Shown here in pieces: positions 1 through 64,000 of a stretch of DNA of 64,000 nt; within the stretch, counting starts at the first letter, position 1, and every line of letters begins with the position of its first letter. The notes beneath the pieces were generated by a model, which saw only the letters and a list, made by a program, of their open reading frames with translations, was not told where the DNA came from and ran no database searches. This DNA comes from Ariolimax columbianus (taxonomy: Eukaryota > Mollusca > Gastropoda > Stylommatophora > Arionidae). Where the stretch lies: contig JAVGWX010000018.1 of assembly GCA_036924085.1 (NCBI GenBank), forward strand, positions 24,625,848-24,689,847, read 5' to 3'. Both the position numbers and the translations under genes were made by a program.

Positions 1-240
1 TTTTCTTGTTCTATATTGAGGATTTCTGCATTTTTCTTTTTTGATGTCAAGGTATTTTGAGCACTGATCTGTAGCATTTTAGGTGGAAGGATTCAGTCTT
101 CTTCCATAGGGTGTGTGTGGTTTACCACGACTCACATTCATACATTGCCATCAGGAAAATGCTAATCCGCAGAATCTACATTAAATATTTTAGAAAAGAA
201 AAGCAATTCGTAGATCAAAGAAAAAAAGCTAAAACAATCA
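1..240. other. AT-rich non-coding sequence
   Basis: AT-rich sequence with no recognisable domain. Short open stretches here have no protein-like composition and I do not treat them as genes. Confidence 0.4.
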
Positions 241-395
241 GATATGGAGCGCATCACTCAATCTCTCGCTACCAAGCCTTGAACAAGACTTTGCGAGCAG
301 CAACATGTAGTCAGGAGAACGGAATGCGATGTGTCGCTAGTTTACAGCTTAACTGCGATATTATTTGCACCTTTCGGCCCAACATACAGGCCTTC
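241..395 (+). repeat. Dispersed repeat family B, partial copy
   Basis: This stretch matches pieces of 54969-55140 and 62030-62150: a 'CTCGCTACCAA' part, a 'TAGTTTACAGCTTA' part and a 'TTTGCACCTTTCGG' part occur in the same order. It is a diverged fragment of an unnamed dispersed family that recurs in both arms of the inverted repeat. No coding function is apparent. Confidence 0.6.
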
Positions 396-1099
396 GGCAG
401 AGAATGGTGCTATTTATTTGAACTTGCTGCAGAACTCTATCACAACATGCATTCGCTAGATGCCTGTCAATGAGGATGACTTTTATTTCTAGCAAGATTG
501 AGTACCTTCCCTCTACCAAGCCAATCTTGCTGACAATTTTACCAACAAATAGACTGGGCAAAGAGGTAGCATTGAATACCCCCTCATTTACCAGACCTCA
601 TGCCATTGGAATTTCCTTATGAGGATATCTTAAGGGTAATGTTTATCAAGCAAAACCAGCAACAATTGATGAACTGAAAGCAGCCACTAGATGAGACAAT
701 GCTCATATCCCAATTAAATTGTTTCATTACTCTATAGAATAATGTTATCATCAATGCCTGGACCAGAACGGCTGCCAGTTTGAACAGAGAGGATACACCA
801 AAGTAATTACACTTGTCCTATTTTCTTTAAATTTTAAATCTTGGACTACCAACTGTAATAATAAATATTCAAACTGTGCATACATCAATTTGAGACAATA
901 TGTATATGTGTTTATTATTATTATTAATTTTTATTATTTATTATTATTATATAAACACACACAAGCTATTTATTTTTTTTCTGAAACTATTTATTCACAA
1001 TGTATGAAATTCATGCATGATGTAACTTAATGTTTTCTTTACATATGCCATTTTTCCACATAATCTTTGTCCAGTTGGGGAGAGGAGATTAACATCTGG
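396..1099. other. Non-coding, includes a TTA microsatellite
   Basis: No gene recognised. Bases about 915-952 are an impure (TTA/ATT)n microsatellite. The rest is AT-rich single-copy-looking sequence. Confidence 0.4.
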
Positions 1100-1435
1100 T
1101 CAGGCAAAACATACTGATTGGACAATATCAGGGTCAGGTACAAAATACATACCAAGACTCCTTCCCAACCTAACTTTCATGCAGTTCTCCTTAGAAACAG
1201 GCTGTTTTCATGGCAGTCAGATTAACGAGGTAGGGGATAAACGTGATCGTTATAGTAGTGAGCGTCATTCGCATGAAGCCAAGCATAACACAACCGCCTA
1301 GAGAACCCTGGTCAACCTTCATCAGCACACTCGGAATGTGTGAGGAAAGATATTGCAACCCACCACCTCACGCCATTTTCTAGGGCGCACAAAAGAGTAA
1401 AGTTACTCATTGTAGACATCAACAACAACAATCTC
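1100..1435 (+). repeat. Dispersed repeat family A (SINE-sized)
   Basis: A unit of about 330 bp that begins near 'CAGGCAAAACATACTGAT', carries 'GGGCGCACAAAAGAGTAA' near its end and finishes in an AACAACAACA tail. The same unit is seen at 4215-4585 and 32640-32935 (+) and at 2936-3240 and 61497-61800 (-). Its length and A-rich tandem tail resemble a SINE, but I could not find convincing A and B boxes. It could also be a non-autonomous LINE derivative or the 3' part of a longer element. Confidence 0.65.
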
Positions 1436-2935
1436 TGTCCACTTATATGACCTTATACCAGAATGAAAAAAGGGCATATATGCCTTTCCTGTACCAATTT
1501 ATTTCCTGTTAATGTAGCCATTTTTCCTTGATGTCCATCTTGTGCATACCCGTAGATATATCCAAGATCGTAGAAAATCACCTGCGCAGTTCCATTGCTG
1601 ATTGAACGTTGTAGGCTCAATTGCTGACTTGTGATGTGATGGTCCTCACAAATAATGACATCTGCAAGCTGTAAGATATCTGTAATAGTTGCTGTGGCAG
1701 CATGTCTAGACCGCAGCCGATCATGCAGCCCTATTTCTCCACTTTCTTAAGCTTTAGCGCTTTGAACACAGCGTCCAATTGTGCCCCTATGCATAACTCC
1801 ATACGCAACACACAAATACACTTTCTCTCTCTGCCATCAGAATTTATTTAAAGCTTGAAGTTTGTAATGCATGTTGCACACAGACACCATTTTAAATAAC
1901 TGCTACAGCAGCGCTATCTTTCGGAAGACCGTGCAATTATGCATGTGTATGCGGTGTTGCAACCTGCAAATTTTCATTTTGCTTTCTGTATTCTGGGATT
2001 GGAATAAAAAATTGTGGGGCATTACTTTTTTTTAACTTTTTCATTGCATGAATTCGTTGCTTTTGTTGCATTATGATTATATTGCATTGCATACTTTAAG
2101 GATGTTTATTCTCATAATAATGATGTCAACACATGTATATAGTAATATAGCATTTTAATATCAATAATAGTAAAGCCTGTGACATGTAAAGCTATCACTA
2201 AAGACACAATCAATTAGATAGATTTACAAAAAAATGTATATATTACGTTATTTACATTTACACTGAATAATTAAAATGGCAAACACTCAATTTATATAAT
2301 TTTAAGAAAGGTTGCAAGGTATATTATAATATGGGACAAATCCTACTAGCTACATTGAAAGCCTGATAATACTTAATAATTATATAATATAGTGATAAAC
2401 AAAAGAGAAAGCCCTCAAAGCAACAGGACCTGCTATGTTTTAAACAGACATACCAACAAGACACCGACTACACTAGCCTGCATTTGAGGTAATGATAATG
2501 CAACTCTCAACGTCTCCGCCCTTACGCGTTTGGATAGGCCTACACGATACAACGACACCTCCCACTGATATTAAATCCAAGGCTTAGATAGAGCTACATT
2601 GACATTCTGTCTACCGAAACTATCATAAATTACAGTAATAGGAAGCCAAATAACAGATTGTTAATGCTTACTTGTCATAGACAGGCAATCGTTGCTTGCT
2701 GTCCTTAAATTATTGTTAATTTAACACAAAATGCAAGTCATTATACATAAAAATGTGACCTGGTTTTAACTCTGGCAGCAATGCAGAAATAACACAACCT
2801 TTGGCCTACTAAAACATGGATAACTTTTATTAACGTCAGTTATCTGGGTCAGTCGAACATGCTCGCTCATGTGTGTCCATAGTTGTGCATAACCAGTTGT
2901 TGAGTAGCCTGATGAGTTGGTGTTGTTATTACTGC
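1436..2935. other. Non-coding, nothing recognised
   Basis: About 1.5 kb of AT-rich sequence with no reverse transcriptase, transposase or host domain visible in any frame and no tandem array. Confidence 0.4.
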
Positions 2936-3240
2936 TGTTGCTTAGTGCCCCCGATGAGTATGTGTATTCTTTCGTGCGCACTGAAGAGGACGTTGAGTGG
3001 CAGGTCCCCCGAGTAGCATTCTCACATTCTGAGCGTGCTAATAAAGGTGAACCGTACTGGTACTCCTGCAGACGGTTGTGCTATGCTTGGCTTCATCTGC
3101 GTGACGTTCACTACAACGGGGATCACGTAAATCCACCACCTAGTTAGCCAGAGTGTCATGAAACAGTCCGTTTCCAGAGAGAATTGCATGGAAGTGAGGT
3201 GGGGTCTTTCACTAGACTCTGGCTAAAACAAAATCATATT
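2936..3240 (-). repeat. Dispersed repeat family A, diverged reverse copy
   Basis: Read on the minus strand this follows the family A unit: the 'TTTCGTGCGCACTGAAGAGG' stretch corresponds to the reverse of the conserved 'GCGCACAAAAGAG' part, and the middle matches the 'TGGCTTCATCTGCGTGACG' segment. It is more diverged than the other copies and lacks a clean tail. Confidence 0.5.
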
Positions 3241-4214
3241 TTAAAAAGCTAGTTGCCCATCGCAAGCGATGATGGAGACATCAACAGACTGGTTTGCCTT
3301 GCTGGTGTAACTTGCGCTGTACTTGGAGTATAGTGAGGAAGAAACTGCTCTGATTATCAATCGATCGCTCTGGTCCCGAGCGACCTTGGACCAGCGGCAA
3401 GACACATGCTAATGGGTCGTAAGTCAAGACGACTGGAAGTAGCTCGGGATGCAGGCACTCTGGCCCCATCTCCCTTGGTCCTGACTGGACATTAGTCTCC
3501 TCTACCCAGCATGTACCCTGTTGATGGATGTGTACACCTTACTTAATTTAATAAATGGTGCTAACCCAAACATGGGGTTGTCGTTAGTAGTGTCTTCGAG
3601 TGGTGCAACTTATTCATAATTACTATTAGATAATTGATTAATTCATGTGTTAGCAGAGCTAAATCATGAATCGGCGCAATTTCATGACCCTGATGTCGTT
3701 TATCCAGTCTATTTATTTTTGTGTATTCTGTTCCAAGTCTAACTTGCAAAACATATATTGTCTCTTTGCTGTTGTTATGCTGACCATTTTTCTATTATTT
3801 GTGTACTTTGTCACAGTTAACTTCCTTTTTTTCAGAACACATAAAAGAATGAAGTTTGTTTGAATACTTTTTATTTCTGAAAAGTGTAATTAATAAACTG
3901 TTATTGTTCAGTGGCTCACCGTTTGTTAACGTGGTCCTAAAGAGAGAGGGGGGGGGGGGGTGTATAGAACATTAACACTACTGTAACTGTAACTTGTCAC
4001 GCATGCCGTTGCTATGGATCCAGAGCTTCCGATGCTATCGCCCATGTAACGGCATCGCATGTTTATTAGTTGTTTCGTCCCATAAGAAAGTGTTCCATTT
4101 ATCTGGCATTGGAGGCAGGGTCAGATTAATCATTAGTCTTAGTAGGCTGAGGCATGGGAGTCTTGGGCTCTTTGGAGCCCGTGACTTTGTTTGTTTTAAC
4201 TTAACTTGGGGACG
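3241..4214. other. Non-coding with a 13-G homopolymer
   Basis: No gene recognised. A run of 13 consecutive G lies at 3948-3960 after a short (AG)n, a potential slippage site. Nothing else structured is visible. Confidence 0.4.
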
Positions 4215-4585
4215 ATGAGGCTAACGTCTTGTCGGGCAAAACTCACTGATCAGACAATGTTAGCCAGTGCAGGAGAAATATACTGGCCAAGCTGGCAAGA
4301 TCCTCACCTGACCTCCTCGTTGGTCGTCCTGGAAACAGGCTGTTGTCGAGGACAACAGTCCGGCTAACAAGGTGAGGTTCGACATGATCCCTGTAGTAGT
4401 GAGCGACACGCACATGAAGCTAGGCATAGCACAGCCGCCTGGAGGACACCGGTCCACCTTCATCAGCACGCTTGGGATGGGAGGAAAGCTACGACAACCC
4501 GCCACTTAACGTCCTTTTTAGGGCGCACAAAAGAGTAACTTACTAGTCAATGTGGTCATTCGCAAACAACAACTTAACACTTAAC
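4215..4585 (+). repeat. Dispersed repeat family A
   Basis: This copy follows the order head 'ACTGATCAGACAATGTTAG', middle 'GTAGTAGTGAGCG', 'GGGCGCACAAAAGAGTAA' and an AACAACAAC tail, and is co-linear with the copy at 1100-1435. The tail runs directly into the TTAAC-type tail of the CR1 fragment at 4586, so one element may have landed at the end of the other. Confidence 0.65.
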
Positions 4586-4760
4586 TTAACTTCATTAATG
4601 CCATTATACTGGTTTAGAAGGCTCTACAGAATCTGTATACAACCAGTTTATTTCACTCCACGGATACAAAAAATACTGTGAGCATCCAATATATTTTTGA
4701 ATGCAGTAACTGACTCTGCTTTCACTAAATCCTGCGGCAATGCATTCCAAGAATGCGCAT
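4586..4760 (-). mobile_element. CR1-like LINE 3' end, short copy
   Basis: The 3' terminal part of a CR1-like LINE on the minus strand. It shares 'TTAGAAGGCTCTACAG' and 'TGTATACAACCAGTTTATT' with the longer copy 4803-5290 and with 25735, 44815 and 51155. It ends in an AACTTAACTTAACTTC repeat (TTAAG-type tail on the coding strand). It is heavily 5' truncated with only a few codons of the ORF2 end. Confidence 0.7.
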
Positions 4761-4802
4761 GTCCTATGTCAGGTCGGTATTTAACTTATTTGTTTGTAAC
4801 TG

Positions 4803-5290
4803 CATTATACTGGTTTAGAAGGCTCTACAGAGTCTGTATACAACCAGTTTATTCCACTTTAAAAATGACTGGGATCATCCAATATATTCTTGAATGGATT
4901 AACTGACCCTGCTTTCATCACAACACGTGGCAATACCATACATTCCAAGCATTCACCACTCTCTGACTGAAAACATGTTTCCTAATATCCAATCTGGATC
5001 TGTCTTTAAATAATTTGAAACTATGCCGTCTAGCTTTTGTAGTCGCTTGAACTTTGAAAAACTTGCTATAGTCTAAATTATCATTTCCTTTCCTTATTAA
5101 GTCACCTCGAATTCGTTTCTTTTCTAGACACTGCAGACCAGTTTTTCTAAGTCTCTTCTCATAACTATAATTCTGGAATCCCAAGATCATTTTTGTAGCA
5201 CTTCTTTGTATCCTTTCTACCATGCATATATCCACTCTGTTATAAAGACTACACACCTGAATACGGTACTCCAAATTAGGTCTCACCAAT
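4803..5290 (-). mobile_element. CR1-like LINE 3' end with ORF2 C-terminus
   Basis: The coding part (about 4918-5289, minus strand) is the C-terminal tail of a CR1-clade ORF2. It shows the VRPNLEY start of the post-RT segment, ERIQRSATKMI, a KRIRGDLI motif, HSFKLFKDRSRLDIRKHVFS and QRVVNAWN. These follow the usual CR1 C-terminal order (VRPHLEY...RRATKMI...RGDLI...SFKLF...DIRK..FS.RV...WN). Endonuclease and RT palm are missing because the copy is 5' truncated. It is a dead fragment, duplicated in part just downstream at 4586-4760. Confidence 0.82.
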
Positions 5291-5429
5291 TATTTATATA
5301 GTTATATAGACTATCACTTCCTTGCTTCAATGTGCGGTCAGTCAGATTGTACCCTGACCAAATTTGGATGTTGTCTGTCCACCTGTATCTCTGGTGCCTT
5401 CCAGCTCTCTTTCCTTCAACGTTTCCCTC

Positions 5430-5680
5430 CAATATAATCTTCAGCAGACTGTCATATCTCTTGACATAACCAAAATGTTTGGTATTCCTGCTCTTTTATT
5501 TTCTTCAGATGTGCCTTCTCCGCCATGAGTTGTTTCAGGACCTCACTATTTGCTTTCCTACCTTTCCAAGAAACTCGTCCAAGTCTTCTGGAGACCCACA
5601 TTTTAAACGCTTCAATACTCTTCTCTAATTTCTTTGTAAGCATCCAAGTTTATACTCCATACAATAAAACTGAATGCCCA
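5430..5680 (-). pseudogene. LINE RT C-terminal fragment
   Basis: The minus strand reads KSIEAFKMWVSRRLGRVSWK, then KANSEVLKQL and HLKKIKEQ. This corresponds to the post-RT block ('EAFEMWCYRRMLRISW...TNEEVL') found in several LINE groups. Only about 60 residues are left, with no catalytic motif. It is a different family from the CR1 end beside it. Confidence 0.6.
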
Positions 5681-5991
5681 AATCATTTAATGATACTCAT
5701 TTTTAGTTTAAAGAATCCACTAAGGAGGTATGGCCATAGGGCCGACTGCTCCATCCTGTAATTAGTAGAAAAGCAATTAAATGTTCAATGGACTTACGCA
5801 ATATCCCAGTTAACCGATCAGTATGTAAACTAAACCGGATCGAATCTGAAACCACAGTGTAACGCAGGGAACATGTTATTTCAAAAAATACTGTCATAAA
5901 AAGGGTAATTATCTCATAAGACTGGTTTCATTAGGAGCGTTTGTTCTTGTATAACGTAAATAAAGAAAAGATGGGTATTCGGCTTGTTTCA
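5681..5991. other. Non-coding, nothing recognised
   Basis: Spacer between a LINE fragment and the 69-bp minisatellite. No domain or repeat recognised. Confidence 0.35.
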
Positions 5992-6750
5992 GGGAAGTAT
6001 TATGTGAAAGGATCACTCTCAACTGTGATTTTTTGTGTTTTGTACCTTCAGTTTGTTTCAGGGCAGTATTATGTGAAAGGATCACTATCAACTGGGATTT
6101 GTTGTGTTTTGTACCTTCAGTTTGTTTCAGGGCAGTATAATGTAAAAGGATCACTATCAACTGAGATGTGTTGTGTTTTGTACCTTCAGTTTGTTTCAGG
6201 GCAGTATTATGTGAAAGGATCACTATAAACTGTGATTTGTTGTGTTTTGTACCTTCAGTTTGTTTCAGGGCAGTATTATGTGAAAGGATCACTCTCAACT
6301 GTGATTTGTTGTGTTTTGTACCTTCAGTTTATTTCAGGGCAGTATTATGTGAAAGGATCACTATCAACTGTGATTTGTTGTGTTTTGTACCTTCAGTTTG
6401 TTTCAGGGCAGTATTATGTGAAAGGATCACTCTCAACTGTGATTTGTTGTGTTTTGTACCTTCAGTTTATTTCAGGGCAGTATTATGTGAAAGGATCACT
6501 ATCAACTGTGATTTGTTGTGTTTTGTACCTTCAGTTTGTTTCAGGGCAGTATTATGTGAAAGGATCACTTTCAACTGTGATTTGTTGTGTTTTGTACCTT
6601 CAGTTTGTTTCAGGGCAGTATTTTGTGAAAGGATCACTATCAACTGTGATTTGTTGTGTTTTGTACCTTCAGTTTGTTTCAGGGCAGTATTATGTAAGGA
6701 TCACTATCAACTGTGATTTGTTGTGTTTTGTACCTTCAGTTTGTTTTAAT
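5992..6750. repeat. 69-bp minisatellite, about 11 units
   Basis: Units start at 5992, 6061, 6130, 6199, 6268 and so on, exactly 69 bp apart. The final unit (6682) has lost 3 bp. Each unit starts GGGCAGTATTATGTGAAAGG and contains TTGTTGTGTTTTGTACC. Because 69 is a multiple of three and units lack stops in several frames, long open frames arise on both strands (for example 6168-6716 and 6232-6858 plus, 5909-6298 minus). They encode monotonous 23-residue repeats. I regard these as by-products of period length rather than genes. Confidence 0.92.
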
Positions 6751-6764
6751 TCTCTGTGTGGATG

Positions 6765-7010
6765 TCAGGTCAGGTCAGGTCAGGTCAGTAATCCTGTAAC
6801 CAGTGATACCCTTCTCTTACACCAGCCGCTGCTAGTGCCTCTTTTAGTAGGAAATTGATCCATTGTTTTATGTTGTCCTCCCACCTCCTTTTGGGACGGC
6901 CTTTTTATTTTCTGTCTTGCGCCTTTCCATGCAGGATTGTATTTGCAATACTATTTGAGGATGTATGGATGATGTATAGAGCAATTATAAACCTCGGCAC
7001 AATACAAGTG
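6765..7010 (-). mobile_element. RTE-like LINE 3' end with pentamer tail
   Basis: On the minus strand the sequence parallels the last 250 bp of the element at 8950-10320 (GCATGGAAAGGCGCAAGACAG region, then GGTGGGAGGACAACATAAA). It ends in a (TGACC)n tail, seen here as AGGTCAGGTCAGGTCAGG at 6767-6786. It is a 5'-truncated insertion landed at the end of the 69-bp minisatellite. Confidence 0.75.
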
Positions 7011-7084
7011 CTGTAGAGTTCTGTAATTTAGTTGGCCTATACATGTGACGTTTCATGGGTATTTTCCCTATGAGTAAGACGGAC

Positions 7085-8485
7085 TTCTATATAAAGATGG
7101 CCATAATCTGGCACAGCTCAGAGTGGCCACAGGCTTGGAAGAGATCAATTTATATTTCTCTCCCAAATGAAAGGTAACTTTAAGCTGTGCACAAACTACT
7201 GCACTATTGCGATAATAAGTCACACCAGCAAGATCCTCACGAGGATAATATTGAAGAAGATAAAAAGAAAAGTTGAATGTGAAATCCATAAAGTGCAAGC
7301 AAGCTTCAGAAAAGAGAGACGGGCTAAATATCACATGTGTAATAATATCACTAACATCTATGACAAATGTAGAAAGTATAACTTATATCTGTTTACATAT
7401 TTTATCAATTACACTCAGACCTTCGATTGCGTAAAACATTAGAAATTGTGGAAAATAATGAAAGATGTGAGGTTTCCAGTACATCTAAACCATCTAATCC
7501 AATCATTATATCATAAACAACAGGCTTCTGTCAGAGTATCTAGAAAAAAATAAGATTGGTTCGAAGTACAAATGGTAGTAAGGCAGGGATGTATCCTCTC
7601 CCCATAATTAATTGCCGTTTATGCAGAGTGCATCAATATGAACGTTAAAGAAGATGAGAATATCGAAAGTTATGATCCCTTTACAATCGGCGGATACAAG
7701 ATCCCAGAGCTAAGATACGCAGACGATACTGTGATACTATCAAACACTGCAGATGGGTTATAACAGCGAATTGCATCCGTAAACAAATGCAGCGAAGATT
7801 AAAAAAAGACCTCTCTGTGAACATAAAAAACCTAAGATAATGGTCACTTACAAAACAAGAAGTCAATATAAATTCACGTTTGGGAGTGTGGAAATAGAAC
7901 AAGTCATGGACTTCGCGTATATGGACTCCAGAATTGACAACGATGGCGACTGCTCAACGGAAATCAGAAGAAGATTGGCAATAGAAATGCAGAGGAAACT
8001 TGAAGAAACTATGGCAGAATACCAGCAATCCAACAACAGTGAAACTGTTGAGAACCTGTGTTTTTCTTGTTTTGCAACATGCTGCTGCGAAATATTCACA
8101 GTTAATCAAACACAAAAGAAGAGAATCGAGTCTTTCGAGTTAAAATGTTATAGAAAAGTCCTCAAAATACAACAGACTGAAAAAAAAAGAATGCAGACAT
8201 TTTGCCAAATTTGAACATTGAGGAGAACTGGATCATAAATTCCACCGTGAACAGAAAATTGAAATACTAAGGCCACGTCAAAAGACAATGGTCTTGGAAG
8301 AGAGAAAAGCAAGGGAAAATATGCCAACAGAGGCAAAGGCAGACCAAGAAGGTGATGGCACTACAAAGATGTCAAGAAATGTTTAGACATGCCTCTCGAG
8401 CAGGCTGGAGATTTGGAGTGAGATCGAGTTTCGTTCGAAGCTGTGATGGCAGTGACGTTCTGCAAAGGACATGCTACATCATGAT
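7085..8485 (+). pseudogene. RTE-like LINE reverse transcriptase, degenerate
   Basis: A broken RT read in pieces on the plus strand. The opening block is KGNFKLCTNYCTIAIISHTS at about 7169, followed by FRKERRAKYHMCNNI. A TQTFDCVKH motif (normally KAFDCVKH) lies near 7420. A VRQGCILSP block is near 7580, and the catalytic box reads RYADDTVILSN near 7712. The EIRRRLAIEMQRKL thumb segment (about 7960) and a FGHVKRQW...KREKQGK tail segment (about 8260) follow. The end contains a MFRHASRAGWRFGVRSSFVR stretch typical of the C-terminus of this LINE group. Many frameshifts and stops are present and the endonuclease is missing, so the copy is inactive. Confidence 0.8.
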
Positions 8486-8949
8486 GTTATTTTCATTTTC
8501 TATTAATTTAATTTCACTTGTCATTTTAATTTAATTTTTTTTTAAAAAGCTGTTTATAATATTTTTTAATGCATGTGTATGTGATAACTTGATGGTTTGA
8601 AGAAAAACGGAAATAAACAAAATAAAAAAGAATGGTCATTTTACTTTATATAAAAAAGTGTTGGTAGCCAAGTAAATATATCCATCCTTAAATAAAGGAT
8701 TTACATTTTTATTATTTTTGGGTTTTGACATTAGGAACTTGTTTGTGTACGCCAACAGAGGAACATAACCATTTTTTCTTTAATTTTGATTATTTAAAAA
8801 AAGAAAACAATGTATTGGGTATGCGGTGTAGAATTATCACCGCGAGAACACTGAATCAACAGCTACACTTCTGCACAGCAGAAACATTAGCTAATAAGTA
8901 CATACATATACACATACGGATCTATACATTGGCCAATACGTCCTGATAA
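8486..8949. other. Non-coding AT-rich spacer
   Basis: No gene recognised. Near 8915-8942 it contains GGCCAATACGTCCTGATA; the last 15 bases of this, CCAATACGTCCTGAT, recur at about 20520, so a small dispersed repeat may end here. Confidence 0.35.
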
Positions 8950-10320
8950 AACCTAACATCAATGGTTATACCGTTACATAAGTCTGGAAACCTAAAGCTG
9001 TGCCAACATTACAGAACAATTAGCCTCATTAGCCACCCTAGCAAGGTCATGCTTAGATTAATCCTCGACCGATTGAAACCTCAAGCAGAGAACATCAATG
9101 CCGAGGAGCAAGGAGGGTTCAAACAGGGAAGAAGCACTACAGAACAGATATTTAATTTAAGGCTGCTAAGCGAGAAATATCTAGAACAGCAGCAACAACT
9201 GTATCGTGTGTTTATTATTTTTAAAAAGGCGTTTGATAGGGTATGGCATAAAGTGCTATGGGCAACCATGAAAATATATACAATCAACGGACATATTATA
9301 AAGGTCCTTGAACACCTGTATTACAAAGCGTCCAGAGCAGTTCTTGTGAATGGTAGGCGAGGAGATTGGTTTCGCACATCAGTTGGTGTGACACAGCGGT
9401 GTACACTCTCTCCAACTCTTTTCAATACATTCCTTGAGGAAATTATGAGTGAGGCACTTGGAGGTCACATTGGTACTGTCAAGATAGGGGGCCGAACGAT
9501 TACCAACATTAGTTCTGCAGATGATATCGACGGGTTGGCGGGTTCAGAAGCAGAACTCCAGGAATGGGTCAGAAGGCTAGATAAAACAGCTCTTGACTAT
9601 GGTATGGAGATAAACGCTGGAAAGAAACAATTAATGACCAACAACACCGAGGCTTCAACAGCAGCATAAAAGCTAACGGTCAGGAACTCGAAGTGGTTGA
9701 CCGTTTTAAATATCTGGGGTCGATTGTCAGTGATGAAGGATCAAAATGTGAGGTGTTGGCCAGAATAGCACAGACAATAGCGACGCTTGCATGGCTCAAC
9801 AAATTCTGGCAAAACAAACGGTTAGATCTATGCAAGAAAATCAGATTAATGCGTACACTGGTCCTGTCAATATTCGTCTTTGCTTGTGAGACATGGACAG
9901 TTACAGCTGACCTTCAGCGAAGGATATAGGCCCTGCAGATGATATGTTTCCGAAGACTTTTAAACGTCACGTACAAAGATCAAGTTACAAATAAGGAAAT
10001 ACGAGATAGAATTACAACAGCAATAGGGCCTTTTGAAGACCTCTTGTCATCTGTCAAAAGAAGGAAACTCGCTTGGTACGGTCACTTTTCGAGAATAATT
10101 GGTCTTGCAAATACGATCCTCCACGGAAAGGTGCAAGACAGACGACGAAGAGGCTGTCCCAAAAAGAGGTAGCAGGACAACCTAATAGAATGGACCAATC
10201 TCTGACCAGAAGAGATTCAGGCAGCGGCCGCTGACAAAGAAGGGTGACGTGGTGTTGCGAGGATGTCTTCATGTGTGCCCCAACGACCTAATCGGTTACG
10301 GGATGGCCTGACCTGACCTG
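8950..10320 (+). mobile_element. RTE-like LINE, 5' truncated, (TGACC)n tail
   Basis: This is the best-preserved copy of the family that also supplies 6765-7010, 30482-30780, 38156-38765 and their mirror copies. It starts inside RT motif 1 and lacks the endonuclease. It runs through RT, thumb and a basic C-terminal segment to a short untranslated end and a CCTGACCTGACCTGA tail at 10306-10320. The reading frame is interrupted near 9669, at 9927 and at 10170. The tail abuts a fragment of the zinc-finger LINE, so this copy seems to have inserted next to or inside that older element. Confidence 0.85.
8962..10172 (+). pseudogene. Reverse transcriptase of RTE-like LINE
   Basis: The first block is LKLCQHYRTISLISHPSKVM (residues about 11-30). 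FKKAFDRVWH is RT motif A, with its catalytic Asp. GVTQRCTLSP replaces the usual GVRQGCTLSP. SSADDIDGLAG is the catalytic box, normally FADDIDGLAG, so DD is kept. After a frameshift near 9669 come VDRFKYLGSIVSDEGSK (about 9694) and VLSIFVFACETWTVTADLQR. A TAG at 9927-9929 precedes FRRLLNVTYKDQVTNKEI, KRRKLAWYGHFSR and a basic RRRRGCPKKR end. Proteins of this kind have been misnamed 'craniofacial development protein 2-like' in automatic annotation. Frameshift and stops make it inactive. Confidence 0.85.
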
Positions 10321-11227
10321 ATATGGAAAGTGTGGAACTTATGCTCTTGTTCGCCATAGTTTTCCACGTTTTGCTAACATATAGGAGCGTACTGAGGACA
10401 CGGGTATTGTAGACCATGCCTTGGTCTAGGCTGCAAGTTTTAAGATTTTCCCAGACACGTTGTAAGACCGGAAAATACGGCAGCAGTTTTGTCTATGCGA
10501 TATCCTATTTCGGTGTCTAGTGAGAGCTTATCGTTGATGAGGGACCCCGGGTAAGTGAACTGGTCCACAGAGGCTAATCCGTAGTTGTTGATTTCTGCAG
10601 TGACATCTACATTTTGTACCAGCACATTTGTTTCATTCAGGCCTGTTGGGAAGTCCCTTTTTGGCACGCCTGGAAATAACGATCTATCAAGCTAAGGAGA
10701 TTTTACTTTCTCTGAATGACAATTGCAGCATAATCAACAAATAATAAGTCCCTGGCAGTAACTTCTGTGATCTTGGTTTTACCATTTAGTATCTAAAGAA
10801 TAAACATATAACCATCTGATCTAGTTTGAAGGTAAATTATCCTTTTTTTCATTACCAAACGCGTAATTCCATAGTAGCGCAAAGACGATTCCGAATAATG
10901 CTGGGGCCAGAACGCAGACTTGTTTAACACCACTGTGAATACTGAATGGCTGTTATACATTAGCGTAAAATTGGACTGTTCCTTTCATATCCTCATGAAA
11001 TGCACTATTAGCTGCAGCAGTGTGTTAAACATTTTGCCAAAAACACTGAGTAGTGACGTGTTTCTGTCTTTATTGTAGTTACTTCCATCATCTTTATATG
11101 TGTATGGTGTGACAATCTTTGAATCCCTTATGTTTTGAAGTACGATGGATTTTTTTCAACCCTAGCATAGCAGCACGTGCAGCGGTTTCAAGAGTGTGTC
11201 ATTACAGGCTTTGATGAGGTCAGGTTA
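10321..11227 (-). pseudogene. Zinc-finger-tailed LINE, RT half (3' side of split element)
   Basis: Read on the minus strand from 11227 down, the RT continues just after the DGI motif: PDLIKACNDTLLKPLHVLLC, then RDSKIVTPYTYKDD and NTSLLSVFGKMF (about 11100). A GVKQVCVLAPALFGIV block follows near 10910 and a degenerate catalytic box LLFVDYAAIV (normally LFADDAAL) near 10715. NNYGLASVDQFTYPGSLIND (about 10570) and VLSTLLYVSKTWKT (about 10390) follow. Order and motifs match the LINE group whose C-terminus carries a C-x2-C zinc finger, seen at 53590-54260. The 5' half of the same element lies at 16612-17380; the two are separated by the rRNA-LINE composite. The lost catalytic Asp and frameshifts mean it is inactive. 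Confidence 0.78.
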
Positions 11228-11236
11228 GATCCCGTC
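11228..11236. repeat. Left target-site duplication of the rRNA-LINE composite
   Basis: GATCCCGTC at 11228-11236 matches GATCCCATC at 16612-16620 in 8 of 9 bases. Both copies encode the 'DGI' codons of the split minus-strand RT, so the duplicated sequence belongs to the target element. Confidence 0.7.
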
Positions 11237-11237
11237 G

Positions 11238-11590
11238 TACCATCGACATTTGATAGGGCAGACATTTGAAAGATGCGTCGCTGGCACATAAGGCCATGCG
11301 ATCAGCACAAAGTTATCCAGAGTCACCAGTGGGGACGCCGCAAATCCGCGAGGGGAAACGACGATTGGTTTTGAACTAATAAAAGCGCTCTTTCCACGAG
11401 GGTCGGAGTTTGGTAAGCATGTTTTAGCTCTAGAATTGCCAGAGTTATACAAGTAGGATCGTGTCATCTAAGGAACTTCAACTGATTTAATGAGCCATTC
11501 GCGGTTTCACCGTGAGACAGTGTAAACTTAGACATGCATGGCTTAATCTTTGAGACAAGCATATGACTACTGACAGGATCAACCAGATAT
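11238..11590 (-). rRNA. 18S rRNA 5' segment (about nt 1-355), inverted
   Basis: On the minus strand it begins at 11590 with ATCTGGTTGATCCTGTCAG, the canonical 18S 5' end. It continues through AGTCATATGCTTGTCTC, ATTAAGCCATGCATGTC, GCGAATGGCTCATTAAATCA and TAGAGCTAAAACATGC, and stops at CGATGGTACG near 11238. The sequence is close to a functional animal 18S. It is inverted with respect to the next 18S block (11866-12740), which starts almost exactly where this one stops in rRNA coordinates. It is part of an inserted chimera, not a working rRNA gene. Confidence 0.93.
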
Positions 11591-11865
11591 CTGTCTGAGA
11601 CGTACGTACCGCACACACCGGTCGACGGAGGACGGGTGTGTAAAAAGCCTCACTGGGACGGCCACAGGGACCGACTGACGGACGGACGGACGGTTGTTCC
11701 CCCCATCCCTCACTCCGTCGACCTAGGACCGCCTGACAGGGGCCCGTACACACACCAGACGACCGACCGACCGACCGACCGGGCTCGCTCGGGGGAGGGA
11801 TGGCAGCACTCTGTGCAGAACGGATCCCAACGGCCCCGGCGATGAATTTCACTGGGACTGGAGAC
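11591..11865 (-). other. Probable 5' external transcribed spacer
   Basis: GC-rich sequence with GACG- and GACC-type short tandem repeats (11675-11690, 11759-11782). It lies directly upstream of the inverted 18S 5' end on the minus strand, which is where a 5' ETS would lie. Assignment rests on position and composition only. If right, the template was precursor rRNA or an rDNA transcript rather than mature 18S. Confidence 0.55.
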
Positions 11866-12682
11866 ATGTTCGTAACGGGTAACGGGGATTCAGGGTTCGA
11901 TTCCGGAGAGGGAGCATGAGAAACGGCTACCACATCCAAGGAAGGCAGCAGGCGCGCAACTTACCCACTCCCGGCACGGGGAGGTAGTGACGAAAAATAA
12001 CAATATGGCATCCTTTCGAGGCCCCGTAATTGGAATGAGTACACTTTAAACCCTTTAACGAGGATTTATTGGAGGGCAAGTCTGGTGCCAGCAGCCGCGG
12101 TAATTCCAGCTCCAATAGCGTATATTAAAGTTGTTGCAGTTAAAAAGCTCGTAGTTGGATCTCAGGCGCAGGCGGGCGGTCCGGCTCGCGCCGGTTCACT
12201 GCCCGTTGTCTCCTGCCCTACCGTCTACCGGCTCTCTCCCACGGGTGCTCTTCGCTGAGCGTCCTGGGTGGCCGGCGCGTTTACTTTGAAAAAATTAGAG
12301 TGTTCAAAGCAGGCCTCGGCTGCCTGCATAATGGTGCATGGAATAATGGAATAGGACCTTGGTTCTATTTTTGTTGGTTTTCGGAACTGGAGGTAATGAT
12401 TAACAGGGACAAACGGGAGCATTCGTATTGCGGCGTTAGAGGTGAAATTCTTGGATCGCCGCCAGACGAGCTACTGCGAAAGAATTTGTCAAGAATGTTT
12501 TCATTAATCAAGAACGAAAGTACAGAGGCGCGAAGACGATCAGATACCGTCGTAGTTCTGACCATAAACGATGCCGACCAGCGATCCGCAGGAGTTGCTT
12601 CGATGACTCTGCGGGCAGCTTCCGGGAAACCAAAGTGTTTGGGTTCCGGGGGAAGTATGGTTGTAAAGCTGAAACTTAAAGA

Positions 12683-12716
<34 letters not shown>

Positions 12717-12740
12717 GCGGCCTAATTTGACTTAACACGG
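11866..12740 (+). rRNA. 18S rRNA internal segment (about nt 356-1290)
   Basis: Plus-strand 18S. It contains AACGGGTAACGGGGATTCAG, GTGCCAGCAGCCGCGGTAAT (near 12087), AAGCTCGTAGTTGGATCTCA, a GC-rich variable V4 region, GAGGTGAAATTCTTGGATCG (about 12438), CATAAACGATGCCGACC and GAAATTGACGGAAGGGCACC (about 12681). The 3' third of 18S, ITS1, 5.8S and ITS2 are missing. The near-canonical sequence suggests a fairly recent origin from a functional rDNA unit. Confidence 0.93.
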
Positions 12741-13460
12741 CCAACACTGAAATGACTGACATGCCGAGACCACTTTCGTTGGGTCTAATATGGAACGGGT
12801 GTTGGATTTAGACCCTCGGAAAACTGGGGTAATGCTCTCTGTGGCTCGGTTGGTCTGCATTCAGTGTTTAACAAAGAAATTGACGGAAGGGCACTAATGA
12901 GATGAGCCTGCGGCTTAAATTGACTTAACACGCCAATACTGTAGAACGACTGTCAAATAGAGAGCACTTTCGTTGGGTCTAATAGTGAACATGTGCTGGT
13001 ATAGGACCCACGGAAGACAGGTCAGTTTCTTAACCTCACAAGGAAAGAACGTCTGCTATGGTAATCTGGTCTTAACCCTGCGGAAATCGCAGGTTTCAGA
13101 AACTTGGCCATTGACAAACAAAAAGCCCTCTATTGATACGTCTGGTCAAATAGTGAACGGGTGCTGGAAAAAGACCCTCGGAAGACAGGCCAGTTTTACC
13201 CTACTAATGACAGGGCGTTGCTACGGTAATCCTGCTCAACTCGAGAGGAGCCGCAGACATCTGGTTCACGTACTAGGCTGATAAGCCAACGGCGCGAGGC
13301 TACCATGTGAGGGATTACGGCTGAACGCCTCTAAGCCAGAATCTCGCCCAAAATCACAGCACGATTGCAATGGGAGGCTTCGACAGGGTGGGGATCTGGG
13401 GCTCACGCTTCAGCCCCGCCCGGTCGAGCCGCAGAAAGAGGTCTCTGCCGCCCACCGATC
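12741..13460 (+). rRNA. Scrambled 28S rRNA 3' segments
   Basis: Three degenerate versions of the 28S region 'TTGGGTCTAATAGTGAAC...GTGCTGG...AGACCCTCGGAAGACAGG' start near 12776, 12969 and 13146. The second is preceded by a second copy of the 18S GAAATTGACGGAAGGGCAC block (about 12874), so an 18S-28S fusion of about 194 bp is tandemly duplicated. The third version continues to the 28S 3' region: CAGTTTTACCCTACTAATGA, GGTAATCCTGCTCAACTCGA, GGTTCACGTACTAGGCTGA and GGCTGAACGCCTCTAAGCCA (about 13319). Beyond about 13350 the match fades. It is non-functional. Confidence 0.82.
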
Positions 13461-13750
13461 AAAGCGGGCGGGAAGCTGCTCCATATTCACCCCATGCGGC
13501 GATGAGGTGCGAAACAAAAAACAAAAGACTTAGTTCTGGGTCGGGGTGTCGTAAACAGTAGAGCAGCCACCTCACTGTGAACTGTCGAGACTCAGCCGCT
13601 GACCATGAGATATGCCCACACACCAGCGAACAACATCTCCGTGACATTACCAGGCTTGTCCCCTGGTTAAATGCACTGCTGCTTCTATCTCCTCCTCTAT
13701 CTGCTATCAGCCATACCAATGGACGCAGAAGAGATGCAGGCTAGCGGACA

Positions 13751-14506
13751 TTGCACATCTGCCCTACTGTGTCAACCTCCCAGGTGGCGGGGAATGCTAA
13801 GCTTTCCCTAACACATCACTTGCATGAAGGTAAGATTGACGTGGCATGTATCCAAGAAACGCACCTCAACAGCAACCATACATTCTCAATCAGAGGATAC
13901 CAGGCCTTCCGCCTGGATAGAGAGGGTCACAAAGGAGGGGTTATGATACTGACCCGAAACTGCATACCGAGTAGCGCGGTATTTGTCAATCACACCGGAC
14001 AAGCAGAAATTGTAGGAGTAGACATAATGGCTCAAGAGACGAAGATCCGCATCTTCAACCTGTACGGACCACCAAATAAAGACCTATCGCTCTCGAGTAT
14101 GGAAGTCAAGGACTCCAACTGCATAGTAGTTGGAGACTTCAACAGCCACTCGGAGCGATGGGGATACTCGGACACAGACAGCAGAGGTGACGAAGTGGAA
14201 GATTGGGAGATAGACACGAATCTCCATCTAATCAATAGGCCGGAGGATAGCCCTAGCTTCTATTCTAGAACATGGCATACCACCTCGACTCCAGATTTGG
14301 CCTTCTCCACAATGGAAATTCACCATAAAATAGACTGCCAGGTGCTAAACCAATTGGAAGGTAGCGACCACAGGCCAATTTGGCTAGAAATTGATATGGA
14401 AGTAGGCCCACAGGAAACAAAACTGCCCCCACGTTGGAATTACAAACGAGCTGACTGGGACAGATTTGCAAGCCTGACAGATACACGAATACAGAATACA
14501 CGCTAA
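13751..14506 (+). pseudogene. APE-type endonuclease domain of I-like LINE
   Basis: An open frame of 251 residues with the apurinic-type endonuclease motifs. IDVACIQETHL (residues 29-39) has the catalytic Glu. YGPPN is near 105-109. VVGDFNSHSERWGY (126-139) has the Asp/Asn pair, TWHTTSTPDLAF is at 174-185 and EGSDHRPIW at 203-211 has the terminal Asp-His. The fold would nick target DNA to prime reverse transcription. The first ATG gives an incomplete first strand: homologues normally have an 'LQWN' motif just upstream, here degraded to SQVAG. A stop at 14504 separates it from the RT with which it would be one ORF2 protein. Confidence 0.85.
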
Positions 14507-14596
14507 ACCAAACAGCAAGAAAAAGCTGGAAAAACAAAAACGGAAATCCTCAACCTAGACAAAGAAGGGAACAAACTATGGAAGTTAGTCAGATCC

Positions 14597-15220
14597 ATGA
14601 ATGACGAAACCTCGTCAAACAAACAAATTACCAACAAGCAGGGCGAAAACTTGCTCACTGGAAAAAAAGCCGCAAACGCCTTTGTTGAAAACTATGCCAA
14701 AGCGAACCACATAGATGTCCCTGCAGATAGGCATACGGACATTAACGAAGAGCAAAAGGGGCACGACAACATCAATATGGCACCAGAAGAGCATATGATG
14801 GCAAAACTAACAATGAACGAAATGGAAGAGGCCATGAGAACATTAAAGAAAAGGAAATCTCCCGGAAAAGACGGGATAACAAACGAAATGCTGATGGGGC
14901 TGGGCCAAACAGCAAAAAGAAAACTGCTATCAGTCCTGAACCAAAGCTGGAAAAGGGGTATTGTACCCCAGGTATGGAAAGACGCAGTACTTGTACCAGT
15001 ACCAAAGAAAGGAAAAGACAAAACAGATCCAAATGGATACATGCCGATCAGCCTACTGAGCTGTGTCGGCAAACTGATGGAACGTATGATAAACACCAGA
15101 CTGATGTGGCATCTGGAAGAAAAACGGATACTAATTCCACAGCAAGCATGCTTTAGACAGCACAGATCCACTGAGGATCATGTCATCCTCATAGCCCAGG
15201 AAATAGAAGATGCCTACTAG
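14597..15220 (+). pseudogene. RT N-terminal half of I-like LINE
   Basis: The linker is followed by MNEMEEAMRTLKKRKSPGKD (about residues 74-93) with the GKDGI motif 0. Next come VPQVWKDAVLVPVPKKGK, YMPISLLSCVGKLMERMI (motif 1, Arg normally in 'YRPISL' changed to Met) and IPQQACFRQHRSTEDH. It ends at a TAG near 15218. The next segment, with motif A 'LEKAFDKV' near 15256, is in another frame and contains stops. Confidence 0.83.
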
Positions 15221-15982
15221 TAACAGAAACACACAGTAGCGGTTTGGGTGAACCTGGAAAAGGCATTTGACAAAGTCTGAAAAGATGGACTTAGAGTCCA
15301 GCTAAGAAGAAGTGATGTTTGTGGGAAATTGTACAAGTAGATCAACCACTACCTCAAAAACAGAACGGCCAGAGTCCAAGTACAAGGACAGATGAGCAAA
15401 AAGGTTACACTCGAGCAGGGAGTACCGCAAGGCGGAGTACTGTCACCCACACTCTTCCTGGTGTATATAAATGACATTATAGAGAATATACCAAGAAGGG
15501 TTCATAGCTCAATGTTTGCAGACGATCTGGCTATGTGGACCTCTGAAAAGAATCTCACCGTAGCAAGAAATCGGATGCAGCAGGCCCTAACATCGCTGGA
15601 AGAGTGGGCGAACTCATGGCTGGTCAAAATAAACGAGAAAAAAACCACATGCACAATATTCTCGCTATCAATCAAACCCCAAAACACCAAATTAAGTCTA
15701 AACGGAAAATACCTTCAGCCAAATGACAACCCAAACTATCTGGGAGTCACATTTGATCGGCGCATGACATGGAAAAGTCAGATCGAGAGAAACCGAATGA
15801 GAGCCAGAGAAAGAATGGCAATCATGAGGAAACGTGCTGGCACAAGCTGGGGAGCAGACAAAAGCATACTAAAGAAACTGTACACTGGAAGAGTGAGACC
15901 AGTTCTCGAGTATGGCATTGCGGCATGGACAACAGCAGCAAAGGCGAAATGGGTACAGGTAAGAGTAATGAAAGCCACATAG
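15221..15982 (+). pseudogene. RT C-terminal half of I-like LINE
   Basis: After a disrupted stretch, the frame from 15392 shows LEQGVPQGGVLSPTLFLVYI, the catalytic box SMFADDLAMW (about 15512) and NPNYLGVTFDRRMTWKSQIE. WGADKSILKKLYTGRVRPVL and YGIAAWTTAAKAKW follow. The catalytic DD is intact. Immediately after AKAKW, at about 15955, the sequence jumps to the second half of RNase H. A segment that should hold the post-RT region and the first RNase H acidic motif is missing. Confidence 0.83.
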
Positions 15983-16560
15983 TCCTGCTTACAGACGCTC
16001 TGGCCGTAGTCACAGCACTTAAAAGCCAGAAAAATACTGAACTTAATGATTTAAGAGCAGTACTCTGTCAACTATGCCAGCAGGCCGCACCAAAAAGGGT
16101 AGTGGTGCAGTGGGTTCCATCTCACTGCTACATCCAAGGCAACGAGGAGGCAGACAGACTGGCAAAAGAAGGTGCAAAACTACCCCAACCAGATACTAAC
16201 ATGACATACGAAGAGTCAAAACGGCTTATTAGAGCTAGATACATGACCAAATGGGAAACCGAACATACTGGCTACACCAAAAACGATGCCTATTACTAGT
16301 TGAACAGAAGAGAGCAGGTCGTGGTTTTTAGACTTCGCACTGGCCACATCAGACTGAGGTACCACCTATTCAACAAATTGAAGATAGGTGGCACCGACGA
16401 ATGCTCGTGTGGTACCGGGAAAATGACCGCTGAGCATTTGCTGCAAAACTGCCCGACATACGAGGATCAGAGAGAGCAGATGTGGCCATCACCAGTGGCA
16501 ACACTAGACAAGCTATATTTCAGTGTCGACAGCCTCAGGATGACGGCTGCTTTTTTCTAA
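15983..16560 (+). pseudogene. RNase H remnant and C-terminal Cys/His segment of I-like LINE
   Basis: VLLTDALAVVTAL (about 15987) carries the third acidic residue of RNase H. VQWVPSHC and GNEEADRLAKEGA (about 16108-16173) carry the His and last Asp. After a TAG at 16297 comes LNRREQVVVFRLRTGH, RYHLFNKLKIGG, then CSCGTGKMTAEHLLQNC, a C-x-C...H...C arrangement typical of the tail of this LINE group. The N-terminal RNase H motif is lost through the deletion near 15955. Confidence 0.83.
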
Positions 16561-16590
16561 AAAATAATGGTTACTGTCTGACTGCGTACG

Positions 16591-16620
16591 AAGAAGAAGA
16601 AGAAGAAGAAGGATCCCATC
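16591..16620 (+). repeat. GAA tail and right target-site duplication
   Basis: GAAGAAGAAGAAGAAGAAG (16591-16609), the 3' tail of the LINE, is followed within a base or two by GATCCCATC (16612-16620), the partner of 11228-11236. The other truncated copies of this LINE end in the same triplet tail. Confidence 0.75.
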
Positions 16621-17380
16621 GCTGTGTATTCTTCTGCCCAGGGCCAAGTTGCCAATGGCATTTTTGACATCTTCTAAAAATGGCTCGACGTCTAGCTCCT
16701 CCATTCTATGATAACCTTGAAAAGCATCAAATGCTTTTACAGATACAGTACTTCCGAAGGAGTAGATATCACAGAGTGCGCAACCTATCGCTTTATCTCC
16801 CTTCCTTGTACAGTTATTTTTTCGTCAAAGATGGATTTAAGGGTGCTTTTGCAAGTGCAAAGAAAAATAGTTTAATTCCACAAAAATTGTTTTTTTCTTT
16901 AGTTTTTGCCGGAGCCTGGATGTTTTCACTAAGCTGGAGCAAGTACTCATTTGCTCAGATGCGAGATACCTGTTAAAGTTGGCACCTGGTGGACTAAACA
17001 TTTGCAGAGTTGCGCCGTTTGCAAGGCGCTTGTATTAATTCAAGATCAGTGCGCTTTGTCTCGTGACGGGTGTCATATTTATTTTTGCTTCGAACCAGTG
17101 ATTTGATTTAGCAGTCTCTCTACCTGGAGTAACAAATTCAGTACCAAGGATGTTTTTTTCCAAAGTTTGCATGTTTATGTTGTTGAATTTTGAGAGTTTC
17201 CTCGAAGGTGCCGTTAAAGTAATTGATTAGTGCAGGATCTGACATTTTACTCGTGTCTATGTGTGGTTTACCTTTGTGTCTAATGTGATGGAACTTTCTT
17301 GATTGCCATTAAATTTGACATCGAACCAGTTCATGGTCTGTGTCACAGTTTGCTCTTTGATATTAACATGTGAGGATCAG
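16612..17380 (-). pseudogene. Zinc-finger-tailed LINE, 5' half of split element
   Basis: On the minus strand from about 17360 down: QTMNWFDVKFNGNQE, SDPALINYFNGTFEETLKIQ, NWFEAKINMTPVTRQSALI and later MEELDVEPFLEDVKNAIGNL with LALGRRIHSDGI ending at 16612. The last block is the 'GKAPGxDGI' motif that opens the RT. The continuation (PDLIKACNDTLLKPLH) resumes on the far side of the composite at 11227. This establishes that the composite was inserted into an already present LINE. Frameshifts are present. Confidence 0.65.
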
Positions 17381-17689
17381 ATTTGAGAAGAGACCTCAAA
17401 AAATTCAGATCAAGCTGATGCCTGGGCGTGGATCGTGGTTGCATCCATAATACCTTTTGTTGGTGTTGGTCTGAAAATAGGACTTGGTCACACAAAGTCC
17501 ACGGTAGACACAGAGCTTTAAAAGCCGTTGCTCATTTTCATAAATTTTGCCTGCTCCAAAGTTACCAAAACAAGACGAATTACGAATCGTGATAAGCGCC
17601 CAGTCTAGCAGTGACGTAGAGGAGTAGAACAAGATGTTCCTGACCTGGTATGCTTCTAATGACTGATATCTTGATCTTAATGACACGTT
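17381..17689. other. Spacer, nothing recognised
   Basis: Sequence between the RTE-1-like element 3' end and the older LINE. No motif recognised. An open stretch on the minus strand (17405-17755) overlaps the RTE-1-like end and has no known domain. Confidence 0.35.
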
Positions 17690-19880
17690 CCTCAGCGTAG
17701 CTGCGGGTCCCAACTTCGTCTCCAGCTGACCCTGTCTTGGGCCACGGAAGTCCAATGTGTGGTAAGTGCTCCTCTATATGCATCTCGGATGTAGCAGCGT
17801 AAAGCAAGGGACTCTGAGCAACGCATTGGAAGTCTTCCCCGTGGTCGCTTCTTACCGCTGGGGTACCAGACTGCTGACGTTGTGCTCCATTGACAGTCAT
17901 TTCGTCGCAATATGTGACCTCCCTACCTACGTTTTGTCTTTTTTGCATGAATCATCGCATCCTTCACCAGGAACAATCTCCTTATGTCAGAATTGTGGAG
18001 ACCTTACATACGTTGGTTCCGGGGCGTGATTCCGACGTGTGTCCCCGTCTCGGCACCGTAACACATCGCAGGGAGTACAGTGGAGTTGAAGAGAGAGGTT
18101 TGTAGGTCTTGGTCATGACAGCCGCCTAGGACCATGTAAATAGACGAGAAGGCTACCGAACCCGTGAGACGACGTCTTGTCAGTTCAGGTTCCAAGTTAT
18201 TCTCCATATTGAAAAGACTTCCAACATAAATGTCCTCGTTGACATCCTCTAATCGTACCTCGCCAAGGAAAACTGGATCACAAGTGGCAATGCGATTGCG
18301 CAACTCTTTGGTCTTCGACATATTCATCTCTAGACTTGCTTTCATGTCCTCTCCATCGAGTAGCTGCATCATTTGGTTGGCTTCTGCTGCGGGCTCTGTA
18401 ATGAGCACTATGTCATCGGCAAATCGAAGATGATTGAAGCGTCTACTGCAAATAAGGATACCAAAGGTGTCCCAGTTACATCGACTAATGACTGATTCCA
18501 AACATGCAAAGAAGAGGTTCGGTGAGATAGGATCGCCCTGGTGTACCATTTTTGAATTGGTACCACAATTGGACGTTGGAAGGGACGAAATGTGGCAGTG
18601 CAGTTCGTAGAACTGTTGGCCAAAACTCTAGTGTAACGAGGATCTACACCTTGTTCCAACAGTGAACGCCAGACAAAGTGTTGTTCTACCGAGTCGAAAG
18701 CCTTTTTATAGTCGATGAAGGTGAAAATCAAAGACGTTTGGAACTCTCAGGCTGCCTCAATAAGGCGGAAATGTTGAAATGTGGTCCATGGTGCTGTACG
18801 AACGCCGAAAGCTTGTCTGTTCCACTGATTGAGATTCTTCGAGAGTGGTGCGGACTCTAGCAAAGATGCATTTTGTAAACAGCTTCTAAGGGACCGAAAG
18901 GAGAGTAATTAGGCGATAGTTTACTAGATCCTCTTTGTCTCCTTTCTTGTGCAAGAGTGTTGTCCTCGAGTTGTGCCAGGCAGCAGGTGTTCCTCCCGAA
19001 TGAAGATAGCGTGTCAAATGTTGCGCTAGTTCTTGGTAAAGGGGTAGACCGCAGTCCGGATGACCTTCGCAGTGATGCCATCTTCACCTGGGGATTTTCC
19101 AGGTAGCATTGACTCGACAGCACGGCGAATTTCTAAGGGTAAGAAGTCTGGAAGAGGGAGTAAAGTGGAAAGGGAGGGCAATTGAAGGGGTTTCTGATGA
19201 TCTGAACAGTTTTGTATAGTATGCTTTCATTATTAACTCCATGCCCAGCAGTGATGTTCTGCGAGATCCATTGGAAGCTTTCAGACAAGGAATGATTTGG
19301 CGGTGTTCAGGAAGGCTACGAGTAGCTAAATTAATGCTGCGCCGATATTCAGCAGCTTTGAGTAGACATTCACGGGCAAAGTTTCCATGATATTCTTTGA
19401 GCTTTTGCTTAAGGCTTGTGTGGTTGTTTTGAGAACGAGCCATCTTACGCCGCTCCTCTACCAAAGCTCGAGTGGCAGGTGAAATACGATACGTGGTATG
19501 AGTCGATGCTGAAAGAATGGCTATCTTTGAAATCGATATGATTGTTGCAATCAGATTTGCATAGTCAGCATCGATGTCGGTGTCGATAGAAGCTCCTAGT
19601 TGCATGCTAGCTGCGAGGGTGGTAGCAATCGAGAGGTCGATGAGCGTCTCTGGACCACGATATGATCGCTGCTGATGAAACTACGATTGGACAAGACATG
19701 GTCAACTTTATTATCACACTCTCAACTCTATCAAATGATGACTGTACCGAAACCTCGCTTAGTGTCATTGATGGAAATGTGGGGAGTACAGGAGTTGGCC
19801 ACCACACCTGATAAAAAGCTGAGGTCTTGTAAAGGGCTAGTACAAGTCTCTGACACAGCATCATTGACAGCAATGAGTGC
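17690..19880 (-). mobile_element. RTE-1-like LINE, degenerate
   Basis: Read on the minus strand. An endonuclease C-terminal part VDHVLSNRSFISSDHIVVQR (about 19690) with the SDH motif comes first. The RT opens with EIRRAVESMLPGKSPGEDGI (about 19130-19070) and IFTFIDYKKAFDSVEQHFVW follows, with motif A, at about 18730. The block VHQGDPISPNLFFACLESVI is at about 18545, and HLRFADDIVLITEP, the catalytic box, is at about 18440. The tail shows RRNDCQWSTTSAVW and KKRPRGRLPMR with SVAQDRVSWRRSWDPQ (about 17710). This order is diagnostic of the RTE-1 group of nematode, mollusc and other animal RTE elements. Multiple frameshifts make it inactive. Confidence 0.85.
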
Positions 19881-19987
19881 TATTGGATTACCTTTGCCTC
19901 ATCTCTCCACAATCATTTACCTTGCATCTTTTTTAACACCTTCATCCATTAGCAGTCATAAAACAATGTACATCTCTCTTTCTGTTC

Positions 19988-20026
<39 letters not shown>

Positions 20027-20980
20027 TCTTTGGTTTCTTGTTTCTCTGTACTATCAATAAACAAATTTGACTACCAACTAATGTGGGACAAAAATGAACT
20101 GTTGTGATCATATAAGAAATTCCAATGTTCGCTACCCACTGCTAGGCGCAACACAAAATACACAAGGAAGTAAAGCTCACGAACAAAAACTAGCCTTGAA
20201 AATCTGTCAACCGTAACGGCTATCCCAACAACAAACTATTGGTTATGTCAAGTAAAGAATGTAAAAATACATTGCCAACTCGCTGTTCATACTCATGGAT
20301 GTATCAAATAATACAAACACTGCAGTCGGGGATGAAGTGGTAGAAACTTTACTATAAGAGAGAGATCTCAGCTTTTATGAAATGAGGTTAGCCCTTGCTC
20401 GCTGTCTTGACTTAATTACATATTAAAGATAGGAAAATTTAGTTCCATATCAGTAATTACTGTCAAATATGAGGTACTAGAGACTTCATTGTTCGGATGC
20501 ACACACGAATCCATACACTGACCAATACGTCCTGATACCACCTTAAAGACTACTGTCTGGGGTGGGAAAGGGCGAGCTTTTGTCAATAGAATCCAGAAAG
20601 GCAAACCTTAATTCGAACCAAAAACGTCAGCTTTTGTTAGAACCACTTTTTGTCCCTATGTCAAATTTTTTCTAACAGTAAATCAGGTTCTTAGTTACAG
20701 CTGGGTTAGCTGGAACATGTTGCAACCGGAGAGTAAACCGTGTACCTCAGCGAGAGAAGCACCCACTCTAACAACGTTATATCCAACGTTCTTTACTGTG
20801 GTCTTATAATGCTTTCCTTACAATGTGTCCATGGAATTCCCACTTGTTCTTCTGCATTTCTCATGAAATAATTGTTCCTTTGTGACAGAATGTTCAAAGA
20901 TCTGCAAGTCGATAATGTTAGGACTGACCTTATTCTGACACTAACAAGGGTATTTGATTAATATTACAACATAGCATATA
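19881..20980. other. Non-coding with a CT microsatellite
   Basis: A (CT)n tract of about 33 bp lies at 19991-20023. The rest shows no gene. CCAATACGTCCTGATA at 20520-20535 also occurs near 8927, hinting at a small dispersed repeat. Confidence 0.45.
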
Positions 20981-21345
20981 TTACAACATACCGAGTGGTC
21001 TGCCGGGGTCTTTGTATATGATACGGACACGAATAGGGCCACTGCCTCACTGAAAGCATGTCGTAAGAAGCGACTAGCTGTGTGACATGGCGTAACACCG
21101 GCCATGGTTAGATGGTTTGTTTAGAGCACCATAGATAGCGCATAACAGGCTGCGGCGCTACTTTGCTCTAGTCGATGTACACGCACATCGCTTAACCACC
21201 CTCCGTAAGCGCTTGTCCCAAAGCAGCACAGCTGTTTGCGCCTAGCCTGCTAAGAAGGAAACCCTTCTGCCGGCTCATACCGGAGCTGGGATCTGTACGG
21301 GGGCATCTGCTCCTGTAGAAGAATGTCGACGAAGAACTTTGCAAG
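20981..21345. repeat. GC-richer block, possible dispersed repeat
   Basis: A block of higher GC than its neighbours with TGTCGTAAGAAGCGACTAG (21059-21077), which contains a 7-bp inverted repeat with a 5-bp loop. Similar strings are, to my recollection, widespread in molluscan genomes, but I cannot confirm that here and no second copy is in this window. No protein recognised. Confidence 0.3.
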
Positions 21346-22146
21346 GGATGTAATCCATAAAATGTAAAAAATAAGTCATATTTAGAGTTATCCCATCATA
21401 AAAAATTCGCGTGAGAGATTCTGGCTTGGGCGTCTCCCCTCTTTATCCAGGTACAACCTAGAACGAGTGAGCTATGGCCCTACACCAGAACCACATGGAC
21501 GTATACATTGGCATCTGTACACTGAAGGCGATAGGTGTTAATTATCCACCCGACCAAATTTCTCACGCTTGTTGTCGTCCTCGTGCACGACATATGGGGA
21601 GGAACAGCTCGCGACCCCGGGCGCTCGTCGGCGACGATTGTGACAGCAAAGCCGTGCTTATCACAAGAGCTGAACCTTGAACCGCGACCGGCGTCGAAGT
21701 CATGGAGCGAACTAGACAAGTAACTGGCAGAAGACAACACTGGCTGCTCCTGTAGCTGTTAATTGTAATGTTACAGTTAACATATATGCTGATGCCTGTT
21801 TGAACTAGCTCTGTTGTGGTAACAACGTCTTGCATATTGTTTTTAAAATGTATCTAATAATATACATAAAATGCTACTAAATGTTATAAATTACCCAAGA
21901 GTAGAGTTTGGCTAGAATGCTGCATTAAACACACACAAACTATTAGAATGGTTTGCTTATTTGCGTGTAATTATTAAATGATGTATATTATTGTGATGCA
22001 TTTATTACATCCCTTTCTTTTGAATACATAACCATTGTGAGGAAGTAAACATTGTCCATGTAAATACAGTTCACTACTAGGCCGTGAAACTATTATCTAG
22101 CTAATCGAAGATTCTGTGCTGAGAGTTGGGTATGGTTAAGCGTGCT
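21346..22146. other. Non-coding, nothing recognised
   Basis: Bases 21536-21720 are GC-rich with open frames on both strands but no known domain. The rest is AT-rich. Confidence 0.35.
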
Positions 22147-22559
22147 TATATTTCGTGTGTGCTACTTCATAAATGGTTCAGCGTTGGATATAATGAGTAT
22201 ATGTAAGCAAAGGTATGTAAACTTTCTTGTTATAAATTTCTCGAAGATTGTTAATGTCACTGTGCATATCCAAAATTTAAACTGTACTTTTTCAAAAACA
22301 AAGCACCCATTACTATCATTATAATAACACCAGTGATATAGAATCGTGCATGTTCACAGCTGGCTGAATAAATGTAAATGTAATATTCATAATATGTCAT
22401 TTGAGATACGTAAAAATCACACTGAATCTTATTCCAGTGTGTGAATTTTCATTGTTAATTTTTTAGTTCACAACATGCATAAGTTGGCAAATTCAAGAAT
22501 GTAAACAAACAGCTGCTGAAGTACACATTCATGCTGTCCTGTGTATTGATGAAATTGCA

Positions 22560-22955
22560 TGTTGCACACATTTGGTATATCTGAATAATGGCACTATTAA
22601 AAGACACAAAAGGCAAAGGCCTGGTAGTAATACATGCCTTATTATATCAGACATATATTTGCACATATGGTCGGCACTACGTCTTGTGCTCAATACATTT
22701 CGAGGCAGAAAATAAATTGGTTTGGTCATCTCATGAGAATGCACCCTCATCATCTTCCACTTGTGACTTACAGTGCTGGTAGATCTGGCTACAGGGTAAG
22801 GGGATGGCCGCGAGGTACGGGGATAGATAACATTACAATGATTTTGCAATGACAAGGGCTCACATTGACTGGCGCAACGCACTTAGCGCAGGATAAATGA
22901 CTTAAGCGCCTCACAGCGCTAAACGGCACAAGTGGAAAGAAAACTAACTAATTTG
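22560..22955 (+). mobile_element. LINE 3' fragment, (AACT)n tail
   Basis: The plus strand codes ISRQKINWFGHLMRMHPHHL and SGYRVRGWPRG, the basic C-terminal end of a LINE ORF2, then a tail AAAACTAACTAA at 22941-22952. Orthologous copies are at 46830-47200 (-) and 48898-49310 (+). Independent insertions of the same family are at 27550 and 29810. Only the last 90 or so codons survive. Confidence 0.7.
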
Positions 22956-22970
22956 CACATTCACATATTT

Positions 22971-22991
22971 CTTTGTGTGTGTGTGTGTGTA
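22971..22991. repeat. GT microsatellite
   Basis: (TG)n at 22975-22990, shortened in the matching positions near 46798 (as CA) and 49325, so its length differs between all three segmental copies. Confidence 0.8.
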
Positions 22992-23219
22992 AGCTCTATA
23001 TTATAGACGAAGTTAAAAAACATTATAATACATTTTACATACTGTTCCTGGTAGTTTTTAAAAAAATGCATCTTTAGAATTGCTTGCAGAACCACTTTGA
23101 TTGGTTTTGTTGTTGATGGAACAATTTAGCTACTTCAAACTCCGTAGGAGGTTGGTTTATTTTTAAATGTTGGAATGTCCAAACCTAAGGCTTTGAGAGT
23201 CTTCAATGCTATTGAGGTT

Positions 23220-25190
23220 AACATGTTCACAGCAAGATAATATGCAGGTACTTAAAGACTGGTGTTGATGTGTTAACTTGTGGATAGTAAGATACTATGT
23301 CGTAGATTAAAACTTGGTGTCAGTCTGCTAACATGTGGATAGTAATATACTATGTAGACTCTTAAAATGTAGTGCTGTGCTGTTGACGTGTGGTTAAAGT
23401 GATCATATGTAGAACATTAACGCTCAATTTTGGTCGACTAACATGTTTAAAGTCTTCTTTCTACTTTGCTTTCAGGATCCTTTGGTCATGTTATATCTAC
23501 AGAACAGTTCTCATGATGATGTGTGTAGTCTTCACCAGATCAGAGTTGCTGCACAGCAACTATTGCCTCAGCTCCGTACTCTCTGATTACGTCTGACATC
23601 TCACTTTACTGCAAACGAAGTATTCCTGTTGAATATTTTCAGAATTATGTTCCCCTGTTCTACATGGGCACTCATCAGTGTATGAGATCTTGAGTCAGTA
23701 TAGATTTTCTAGTATTTTTGAGTGTCCAGTTTTTCAAGTGAAATAAGGTAATTTGTTGGTTTCTTTTGAGTTAGTGAATTCTCTCCATTGGTGTATTTAA
23801 TGATATCTGCTGATGTTTTGATGTCTTTATGTCAGTAGTAAGATAGTACGTAGCACAGTTAAGCTCGGTATCAGTCTGTTTACATGTGGATAGTAAGTTA
23901 AATGTGAGATTTACTTTGCAGGGCTGGTCTGCTAACATGTAGAAAGTAAAATAAAATGTAGGACATTAATGTCCAACTACTGTTTCTTAACATGAGGGTA
24001 GTAAAATATTTTATGTAAGACATTAAAGATTGGTGTCCATCTGTTAACATGTAGATCTTAAGATACTATATACCACACTAAATCTGGGCATCAATCTATT
24101 AAAACATGGATAGTAAGAGATTATATAGGACATTCAAGTTGACATACAGCTGTTAATATGTGGATAGCAAGATATTATTTAGCACAGCTAAGTTCGATGT
24201 TGATCTGTTAAACTATGGATACTAAGATAAAATGTTGATTATTACTTCTCAGGGTAGGTCTACTAACATGTGAATCATGAAATACTACTCTACAGTATAT
24301 TAATGCTTGGGTTCCATCTGTTGACATGTAGATAGTTATCTACTATATAGGACATTAAATTTTGGCGTCGGTATGTTAACATGTAGATAGAAAGATGCTA
24401 TTTAAGACATTATAGCTTGGTGTTGGTCTACTAACATGGATATTTAGAAAATATGTAGGACGTGAAAGTTTGCTGTGCCAATAAGTGGATAGTACAATCT
24501 AATCTAGGAAAATCAAGCTTTCTGTCAGTCTATTAATCTGTGGATAGTAAGATATTATGTAGGACAGTAAAGCTTGGTGCCGTACTGTTGACATGGGGAC
24601 AGCAAATAGCGTGTAGGACATTAAATGTACTGTTGTCCTGTCAACATGCGGATAGTTAGACACTATTTTTTACACTAGAGCTTGTTGACAGTCTGTTAAC
24701 ATGTCGATTGAAAGATAATACGCATGACTAACACTCAGTGTTCTTCTGCTGGCAAGTGGATTCTAAGATAAAATGTAGGACATCAAAGCTCGGTAAAGGT
24801 CTACTGTGAGATCTTAGTGTGGGACATTAATTAACAGGGTTTCTGTTAACATGTGGATAGTAAGATACTATCTGAGACAGTAAAGCTCGTTGTCAGTGTA
24901 CATCTTTTGTCCTGCAAATATTAAGATAATATAAAGACCATTAAAGCACAGTGCCTTTCTCTTTACATGTAGAAAGTAAGATACTATTTTTTTCAGTAAG
25001 GATCAGTGTAGGTCTGTTAATATGTTGATAGAAAAAAACTATTCATTACATGAAAGCTCATTGTTGGTCTGTTAACATGGGGACAGTAGGAAACTGTTTA
25101 GGACATTCATTGTCGGTGTCTGTCTGTTAATATGTTGAAGGCAAGCTATTATATAAAACATAAAATACATGATATGCAGGACAGTAGAGC
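23220..25190. repeat. Degenerate 55-bp minisatellite
   Basis: Recurring GTTAACATGTGGATAGTAAG and ATACTATGTAGGACATTAAA at spacings of about 55-60 bp, with considerable divergence and indels between units. It is the oldest-looking array of the 55-bp family; the fresh versions are at 29088-29420 and 49577-50240. A non-repeat block at 23455-23830 interrupts it and includes the candidate exon at 23477. Confidence 0.75.
23477..23586 (+). CDS. Candidate 3'-terminal exon, unknown protein
   Basis: A strong splice-acceptor-like tract (TTTCTACTTTGCTTTCAG) ends at 23476. From the next base the frame reads DPLVMLYLQNSSHDDV (residues 1-16) then CSLHQIRVAAQQLLPQLRTL and a stop, 36 codons. The inverted copy near 45930-45825 keeps the same frame up to QQLLP. 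The copy at 50412-50510 has a TGA in place of the Cys codon. I do not recognise the protein, and the upstream exons are not identifiable. It may equally be chance conservation of a duplicated block. Confidence 0.3.
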
Positions 25191-25690
25191 TCACATTTAG
25201 TCTGCTAACATGTGAATAGGAAGATACTATATAGGACCTTAAAGCTGGGGGTTGACTTACATCTTTTGTCCCGCTGATACTGATACTATATAGGACCTTG
25301 AAGCTCGAGGTTGGTTTACATCTTTTGTCATGCTGATACTGATACTATATAGGACCTTAAAGCTTGGTGTTGGCTTACATTTTTTGTCATGCTAATACTA
25401 AGGTACTGTATAGGACCTTAAAGCTCGGTGTTGGCTTACATCTTTTGTCACGCTGATACTAAGATACTATATAGAACCTTAAAGTTTGGTGTTGGCTTAC
25501 ATCTTTTGTAATGATAATACTAAGATTCTATATAGAACCTTAAAGTTTGGTGTTGGCTTACATCTTTTGTCATGATGATACTAAGATACTATATAGAACC
25601 TTAAAGTTCGGTGTTGGCTTACATCTTTTGTCATGATGATACTAAGATACTATATTGTACCTTAAAGCTCGGAGTGAATCTGTTAACATG
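25190..25690. repeat. About 60-bp minisatellite sub-array
   Basis: Seven to eight units with GGCTTACATCTTTTGTCATG and ATAGGACCTTAAAGCTCGG. The part GATACTAAGATACTATATAG aligns with the 55-bp core, so this is a longer variant of the same family. Counterparts are at 45180-45610 and 50700-51090. Confidence 0.85.
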
Positions 25691-25734
25691 GTGACTGTAA
25701 GATACTATGGGGACACTAATGTTTATGATTTACC

Positions 25735-26095
25735 TTAACTTAACTTCATTGTACTAGTTTAGAAGGCTCTTCAGATTCTGTATACAACCAGTTTATTTCT
25801 ATTTGTGAATGCATTAACTGACTCTACTTCTACTACATCCTGCGACAATGCATTCCAAGAATTCAACTCTCTCTCACTTAAAAACATATTTCCTAATATC
25901 TAATATGGACCTATCTTTAAACAATTTGTAGCTGTGGTCTCTTGTTCTTGTAGTCGGCCGTGCCCTCTTGTTCTTGTAGTCGGCCGTGCTCTCTTGTTCT
26001 TGTAGTCGGCCGTGCTCTCTTGTTCTTGTAGTCAGCCGTACTTTGAAGAACTTGGTATAGTCTAATTTATCCTTTTCATTAATTAATTATAAAAG
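25735..26095 (-). mobile_element. CR1-like LINE 3' end (segmental copy A)
   Basis: Minus-strand CR1 ORF2 C-terminus with the TTAAG-type tail (CTTAACTTAACTTCATTG at 25734-25751). At 25938-26041 a 26-bp piece (CTCTTGTTCTTGTAGTCGGC with 6 more bases) is present about four times in tandem. The orthologous copies at 44815-45115 and 51155-51460 have it once, so this expansion arose after the duplication. Confidence 0.78.
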
Positions 26096-26382
26096 ATCCC
26101 GTCACGCTATGCGGCGCATAGGAAATATTGTATTAGGCCCATATTATTTTGTAACCAACAGCATATAGTGGATGATGTGGTCAGCATCACGCCAGCCGCC
26201 TTTACGTCCCAGATTTTTCTGGTACCCAATTTCTGTGGCTGGGTCGACCATAGGGGCCGGTTTGTGATTAGAGAAAAAACAAAATGAATTTATACACTTG
26301 TATTAAGTTACCAGTCTGTTAACACGTGGTCGATAAGATACTGCGTAGGACAGTTTGTTTGTTTGTTTTTTTTGGCGTTCAA
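26096..26382. other. Block shared with other segmental copies
   Basis: Includes CCAGCCGCCTTTACGTCCCA and GGCTGGGTCGACCATAGGGG, which recur at 44690-44740 (reverse) and 51535-51590. No gene recognised. Confidence 0.4.
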
Positions 26383-26610
26383 TTTATTTCTCTATACCCC
26401 AAGGTGGTGTGCGCTGCACTTTGGTTTTTATTTTGTGCCTGTTGGCCCAGTGCATCCGACTTTGGCATGCATTTTATCTTATGGTCTGCTTCCTCCTGCA
26501 TTTTCTAAGGGTTTGCTTCACCAGGGTAACGGCCAGTGCTGTGATGGGGATCGAACCCAACACCTTCGGTGTGTGAGCCGTGTCACTTAACCACTAGCTC
26601 TCGCCGTCCC
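26383..26610 (-). mobile_element. tRNA-derived SINE
   Basis: On the minus strand the head (26606 down to about 26535) is tRNA-like. It has AGCTAGTGGTTAAGTGACAC around box A and GGTTCGATCCC as a good box B. A possible anticodon loop CTCACAC would make it valine-like. The body that follows is shared with 44330-44575 and 51700-51945. Those copies sit at the same place in the segmental duplication, so one insertion predates it. RNA polymerase III transcription and LINE-dependent mobilisation are known for such families; activity here is unknown. Confidence 0.72.
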
Positions 26611-26744
26611 CACTTAGGATCGTAAAATTCTTCATCAGTCTAGATTTGTTTAAATGTGGATACAAAGAAACCGCAGAACAACAAAGATTGGTGTCAGTCT
26701 ATGAATATGTGCATAGAAAGTTTGTAGGTGTGACCATTATATCA

Positions 26745-27470
26745 TCGTGCTGGTCTGTTAACATGGAGACAGATGACATTATATCTTTGGTGCAGGTCTG
26801 TTAAAATGGGGACATATGACATTATATCTTGGTGCTGGTCTGTTAACATGGAGACAGGTGACATTATATCTGGTTTCTGGTCTGTTAACATGGGGACAGA
26901 TGACATTATATCTTGGTGCTGGTCTGTTAACATGGGGACAGATGACGTTATATCTTGGTGCTGGTCTGTTAACATGAGGACAGATGACATTATATCTGGT
27001 TGCTGGTCTGTTATCATGGTGACAGATGACATATCTTGGTGCTGGTCTGTTAACATGAGGACAGATGATACTATATCTCTGTGCTGGTCTGTTAACATGG
27101 GGACAGATGACATTATATCTTGGTGCTGGTCTGTTAACATGGGGACAGATGACATTATATCTGGTTGCTGGTCTGTTAACATGGAGACAGATGACATTAT
27201 ATCTGGTTGCTGGTCTGTTATCATGGTGACAAATAACATATCTTGGTGCTGGTCTGTTAACATGGGGACAGATGACATTATATCTTGGTGCTGGTCTGTT
27301 AATATGGGGACAGATGACGTTATATCTTGGTGCTGATCTGTTAACATGAGGACAGATGACATTCTATCTTGGTGCTGGTCTGTTAACAGGAGGACTGATG
27401 ACATTATATCTCGGTGCTGGTCTGTTAACATGGGAACGGATGACATTTTATCCCGGTGCTTGACTGTTAA
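26745..27470. repeat. 42-bp minisatellite, about 17 units (copy A)
   Basis: Units of CTGTTAACATGGGGACAGAT plus GACATTATATCTTGGTGCTG and GT, 42 bp, with some 38-bp variants. Open frames on both strands (26742-27446 minus, 26773-27336 plus) follow from the multiple-of-three period. Versions of the same array lie at 41835-44205 (about 57 units) and 52065-52868 (about 19). Confidence 0.9.
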
Positions 27471-27549
27471 AATAGGGGACAGTTAGACACTTTGTAGGAC
27501 GTTAAAGCTCGGTATCAGTCTCTTTACATATGGAAAGAAGAGTACTATG

Positions 27550-28148
27550 CTAGTTAGTTAGTTTAGTCTGTTTTTTTCCACTTGTGTCGTTAAACGTTAT
27601 GGGATACTTAATTCGTCTATCCTGCCCCAAGTGCGTTGTGTCGGCCAATGTGAGCCCGTGTCGCTGCACAATCACTCTATCATCTATCCACCTACCTCAC
27701 AGCCGCCCCCTTGTACTATAGCCAGATCTGCCAGCACTGTAAGCCATCAGTGGAATCTGATGAGGGTGCATTCTCATGAGATGACCAAACCAACTTATTT
27801 TCTGCCTAGAAGTGTGAACGGCACAAGACGTAGTGCCGACCATACTACGAATGTCGTTCATCCGCATTTCGACTTTCTTGATAACACTGATGACCTTCCA
27901 TTCACAAGTGGAAATTCTGCTTCCCCATGCCCTAGACGGAGACCATGTTTTACACTGGTAGCACAGAGTCTGCATAAATATACTGTTTGTCAGTTGTTCC
28001 TTTTTTGCCAAATTAATGCTCGTGTGGCTAAGCTGTGGTGACATCCGATAAGTTACCGCAGATTCTTTCTGACACCTAGTCTCAATTTCCTTGTTGATCT
28101 TGCCGTCTGTGGAAAAAATACTGCCCACATACTTGAACTCATTGGAAT
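27550..28148 (-). mobile_element. LINE 3' fragment, (TTAG)n end
   Basis: Minus-strand ORF2 C-terminus: VTYRMSPQLSHTSINLAKKE, LTNSIFMQTLCYQCKTWS and ISRQ-like SRQKISWFGHLMRMHPH. The 3' tail is seen at 27550-27565 as TAGTTAGTTAGTTTAG. 'TACTATG' flanks both sides (27543-27549 and 28149-28155) and could be a target duplication, but the same word is part of the host 55-bp repeat, so this is not decisive. Confidence 0.75.
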
Positions 28149-28154
28149 ACTATG

Positions 28155-28725
28155 TTGGATATCTTCTTCTTCTTCTTCGTACGCAGTCAGACAGTAACCA
28201 TTATTTTTTCGAAAAAAGCGGCGGTCATCCTGAGGCTGTCGCCACTGCCATAGAGCTTGTCTTGCAGTTCCACTGGTAATGGCCACATCTGCTCTCTCTG
28301 ATCCTCGTATGTCGGGCAGTTCTGCAGCAGATGTTCAGCGGTCATTTTACCAGTACCGCACGGGCATTCGTCGGTACACCCTATCTTCAATTTGTTGAAT
28401 AGGTGGTACCTCAGTCTGTTGTGGCCAGTGCGAAGTCTGAAGACAACGACCTGCTCTCTTCGGTTCAACTGGTAATAGGCATCATTTTTGGTGTAACCAG
28501 TATGTTCGGTTTCCCATTTGGTCATGTATCTGGCTTTGATAAGCCGTTTTGATTCTTCGTACGTCATACTGGTATCTGTTTGTGGTAGTCTTGCACCTTC
28601 TTTTGCCAGTCTGTCTGCCTCCTCGTTGCCTTGGATGTTGCAGTGAGATGGGACCCACTGTACCACTACCCTTTTTGGTGCGGACTGCTGGCACAGTTTG
28701 CTCTTAAGTCATTAAGCTCAGTACT
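28155..28725 (-). mobile_element. I-like LINE 3' fragment (RNase H end)
   Basis: Minus strand: VQWVPSHCNIQGNEEADRLA (RNase H His and Asp), ARYMTKWETEHTGYTKNDAY, LNRREQVVVFRLRTGHNRLR and CPCGTGKMTAEHLLQNC. The TTCTTCTTCTTCTTCG near 28164-28179 is the GAA-type tail. This copy is open over about 160 codons and preserves the residues that have decayed in 15983-16560. Confidence 0.85.
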
Positions 28726-28939
28726 ATTCATATAGCCGATGTCCACTTCCAGGAAGAAAATACAAAGCGATCAAACTAACCAGTCCAAATTGAAAACAAC
28801 AACACATTTCCTAGAACACAAGCCTAAGTCGTCAACCAGTGTGAATTCCTGACAAATCCATGGTCTGGCGGCATCTACAATGAACTAAAACAGAAGAGCA
28901 ATGTAGAACCGTAGCCAATTATAGTGCCATCTTTGCTGC

Positions 28940-29800
28940 TCTCAACACTTGGATAGTAGATACTATGTAGGATCTTAAATCTCAGAGTTAGTCTGTTAAC
29001 ATGGTGATAGTAAATACTATGTTAGATATTAAATCCCAGTGTTGGATCAAATCTGTTGACATTCAGATACTATGATGATGCTATGTAGGACAATAAAGAT
29101 AGATGTCAGTCTGCTAACATGGATACAGTAAAATGCTATGTAGAACAATAAAGATAGATGTCAGTCTGCTAACATGGATACAGTAAAATGCTATGTAGGA
29201 CAATACAAATAGGTGTCAGTCTGTTAACATGGATACAGTAAAATGCTATGTAGAACAATAAAAATAGGTGTCAGTCTGTTAACATGGATACAGTAAAATG
29301 CTATGAAGGACAATAAAAATAGGTGTCAGTCTGTTAACATGGATACAGTAAAATGCTATGTAGAACAATAAAAATAGGTGTCAGTCTGTTAACATGGATA
29401 CAGTAAAATGCTATGTAGGACATAAAAGCTTGGTAAGGTCTGTTAATCTGATGTTAATATGTTGCCTGGTGGAAAGTAAGATTCTATGTAGGATGTTAAA
29501 GGTTATTGTCAGACTTTTTATATGCAAAATGTAAGATTCAATTTTTAACAGTAAGTCTCTGTGTAGGTCTTATAAACATTTGTATAGTATATTACTTAGG
29601 ATATTAAAGATTGTTGTCAGTTTGTTAACATGTAGGCATCAAGATAACATGAGTTCACTAACAAACGGTGTCACTCTGTTATAAATGTGGAAAGTAAGAT
29701 ATTATATAGGACATTCAAATTCAACATTGGTCTGTTAGAAATTTGGATAGTAAGACATTCAAATTCAACATTGGTCTGTTAGAAATTTGGATAGTAAGAT
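28940..29800. repeat. 55-bp minisatellite with a fresh sub-array
   Basis: Units starting at 29088, 29143, 29198, 29253, 29308 and 29363 are exactly 55 bp apart and nearly identical (TCAGTCTGTTAACATGGATA, CAGTAAAATGCTATGTAG). On both sides the units are degenerate. This shows local homogenisation within an older array. Confidence 0.88.
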
Positions 29801-29809
29801 ATTATATTA

Positions 29810-30007
29810 GTTAGTTAGTTTTCTTTCCACTTGTGCCACTTAGCGTCGTGGGGAGCTTTAGTCGTCTATCCTGCGCCAAGAGTGTTGCGTGGGTCAATGT
29901 GAGCCCTTGTCATTGCACAATCACTCTGTCATCTATCCACCTACCTCGCGGCCTCCCCCTTGTTCTGTAGCCAGATCTACCAGCATTGCAAGCCATCAGT
30001 GGAAGAT
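29810..30007 (-). mobile_element. LINE 3' fragment inserted in the minisatellite
   Basis: Begins with TTAGTTAGTTAGTTTTC (tail) and continues with the same 3' sequence as 27550-27800 and 46830-47010. The 55-bp repeat is interrupted at 'ATATTATAT' and resumes at 'GATGTAGGACATT'. Only about 180 bp were inserted. Confidence 0.75.
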
Positions 30008-30120
30008 GTAGGACATTAAAATTCAACATTGGTCTGTAAAAAATTTGGAAAGTAAGATATTATGTAGGACATTAAAATTCAACATTCATCTGTTAGAAAT
30101 TTGGATAGTAAGATATTATG
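30008..30120. repeat. 55-bp minisatellite, resumed
   Basis: Two further units (AATTTGGAAAGTAAGATATT, GTAGGACATTAAAATTCAAC) continue the host array after the LINE fragment. Confidence 0.7.
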
Positions 30121-30361
30121 ACCATGTATTAAGGTCAAAGGGACTTGCAGATACTATACTACAGGGCACAGTTTAGAGCAAGCGAAAACGAGAATGTCCG
30201 AGAAAATTATTGGAAGATAACATCTATGAATAGACTAGCCTATGACTGAGGGAGGCAAAAAAAGCAGCCACAGACAGAGAGGGATGGCGCAGGATTGTGG
30301 AGGTGTCAGCAGGAGTGCCCCAACAATCTCAAGAGATCACAGGATGAACTGAACTGAACGA
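30121..30361 (+). mobile_element. LINE 3' end with (TGAAC)n tail
   Basis: The plus strand reads LLEDNIYEW, LREAKKAATDREGWRRIV and VPQQSQEI, the familiar C-terminus of RTE-like ORF2 proteins (DNI.EWT...EA...A.DRE.WRR.V...VPQ). It ends in GAACTGAACTGAACG. The mirrored copy begins at 63880 and runs off the right window edge. Confidence 0.65.
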
Positions 30362-30481
30362 AGACACTATGTAGGACAGTAAAGATCGATGTTGATCTGT
30401 TAAAATATAAATCGAAAGATTGAAAATGTTGAACAATATTTCTCATGGTAGGTCTACTAACATGTGAATAATAAAGTACTA

Positions 30482-30780
30482 TTAGGTCAGGTCATACTAT
30501 AAATGGTGAGGTCGATGGGGCACACATGAAGACTTCCTTGCAACCTTACGCCACACTTCATTGTCAGCGGCTGCTACCTGTGCCTCTTCTGGTCGGAGAT
30601 TGGTCCATTCTTTTATATTGTCCTTCCACCTCTTTTTGGGACGACTTCTTCGTCGTCTACCTTGCACCTTTCCGTGCAGCATTGTATTTGCAAGACCATT
30701 TGATCTCGATATGTGACCGTGCCCAAACGAGTTTTCTTCTTTTGACAGTTGCCAAGAGCTCTTCAAAAAGCCATACACAG
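30482..30780 (-). mobile_element. RTE-like LINE 3' end, (TGACC)n tail
   Basis: Minus strand: HISRSNGLANTMLHGKVQGR, then SRPKKRWKDNIKEWTNLRPE and SSCVPHRPHHL. It belongs to the family of 8950-10320. Tail AGGTCAGGTCAT at 30485-30496. Mirrored at 63465-63757. Confidence 0.82.
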
Positions 30781-30865
30781 AATTTTAATGCTCAGGTCTC
30801 GTCTGTTAACATGTTGATAATAAGATAATAGGTAGGAAAGTAAAGTTCAGTTTTGGTCTACATCT

Positions 30866-31966
30866 TAGGACATGTAGATAGCGAAATACTATCTAGGTCA
30901 TGTGGAGAGTGAAATACTATATAGGTCATGTCGATAGTGAAATGCTATCTAGGTCATGTGGATAGTGAAATACTATCTAGGTCATGTGGATAGTGAAATA
31001 CAATATAGGTCATGTGGATGGTGAAATACTATCTAGGTCATGTGGATAGTGAAATACTATCTAGGTAATGTGGATAGTGAAATACTATATAGGTCATGTG
31101 GATAGTGAAATACTATCTAGGTCATGTTGATAGTGAACTACTATCTAGGCCATGTGGATAGTGAAATACTATCTAGGTCATGTGGATAGTGAAATGCTAT
31201 CTAGGTCATGTGGATAGTGAAATACTATCTAGGTCATGTGGATATTGAAATACTATCTAGGACATGTGGAGAGTGAAATACTATCTAGGACATGTGGATA
31301 TTAAGATAATAGGTAGGAAAGTACAGTTCAGTTTTGGTCTACATCTTAGGACATGTAGATAGCGAAATACTGTCTAGGTCATGTGGAGAGTGAAATACTA
31401 TCTAGGACATTTAGATAGCGAAATACTATCTAGGACATGTTGATAGTGAAATACTATCTAGGACATGTGGATAGTGAAATAGTATCTAGGGCATGTGGAT
31501 AGTGAAATGCTATCTAGGTCATGTGGATAGTGAAATACTATCTAGGTCATGTCGCTAGTGAAATGCTATCTAGGTCATGGGGATAGTGAAATCTATCTAG
31601 GTCATGTGGATAGTGAAATACAATATAGGTCATGTGGATGGTGAAATACTATCTAGGTCATGTGGATAGTGAAATACTATCTAGGTCATGTGGATAGTGA
31701 AATACTATATAGGTCATGTGGATAGTGAAATACTATATAGGTCATGTGGGTAGTGAAATACTATATAGGTCATGTGGGTAGTGAAATACTATCTAGGTAA
31801 TGTGGATAGTGAAATACTATATAGCTCATGTGGGTAGTGAAATACTATCTAGGTAATGTGGATAGTGAAATACTATCTAGGTAATGTGGATAGTGAAATA
31901 CTAAATAGGTCATTTGGATAGTGAAATACTTTTTAGGTAATGTGGATAGTGAAATACTATCTAAAC
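30866..31966. repeat. 28-bp minisatellite, left arm (about 39 units)
   Basis: The unit is GGTCATGTGGATAGTGAAAT plus ACTATCTA, 28 bp. The flank with GGTAGGAAAGT (30831) reappears inside the array at 31312, 481 bp on, so part of the array was copied as a block together with its flank. The mirrored array at 62608-63375 is about 330 bp shorter. Confidence 0.93.
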
Positions 31967-32354
31967 CTACTAAAGCCATCGATATATGGTAGTTCAGTGC
32001 TAAAACTACCAAGCATGTTTAGGACACGAACGCCATGCCTCTAATAGCAATACATTTTTTCTTATTAAGAAAAAGGTTAATACTGTTTAAGTAATACAAT
32101 ATATTTTGGTTTGGTACGCATTGTTGTGTAGAAATAGCGGTGAATTAGTGCGTTGTTAAAAAATCGTTAACCTAAATTGCAGGACTGGTGAGCCACTCTA
32201 AAAGAGTTACAGCCATGTTCATGGCCCATAGCAAGGATGAACTATTTTTTTACCAAAATTCAAAGCTGTTCTGTGGATTTTGCTTATTTAGGCTTAATAA
32301 AAAATCAGTGATGCTACAAGGATAGACATTTAGAAGTTATCCTGCCAAACGGGG
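31967..32354. other. AT-rich unique block of the arm
   Basis: No gene recognised. It matches 62171-62600 in reverse with few differences. Confidence 0.5.
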
Positions 32355-32615
32355 AACTTGGCTTGGCTTGGCTTCGTTCGTTCGTTGCACCTTTCAGTCC
32401 AACACATCCGCCTTAAGCAACCATTTTTTGAGTACCGGGTTAGCATTCCCTCTTCCATCCCTTCTCCTTAGCCAGTCTGCTCTGTTCCAGCCTGTTATCC
32501 AGGATCATCGCGTGGAGGTGTTGACGGGTCTTGACAGCTCTGGTTCACTGGCCCTGGCGCTAGCAGTCAGCTATGGGTCGCTGACCGCTGCAGCTCATGT
32601 GCTGCATACGGGGAA
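32355..32615 (+). repeat. Dispersed repeat family B, deleted copy
   Basis: Starts with TTGGCTTCGTTCGTTCGTT and jumps directly to TTGCACCTTTCAGTCCAAC. The mirrored copy at 61805-62170 keeps the roughly 115 bp between these two parts, so the left arm has lost them. It contains a single unit (CTAGCAGTCAGCTATGGGTC) of the sequence that is a 33-bp array in 39115-39400. Confidence 0.78.
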
Positions 32616-32639
32616 CTGAGACGCTAGTCTAGCCAGGCA

Positions 32640-32935
32640 CAACATACTGACCAGGACGTCGTGTCAGGGTCAGGCACAATACACTGACCAAGACCACAGT
32701 CTCTCTTCCATGTAGCGTTTTCTGGAAACAGGCCGTTTTCAGGCAGTCTGGCTGACGAGGTGTGATCTCCGTAATAGTGAGCGCAACGCAGATGAAAAAC
32801 CGCCAGGAAGGCCACCTTCAACGGCATGACAGGGATGGGATGAAAGCTACCACAACCTGCCACTTAACACTCTTTTCAGGGCGCACAAAAGAGTAAACTT
32901 ACTCACTGTGGGCATTGAACAACAACATCCTCCTT
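32640..32935 (+). repeat. Dispersed repeat family A
   Basis: Co-linear with 1100-1435: TACTGACCA and GTCAGGGTCAGGC at the head, AGTCTGGCTGACGAGGTG in the middle, GGGCGCACAAAAGAGTAAAC near the end and AACAACAACA as tail. An open frame on the reverse strand (32624-32863) has no known domain. Confidence 0.75.
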
Positions 32936-33445
32936 CTTCTTCATCGTACGCTGTCAGACGTCAACTTGAATTTGTTCTAAGAAAGTAGCGGCCATCCTTC
33001 CTGAGGCTGTCGACACTGCCATAGAGCTTGTCTAGTGTTGGCACTGGTGATAGGCACATGTGCTTTCTCTGGTCCTCGTATGTCGGGCGATTTTGCAGCA
33101 AATGTTCAGGAGTCATTTTCCCTGTACCACAAGTGCATTCATCAGTAGCACCTATCTTCAGTTTATTGAATAGATGGTACCTTAGTCTGTTGTGACCTGT
33201 GCGGAGTCTAGCGACCACTACCTGCTCTCTTCTGTTCAATTGGTAGTAGGCATCATTTTTTGTGTAGCCAGCATGCTCTGTTTCCCACGTGTCCATGTAT
33301 CTGGCCCTAATAAGCCTTTGGACTCTTCGTAAGTCACACTAGAATCTGGTTGTGGTAGTCTTGCACCTTCTTTTACCAGTCTGTCTGCCTCCTCGTTGCT
33401 GTGGATGTTACAGTGGGATGGAACCCACTGTACCACTATTTTTGT
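32936..33445 (-). mobile_element. I-like LINE 3' fragment
   Basis: Minus strand: VQWVPSHCNIHSNEEADRLV, then KNDAYYQLNRREQVVVARLR, CTCGTGKMTPEHLLQNR. It ends near a CTTCTTCTTCATCG tail at 32933-32946. A frameshift near 33310 splits the frame in this arm, whereas the mirrored copy 60985-61490 is open throughout. The extra or missing base therefore arose after the duplication. Confidence 0.83.
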
Positions 33446-33454
33446 TTTGGGGCT

Positions 33455-33468
33455 GGGGGGGGGGGGGG
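33455..33468. repeat. 14-G homopolymer
   Basis: Fourteen consecutive G; the mirrored run is C at 60960-60972 (13). It marks the 5' truncation side of the LINE fragment. Confidence 0.85.
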
Positions 33469-33499
33469 AGGGAGAGGTCCTTCGTCAGTGTGTTTACCT

Positions 33500-33695
33500 G
33501 ACCCTAATTAACATTGTCTGATCAGTATGATTTACCTGACCCCGGCTAACATTGTCTGATGGGTATGTTTTACCTGACCTTAACTAACATTGTATGATGG
33601 GTATGTTTTACCTGACCTTAACTAACATTGTCTGATGGGTATGTTTTACCTGACCTTAACTAACATTGTCTGATTGGTATGTTTTACCTGACCGG
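33500..33695. repeat. 38-bp minisatellite, about 5 units
   Basis: Units of TGTCTGATGGGTATGTTTTA plus CCTGACCTTAACTAACAT, 38 bp. The unit is the reverse of the head of family A (ACTGATCAGACAATGTTAG with GTCAGGTAAAA). It appears to have been amplified from a family A fragment. Mirrored at 60735-60930. Confidence 0.85.
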
Positions 33696-33748
33696 GCGAG
33701 AGTCTCAGATCCCCATGTGCAATGTGTATTCGATGTTGTCATATTTCA

Positions 33749-33968
33749 GTGGCGATTCAATAAATATTTCGTCTTCCTGTCAAACAAATGGAAAGAATCT
33801 ACTTCATTATTAAATGATGAGTTTGAAGAGCACATTCATGTCTTTGGAGGATATGACAGTATTATTATATATCTACTTCTGCAGGAAGCTAATATGGCTC
33901 GTTTGCATGATGACATCCAAGAACCTAAAAAGATAAATCCACTTTCACACAAAACTAATTTACTATAA
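33749..33968 (+). CDS. Candidate 3'-terminal exon, unknown protein
   Basis: An acceptor-like GTTGTCATATTTCAG ends at 33748. The following frame reads WRFNKYFVFLSNKWKESTSL, then NDEFEEHIHVFGGYDSIIIY, LLLQEANMARLHDDIQEPKK and a stop at 33966, about 72 codons. Composition looks protein-like (charged, few low-complexity runs). The mirrored copy is identical in protein. I do not recognise the family and see no upstream exon. Confidence 0.3.
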
Positions 33969-34310
33969 ATATATCAAAATTCGCGTTAACAAATTCACTT
34001 TTACAGAAAACAGGTCTTTTATAACAGTGTAGTAACAGTAGGTCGAGAGATGATTATTTTGAGAGACAGCTATGTGTGTAGCAACGGTAAGGCCGAAACT
34101 TGATGTATTGACAGATCTCAGTGTAATAACTGTGTGGCCCAGACTTGATTGCTTTGGCAGAGATATGTGTGTGGTAGATTAATTATATGATTTAATTTGT
34201 TTATTGCTGTTTGTGTTGGCAGAATTATAACTTTTAGAACACAAGTGAGACAAATTGTCGTATATTTTATCTTATTAGTACTACTGATCTACTAAAACAG
34301 CAATAGCACG
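33969..34310. other. Unique block of the arm
   Basis: No gene or repeat recognised. Mirrored at about 60116-60460. Confidence 0.4.
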
Positions 34311-34755
34311 CAAACAAATTAAGCTAGAACCTTTAAACTTTCACAGTAATCCACAGAAGTTAAATTGGAACATTCAAACTCTCACAGTTGCACACAGTAA
34401 TAAAGCTAGAACCTCAAAATTCTCACTGGTGTACACATAAACCAAGCTAGAACATTCAAACCTTCGCCGCAGTTCATAGAAATCAAGCTATATAGGACAT
34501 TCAAACTTTCACAGTAGTCCACAGAAATCAAGTTAGAACCTTCAAACGTTCATAGTAGTCCACATAAATCAAGTTAGAACCTTCAAACGTTCACAGTAGT
34601 CCATATAAATCAAGTTAGAACCTTCAAACGTTCACAGTAGTCCACATAAATCAAGTTAGAACCTTCAAACTTTCACAGTAAGCCACAGAAATCAAGCTAG
34701 AGCCTTCAAACTTTCACAATAGTCCACATAAATCAAGCTAGAACATTCAAACTCA
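34311..34755. repeat. 41-bp minisatellite, about 11 units
   Basis: Units contain AAGTTAGAACCTTCAAACG and TTCACAGTAGTCCACATAAA; measured period is 41 bp (for example 34571 to 34612). The left end is diverged and the central units are nearly identical. Mirrored at 59670-60110. Confidence 0.88.
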
Positions 34756-34760
34756 CAATA

Positions 34761-34955
34761 GTGCCCATAAACAAAGAAACTTACTTGAGATACCAACAAT
34801 TGCGACCACTCCCAGTATATGGCCTGGTTAAGAATGACTGTACAGATGTAGCTGATTCGAGCATCTATTACAAACGAAAATCTGTAGCAATGAAAAATGT
34901 GACGGCGAGTTCTGACCGACTAATGACCCCGAGCCACGGTCTAGCTACTCAAAAA
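34761..34955 (+). CDS. Candidate internal or first exon, unknown protein
   Basis: The frame from ATG at 34761 reads MPINKETYLRYQQLRPLPVY, GLVKNDCTDVADSSIYYKRK, SVAMKNVTASSDRLMTPSHG and LATQK. A donor-like AAAAA|GTAAGAAA starts at 34956. The peptide looks coding-like (basic, hydroxyl-rich) and is identical in the mirrored copy 59461-59667. No known domain, and nothing proves it is spliced. Confidence 0.28.
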
Positions 34956-35074
34956 GTAAGAAAATAGACTTAACGTATCAGTGAGCGGGTGTGTTAAGTT
35001 AGCTAGCTTTAACTGCATCCAGTTTACCCGCATTTGACGGCTTTTCTTTGGTGGTCACAAAGCCATTTTATATC

Positions 35075-35360
35075 TTATCCAAGTATCTCTAGTTGTTAAC
35101 CTAATCTTATCCAAGTATCTGTAGACGTAGATCTAATCCTATCCAAGTATCTCTAGACGTAGACCTGCTCTTTTCCAAGTATCTCTAGACGTAGACCTAA
35201 TCTTATCCAAGTATCTGTAGATGTTGACCTAATCTTATCCAAGTATCTCAACACGTAGACCTAAACTTATCCAAGTATTTCTAGACGTAGACCTAATCTT
35301 ATCCAAGTATCTCTAGACGTAGACCTAATCTTATCCAAGTATCTCTAAACGCAGACCACA
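35075..35360. repeat. 32-bp minisatellite, about 9 units
   Basis: Units of TCTCTAGACGTAGACCTAAT plus CTTATCCAAGTA, 32 bp. Mirrored at 59070-59360 with the same number of units. Open sequence on either side is unrelated. Confidence 0.9.
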
Positions 35361-35364
35361 TTTT

Positions 35365-35915
35365 CATTTATCATACAGTGGATCTATGAACACTACCACA
35401 CATGACAACGACAAGGTGGACAGACTAGCAAAGAATGGATAAAGACAAGAATTGCCACATGCTGCGACAGCCATAAAACAGCCAAGCAGCTCATACCAGC
35501 AATCACAGAGACTTGTCTGAACAGATAGACCATGGGAAACACGGGAATGGAGATCACAAACGGGAAGCCTCAATCTAAATTACAGCAACAATCAACTCAC
35601 ATAGACAGAATCATTGTACCATTTTCTGGCTGAGAACCGAACACATTCCACGTTACAAGCACCTGAACATAATCCAACCACAACACACACCACAGTGCCA
35701 GCTGTGTACACACCCATATGCCACAGTTGGTCATTATCTCTTTGAGTGATCGGCGCTCAACGATGCTAGGAGAATGCTTCTTCCTATGAGGCCAGATAAA
35801 TGGATCACTATGTATGGCACTAGACAACAACTAACACGCCCAGACACCAGTATATGGCATTGGGCAAAAGGGAATGAGCATCGATGCTTCTGGAACCGTA
35901 ACAAAGTCTGGTCAG
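35365..35915 (+). pseudogene. LINE RNase H and C-terminal Cys/His fragment
   Basis: The plus strand reads THDNDKVDRLAKNG (RNase H C-terminal Asp region), QELPHAATAIKQPSSSYQQS, then in a shifted frame PQCQLCTHPYATVGHYLFE, which has a C-x2-C...H...H pattern. RRMLLPMRPDKWITMYGT follows near 35770. This is the end of an RNase H-bearing LINE of a different family from 28155 and 32936. Stops and frameshifts are present. Mirrored at 58515-59062. Confidence 0.68.
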
Positions 35916-35985
35916 GCAAAACATACTGATCGGACATGTTAGTCAGGGTCGGGTAAAATAAAAAGTAAAACAACAACACATTGTA
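35916..35985 (+). repeat. Family A short fragment
   Basis: GGTCAGGCAAAACATACTGA, AGTCAGGGTCGGGTAAAA and an ACAACAACACA tail: head and tail of family A without the middle. Mirrored at 58440-58515. Confidence 0.6.
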
Positions 35986-36179
35986 AGAAACAGGCCTACT
36001 TCCAAATGAGCCAGACGACAGTTCATATCGGATCCACAACTAGGGGATTGCATGTTAAGTTTTGATTCGCATTATTATTTTATAAGTCTAGTGATATTGC
36101 GAGCTTAATATCTAAGTAGCAACATGTCACTGTGTCGGCTTGTGCATTCAAAAGTAAAAACAACTATGATTCTCTGTAT

Positions 36180-36364
36180 AAGTGAAATCTTACCTCTAAA
36201 TCAACCATATAATCGGTGTACTACAGTAAACACAAAATCTTAATTCTATGTCATCATATCATCGGTGTACAACAGTAAATATAAAATCGTTCCTCTATCC
36301 CCATTTGATCGATATTCTACAGTAAACACAAAATCTTACCTTTTTGTCATCATTTAATCGATAG
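36180..36364. repeat. 49-bp family, diverged units
   Basis: About four units with TCGGTGTACTACAGTAAACA and AAAATCTTACCTCTA, an older version of the array at 36660-37420, from which it is separated by a LINE fragment. Mirrored at 58080-58250. Confidence 0.75.
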
Positions 36365-36590
36365 GAAAGAATCGCCACCAATCACACAGACTGGCGCAGC
36401 ACTATTGCTGAGGGTGTTGAGACAAGAGTCATCAAGAATAGATGAGGCCATCCAGAGACGCTCGCTCTGCAAGTCAACTCACACCAACCCTTCTTCAACC
36501 CCGGTGGAAGGAGGTGTCTTATTTCCCTGTATAAAGTGCAACAGACAATTCAATGCTCAGATTGGCTTATTTAGCCATGTTTGACCTCAT
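36365..36590 (+). pseudogene. Zinc-finger C-terminus of LINE ORF2
   Basis: The plus strand reads LLRVLRQESSRIDEAIQRRS, STPVEGGVLFPCIKCNRQ and FNAQIGLFSHV then a stop. FPCIKCNRQFNAQIGLFSH is the F-x-C-x2-C...GL.SH zinc finger that closes ORF2 in this LINE group. The final Cys is lost behind the stop. It is inserted in the 49-bp array. Mirrored at 57844-58075. Confidence 0.75.
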
Positions 36591-36659
36591 GTGAACAGTT
36601 TACAGTGAATGCTGACAAAGTGGTCCTCATCGATTACGATGGACTAACAACATACGGTG

Positions 36660-37420
36660 TACTACAGTAAAAACTCAATCTTACTTCTAACCCACTGTAT
36701 GGTCGGTTTACTACAGTAAACACTAAATCTTACTTCTAATCCACTGTATGGTCGGTTTACTACAGTAAACATAAAATCTTACTCCTAACCCACTGTATGG
36801 TCGGTGTACTACAATAAACACTAAATCTTACTTCTAACCCACTGTATGGTCAGTTTACTACAGTAAACACTAAATCTTATTTCTAACCCCCTGTATGGTC
36901 GGTTTACTACAGTAAACACTAAATCTTACTTCTAACCCACTGTATGGTCGGTTTACTACAGTAAACACTAAATCTTACCTCTAACCCACTGTATGGTCGG
37001 TGTACCACAATAAACACTAAATCTTACTTCTAACCTACTGTATGGTCGATGTACTACAGTAAACACTAAATCTTACTTCTAGCCCACTGTATGGTCGGTG
37101 TACTACAGTAAACACTAAATCTTACTTCTAACCCACTGTATGGTCGGTTTACTACAGTAAACACTAAATCTTACCTCTAACCCACTGTATGGTCGGTTTA
37201 CTACAGTAAACACTAAATCTTACTTCTAACCCACTGTATGGTCGGTTTACTACAGTAAACACTAAATCTTACTTCTAACCCACTGTATGGTCGGTTTACT
37301 ACAGTAAACACTAAATCTTACCTCTAACCCACTGTATGGTCGGTGCACTACAGAAAACACCAAATCTTACCTGCAACCCACCATATGGTCGGTGCACTAC
37401 AGTAAACACAAAATCTTATA
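36660..37420. repeat. 49-bp minisatellite, left arm (about 15 units)
   Basis: GGTCGG starts at 36701, 36750, 36799, 36848 and so on, 49 bp apart. Each unit holds GTTTACTACAGTAAAC (GTTTACT and AGTAAAC are perfect reverse complements around AC) or a one-base variant, followed by ACTAAATCTTACTTCTAACC. The mirrored array, 57110-57775, has one or two fewer units. Confidence 0.93.
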
Positions 37421-37442
37421 AAAAATATTTTCTTTGTTGCAG

Positions 37443-37641
37443 GTTGTGCAGTGTTTACACCATACGAAAAACAGGACCACTAATTGTGTCGTCACCGGAT
37501 TCTCCCGCGCAACACTTTGTTGAGACATTTCGCATCTACTACCACTTATCCTACACGATGCCCAGGGCTCATCACCCGTTGTCGTGGACGATCAATGCGA
37601 AAGGCACTGGTTGGATATACAGATTGCATGGCTTGACTTGA
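37443..37641 (+). CDS. Candidate exon after a strong acceptor, unknown protein
   Basis: TATTTTCTTTGTTGCAG ends at 37441, a good acceptor with an uninterrupted pyrimidine tract. In one frame the sequence then reads LCSVYTIRKTGPLIVSSPDS, PAQHFVETFRIYYHLSYTMP, RAHHPLSWTINAKGTGWIYR and a stop near 37640. Another frame stays open from about 37584 to 37772 (ERHWLDIQIAWLDLKQEALT). Neither is recognised. Mirrored identically at 56885-57085. Confidence 0.28.
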
Positions 37642-37772
37642 AGCAGGAGGCACTAACTATAGCTAGTCCTCTTTCTTGTCTTTTATCACGCCAGCCGAAG
37701 CACAGTGGTACCAGCACAGTCGACTTCGATCAAGAAACCTGCGACAAAGAACGTTGCATGCTCTTGCAGTAG

Positions 37773-38155
37773 TCGATTCTGTAACTATTGTCTAGCATGA
37801 TGAAGCTGCTAATATGATGCACAACTCACTTTAGTCGTCCCTTTTAAGGCATGCATGGAGTTCATGGAATCAAATCAAAATCACGTCCCGTCATTTCTTG
37901 AATCACATGTTCAGCCTTGTATTTTACTTAACATAACGAGCTTTTAGAAAACATGATTCTTTTCATTTGCAGTACGGTGGAAATAATTTTTATATAGTTA
38001 TTTTGCCACATCCATGCACAGCCTTTTGTCGCATCTTACAATATACAAGGCATTAAATAATTTATCCTAATTTCTTCACCAATCAGGAGAAATAAATACA
38101 TCGCCCACCTTTACATATTTTGTCCTGGACTTACAGTGGCAATTTTTGGCAGCGG
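37773..38155. other. Unique block of the arm
   Basis: No gene recognised. Mirrored at 56373-56750 with a few base changes. Confidence 0.4.
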
Positions 38156-38765
38156 TTATATCCTTTCAGTTGCCAAGAGGTCTTCAAAAGGCCATATTGC
38201 TGTTGTAATTCTATCTCGTATTTCCTCATTTGTAACTCGATCTTTGTACGTGACGTTTAAAAGTCTTCGGAAACATCTCATCTCCAAGGCCTGTATCCTT
38301 CGCTGAAGGTCAGCTGTAACTGTCCATGTCTCATTAGCATAGAGGAATATTGACAGGACCAGTGTACGTATTAATCTGATTTTCGTGCATAGTGCTAACC
38401 GTTTATCTTGCCAGATTGTGTTAAGCCGTGCAAGCGCCGCTATTGGCTGTGCTATTCTGGCCAACACCTCACATTTTGATCCTTCATCACTGACAATCGA
38501 ACCCAGATATTTAAAACGGAAACTCGCTTGGTACGGTTACATATCGAAATCAAATGGTCTTGCAAATACGATCGTCCACGGAAAGGTGCAAGGCAAACGA
38601 CGAAGAGGTCGGCCCAAAATCAGGTGGGAGGACAACATAAAAGATTGGACCAGAACAGGTACAGGCAGCATCCGCCGACAGAGAAGGGTGGCGTGGAGTT
38701 GTGAGGTTGTCTTCATGTGTACCCCAACAGCCTCACGGGTTACGGGATGACCTAACCTGACCTGA
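38156..38765 (+). mobile_element. RTE-like LINE with 5' inversion (twin-primed)
   Basis: Two parts of one element in opposite orientation. Bases 38520 down to 38156 (minus) encode VLARIAQPIAALARLNTIWQ, LSIFLYANETWTVTADLQRR and FRRLLNVTYKDRVTNEEIRD, matching 9697-10047 of the copy at 8950. Bases 38514-38765 (plus) encode RKLAWYGYISKSNGLANTIV and RRRGRPKIRWEDNIKDW and end in CCTAACCTGACCTGA, matching 10058-10320. The break joins the 5'-most base of the inverted part to the next forward base, exactly the structure made by twin priming. Mirrored at 55760-56372. Confidence 0.85.
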
Positions 38766-39114
38766 TATCCTGTCATTTCCAGTAAGGGGCCCCGGGATTC
38801 ACTGGTGGAGGTAATCTTATTGGTAGGTGTGAAACGTGTAGCGACAAAGATAGAAAAGATATGAATTTGAAGTGCATGTATGTAGCTTTCTCAAAGTGCT
38901 CAAAATCGCGATGTGACTGCACTGGCTCACAAGCAGAGACCATGTATGTGTTCAGATTCCTGAACCTGCAGTGAAGGAAACCTATGGGATGTGAGTCCAT
39001 TTAAAGTTCGTACTGAATGTGGATTCACCAGAATGTAAGGTGCAAAACACCTAGTACTTCGTCTTAGGAAACACAGTGAACCATGTAAACAAAATGTGGG
39101 ACCTTGCACTGTAC
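38766..39114. other. Unique block of the arm
   Basis: No gene recognised. Mirrored at 55565-55760. Confidence 0.35.
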
Positions 39115-39690
39115 TTGTAATATTTGTCAGTGACTCGTAGCTGACTGCTAGCGTCAGGGTCAGTGAATCGTAGCTGACTGCTAGCGTCAGGGTCAGTGAC
39201 TCGTAGCTGACTGCTAGCGTCAGGGTCAGTGACTCGTAGCTGACTACTAGTGTCAGGGTCAGTGATTCGTAGCTGACTACTAGTGTCAGGGTCAGTGACT
39301 CGTAGCTGACTACTAGTGTCAGGGTCAGTGACTCGTAGCTGACTACTTGTGTCAGGGTCAGTGACTCGTAGGTGACTACTAATGTCAGGGCCAGAAAACC
39401 AGAGCTGCCTAGACTCTTCTTCACCTCCACGCGGTGATCCTGGATAACAGGCCGCAGCAGGGCAGTATGGCTAAAGAGAAGGGATCAAAGAGGGAATGCT
39501 AACCCGTTACTCAAAAAATGATTGCTGAAATCGGATGTGTTGCACCGAAAGGTGCATATATCGCAGCCAAGCTGTAAACTACGACACAGCGCATTCTGTT
39601 CTTTGGACTTCATTCTGCTACTTAGGCCCGTGTCAGGGTTTGGTAGCGGGAGATTAAGAACGAACGAACGAAGCCAAGCCGAACATGCAT
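39115..39690 (-). repeat. Family B copy with internal 33-bp minisatellite
   Basis: Bases 39128-39390 are about eight 33-bp units (GTGACTCGTAGCTGACTGCT plus AGCGTCAGGGTCA). The family B body follows at 39391-39690. Because 33 is a multiple of three, an open frame (38927-39430 minus) with 11-residue repeats VVSYESLTLTL results. In the shorter family B copy at 32355-32615 the unit is present once, so the array grew from a single internal copy. Mirrored at 54969-55560. Confidence 0.88.
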
Positions 39691-40449
39691 TAGTGTTGCT
39701 AGGTAACCGAAGGCTTGGGCTGTGTAGTAGGTTTTTTATAACTTTCTGCTGCTTACTGTATAATACAATGTAAATCTTATATTGTTTTCTCTAGTTTTTG
39801 ATTCTATGTTTTTGATTATACGATATATACGAAGTAATTCGGTAAATAAGATCACACATCGATATGGAATAGCTGAAAGACGTAGCTGATAGTTTCTAAA
39901 GGTAGCAGCAACATCTAGCTTTGTGATTACTGTAAGTAGCAGACGCTATGTGGCAGCAACATCCGGCTTTGTGATTACTTATTTAGCAGACGCTAGGTGT
40001 CGCATGCACGTGCGTAGCCGAGATTACATATGGCGTTCTTACTCACAGAGAGTACATAAAAAACAGCTGTTGGGTGGTGGGGTTTATTTAAGCGGGTGTG
40101 AAAGGCGAGGGAAAATGCACTTCAAATGATATTCATAAGGAAATGCTTCTGCTACGGTGAGAAGTGTGTGTCAGGTAAAGCGGTGCCATAATTATCGGTA
40201 AGTTTTCTGAAGGACGCTTTAAAAATGCCGATTGAAGCCCTACCTGTGCATCCTGTTAAGATTACAACAGAAGCATTTGTGGGTAGGGGAGATAATTCGA
40301 GGGGAAAGAATAGTAACGATAGACAGTGCGGTAACAGAAATACTGTGTTCGCGTGGTTTAGTCTACAGCATAATGCATGATCGATTGAATTTCTGGAAAG
40401 TGAGCTCATCATGGGTATCCAGACTATGGCCGTTTGCGCCTTGACAAAC
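39691..40449. other. Arm block with a 50-bp duplication
   Basis: At 39901-40000 a segment of about 50 bp occurs twice (GCAGCAACATCTAGCTTTGT and GCAGCAACATCCGGCTTTGT). Otherwise no gene is recognised. Mirrored at 54260-54970. Confidence 0.5.
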
Positions 40450-41069
40450 GGTCAGTAAGCTGGTCTGTTGTAGAGATGGCGGTAGCAGCTTCTGTCCTAG
40501 AGGGACATCGACTTTCGTGGCTGATTTTACCGATTATCGATTGACAGGGATGACAGCAGTGTAAACAGAAAAGGTTCGATTGGTGTGATGAAGACTCCTT
40601 TTTTTTTTTTGCGTCGCTTGTCTTCCATCTTTGTCGCCAAAACTAGCTCTGATGACTCGATGCCTGCTCTCAAGGTTGCTCTCCGTGTAGCTCTATCCTC
40701 TACAATCTCGTCCCAGGTATTTGGATTGATCGTAAAATCGTTCATGGATCTTTTGCAAATGTTCTTGTATCTTAATGTAGGCCATCATTGGGATCTGGTA
40801 CCTGATATGAGTTCACCCAGGAATAACTGCTTCGGAATGCGGGTATTTGACATTCGTTTCACGTGACCCAATCATCTCAGTCTCTTGTTGCTCAGAGTCG
40901 AGAAAAGGGAAGGTATCATGGCACGTTTCAGTATTTCCGAGTTGGTCACCTTGCCCTGCCATTTTATGCTCAATTTACTTCGAAGACATCGCATATGAAA
41001 ACTGTTTAACCTTTTCTCGTGTCTTGAAACAGCTTTCATAGTACCCAGGCTATTGACTGGCGAACGCAA
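40450..41069 (-). pseudogene. Zinc-finger-tailed LINE, ORF2 C-terminus
   Basis: Minus strand: HEKRLNSFHMRCLRSKLSIK, WQGKVTNSEILKRAMIPSLF, STLSNKRLR, then ELISGTRS, FTINPNTWDEIVEDRATRRA, KRRKKKK and a zinc finger near 40560. This is the C-terminal part of the LINE group also split at 10321/16612. The RT palm is missing. The mirrored copy 53620-54260 reads more openly through the finger. Confidence 0.82.
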
Positions 41070-41270
41070 ATGAGACATTTTTTTCTTGCACTGATTAAGC
41101 ACTGGAATAAATGCATTAATATTGGTGGGAATTATGTTAAGATGTATGGGACAATGTTAGTGCACAATAAATGTTTTTCAAATTCGTATCTAATTTATAT
41201 TCTTTTAATTGCCAATTGTGACCAATTTACTGACTTGTATGATGATGGTATGACGGAGAACATGTTCTGA
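41070..41270 (+). pseudogene. Possible mariner-like transposase C-terminal remnant
   Basis: The frame MRHFFLALIKHWNKCINIGG then NYVKMYG resembles the 'RW.KC....G.YVEK' end of Tc1/mariner-type transposases. The rest of the frame (to GMTENMF) is not recognised. No catalytic DDE/D region is visible and no terminal inverted repeats were found, so the call is tentative. The mirrored copy 53424-53624 differs by one residue. Confidence 0.35.
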
Positions 41271-41589
41271 AGACTGGGGTATTTTTGAGTGGGGCAGAAT
41301 GAGAGCACAGCGCTCATCCATCCATCTGTAGAACAAACTGTACGGTGATCACAGACGTCTGAGACAGACCACCATATTTGGAGGGAGACGTACAGTAAAC
41401 CCTTTTAAACAACCCGTTCAAAGGTGGTCATTTAGAACATGTTCTGAAACTTTGATGCAGAATATGGATTGATACCATTTATTTCCATGTTTGATTTTCA
41501 ATATTTGGTAAGCATTAATTGTGTTCTGATGAAAGCTAATAAAGTTATTTCTTTGTTACGTTTGAGATCGTTTGTTCGGGTCATTTCGT

Positions 41590-41834
41590 ATGTGAGCGAC
41601 TTCTTCTTCTTCTACTTCTACGTCTTCTTCTTCTTCTTTTTCTACTTCTTCTTCTTTTTCTACTTCTTCTTCTTTTTCTACTTCTTCTTTTTCTTTCTTC
41701 TTATTCTTCTTTCTTCTTCTCTTTCACCTCCTACCACACTTCATCCTCATCTTCGTCTGTTTCTATAACTCTCCACCTCCTCCTCCACCTTTTTCTTCTC
41801 CTCCTTTGCCTTCTCCACCGACATTTTTTTTTCC
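41590..41834 (+). repeat. Pyrimidine-rich CTT/TTC tract
   Basis: Impure TTCTTCTTCTACTTCTTC-type repeats passing into CCTCCTCCACC, about 240 bp of nearly pure pyrimidine on this strand. It directly precedes the 42-bp array. Mirrored as purines at 52880-53100. The open frame with Phe/Tyr runs is an artefact. Confidence 0.85.
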
Positions 41835-44205
41835 AGCACTTCAATATAATGTCATCTGTCCCCATGTTAACAGACTAGCACTGAGATATAATGTCATCTG
41901 TCCCCATGTTAACAGACTAGCACCGAGATATAATGTCATCTGTCCCCAAATTAACAGACCAGCACCAATATATTATGTCGTCTATCCCCATGACAGACCA
42001 GCACCAAGATATAATGTCATATGTCCCCAAGTTAACAGAACAGCACCGAGATATAACGTCATCTGTCCCAATGGTAACAGACCAGCACTTAGATATAATG
42101 TCAACTGTCCCCATGTTAACAGACCTGCATCGAGATATAACGTCATCTGTCCCCATTTTAACAGACCAGCACCGAGATATGTCATATGTCCCCATGTTAA
42201 CAGACCATCACCAAGATATAATGTCATATGTCCCCATGTTAACAGACCAACACTTAGATATAATGTCATCTGTCCCCATGTTAACAGACCAACACTTAGA
42301 TATAATGTCATCTGTCCCCATGTTAACAGACCAGCTCCAAGATATAATGTCATCTGTCCCCATGCTAACAGACCAGCACTGAGAAATGTTATCTGTCAGC
42401 ATGTTAACAGACCAGCACCGAGATATAATTTCAACTGTCGCCATGTTAACAGACCAGCACCAAGATATAATGTGATCTGTCACCATGTTAACAGACCAGC
42501 ACCAAGACATAATGTCATCTGTCCCCATGTTAACAGACCAGCATCGAGATATAACGTCATCTGTCCCCATTTTAACAGACCAGCACCGAGATATGTCATA
42601 TGTCCCCATGTTAACAGACCATCACCAAGATATAATGTTATATGTCCCCATGTTAACAGACCAACACTTAGATATAATGTCATCTGTCCCCATGTTAACA
42701 GACCAACACTTAGATATAATGTCATCTGTCCCCATGCTAACAGACCAGCACTGAAAAATGTTATCTGTCAGCATGTTAACAGACCAGCACCGAGATATAA
42801 TTTCAACTGTCGCCATGTTAACAGACCAGCACCAAGATATAATGTGATCTGTCACCATGTTAACAGACCAGCACTGAGACATAATGTCATCTGTCCCCAT
42901 GTTAACAGACCAGCATCGAGATATAACGTCATCTGTCCCCATTTTAACAGACCAGCACCAAGATATGTCATACGTCCCCATGTTAACAGACCAGCGCTTA
43001 GATATAATGTCATCTGTCCCCATGTTAACAGATCAGCACAAAGATATGTCATATGTCTCCATGTTAACTGACCAGCACTGAGATATGTTATCTGTCCCCA
43101 TGTTAACAGACCATCACCAAGATATAATGTCATATGTCCCCATGTTAACAGACCAACACTTAGATATAATGTCATCTGTCCCCATGTTAACAGACCAACA
43201 CTTAGATATAATGTCATCTGTCCCCATGTTAACAGACCAACACTTAGATATAATGTCATCTGTCCCCATGTTAACAGACCAGCTCCAAGATATAATGTCA
43301 TCTGTCCCCATGCTAACAGACCAGCACTGAGAAATGTTATCTGTCAGCATGTTAACAGACCAGCACCGAGATATAATTTCAACTGTCGCCATGTTAACAG
43401 ACCAGCACCAAGATATAATGTGATCTGTCACCATGTTAACAGACCAGCACCAAGACATAATGTCATCTGTCCCCATGTTAACAGACCAGCATCGAGATAT
43501 AACGTCATCTGTCCCCATTTTAACAGACCAGCACCGAGATATGTCATATTTCCCCATGTTAACAGACCATCACCAAGATATAATGTTATATGTCCCCATG
43601 TTAACAGACCAACACTTAGATATAATGTCATCTGTCCCCATGTTAACAGACCAACACTTAGATATAATGTCATCTGTCCCCATGCTAACAGACCAGCACT
43701 GAAAAATGTTATCTGTCAGCATGTTAACAGACCAGCACCGAGATATAATTTCAACTGTCGCCATGTTAACAGACCAGCACCAAGATATAATGTGATCTGT
43801 CACCATGTTAACAGACCAGCACTGAGACATAATGTCATCTGTCCCCATGTTAACAGACCAGCACCGAGATATAATTTCAACTGTCGCCATGTTAACAGAC
43901 CAGCACCAAGATATAATGTGATCTGTCACCATGTTAACAGACCAGCACTGAGACATAATGTCATATGTCCCCATGTTAACAGACCAGCATCGAGATATAA
44001 CGTCATCTGTCCCCATTTTAACAGACCAGCACCAAGATATGTCATACGTCCCCATGTTAACAGACCAGCACTTAGATATAATGTCATCTGTCCCCATGTT
44101 AACAGATCAGATCAAAGATATGTCATCTGTCCCCATGTTAACTGACCAGCACTGAGATATGTTATCTGTCCCCATGTTAACAGATCAGCACCGAGATATA
44201 ATGAC
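41835..44205. repeat. 42-bp minisatellite with higher-order structure, left arm
   Basis: About 57 units, reverse of the units at 26745. The marker CTGTCAGCATGTTAAC occurs at 42393, 42765, 43341 and 43713: spacings 372, 576 and 372, so a 948-bp block made of two sub-blocks is repeated. The mirrored array (52065-52868) is about 1.55 kb shorter and lacks this structure. Open frames up to 421 codons (41806-43071, YNVICPHVNRPAPR repeats) result from the period. Confidence 0.92.
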
Positions 44206-44329
44206 ATACCTATAAACTTTCTTTGCACATATTCATAGACTGACACCAATCTTTGTTCTGCGGTTTATTTGTATCCACATTTCAACAGATATAGACTGAT
44301 GAAGAATTTTACTGTCCTAAGTGATTATG

Positions 44330-44575
44330 GTGTGGGCTAGTGGTTAATTGACACGGCTTACAACCCAAAGGTGCTGGGTTCGATACCCATCACAGCACCG
44401 GCCGTTACCCTGAGGAAGCAAATCCTTAGAAAATGCAAGTGAAAGCAGACACTAAAATAAAATGCATGCAAAAGTCGGATGCACTGGGCTAACAGGTGCA
44501 AAATAAAAACCATAGTGCAACGCACACCGCTTTGGGGGATAGAGAAATAAGGCAAATGTCAACAACAACATTTTT
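44330..44575 (+). mobile_element. tRNA-derived SINE
   Basis: The plus-strand head has TGGGCTAGTGGTTAATTGAC (box A region) and GGGTTCGATACCCATC (box B). The body follows, with CAACAACAAC near the end. Orthologous with 26383-26610 (-) and 51700-51945 (-) in the segmental copies. Confidence 0.75.
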
Positions 44576-44814
44576 TAAAAATACTGTCCTAAGCAGTATC
44601 TTATCAACCACATGTTTACAGACCGGTGAATTAATACAAGTGTATAAATTAATTTAGTTGTCTTTTTTTCTAATCACAAACCGGCCCCTATGGTCAACTC
44701 AGCTACAGAAATCTGGGAAGTAAAGGCGGCTGGCGTGATGCTGATGACATCATCCACTATATGCCGTTGGTTAAAAAATAATATGGGCCTAACACCATAT
44801 TTTCTATACGCCGC

Positions 44815-45115
44815 ATAGCGTGACAGGATCTTTTATAAATTAATTAATGGAAAGGACATATTAGACTATACCAAGTTTTTAAAACATGGCCGGCTACAAG
44901 AACAAGAGGGCACAGCTATAAATTGTTTAAAGATAGGTCCATATTAGATATTAGGAAATATTTTTGTAGTGAGAAAGTGGTGAGTTCTTGAAATGCATTG
45001 CCGCAGGATGTAGAAGAAGTAGATTCAGTTAATGAATTCACAAATAGCAATAAACTGGTTGTGTACATACTCTGCAGAGCCTTCTGAACCAGTACAATGA
45101 AGTTAAGTTAAGGCC
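44815..45115 (+). mobile_element. CR1-like LINE 3' end (left arm)
   Basis: Plus strand: FYKLINGKDILDYTKF, then fragments corresponding to HSYKLFKDRS and DIRKYFF-type motifs in shifted frames, and AGTTAAGTTAAGG as tail. Frameshifted. It is orthologous to 25735 and 51155. Confidence 0.8.
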
Positions 45116-45129
45116 AATCATGAACATTA

Positions 45130-45620
45130 GTGTCCCCATAGTATCTTAACAGACACCATGTTAACAGATTCACACCGAACTTTAAGGTCGTACATAGTAC
45201 CTTACTGTCAGCAGGACAAAAGATGTAAGCCAACACCGAGCTTTAAGGTTCTATATAGTATCAGTATGACAAAACATGTTAGCCTACCCGCAGCGTTAAG
45301 GTCCTATATAGTATCAGTATCAGCATGACAAAATATGTAAGGCTAAGGCAACCCCCAGCGTGAGAGTCCTATATAGTATCAGTATCAGCATGACAAAAGA
45401 TGTAATCCAACCCCCATCGTTAAGGTCCTATATAGTATCAGTATCAGCATAACAAAAGATGTAAGCCAACCCCCAGCTTTAAGGTCCTATATAGTATCAG
45501 TATCAACATGACAAAAGATGTAAGCCAACTCCCAGCTTTAAGGTCCTAATAGTATCAGTATTGGCGTGACAAAAGATGTAAGTCAAAACCGAGCTTTAAG
45601 GTCCTGTATAGTATATTCCG
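45130..45620. repeat. About 60-bp minisatellite sub-array, left arm
   Basis: Units with TGACAAAAGATGTAAGCCAA and CTTTAAGGTCCTATATAGTA, reverse of 25190-25690. Unit length is irregular because a 'CAGTAT' dinucleotide pair is gained or lost. Confidence 0.82.
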
Positions 45621-46014
45621 ACTCACATGCTAACAGACCAAAGGTGAGCTCTACTGTTACTACCAACAAATTTAACAAACAAATACCAGTATTATCTTAC
45701 TACTGACATAGAGACATCAAAACATCAGCAGAAATAATTAAATACACCAATGGAGAAAATACCCAATTCTACAGGAATACTTATTTTGTAGCGAAGTGAG
45801 ATGTCAGATGTAGTCAGAGAGTGCGAAGCTAAGGCAATAGTTGCTGTGCAGCAACTCTGATCTGGTGAAGACTACAGACATCATCATGACAACTGGTCTG
45901 TAGATATAACATGACCAAAGGATCCTGAAAGCAAAGAAGAAAGAATACTTTTAACATGTAAGTGGACCAAAATTGAGCGTTAATGTCCTACATATAATCA
46001 CTTTAACCACATGT
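45621..46014. other. Block shared by three segmental copies
   Basis: Matches 23455-23830 and 50390-50660. It contains the reverse-strand version of the candidate exon (acceptor CTTTGCTTTCAG reading down from about 45933), open to QQLLP. Confidence 0.5.
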
Positions 46015-46560
46015 CAACAGCCCAGCACTAAGTTTTAATCTACTACATAGTATTTTACTATCCACATGTTAGCAGACTGACAAAAAGTTTTAATCTACTA
46101 CATAGTATTTTACTATCCACATGTTAGCAGACTGACACCAAGTTTTAATCTACTACATAGTATTTTACTATCCACATGTTAGTAGACTTACACCAAGTTT
46201 TAATCTACTACATAGTATCTTACTATCCACAAGTTAACACATCAACACCAGTCTTTAAATTCATACACACTATCTTACTATCCACAAGTTAACACATCAA
46301 CACCAGTCTTTAAATTCCTACATAGTATCTTACTATCCACAAGTTAACACATCAACACCAGTCTTTAAGTTCCTACATAGTATCTCACTATCCACAAGTT
46401 AACAAATCAACACCAGTCTTTAAGTTCCTACATATTATCTTACTATCTCCAAGTTAACACATCAACACCAGTCTTTAAGTTCCTACATATTATCTTACTG
46501 TCCACAATTTAACACATCAACACCAGTCTTTCAGTTCCTACATATTATCTTGCTGTGAAC
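46015..46560. repeat. 55-bp minisatellite, left arm
   Basis: Reverse-oriented units with ATCTTACTATCCACAAGTTA and ACACATCAACACCAGTCTTT. About ten units, the last six to seven nearly identical. The right arm has about twelve fresh units (49577-50240) and segmental copy A only one or two. Confidence 0.88.
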
Positions 46561-46829
46561 ATGTTAACCTCAATAGCATTGAAGACTCTCAAAGCCTTAG
46601 GTTTGGACATTCCAACATTTAGAAATAAACCAACCTCCCACTGAGTTTGAAGTAGCTAAATTGTTGCATCAACAACAAAACCAAAACAAAGTGGTTCTGC
46701 AAGCAATTCTAAAGATGCATTTTTTAAAGAACCACCAGGAACAGTATGTAACATGTATTATAATGTTTATTAAAATTTGTATATAATGTAGAGCTTACAC
46801 ACACACACAAATATGTGTATGTGCAAATT

Positions 46830-47250
46830 AGTTAGTTAGTTTTCTTTCTACTTCTGCCGAGTTTAGCGTCGTGGGGCGCTTAAGTCGTCAATCCTGCGCC
46901 AAGGGCGTTGCGTCGGTCAATGTGAGCCCTTGTTGTTGCACAATCACTCTAATGTCATCTATCCACCTACCTCTTGGCCACCCCCTTACCCTGTAGCCAG
47001 ATCTACCAGCATTGTAAGCCACCAGTGGAAAATGATGAGGGTGCATTCTCATGAAATGACCAAACCAATTTATTTTCTGCCTGGAAATGTATTCGGCACA
47101 AGACGCAGTGCCGACCATATGTGCAAATATGTCTGATATAATAAGGTATGTATTACTACCAGGGCTTTGCCTTTTTGTGTCTGTTAATGGTGTCATTATT
47201 TGAATATACCAAATGTATACAACATGTAATTTCATCAATACACAGGACAG
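46830..47250 (-). mobile_element. LINE 3' fragment (left arm)
   Basis: Minus strand: ISRQKINWFGHFMRMHPHHF, SGYRVRGWPRGRWIDDIRVI and the tail TTAGTTAGTTAGTTTTC at 46829-46845. The minus-strand frame 46888-47238 is matched by 48896-49246 plus with one residue different near the end. Confidence 0.78.
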
Positions 47251-47561
47251 CAGCTGTTTGTTTACATTCTTGAATGTGCCAACTTATGCATGTTGTGAAC
47301 TAAAAAATTAACAATGAAATATCACACACTGGAATAAGATTCAGTTAGATTTTTACGCATTTCAAATGACATGTTATGAATATTACATTTACATTTATTC
47401 AGCAAACAGTGAACATGAACGATTCTATATCACTGGTCACACTGGTGTTATTATAATGATAGTAATGGGTGTGCTGTTCTCGAAAAAGTAAAGTTATTTA
47501 CAAAAATATACACACAGACATACACCCACACACACACACAAACACCACAGTCCCTGGCAAC

Positions 47562-48288
47562 ACGGAGGCATTTCTGTCTAAAACATGTATCTTCATCCAT
47601 CCATCGCCTCAGCATACGCCTGCATACAAATTTCCATACATTACCGACTCTCCCGCACACATAGTTGACATAGGTACTGATGCATACACATTTGTCCACA
47701 TGTACAAGCATACATACTATTTACATAAATATTTTCATCCTAGTACCTGTGTATTTACTTACACGCACAATACATTCTCGTTCACACTCATTCGTACAAA
47801 AATCCATATATATCTATCATTTGTTCCCAGGCGGTCCTTAGGTCTTGCCCAGAATATTCACAGATCCTGAAACATCTGGGCAAAGAACCTACTCATTCCC
47901 ATAAACAAAGATAGAAAACTGCCTGGGTTAAAGGTGTGCCCGTGGTAGAGAGCTCTACACCGACAGGTCCATACTAAGTATCTGAACTCTGCCAGTATTG
48001 TTAGGAGTTTATTTTGTGTGTCTTCTTCTTCTTCTTCTTCTTCGTACGCTGTCAGACGTCAACCTTTATTTTTTTCGAAAAAAGCAGCGGTCATCCTGAG
48101 GCTGTCGACACTGCCATAGAGCTTGTATAGTGTTACCACTGGTAATGGCCACATCTGCTTTCTTTGATCCTCGTATGTCGGGCAGTTTTGCAGCAGATGT
48201 TTAGCGGTCATTTTCCCAGTACCACACGAGCATTCGCCAGTGCCACCTATCTTCAATTTATTGAATAAATGGTACCTCAATCTATTGT
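47562..48288. other. Spacer between arms of the inverted repeat
   Basis: The first 450 bp or so (47562-48018) are present only once in the window and contain no recognised gene. They look like the original continuation of the left arm. The remainder is a truncated LINE (next entry). CCAGGGACTGTGGTG (reverse of 47545-47560) and CCAGGAACTGTGGTG (48290-48304) mark where arm homology begins. Confidence 0.7.
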
Positions 48289-48290
48289 GG
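48019..48290 (-). mobile_element. I-like LINE 3' fragment at the palindrome junction
   Basis: Tail TTCTTCTTCTTCTTCTTCG at 48026-48044. On the minus strand it reads NRLRYHLFNKLKIGGTGECS, then CGTGKMTAKHLLQNCPTYED and KLYGSVDSLRMTAAFFEK. It is truncated at about 48288, exactly where the right arm starts, and the last LINE bases GGCCAG are shared with the host sequence there. Confidence 0.82.
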
Positions 48291-48363
48291 CCAGGAACTG
48301 TGGTGTTTGTGTGGATGTGTGTGTGTGTGTGGGTGTATGTCTGTGTGTATATTTTTGTAAATA

Positions 48364-48640
48364 ACATGTAGAAATATATTTAGATATGCAGTTCATTAAT
48401 TTTTTGCTCTGGTTGCATTTTGCACAAAATCTCATTGCAAGATAATGACACATGTAAATGCAAAATGCGCCATTGAAGCGGGAAATAAAAACCTTAAAAT
48501 CTTATATTGCGTGTGTGCTACTTCATAAATGGTTCAGCGTTGGATATAATGAGTATATGTAAGCAAAGGTATGTGAACTTTTCTGTTATAAATTTCTCGA
48601 AGATTGTTAATCTCGCTGTGGATACCCAAACTTTAAACTT
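48364..48640. other. Segment present in right arm and copy A, missing in left arm
   Basis: About 277 bp. The left arm joins ...GTAAAGTT directly to ATTTAC..., with GTT shared at both ends of the missing piece. Bases 48505-48640 are also present in copy A (22147-22290), so the left arm has a deletion rather than the right arm an insertion. Confidence 0.75.
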
Positions 48641-48897
48641 TACTTTTTCGAGAACAGCACACCCATTACTAAATCATTATAATAACACCAGTGTGACCAG
48701 TGATTTAGAATCGTTCATGTTCACTGCTTGCTGAATAAATGTAAATGTAATATTCATAACATGTCATTTGAAATGCGTAAAAATCTAACTGAATCTTATT
48801 CCAGTGTGTGAATTTTCATTGTTAATTTTTTTAGTTCACAACATGCATAAGTTGGCACATTCAAGAATGTAAACAAACAGCTGCTGTCCTGTGTATT

Positions 48898-49310
48898 GAT
48901 GAAATTACATGTTGTATACATTTGGTATATTCAAATAATGACACCATTAACAGACACAAAAAGGCAAAGCCCTGGTAGTAATACATACCTTATTATATCA
49001 GACATATTTGCACATATGGTCGGCACTGCGTCTTGTGCCGAATACATTTCCAGGCAGAAAATAAATTGGTTTGGTCATTTCATGAGAATGCATCCTCATC
49101 ATTTTCCACTGGTGGCTTACAATGCTGGTAGATCTGGCTACAGGGTAAGGGGGTGGCCAAGAGGTAGGTGGATAGATGACATTAGAGTGATTGTGCAACA
49201 ACAAGGGCTCACATTGACCGACGCAACGCAATTGGCGCAGGATTGACGACTTAAGCGCCCCACGACGCTAAACTCGGCAGAAGTAGAAAGAAAACTAACT
49301 AACTAATTTG
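48898..49310 (+). mobile_element. LINE 3' fragment (right arm)
   Basis: Plus-strand mirror of 46830-47250 with tail AAAACTAACTAACTAA at 49292-49307. It reads openly from the start of the fragment to AQD. Confidence 0.78.
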
Positions 49311-49576
49311 CACATACACATATTTGTGTGTGTGTGTAAGCTCTACATTATATACAAATTTTAATAGACATTATAATACATTTTACATACTGTTCCTGGT
49401 GGTTCTTTAAAAAATGCAGCTTTAGAATTGCTTGCAGAACCACTTTGTTTTGGTTTTGTTGTTGATGCAACAATTTAGCTACTTCAAACTCAGTGGGAGG
49501 TTGGTTTATTTCTAAATGTTGGAATGTCCAAACCTAAGGCTTTGAGAGTCTTCAATGCTATTCAAGATAATATGTA

Positions 49577-50240
49577 GGAACTGAAAGACTGGTGTTGATG
49601 TGTTAAATTGTGGACAGTAAGATAATATGTAGGAACTTAAAGACTGGTGTTGATGTGTTAACTTGGAGATAGTAAGATAATATGTAGGAACTTAAAGACT
49701 GGTATTGATGTGTTAACTTGGAGATAGTAAGATAATATGTAGGAACTTAAAGACTGGTGTTGATGTGTTAACTTGTGGTTAGTAAGATATTATGTAGGAA
49801 TTTAAAGACTGGTGTTGATGTGTTAACTTGGAGATAGTAAGATAATATGTAGGAACTTAAAGACTGGTGTTGATGTGTTAACTTGTGGATAGTAAGATAC
49901 TATGAAGGAATTTAAAGACAGGTGTTGATGTGTTAACTTGTGGACAGTAAGATACTATGTAGGAACTTAAAGACTGGTGTTGATGTGTTAACTTGTGGAT
50001 AATAAGATACTATGTAGGAATTTAAAGACTGGTGTTGATTTGTTAACTTGTGGATAGTAAGATACTATGTAGGAATTTAAAGACTGGTGTTGATGTGTTA
50101 ACTTGTGGATAGTAAGATACTATGTAGGAATTTAAAGACTGGTGTTGATGTGTTAACTTGTGGATAGTAAGATACTATGTAGGAATTTAAAGACTGGTGT
50201 TGATGTGTTAACTTGTGGATAGTAAGATACTATGTAGTAG
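49577..50240. repeat. 55-bp minisatellite, right arm, 12 units
   Basis: GGAA starts at 49577, 49632, 49687, 49742, 49797, 49852 and so on, spaced 55 bp. Unit: GGAACTTAAAGACTGGTGTT, GATGTGTTAACTTGTGGATA, GTAAGATACTATGTA. Units with GGAGATAG and units with GTGGATAG cluster, which shows block-wise amplification. Confidence 0.93.
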
Positions 50241-50411
50241 ATCAAAACTTGGTGTCAGTCTGCTAACATGTGGATAGTAAAATACTATGTAGTAGATTAA
50301 AACTTAGTGCTGGGCTGTTGACATGTGGTTAAAGTGATTATATGTAGGACATTAACGCTCAATTTTGGTCCACTAACATGTTAAAAGTATTCTTTCTTCT
50401 TTGCTTTCAGG

Positions 50412-50462
50412 ATCCTTTGGTCATGTTATATCTACATACCAGTTGTCATGATGATGTCTGAA
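50412..50462 (+). pseudogene. Broken copy of the candidate exon
   Basis: The acceptor CTTCTTTGCTTTCAG is kept, but the frame DPLVMLYLHTSCHDDV is followed by TGA where the other two segmental copies have a Cys codon. Confidence 0.3.
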
Positions 50463-50699
50463 GTCTTCACCAGATCAGAGTTGCTGCACAGCAACTATTG
50501 CCTCGGCTCCGTACTCTCTGACTACATCTGACATCTCACTTCGCTACAAAATAAGTATTCCTGTAGAATTGGGTATTTTCTCCATTGGTGTATTTAATTA
50601 TTTCTGCTGATGTTTTGATGTCTCTATGTCAGTAGTAAGATAATACTGGTATTTGTTTGTTAAATTTGTGGGTAGTAACAGTAGAGCTCACCTTTGGTC

Positions 50700-51090
50700 T
50701 GTTAGCATGTGAGTAGGAAGATACTATATAGGACCTTAAAGCTCGGTTTTGGCTTACATTATTTGTCACGCCAATACTGATACTATTAGGACCTTAAAGC
50801 TGGGAGTTGGCTTACATCTTTTGTCATGTTGATACTGATACTATATAGGACCTTAAAGCTGGGGGTTGGCTTACATCTTTTGTTATGCTGATACTGATAC
50901 TATATAGGACTCTCACGCTGGGGATTGCCTTACATTTTTTGTCATGCTGATACTGATACTATATAGGACCTTAACGCTGGGAGTTGGCTAACATTTTTTG
51001 TTATACTGATACTATATAGAACCTTAAAGCTCGGTGTTGGCTTACATCTTTTGTCCTGCTGACAGTAAGGTACTATGTACGACCTTAAAG
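50700..51090. repeat. About 60-bp minisatellite sub-array, right arm
   Basis: Six to seven units with GGCTTACATCTTTTGTCATG, GATACTGATACTATATAGGA and CCTTAAAGCTGGGGG. Confidence 0.83.
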
Positions 51091-51154
51091 TTCGGTGTGA
51101 ATCTGTTAACATGGTGTCTGTTAAGATACTATGGGGACACTAATGTTCATGATT

Positions 51155-51460
51155 GGCCTTAACTTAACTTCATTGTACTGGTTCAGAAGGCTCTGCAGAG
51201 TATGTACACAACCAGTTTATTGCTATTTGTGAATTCATTAACTGACTCTACTTCTTCTACATCCTGCGGCAATGCATTTCAAGAACTCACCACTTTCTCC
51301 CTACAAAAATTTTTCCTAATATCTAATATGGACCTATCTTTAAACAATTTATAGCTGTGCCCTCTTGTTCTTGTAGCCGGCCATGTTTTAAAAACTTGGT
51401 ATAGTCTAATATATCCTTTCCATTAATTAATTTATAAAAGATCCTGTCACGCTATGCGGC
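51155..51460 (-). mobile_element. CR1-like LINE 3' end (right arm)
   Basis: Mirror of 44815-45115, with tail CCTTAACTTAACTTCATTG at 51158-51176 and CAACCAGTTTATTGCTATTT. Confidence 0.8.
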
Positions 51461-51699
51461 GTATAGGAAATATGGTGTTAGGCCCATATTATTTTGTAAC
51501 CAACGGCATATAGTGAATGATTTCGTCAGCATCACACCAGCCGCCTTTACTTCCCAGATTTCTGTAGCTGAGTTGACCATAGGGGCCGGTTTGTGATTAG
51601 AAAAAAAGACAACTAAATTAATTTATACACTTGTATTAATTCACCGGTCTGTAAACATGTGGTTGATAAGATACTGCTTAGGACAGTATTTTTTTAAAA

Positions 51700-51945
51700 T
51701 GTTGTTGTTGACATTTGCCTTATTTCTCTATCCCCCAAAGCGGTGTGCGTTGCACTATGGTTTTTATTTTGCACCTGTTAGCCCAGTGCATCCGACTTTT
51801 GCATGCATTTTATTTTAGTGTCTGCTTTCACTTGCATTTTCTAAGGATTTGCTTCCTCAGGGTAGCGGCCGGTGCTGTGATGGGTATCGAACCCAGCACC
51901 TTTGGGTTGTAAGCCATGTCAATTAACCACTACCCCACACCATAA
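51700..51945 (-). mobile_element. tRNA-derived SINE (right arm)
   Basis: Minus-strand head with box B region GATGGGTATCGAACCC (read as plus), mirror of 44330-44575 with a handful of substitutions. Confidence 0.73.
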
Positions 51946-52064
51946 TCACTTAGGACAGTAAAATTCTTCATCAGTCTATATCTGTTGAAATGTGGAAACA
52001 AAGAAACCGCAGAACAAAGATTGGTGTCAGTCTATGAATATGTGCAAAGAAAGTTTATAGGTAT

Positions 52065-52868
52065 GTCATTATATCTCGGTGCTGGTCTGTTAACATGGGG
52101 ACAGATGACATTATATCTAAGTGCTGGTCTGTTAACATGGGGACATATGACATATCTTGGTGCTGGTCTGTTAAAATGGGGACAGATGACGTTATATCTC
52201 GATGCTGGTCTGTTAACATGGGGACAGATCACATTATATCTTGGTGCTGGTCTGTTAACATGGCGACAGATGAAATTATATCTCGGTGCTGGTCTGTTAA
52301 CATGGGGACAGATAACATATCTCAGTGCTGGTCTGTTAACATGGGGACAGATGACATTATTTCTTGGAGCTGGTCTGTTAACATGGGGACAGATGACATT
52401 ATATCTAAGTGTTGGTTTGTTAACATGGGGACAGATGAAATTATATCTAAGTGTTAGTCTGTTAACATGGGGACAGATGACATTATATCTTGGTGATGGT
52501 CTGTTAACATGGGGACATATGACATATCTCAGTGCTGGTCTGTTAAAATGGGGACAGATGACGTTATATCTCGATGCAGGTCTGTTAACATGAGGACAGA
52601 TGACATTATATCTAAGTGCTGGTCTGTTACCATGGGGACAGATGACGTTATATCTCGGTGCTGTTCTGTTAACTTGGGGACATATGACATTATATCTTGG
52701 TGCTGGCCTGTCATGGGGACAGATGACATAATATATTGGTGCTGGTCTGTTAATATGGGGACATATGACATTATATCTCGGTGCTAGTCTGTTAACATGG
52801 GGACAGATGACATTATATCTCGGTGCTAGTCTGTTAACATGGGGACAGATGACATTATATCGAAGTGC
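52065..52868. repeat. 42-bp minisatellite, right arm, about 19 units
   Basis: Unit CTGTTAACATGGGGACAGAT plus GACATTATATCTCGGTGCTG and GT. Shorter than the left-arm version. Open frames in several registers, including a 412-codon minus-strand frame running into the purine tract. Confidence 0.92.
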
Positions 52869-52879
52869 TGGAAAAAAAT

Positions 52880-53100
52880 ATGTCGGTGGAGAAGGCTGAG
52901 GAGGAGAAGAAAAAGGTGGAGGAGGAGGTGGAGAGTTATAGAAAACAAAGAAGATGAGGAGGAGGTGTGGTAGGAGGTGAAAGAGAAGAAGAAAGAAGAA
53001 GTAGAAAAAGAAGAAGAAGTAGAAGAAAAAGAAGTAGAAGTAGAAAAAGAAGAAGAAGATGTAAAAGAAGAAGAAGACGTGGAAGAAGAAGAAGTCGCTC
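52880..53100 (+). repeat. Purine-rich GAA/GGA tract
   Basis: GAGGAGGAGGTGGAG- and GAAGAAGAAGTAGAAG-type sequence, about 220 bp, nearly all purines on the plus strand. Mirror of 41590-41834. Long purine tracts of this kind can form triplex structures. Confidence 0.85.
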
Positions 53101-53423
53101 ATATACGAAATGATCCGAACAAACCATCTCAAACGTAACAAAGAAATAACTTTATTAGCTTTCATCAGAACACAACTAATGCTTATCAAATATTGAAAAT
53201 CAAACATGAAAATAAATGGGATCAATATATATTCTGCGTCAAAGTTTCGGAACATGTTCCAAATGACCAACTTTGAACGGGTTGTTTAAAAGGGTTTACC
53301 GTACGTCTCCCTCCAAACATGGTGGTCTGTCTAAGACGTCTGTGATTACGGTACAGTTTGTTCTACAGATGGATGGATGAGTGCCGTGCTCTCATTCTGC
53401 CCCACTCAAAAATACCCCAGTCT
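53101..53423. other. Unique block of the arm
   Basis: Mirror of 41271-41589, no gene recognised. Confidence 0.4.
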
Positions 53424-53624
53424 TCAGAACATGTTCTCCGTCATACCATCATCATACAAGTCAGTAAATTGGTCACAATTGGCAATTAAAAGAACGTAAA
53501 TTAGATACGAATTTGAAAAACATTTATTGTGCACTAACATTGTCCCATACATCTTAACATAATTCCCACCAATATTAATGCATTTATTCCAGTGCTTAAT
53601 CAGTGCAAGAAAAAAATGTCTCAT
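53424..53624 (-). pseudogene. Possible mariner-like transposase remnant (right arm)
   Basis: Mirror of 41070-41270 with KHWNKCINIGGNYVKM. Only one residue differs (VLLI for ILLI). Confidence 0.35.
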
Positions 53625-54260
53625 TTGCGTTCGCCAGTCAATAGCCTGGGTACTATGAAAGCTGTTTCAAGACACGAGAAGAGGTTAAACAGTTTTCATA
53701 TGCGATGTCTTCGAAGTATATTGAGCATAAAATGGCAGGGCAAGGTGACCAACTCGGAAATACTGAAACGTGCCATGATACCTTCCCTTTTGTCGACTCT
53801 GAGCAACAAGAGACTGAGATGACTGGGTCACGTGAAACGAATGTCAAATACCCGCATTCCAAAGCAGTTATTCCTGGGTGAACTCATATCAGGTACCAGA
53901 TCCCAATGATGGCCTAAATTAAGATACAAGAACATTTGCAAAAGATCCATGAACGATTTTACGATCAATCCAAATATCTGGGACGAGATTGTAGAGGATA
54001 GAGCTACACGGAGAGCAACCTTGAGAGCAGGCATCGAGTCATCAGAGCTAGTTCTGGCGACAAAGATGGAAGACAAGCGACGCAAAAAAAAAAAGGAGTC
54101 TTCATCACACCAATCGAACCTTTTCTGTTTACACTGCTGTCATCCCTGTCAATCGATAATCGGTAAAATCAGCCACGAAAGTCGATGTCCCTCTAGGACA
54201 GAAGCTGCTACCGCCATCTCTACAACAGACCAGCTTACTGACCGTTTGTCAAGGCGCAAA
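53625..54260 (+). pseudogene. Zinc-finger-tailed LINE, ORF2 C-terminus (right arm)
   Basis: The plus strand reads RLNSFHMRCLRSILSIKWQG, KVTNSEILKRAMIPSLLSTL, then FLGELISGTRSQ, MNDFTINPNIWDEIVEDRAT and RRATLRAGIESSELVLATKM. It closes with LFCLHCCHPCQSIIGKISHE then SRC at about 54118-54185. The finger has C-x2-C, then His and Cys. This is the copy that identifies the LINE group of 10321-11227 and 16612-17380. The frame changes once near 53820 where a TGA occurs. Confidence 0.85.
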
Positions 54261-54968
54261 CGGCCATAGTCTGGGTACCCATGATGAGCTCACTTTCCAG
54301 AAATTCAATCGATCATGCATTATGCTGTAGACTAAACCACGCGAACACAGTATTTCTGTTACCGCACTGTCTATCGTTACTGTTCTTTCCCCTCGAATTA
54401 TCTCCCCTACCCACAATTGCTTCTGTTGTAATCTTAACAGGATGCACAGATATGGCTTCAATCAGCATTTTTAAAGCGTCCTTGAGAAAACTTACCGATA
54501 ATTATGGCACCGCTTTACCTGACACACACTTCTCACCATAGCAGAAAGCATTTCCTTATGAATATCATTTGAAGTGCATTTTCCCTCGCCTTTCACACTT
54601 GCTTAAATAAACCCCACCACCCAACAGCTGTTTTTTATGTACTCTCTGTAAGTAAGAACGCCATATGTAATCTCGGCTACGCACGTGCATGCGACACCTA
54701 GCGTCTGCTAAATAAGTAATCACAAAGCTGGATGTTGCTGCCACCTAGAGTCTGCTACTTACAGTAATCACAAAGCTAGATGATGCTGCTACCTTTAGAA
54801 AATATCAGCTACGTTGTTCAGCTATTCCCTAATCAAAAACATAGAATCAAAAACTAGAGAAAACAATATAAGATTTATTTACATTGTATTATACAGTAAG
54901 CCGCAGGAAGTCCTAAAAAATCTACTACACAGCCCAAGCCTTCGGTTACCTAGCAACACTGATGCATG
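54261..54968. other. Arm block with a 50-bp duplication
   Basis: Mirror of 39691-40449, including the two GCTGGATGTTGCTGCC / GCTAGATGATGCTGCT repeats near 54728 and 54774. No gene recognised. Confidence 0.5.
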
Positions 54969-55560
54969 TTCGGCTTGGCTTCGTTCGTTCGTTCTTAATC
55001 TCCCGCTACCAAACCCTGACACGGGCCTAAGTAGCAGAATGAAGTCCAGAGAACAGAATGCGCTGTGTCGTAGTTTACAGCTTGGCTGCGATATTTGCAC
55101 CTTTCGGTGCAACACATCCGATTTCAGCAATCATTTTTTGAGTACCGGGTTAGCATTCCCTCTTCGATCCCTTCTCCTTAGCCAGTCTGTCCTGCTGCGG
55201 CCTGTTATCCAGGATCACCGCGTGGAGGCGAAGAAGGGTCTTGGCAGCTCTGGTTTGCTGGCCCTGACGCTAGTAGTCAGCTACGAGTCACTGACCCTGA
55301 CACTAGTAGTCAGCTACGAGTCACTGACCCTGACACTAGTAGTCAGCTACGAGTCACTGACACTAGTAGTCAGCTACGAGTCACTGACCCTGACACTAGT
55401 AGTCAGCTGCGAGTCACTGACCCTGACGCTAGTAGTCAGCTACTAGTCACTGACACTGACGCTAGCAGTCAGCTACGAGTCACTGACCCTGACGCTAGCA
55501 GTCAGCTACGATTCACTGACCCTGACGCTAGCAGTCAGCTACGAGTCACTGACAAATATT
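54969..55560 (+). repeat. Family B copy with internal 33-bp minisatellite (right arm)
   Basis: CTTGGCTTCGTTCGTTCGTT, CTCCCGCTACCAAACCCTG, TAGTTTACAGCTTGGCTGC and TGAGTACCGGGTTAGCATTC are followed by nine 33-bp units at 55262-55560. One unit is shortened to 24 bp (55346-55369). Confidence 0.88.
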
Positions 55561-55759
55561 ACAAGTACAGTGCAAGGTCCCACATTTTGTTTACATGGTT
55601 CACTGTGTTTCCTAAGACGAAGTACTAGGTGTTTTGCACCTTACATTCTGGTGAATCCACATTCAGTACGAACTTTAAATGGACTCACATCCCATAGGTT
55701 TCCTTCACTGCAGGTTCAGGAATCTGAACACAGACATGGCCCCTTACTGGAAATGACAG

Positions 55760-56372
55760 GATATCAGGTCAGGTTAGGTCATCCCGTAACCGTGAGGCTG
55801 TTGGGGGACACATGAAGACAACCTCACAACTCCACGCCACCCTTCTCTGTCGGCGGATGTTGTCTGTACCTGTTCTGGTCCAATCTTTTATGTTGTCCTC
55901 CCACCTGATATTGGGCCGACCTCTTCGTCGTCTGCCTTGCACCTTTCCGTGGAGGATCGTATTTGCAAAACCATTTGATTTCGATATGTGACCGTACGAA
56001 GCGAGTTTCCGTTTTAAATATCTGGGTTCGATTGTCAGTGATGAAGGATCAAAATGTGAGGTGTTGGCCAGAATAGCACAGACAATAGCCGCGCTTGCAC
56101 GGCTTAACACAATCTGGCAAGATAAACGGCTAGCACTATGCACGAAAATCAGATTAATACGTACACTGGTCCTGTCAATATTCCTCTATGCTTGTGAGAC
56201 ATGGACAGTTACAGCTGACCTTCATCGAAGGAAACAGGCCTTGGAGATGAGATGTTTCCGAAGACTTTTAAACGTCACGTACAAAGATCGAGTTACAAAT
56301 GAGGAAATACGAGATAGAATTACAACAGCAATATGGCCTTTTGAAGACCTCTTGGCAACTGAAGGGATATAA
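55760..56372 (-). mobile_element. RTE-like LINE with 5' inversion (right arm)
   Basis: Mirror of 38156-38765: plus-strand part 56010-56372 (VLARIAQTIAALARLNTIWQ) and minus-strand part 56010 down to 55766 (RKLASYGHISKSNGFANTIL). The junction lies near 56010. Confidence 0.85.
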
Positions 56373-56884
56373 CCGCTGCCAAATATTGCCACTAAGTCCA
56401 GGACAAAATATGTAAAGGTGGGCGATGTATTTATTTCTCCTGATTGGTGAAAAAAATAAGATAAATTATTTAATGCCTTGTATATTGTAAGATGCGACTA
56501 AAGGCTGTGCATGGATGTGACAAAAAAATAATGTAAAAATTAGTTCTACCGTACTGCAAATGAAAAGAATCATGTTTTCTAAAAGCTCGTTTTGTTAAGT
56601 AAAATACAAGGCTGGACATGTGATTCAAGAAATGACGGGACGTGATTTTGATTTGATTCCATGAACTCCATGCATGCCTTAAAAGGGACGACTAAAGTGA
56701 GTTGTGCATTATATTAGCAGCTTCATCATGCTAGACAATAGTTACAGAATCGACTACTGCAAGAGCATGCAACGTTCTTTGTCGCAGGTTTCTTGATCGA
56801 AGTCGACTGTGCTGGTACCACTGTGCTTCGGCTGGCGTGATAAAAGACAAGAAAGAGGACTAGCTATAGTTAGTGCCTCCTGCT
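56373..56884. other. Unique block of the arm
   Basis: Mirror of about 37640-38155. No gene recognised apart from the open frame 56754-56942 (minus) overlapping the candidate exon. Confidence 0.4.
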
Positions 56885-57083
56885 TCAAGTCAAGCCATGC
56901 AATCTGTATATCCAACCAGTGCCTTTCGCATTGATCGTCCACGACAACGGGTGATGAGCCCTGGGCATCGTGTAGGATAAGTGGTAGTAGATGCGAAATG
57001 TCTCAACAAAGTGTTGCGCGGGAGAATCCGGTGACGACACAATTAGTGGTCCTGTTTTTCGTATGGTGTAAACACTGCACAAC
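56885..57083 (-). CDS. Candidate exon (right arm copy)
   Basis: Identical in protein to 37443-37641, with the acceptor tract CTGCAACAAAGAAAATA read in reverse at 57085-57101. Confidence 0.28.
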
Positions 57084-57109
57084 CTGCAACAAAGAAAATA
57101 TTTTTTATA

Positions 57110-57775
57110 AGATTTTGTGTTTACTGTAGTGCACCGACCATATGGTGGGTTGCAGGTAAGATTTGGTGTTTTCTGTAGTGCACCGACCATACAGTGGGTT
57201 AGAGGTAAGATTTAGTGTTTACTGTAGTAAACCGACCATACAGTGGGTTAGAAGTAAGATTTAGTGTTTACTGTAGTAAACCGACCATACAGTGGGTTAG
57301 AAGTAAGATTTAGTGTTTACTGTAGTAAACCGACCATACAGTGGGTTAGAGGTAAGATTTAGTGTTTACTGTAGTAAACCGACCATACAGTGGGTTAGAA
57401 GTAAGATTTAGTGTTTACTGTAGTACACCGACCATACAGTGGGCTAGAAGTAAGATTTAGTGTTTACTGTAGTACATCGACCATACAGTAGGTTAGAAGT
57501 AAGATTTAGTGTTTATTGTGGTACACCGACCATACAGTGGGTTAGAAGTAAGATTTAGTGTTTACTGTAGTAAACCGACCATACAGTGGGTTAGAAGTAA
57601 GATTTAATGTTTACTGTAGTAAACCGACCATACAGTGGGTTAGAAGTAAGATTTAGTGTTTACTGTAGTAAACCGACCATACAGTGGGTTAGAAGTAAGA
57701 TTTAGTGTTTACTGTAGTACTCCGAGCATACAGTGGGTTAGAAGTAAGATTGAGTTTTTACTGTAGTACACTGTA
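57110..57775. repeat. 49-bp minisatellite, right arm
   Basis: Reverse of 36660-37420 with GTTTACTGTAGTAAACCGAC and CATACAGTGGGTTAGAAGTA. About 13-14 units. Confidence 0.93.
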
Positions 57776-57843
57776 TGTTGTTAGTCCATCGTAATCGATG
57801 AGGACCACTTTGTCAGCATTCACTGTAAACTGTTCACATGAGG

Positions 57844-58075
57844 TCAAACATGGCTAAATAAGCCAATCTGAGCATTGAATTGTCTGTTGCACTTTATACA
57901 GGGAAATAAGACACCTCCTTCCACCGGGGTTGAAGAAGGGTTGGTGTGAGTTGACTTGCAGAGCGAGCGTCTCTGGATGGCCTCATCTATTCTTGATGAC
58001 TCTTGTCTCAACACCCTCAGCAATAGTGCTGCGCCAGTCTGTGTGATTGGTGGCGATTCTTTCCTATCGATTATA
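57844..58075 (-). pseudogene. Zinc-finger C-terminus of LINE ORF2 (right arm)
   Basis: Mirror of 36365-36590, identical through CIKCNRQFNAQIGLFSHV. Confidence 0.75.
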
Positions 58076-58079
58076 TGAT

Positions 58080-58250
58080 GACATAGAGGTAAGATTTTGT
58101 GTTTACTGTAGAACATCGATTAAATGGTGATAGAGGTACGATTTTGTATTTACTGTTGTACACCGATGATATGATGACATAGAGTTAAGATTTTGTGTTT
58201 ACTGTAGTACACCGATTATATGGTTGATTTAGAGGTAAGATTTCTCTTAT
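58080..58250. repeat. 49-bp family, diverged units (right arm)
   Basis: Mirror of 36180-36364 with TTTTGTGTTTACTGTAGTAC. Confidence 0.72.
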
Positions 58251-58439
58251 ACCGAGGATCATAGTTGTTTTTACCTGTGAATGCACAAGCCGACAAAGTG
58301 ACATGTTGCTACTCAGATATTAAGCTCGCAATATCACTAGACCTTTAAAATAATAATGCGAATCAAAACTTAACATGCAATCCCCTAGTTGTGGATCCGA
58401 TATGAAGTGTCGTCTGCCTCATTTGGAAGTAGGCCTGTT

Positions 58440-58515
58440 TCTTACAATTTATTGTTGTTTTATTTTTTATTTTACCCGACCCTGACAAACATGTCCGATC
58501 AGTTTGTTTTGCCTG
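58440..58515 (-). repeat. Family A short fragment (right arm)
   Basis: Mirror of 35916-35985. One arm has TGTTGTTTTATTTTTTATTT here, the other a slightly different A-rich tail. Confidence 0.55.
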
Positions 58516-59062
58516 ACCAGACTTTGTTACGGTTCCAGAAGCATCGATGCTCATTCCCTTTTGCCCAATGCCATATACTGGTGTCTGGGCGTGTTAGTTG
58601 TTGTCTAGTGCCATACATAGTGATCCATTTATCTGGCCTCATAGGAAGAAGCATTCTCCTAGCATCGTTGAGCGCCGATCACTCAAAGAGATAATGACCA
58701 ACTGTGGCATATGGGTGTGTACACAGCTGGCACTGTGGTGTGTGTTGTGGTTGGATTATGTTCAGGTGCTTGTAACGTGGAATGTGTTTGGTTCTCAGCC
58801 AGAAAATGGTACAATGATTCTGTCTATGTGAGTTGATTGTTGCTGTAATTTAGATTGAGGCTTCCCGTTTGTGATCTCCATTCCCGTGTTTCCCATGGTC
58901 TATCTGTTCAGACAAGTCTCTGTGATTGCTGGTATGAGCTGCTTGGCTGTTTTATGGCTGTCGCAGCATGTGGCAATTCTTGTCTTTATCCCTTCTTTGC
59001 TAGTCTGTCCACCTTGTCGTTGTCATGTGTGGTAGTGTTCATAGATCCACTGTATGATAAAT
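58516..59062 (-). pseudogene. LINE RNase H and Cys/His fragment (right arm)
   Basis: Mirror of 35365-35915, identical in the readable blocks. Confidence 0.65.
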
Positions 59063-59069
59063 GAAAATG

Positions 59070-59360
59070 TGGTCTGCGTTTAGAGATACTTGGATAAGAT
59101 TAGGTCTACGTCTAGAGATACTTGGATAAGATTAGGTCTACGTCTAGAAATACTTGGATAAGTTTAGGTCTACGTGTTGAGATACTTGGATAAGATTAGG
59201 TCAACATCTACAGATACTTGGATAAGATTAGGTCTACGTCTAGAGATACTTGGAAAAGAGCAGGTCTACGTCTAGAGATACTTGGATAGGATTAGATCTA
59301 CGTCTACAGATACTTGGATAAGATTAGGTTAACAACTAGAGATACTTGGATAAGATATAA
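59070..59360. repeat. 32-bp minisatellite, right arm
   Basis: TACTTGGATAAGATTAGGTC and TACGTCTAGAGA units, about 9, in the same order of variants as the left arm. Confidence 0.9.
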
Positions 59361-59472
59361 AATGGCTTTGTGACCACCAAAGAAAAGCCGTCAAATGCGG
59401 GTAAACTGGATGCAGTTAAAGCTAGCTAACTTAACACACCCGCTCACTGATACGTTAAGTCTATTTTCTTAC

Positions 59473-59667
59473 TTTTTGAGTAGCTAGACCGTGGCTCGGG
59501 GTCATTAGTCGGTCAGAACTCGCCGTCACATTTTTCATTGCTACAGATTTTCGTTTGTAATAGATGCTCGAATCAGCTACATCTGTACAGTCATTCTTAA
59601 CCAGGCCATATACTGGGAGTGGTCGCAATTGTTGGTATCTCAAGTAAGTTTCTTTGTTTATGGGCAC
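59473..59667 (-). CDS. Candidate exon with donor (right arm copy)
   Basis: Identical in protein to 34761-34955; the donor lies at about 59472 on the minus strand. Confidence 0.28.
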
Positions 59668-59669
59668 TA

Positions 59670-60110
59670 TTGTGAGTTTGAATGTTCTAGCTTGATTTAT
59701 GTGGACTATTGTGAAAGTTTGAAGGCTCTAGCTTGATTTCTGTGGCTTACTGTGAAAGTTTGAAGGTTCTAACTTGATTTATGTGGACTACTGTGAACGT
59801 TTGAAGGTTCTAACTTGATTTATATGGACTACTGTGAACGTTTGAAGGTTCTAACTTGATTTATGTGGACTACTATGAACGTTTGAAGGTTCTAACTTGA
59901 TTTCTGTGGACTACTGTGAAAGTTTGAATGTCCTATATAGCTTGATTTCTATGAACTGCGGCGAAGGTTTGAATGTTCTAGCTTGGTTTATGTGTACACC
60001 AGTGAGAATTTTGAGGTTCTAGCTTGATTACTGTGTGCAACTGTGAGAGTTTGAATGTTCCAATTTAACTTCTGTGGATTACTGTGAAAGTTTAAAGGTT
60101 CTAGCTTAAT
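59670..60110. repeat. 41-bp minisatellite, right arm
   Basis: Reverse of 34311-34755, same number of units as far as I can count. Confidence 0.88.
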
Positions 60111-60459
60111 TTGTTTGCGTGCTATTGCTGTTTTAGTAGATCAGTAGTACTAATAAGATAAAATATACGACAATTTGTCTCACTTGTGTTCTAAAAGTTA
60201 TAATTCTGCCAACACAAACAGCAATAAACAAATTAAATCATATAATTAATCTACCACACACATATCTCTGCCAAAGCAATCAAGTCTGGGCCACACAGTT
60301 ATTACACTGAGATCTGTCAATACATCAAGTTTCGGCCTTACCGTTGCTACACACATAGCTGTCTCTCAAAATAATCATCTCTCGACCTACTGTTACTACA
60401 CTGTTATAAAAGACCTGTTTTCTGTAAAAGTGAATTTGTTAACGCGAATTTTGATATAT
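60111..60459. other. Unique block of the arm
   Basis: Mirror of 33969-34310. Nothing recognised. Confidence 0.4.
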
Positions 60460-60679
60460 TTATAGTAAATTAGTTTTGTGTGAAAGTGGATTTATCTTTT
60501 TAGGTTCTTGGATGTCATCATGCAAACGAGCCATATTAGCTTCCTGCAGAAGTAGATATATAATAATACTGTCATATCCTCCAAAGACATGAATGTGCTC
60601 TTCAAACTCATCATTTAATAATGAAGTAGATTCTTTCCATTTGTTTGACAGGAAGACGAAATATTTATTGAATCGCCAC
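60460..60679 (-). CDS. Candidate 3'-terminal exon (right arm copy)
   Basis: Identical in protein to 33749-33968 (KWKESTSLLNDEFEEHIHVF). Acceptor CTGAAATATGAC in reverse at about 60679-60690. Confidence 0.3.
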
Positions 60680-60734
60680 TGAAATATGACAACATCGAAT
60701 ACACATTGCACATGGGGATCTGAGACTCTCGCCC

Positions 60735-60930
60735 GGTCAGGTAAAACATACCAATCAGACAATGTTAGTTAAGGTCAGGTAAAACATACCCATCAGACAA
60801 TGTTAGTTAAGGTCAGGTAAAACATACCCATCATACAATGTTAGTTAAGGTCAGGTAAAACATACCCATCAGACAATGTTAGCCGGGGTCAGGTAAATCA
60901 TACTGATCAGACAATGTTAATTAGGGTCAG
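60735..60930. repeat. 38-bp minisatellite, right arm
   Basis: GTCAGGTAAAACATACCCAT and CAGACAATGTTAGTTAAG units, about 5, mirror of 33500-33695. Confidence 0.85.
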
Positions 60931-60984
60931 GTAAACACACTGACGAAGGACCTCTCCCTCCCCCCCCCCCCCAGCCCCAAAACA

Positions 60985-61490
60985 AAAATAGTGGTACAGT
61001 GGGTTCCATCCCACTGTAACATCCACAGCAACGAGGAGGCAGACAGACTGGTAAAAGAAGGTGCAAGACTACCACAACCAGATTCTAGTGTGACTTACGA
61101 AGAGTCCAAAAGGCTTATTAGGGCCAGATACATGGACACGTGGGAAACAGAGCATGCTGGCTACACAAAAAATGATGCCTACTACCAATTGAACAGAAGA
61201 GAGCAGGTAGTGGTCGCTAGACTCCGCACAGGTCACAACAGACTAAGGTACCATCTATTCAATAAACTGAAGATAGGTGCTACTGATGAATGCACTTGTG
61301 GTACAGGGAAAATGACTCCTGAACATTTGCTGCAAAATCGCCCGACATACGAGGACCAGAGAAAGCACATGTGCCTATCACCAGTGCCAACACTAGACAA
61401 GCTCTATGGCAGTGTCGACAGCCTCAGGAAGGATGGCCGCTACTTTCTTAGAACAAATTCAAGTTGACGTCTGACAGCGTACGATGAAGA
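60985..61490 (+). mobile_element. I-like LINE 3' fragment (right arm)
   Basis: Open over about 158 codons: VQWVPSHCNIHSNEEADRLV, ESKRLIRARYMDTWETEHAG, then NRREQVVVARLRTGHNRLRY and CTCGTGKMTPEHLLQNR. The tail ATGAAGAAGAAGG lies at 61484-61496. The mirrored left-arm copy has a frameshift near 33310. Confidence 0.84.
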
Positions 61491-61496
61491 AGAAGG

Positions 61497-61800
61497 AGGA
61501 TGTTGTTGTTCAATGCCCACAGTGAGTAAGTTTACTCTTTTGTGCGCCCTGAAAAGAGTGTTAAGTGGCAGGTTGTGGTAGCTTTCATCCCATCCCTGTC
61601 ATGCCGTTGAAGGTGGCCTTCCTGGCGGTTTTTCATCTGCGTTGCGCTCACTATTACGGAGATCACACCTCGTCAGCCAGACTGCCTGAAAACGGCCTGT
61701 TTCCAGAAAACGCTACATGGAAGAGAGACTGTGGTCTTGGTCAGTGTATTGTGCCTGACCCTGACACGACGTCCTGGTCAGTATGTTGTGCCTGGCTAGA
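61497..61800 (-). repeat. Dispersed repeat family A (right arm)
   Basis: Begins in TGTTGTTGTTCAATGCC (reverse of the AAC tail) directly at the GAA tail of the LINE, with TTACTCTTTTGTGCGCCC. Mirror of 32640-32935. Confidence 0.75.
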
Positions 61801-61804
61801 CTAG

Positions 61805-62170
61805 CGTCTCAGTTCCCCGTATGCAGCACATGAGCTGCAGCGGTCAGCGACCCATAGCTGACTGCTAGCGCCAGAGCCAGCGAACCAGAGCTGTCAAGAC
61901 CTGTCTACACCTCCACGCGATGATCCTGGATAACAGGCTGGAACAGAGCAGACTGGCTAAGGAGAAGGGATGGAAGAGGGAATGCTAACCCGGTACTCAA
62001 AAAATGGTTGCTTAAGGCAGATGTGTTGGACTGAAAGGTGCAAATATCGCAGTCAAGCTGTAAACTACGACACAACGCATTCCTTTCTCTGGACTACATT
62101 CTGCTGCATAATCCCTTTGAGGGTTTAGTAGCGGGAGATTGAGAACGAACGAAGCCAAGCCAAGCCAAGT
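61805..62170 (-). repeat. Dispersed repeat family B (right arm, longer copy)
   Basis: Contains the part GTAAACTACGACACAACGCA and TAGTAGCGGGAGATTGAGAA that is deleted in the left arm. Single copy of the 33-bp precursor near 61850. Confidence 0.78.
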
Positions 62171-62600
62171 TCCCCGTATGGCAAGATAACTTCTAAATGT
62201 CTATCCTTGTAGCATCACTGATTTTTTATTAAGCCTAAATAAGCAAAATCTACAGAACAGCTCTGAATTTTGGTAAAAAAATAGCTCATCCTTGCTATGG
62301 GCAATAAACATGGCTGTAACTCTTTTAGAGTGGCTCACCAGTCCTGCAATTTAGGTTAACGATTTTTTAACAACGCACTAATTCACCGCTATTTCTACAC
62401 AACAATGCGTACCAAACCAAAATATATTGTATTTCTTAAACAATATTAGCTTTTTTCTTAAAAAGAAAAAATGTATTGCTATTAGAGGCATGGCATTCGT
62501 GTCCTAAACATTCTTGGTAGTTTTAGCACTGAAGTACCATTTATCGATGGCTTTAGTAGGTTTAACTTGTGGCAGTGGAGCTCCATTGAGATTCACCATC
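62171..62600. other. Unique block of the arm
   Basis: Mirror of about 31967-32354, but 62571-62605 (GGCAGTGGAGCTCCATTGAG) is extra in this arm. No gene recognised. Confidence 0.45.
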
Positions 62601-62605
62601 ACAAG

Positions 62606-63375
62606 CTCCACATGAACTAGATAGTATTTCACTATTAACATGACCTAGATAGTATTTCACTATCCACATTACCTAGATAGTATTTCAATATCCACATGAC
62701 CTATATAATATTTCACTATCCACATGACCTAGATAGTATTTCACTATTAACATGACCTAGATAGTATTTCACTATCCACATTACCTAGATAGTATTTCAA
62801 TATCCACATGACCTAGATAGTATTTCACTATCCACATGACCTAGATAGCATTTCCCTATCCACATGACCTAGATAGTATTTCACCATCCAGATTACCTAG
62901 ATAGTATTTCAATATCCACATGACCTAGATAGTATTTCACTATCCACATGACCTAGATAGCATTTCACTATCCACATGACCTAGAAAGTATTTCACTATC
63001 CACATGACCTAGATAGCATTTCACTATCCACATGACCTAGATAGTATTTCACTATCCACATGACCTAGCTAGCATTTCACTATCCACATGACCTAGATAG
63101 TATTTCACTATCCACATAACCTAGATAGCATTTCACTATCCACACGTCCTAGATAGTATTTCACTATCCACATGACCTAGATAGTATTTCACTATCCACA
63201 TGACCTCGATAGCATTTCACTATCCACGTAACCTAGATACTATTTCACTATTCACATGTCCTAGATAGTATTTCACTATCAATATGTCCTAGATAGTATT
63301 TCGCTATCTACATGTCCTAGATAGTATTTCACTCTCCACATGACCTAGATAGTATTTCGCTATCTACATGTCCTA
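62606..63375. repeat. 28-bp minisatellite, right arm (about 27 units)
   Basis: Units of ATGACCTAGATAGTATTTCA plus CTATCCAC. Shorter than the left-arm array and without the internal flank copy. Confidence 0.93.
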
Positions 63376-63464
63376 AGATGTAGACCAAAACCGAACTTTA
63401 CTTTCCTACCTATTATCTTATTATCCACATGTTAACAGACGGGACCTGAGCATTAATATTCTGT

Positions 63465-63757
63465 GTAGGGCTTTTAGAAGAGCTCTTGGCCACTGTCAAA
63501 AGAAGAAAACTCGTTTGGGCACGGTCACATATTGAGATCAAATGGTCTTGCAAATACAATGCTGCATGGAAAGGTGCAAGGTAGACGACGAAGAAGTCGT
63601 CCCAAAAAGAGGTGGGAGGACAACATAAAACAATAGACCAATCTCCGACCAGAAGAGGCACAGGCAGCAGCCGCTAACAATGAAGTGTGGCGTAGGGTTG
63701 CGAGGAAGTCTTCATGTGTGCCCCATCGACCTCACCGGTTATGGTATGACCTGATCT
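63465..63757 (+). mobile_element. RTE-like LINE 3' end (right arm)
   Basis: GCTGCATGGAAAGGTGCAAG, CAAAAAGAGGTGGGAGGACA and GGTATGACCTGATC at the end. Mirror of 30482-30780. Confidence 0.8.
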
Positions 63758-63879
63758 AATAGTACTTTATTATCCACATGTTAGTAGACCTACCATGAGA
63801 AATATTGTTCAACATTTTCAATCTTTCGATTCATATTTTAACAGATCAACATCGATCTTTACTGTCCTACATAGTGTCT

Positions 63880-64000
63880 TCGTTCAGTTCAGTTCATCCT
63901 GTGATCTCTTGAGATTGTTGGGGCACTCCTGCTGACACCTCCACAATCCTGCGCCATCCCTCTCTGTCTGTGGTTGCTTTTTTTGCCTCCCTCAGTCATA
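63880..64000 (-). mobile_element. LINE 3' end, cut by window edge
   Basis: Starts with the tail GTTCAGTTCAGTTCATCC and reads in reverse as the C-terminus found at 30121-30361. It continues beyond the window. Confidence 0.62.

Follow-up and report, generated by a model that had tools for sequence, protein, structure and literature searches.

A dispersed, high-copy LINE family with an rRNA-derived front end in Ariolimax columbianus, and one 5′-inverted copy of it

LINE copies need a promoter, and the solution of R2 is to stay in the rDNA. R2 is described as having no promoter of its own and as being made as part of the pre-rRNA, its 5′ end being released from the rRNA by a ribozyme (PMC8789037). 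In the German cockroach, BLAG elements are likewise proposed to be promoterless and to borrow host promoters (PMC7650587). LINE-1 is reported to form occasional chimeras with 28S, 5S, U6 and other RNAs, for which template switching or RNA ligation has been proposed (PMC13174262). Here, we describe a family from Ariolimax columbianus that looks like another solution: the 5′ portion of the rRNA transcript is part of the element, which is present in thousands of copies. Its copies share a start that adjoins the core promoter of the rDNA, were dispersed with target duplications and GAA tails, and have ETS (external transcribed spacer) and 18S sequence in common across subfamilies. Among the titles and abstract openings in the literature that was searched, none reports an ETS-18S-28S front end on a dispersed LINE family, and such a description may still exist.

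The copy from which the analysis departs lies in a 64,000-nt stretch of contig JAVGWX010000018.1 (the window), where positions 11237-16611 form one insertion with a 9-bp target duplication at both ends. Inside it are found an inverted ETS/18S piece, forward 18S, 28S pieces, an EN-RT-RNase H LINE and a GAA tail (Table 1). Both copies of the duplication are present in the window sequence; with uniform bases, two fixed places would agree at 8 or more of 9 positions by chance with a probability of about 1e-4. Independently of this, the flanks of the block translate as the halves of one minus-strand reverse transcriptase (RT), which reads ...NLALGRRIHSDGI on the right and PDLIKACNDTLLKPLHVLL on the left. 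An earlier interpretation of the window (the sequence-only reading) had claimed a single insertion, bracketed by one duplication, into one minus-strand LINE, and both points hold. The window also contains other LINE fragments, and a giant inverted repeat is present in it.

Twin priming predicts a 5′ inversion with a break at nearly adjacent template positions. Aligned to the host rDNA unit L048, the inverted piece (11236-11866) runs from 18S nt 354 back to ETS position -269, and the forward piece takes up at 18S nt 367, so that 12 template nt are absent at the joint and the pieces overlap by 2 nt. The break had been placed at nt 355/356 before; its near-adjacency stands, while its position moves to 354/367. 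With its inverted front, this joint and the 9-bp duplication, the window copy fits a twin-primed LINE insertion, as the sequence-only reading had proposed.

The 28S part of the block consists of three tandem degenerate pieces (A, B and C) with a mutual identity of 78-79% in self-comparison, placed with human 28S as a ruler. It reaches the 28S 3′ end at ~13613, which corresponds to position 3399 of 3401 in the Rfam model. The order of 28S and LINE had been read correctly before, but the transition, then put at 13350-13500, lies further downstream. An intact rDNA unit in the window is ruled out, as all that Rfam finds there, between 11258 and 13613, is incomplete 18S on the two strands and an incomplete 28S. 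Equal age of all rRNA parts in the block was rejected on comparisons of 18S, 28S and ETS; the window-only contrast between 18S and 28S is weak alone, having few conserved columns and some mismatches that may be true host differences. The idea that A was degenerate before copying was dropped, since two changes shared by A and B of the window copy are missing from the majority of nine copies.

Pfam identifies endonuclease, RT and RNase H in the LINE, one of two RT pieces being below the cut-off, and together with the GAA tail this bears out the earlier domain assignment. By its domain content (APE endonuclease, RT and RNase H) the element is an EN-RT-RNase H LINE, putatively I-group-like. The coding region of the window copy has stop codons and gaps, and in comparison with full-length copies its body lacks stretches at 13799/13802, 14482/14488 and ~15948/15967. 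The N-terminal endonuclease part that is missing here is intact in another locus, L034. A search of viral contigs for relatives of the 18S stretch and of the LINE endonuclease found nothing.

Table 1. Features of the block, in positions of the window
Feature	Position	Strand	Basis or remark
Left target-site duplication GATCCCGTC	11228..11236	.	pairs with 16612-16620; flanks are one RT
Inverted 18S, nt 354 to 1	11237..11589	-	alignment to host rDNA L048; Rfam
Inverted 5′ ETS, -1 to about -269	11590..11866	-	alignment to host rDNA; dispersed in the genome too
Forward 18S, nt 367-1240	11865..12740	+	97.7% to host rDNA (alignment to L048)
Repeat A: end of 18S piece joined to degenerate 28S piece	12678..12827	+	self-comparison; human 28S ruler
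Repeat B: second, more diverged 18S::28S piece	12873..13066	+	self-comparison; human 28S ruler
Repeat C and remaining degenerate 28S to 3′ end	13144..13613	+	Rfam RF02543; human 28S ruler
Leader, 28S 3′ end to LINE, shortened by deletion at 13799-13802	13614..13802	+	comparison with full-length copies
LINE endonuclease, APE type, without 5′ end	13799..14482	+	Pfam PF14529, PF03372
LINE reverse transcriptase, with stops	14488..15948	+	Pfam PF00078
RNase H part and LINE 3′ end	15967..16589	+	Pfam PF00075
(GAA)n tail	16590..16611	+	sequence; GAA tails end other copies too
Right target-site duplication GATCCCATC	16612..16620	.	sequence

The same front end is found throughout the 2.29-Gb genome. 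The element-type 5′ end occurs at 4,563 sites with at most 3 mismatches (2,281 + 2,282, rDNA units included), and a reversed control of the pattern at 0 sites. With window positions 11590-11870 as the query, 3,470 candidate places were obtained, and all 40 that were scored matched (40/40). Thirteen of these, at 97-100%, are the window and 12 others; they recur at a spacing of 180-200 kb on contigs C18, C48 and C65 and hence apparently stem from the duplication of a single large segment. Locus L030 (C18, 94%) is a rearranged copy of the window insertion, and the remaining 26 matches are located on 15 different large contigs at 92-95%.

Twenty loci were read, all chosen by their ETS match and hence not a sample of all LINE copies. 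Whole copies have a non-inverted order: ETS, 18S nt 1-1240, the degenerate 28S repeats A-B-C, the 28S 3′ end, a leader and a body. This body is either the LINE, giving an autonomous element of ~7.0 kb (two measured, 6,992 and 6,962 bp), or a sequence without EN/RT, giving a non-autonomous element of 3.55 kb (two measured, 3,549 and 3,558 bp). LINE copies preceded by 18S or 28S, which the sequence-only reading had proposed to look for, are present in nine of the 20 loci (L022, L026, L027, L028, L032, L034, L037, L039 and L040); all nine have the same LINE downstream, and several are individually deleted or rearranged. L034/L043 has retained EN, RT and RNase H in good condition, although the frame is broken at least once; between the 28S end and EN of L034, no ORF1-like frame was recognised. 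In eight loci the body behind the front end lacks EN/RT (L021, L023, L024, L025, L031, L033, L035 and L038). Seven of these reach the GAA tail and L035 breaks off; L031 also contains a LINE fragment. The other three (L029, L030 and L036) are rearranged copies. A LINE search of the genome gave 27 other LINE matches.

GAA tails terminate other copies besides the one in the window, and exact direct repeats of at least 11 bp were found at the ends of six of 13 copies tested (L022, where the repeat is a simple repeat, L021, L023, L025, L031 and L034). Three of the 13 have direct repeats of only 6 bp and four have none, although two of these four (L024 and L038) have, by eye, direct repeats with one mismatch. 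The rRNA-LINE fusion is the ordinary structure of a dispersed, high-copy family. A one-off chimera in the window event is rejected, as the same ETS-18S-28S-LINE order is found in other dispersed copies, which have inherited the scrambled 28S repeats as well. The earlier proposal of target-primed copying of a chimeric rRNA-LINE RNA is supported, except for the formation of the chimera in the window event: read-through or a template jump would pertain to how the family arose and is maintained, and the window copy added only its 5′ inversion and further deletions.

These comparisons also bear on two simpler explanations of the block. The rRNA block and the LINE could be separate, sequential insertions, given that the block holds both and that the window has other LINE fragments. 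There is, however, only one pair of target duplications, and the contiguous order recurs in copies with a full front end plus LINE, so that this explanation can scarcely be credited. Alternatively, the block could be an assembly artefact of rDNA or repeats, as rRNA is prone to misassembly and a giant inverted repeat lies in the same window. We consider this very improbable, because the common start recurs at thousands of places, because the sampled copies have different flanks, and because of the exact direct repeats at copy ends.

The common 5′ end, (A)TCTGGGGTAGTTGTCTCG, was found in 18 of 19 dispersed loci compared (the 20 loci read minus L030), being absent from L021; in L027 a deletion follows right behind it. 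One further locus alignment left out L024, L036 and L040 besides L030. The window copy stops 376-378 nt downstream of this common end. Host rDNA was found via an 18S 3′ motif (43 sites, 16 on small contigs), and L048 is the piece that was read. In this unit, the element start sequence comes directly after GGAATGTATATT(A), ~635 nt before 18S nt 1, and the 5′ ends of the copies fall no more than one or two bases from TATATTA of the host unit. Polymerase I promoters usually have a TATA-like box just upstream of the start, and the position adjoining TATATTA is likely the polymerase I transcription start. Starting at the apparent first base of the rRNA transcript suggests that the element rides on the rRNA promoter.

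A pattern of promoter plus start occurs at 124 sites in the genome. Among the 100 of these that were listed, all are exact; 98 lie on small contigs, many of them ~12.3 kb apart, and two lie on large contigs (C10 and C12). The host-type start has three mismatches to the element-type pattern, and the 124 sites may thus be within the 4,563; beyond them, ~4,400 element-type starts remain, which means that most copies begin at the start and are without the promoter. The promoter joined to element-type ETS occurs at 12 sites with at most 2 mismatches. Six belong to rDNA units whose ETS is intermediate (five on C86, one on C236), one on C20 is probably without the promoter, and the other five are C12:62836869, C277:50806, C4:108055692, C13:56502289 and C10:58993502. 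Two of these, on C277 and C12, were read, and upstream of the start both continue into rDNA promoter/spacer sequence. On C277, only two differences from the host unit (by eye) occur over the 169 bases that precede the start; differences are more numerous in the C12 match, which also has 19 gapped bases. A probe 3.6-3.8 kb downstream of the C277 start detected the A module only, in the same orientation, at a spacing of 3.6-3.8 kb vs the 1.9-2.0 kb expected from L038. A 28S motif has 58 sites in the genome, none on array contigs among those listed for the promoter pattern. The idea that polymerase I read-through lends the LINE a promoter, put forward from the window sequence, gains support from the rRNA-start 5′ ends and the promoter-bearing loci, which make such transcription plausible.

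The history of the front end was followed by aligning five autonomous and four non-autonomous copies (nine copies, plus the window copy). Fixed differences between the two groups number 0/264 in the ETS and 0/1,157 in the 18S, against 4/559 in A-C and 16/257 in the 28S end. Mean between-group distances are 0.042 for the ETS and 0.039 and 0.043 for the 18S halves, against 0.136 for A+B, 0.094 for C, 0.199 for the 28S end and 0.133 for the leader (five vs three copies). Subfamilies that have ETS+18S in common thus differ by 13-20% in the 28S end and leader. Fisher's p in the front-end analysis is 1.5e-9, a guide only, as it ignores shared ancestry. The ETS+18S tree of the nine copies and the window copy is a near-star with inner branches near zero and the groups intermixed, whereas the 28S and leader trees set three subfamilies apart on long branches with support of 0.94-1.00, placing the window copy with L022. 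In the distal 365 nt of the ETS, types cross subfamily lines (e.g. L022 with L039 and L033).

A majority consensus of 16 copies (including L031, L032 and L035, each broken inside the 18S) differs from the host unit at 0/1,240 18S sites, at 8/270 proximal ETS sites and at 44/365 distal ETS sites, of which sites 504-516 lie at an indel and are possibly misaligned. On its own this contrast is no proof of renewal, because the host ETS evolves too. An ETS+18S common to diverged subfamilies does speak for exchange or renewal of this module, the most likely routes being a template switch within 18S sequence held in common and conversion between source copies linked to rDNA. The rival account is a single ancestral capture of pre-rRNA followed by vertical inheritance, in which ETS+18S would now act as an internal promoter or leader of the element itself, be kept constant by selection and have been swapped between subfamilies once or twice by recombination. 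Thousands of dispersed copies with one common start would suit it, as would element-type ETS bases that are fixed in 15/15 or 16/16 copies and differ from the host unit read. Nevertheless, we consider it unlikely, as the near-star of ETS+18S mixes three subfamilies that 28S and leader trees part on long branches, and as the distal ETS types do not respect subfamily lines.

We think it probable, instead of a single capture, that the block arose by twin priming and is an internally deleted copy of a high-copy LINE with a pre-rRNA-derived front end, a LINE that is probably transcribed by polymerase I and whose front is exchanged or renewed. Polymerase I would transcribe an element located behind an rDNA promoter, as it does R2, beginning at the rRNA start and running through ETS, 18S, 28S remnants and LINE. 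The RT of the LINE would then copy this chimeric RNA into new sites, leaving the promoter behind, so that dispersed copies would mostly not be re-transcribed from the rRNA start. In the window copy, a second priming at 18S nt 354 would have flipped the front. Tentatively, and going by sequence comparison, the LINE lineage may be a polymerase I parasite, with sources at rDNA promoters, RNA that begins at the rRNA start, and an RT that switches repeatedly onto fresh pre-rRNA within the 18S, renewing the front while the body diverges.

The family offers a natural record of the use of the polymerase I start site by a mobile element, and it also records recombination between LINE RNA and rRNA. On the practical side, the many near-perfect partial 18S copies outside the rDNA could distort rDNA copy counts and 18S-based surveys.

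Several described systems resemble parts of this arrangement. Like R2 as described, the present LINE would be without its own promoter, with transcription by polymerase I being the proposed remedy. R2, however, sits at one 28S site and has its 5′ end freed from rRNA by the ribozyme, whereas the present LINE is dispersed with different flanks and keeps ETS, 18S and 28S at its 5′ end; R2 is moreover characterized by a restriction-like endonuclease after the RT, in contrast to the APE-type endonuclease before the RT found here. In LINE-1 chimeras, too, 28S pieces in sense orientation are joined to the LINE at its 5′ side, but those reported are single insertions (18 with 28S) with pieces of 50-482 nt, median 269 (PMC13174262), whereas the present fusion is inherited within a family. 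BLAG subfamilies also carry along different upstream sequences, although their promoters are described as coming from random host genes (PMC7650587) and not from the rDNA as proposed here. The 3.55-kb elements without EN/RT can be compared with rRNA-derived SINEs (5S, 28S), in which rRNA is likewise part of LINE-mobilised elements (PMC13174262); the present front end adds ETS and 18S to this, and is also found on an autonomous LINE. Finally, these short elements resemble the SIDEs of R2 and R1, internally deleted elements that share their ends with an autonomous LINE, except that SIDEs are described as residing in the rDNA (PMC3414825), whereas the present non-autonomous elements are dispersed.

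Near-identical copies of the whole insertion (97–100% identity) recur at 12 further places in the host genome, on contigs C18, C48 and C65 and on others (loci L001–L020), among the 40 places scored of 3,470 candidates. On these three contigs, the copies are spaced 180–200 kb apart, a sequence pattern that looks as if a large tandem segment had been amplified.

Within the window, the same LINE is represented by four additional 3′-end copies, which are 83–90% identical and all lack 5′ parts (see the table, which also lists the satellite arrays). The window also contains a giant inverted repeat, with arms at 30241–47307 and 48827–64000 separated by a spacer of ~1.5 kb and 93–99% complementary over their nine longest blocks; this is either a real palindrome or an assembly artefact.

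LINE 3′-end copies (window self-comparison) and satellite arrays in the window
Feature	Position	Period (bp)
LINE 3′-end copy	28162–28729	
LINE 3′-end copy	32930–33444	
LINE 3′-end copy	48022–48294	
LINE 3′-end copy	60983–61498	
Satellite array	5840–6829	69
Satellite array	30721–31920	28
Satellite array	36557–37542	49
Satellite array	41765–44145	42
Satellite array	62495–63494	28

Three loci (L023, L025 and L038) hold ~3.55-kb elements without endonuclease or reverse transcriptase, consisting mostly of pre-rRNA sequence and carrying the GAA tail and direct repeats. The 18S 3′-end part is absent from the elements read; genome-wide, 27 of the 43 sites of the 18S 3′-end motif are located on large contigs, outside the small contigs carrying rDNA units. 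Some LINE copies may carry far less degenerate 28S sequence, because on contig C19 an exact functional-type 28S motif (C19:4167122) lies 1,176 bp ahead of a LINE endonuclease match (C19:4168335).
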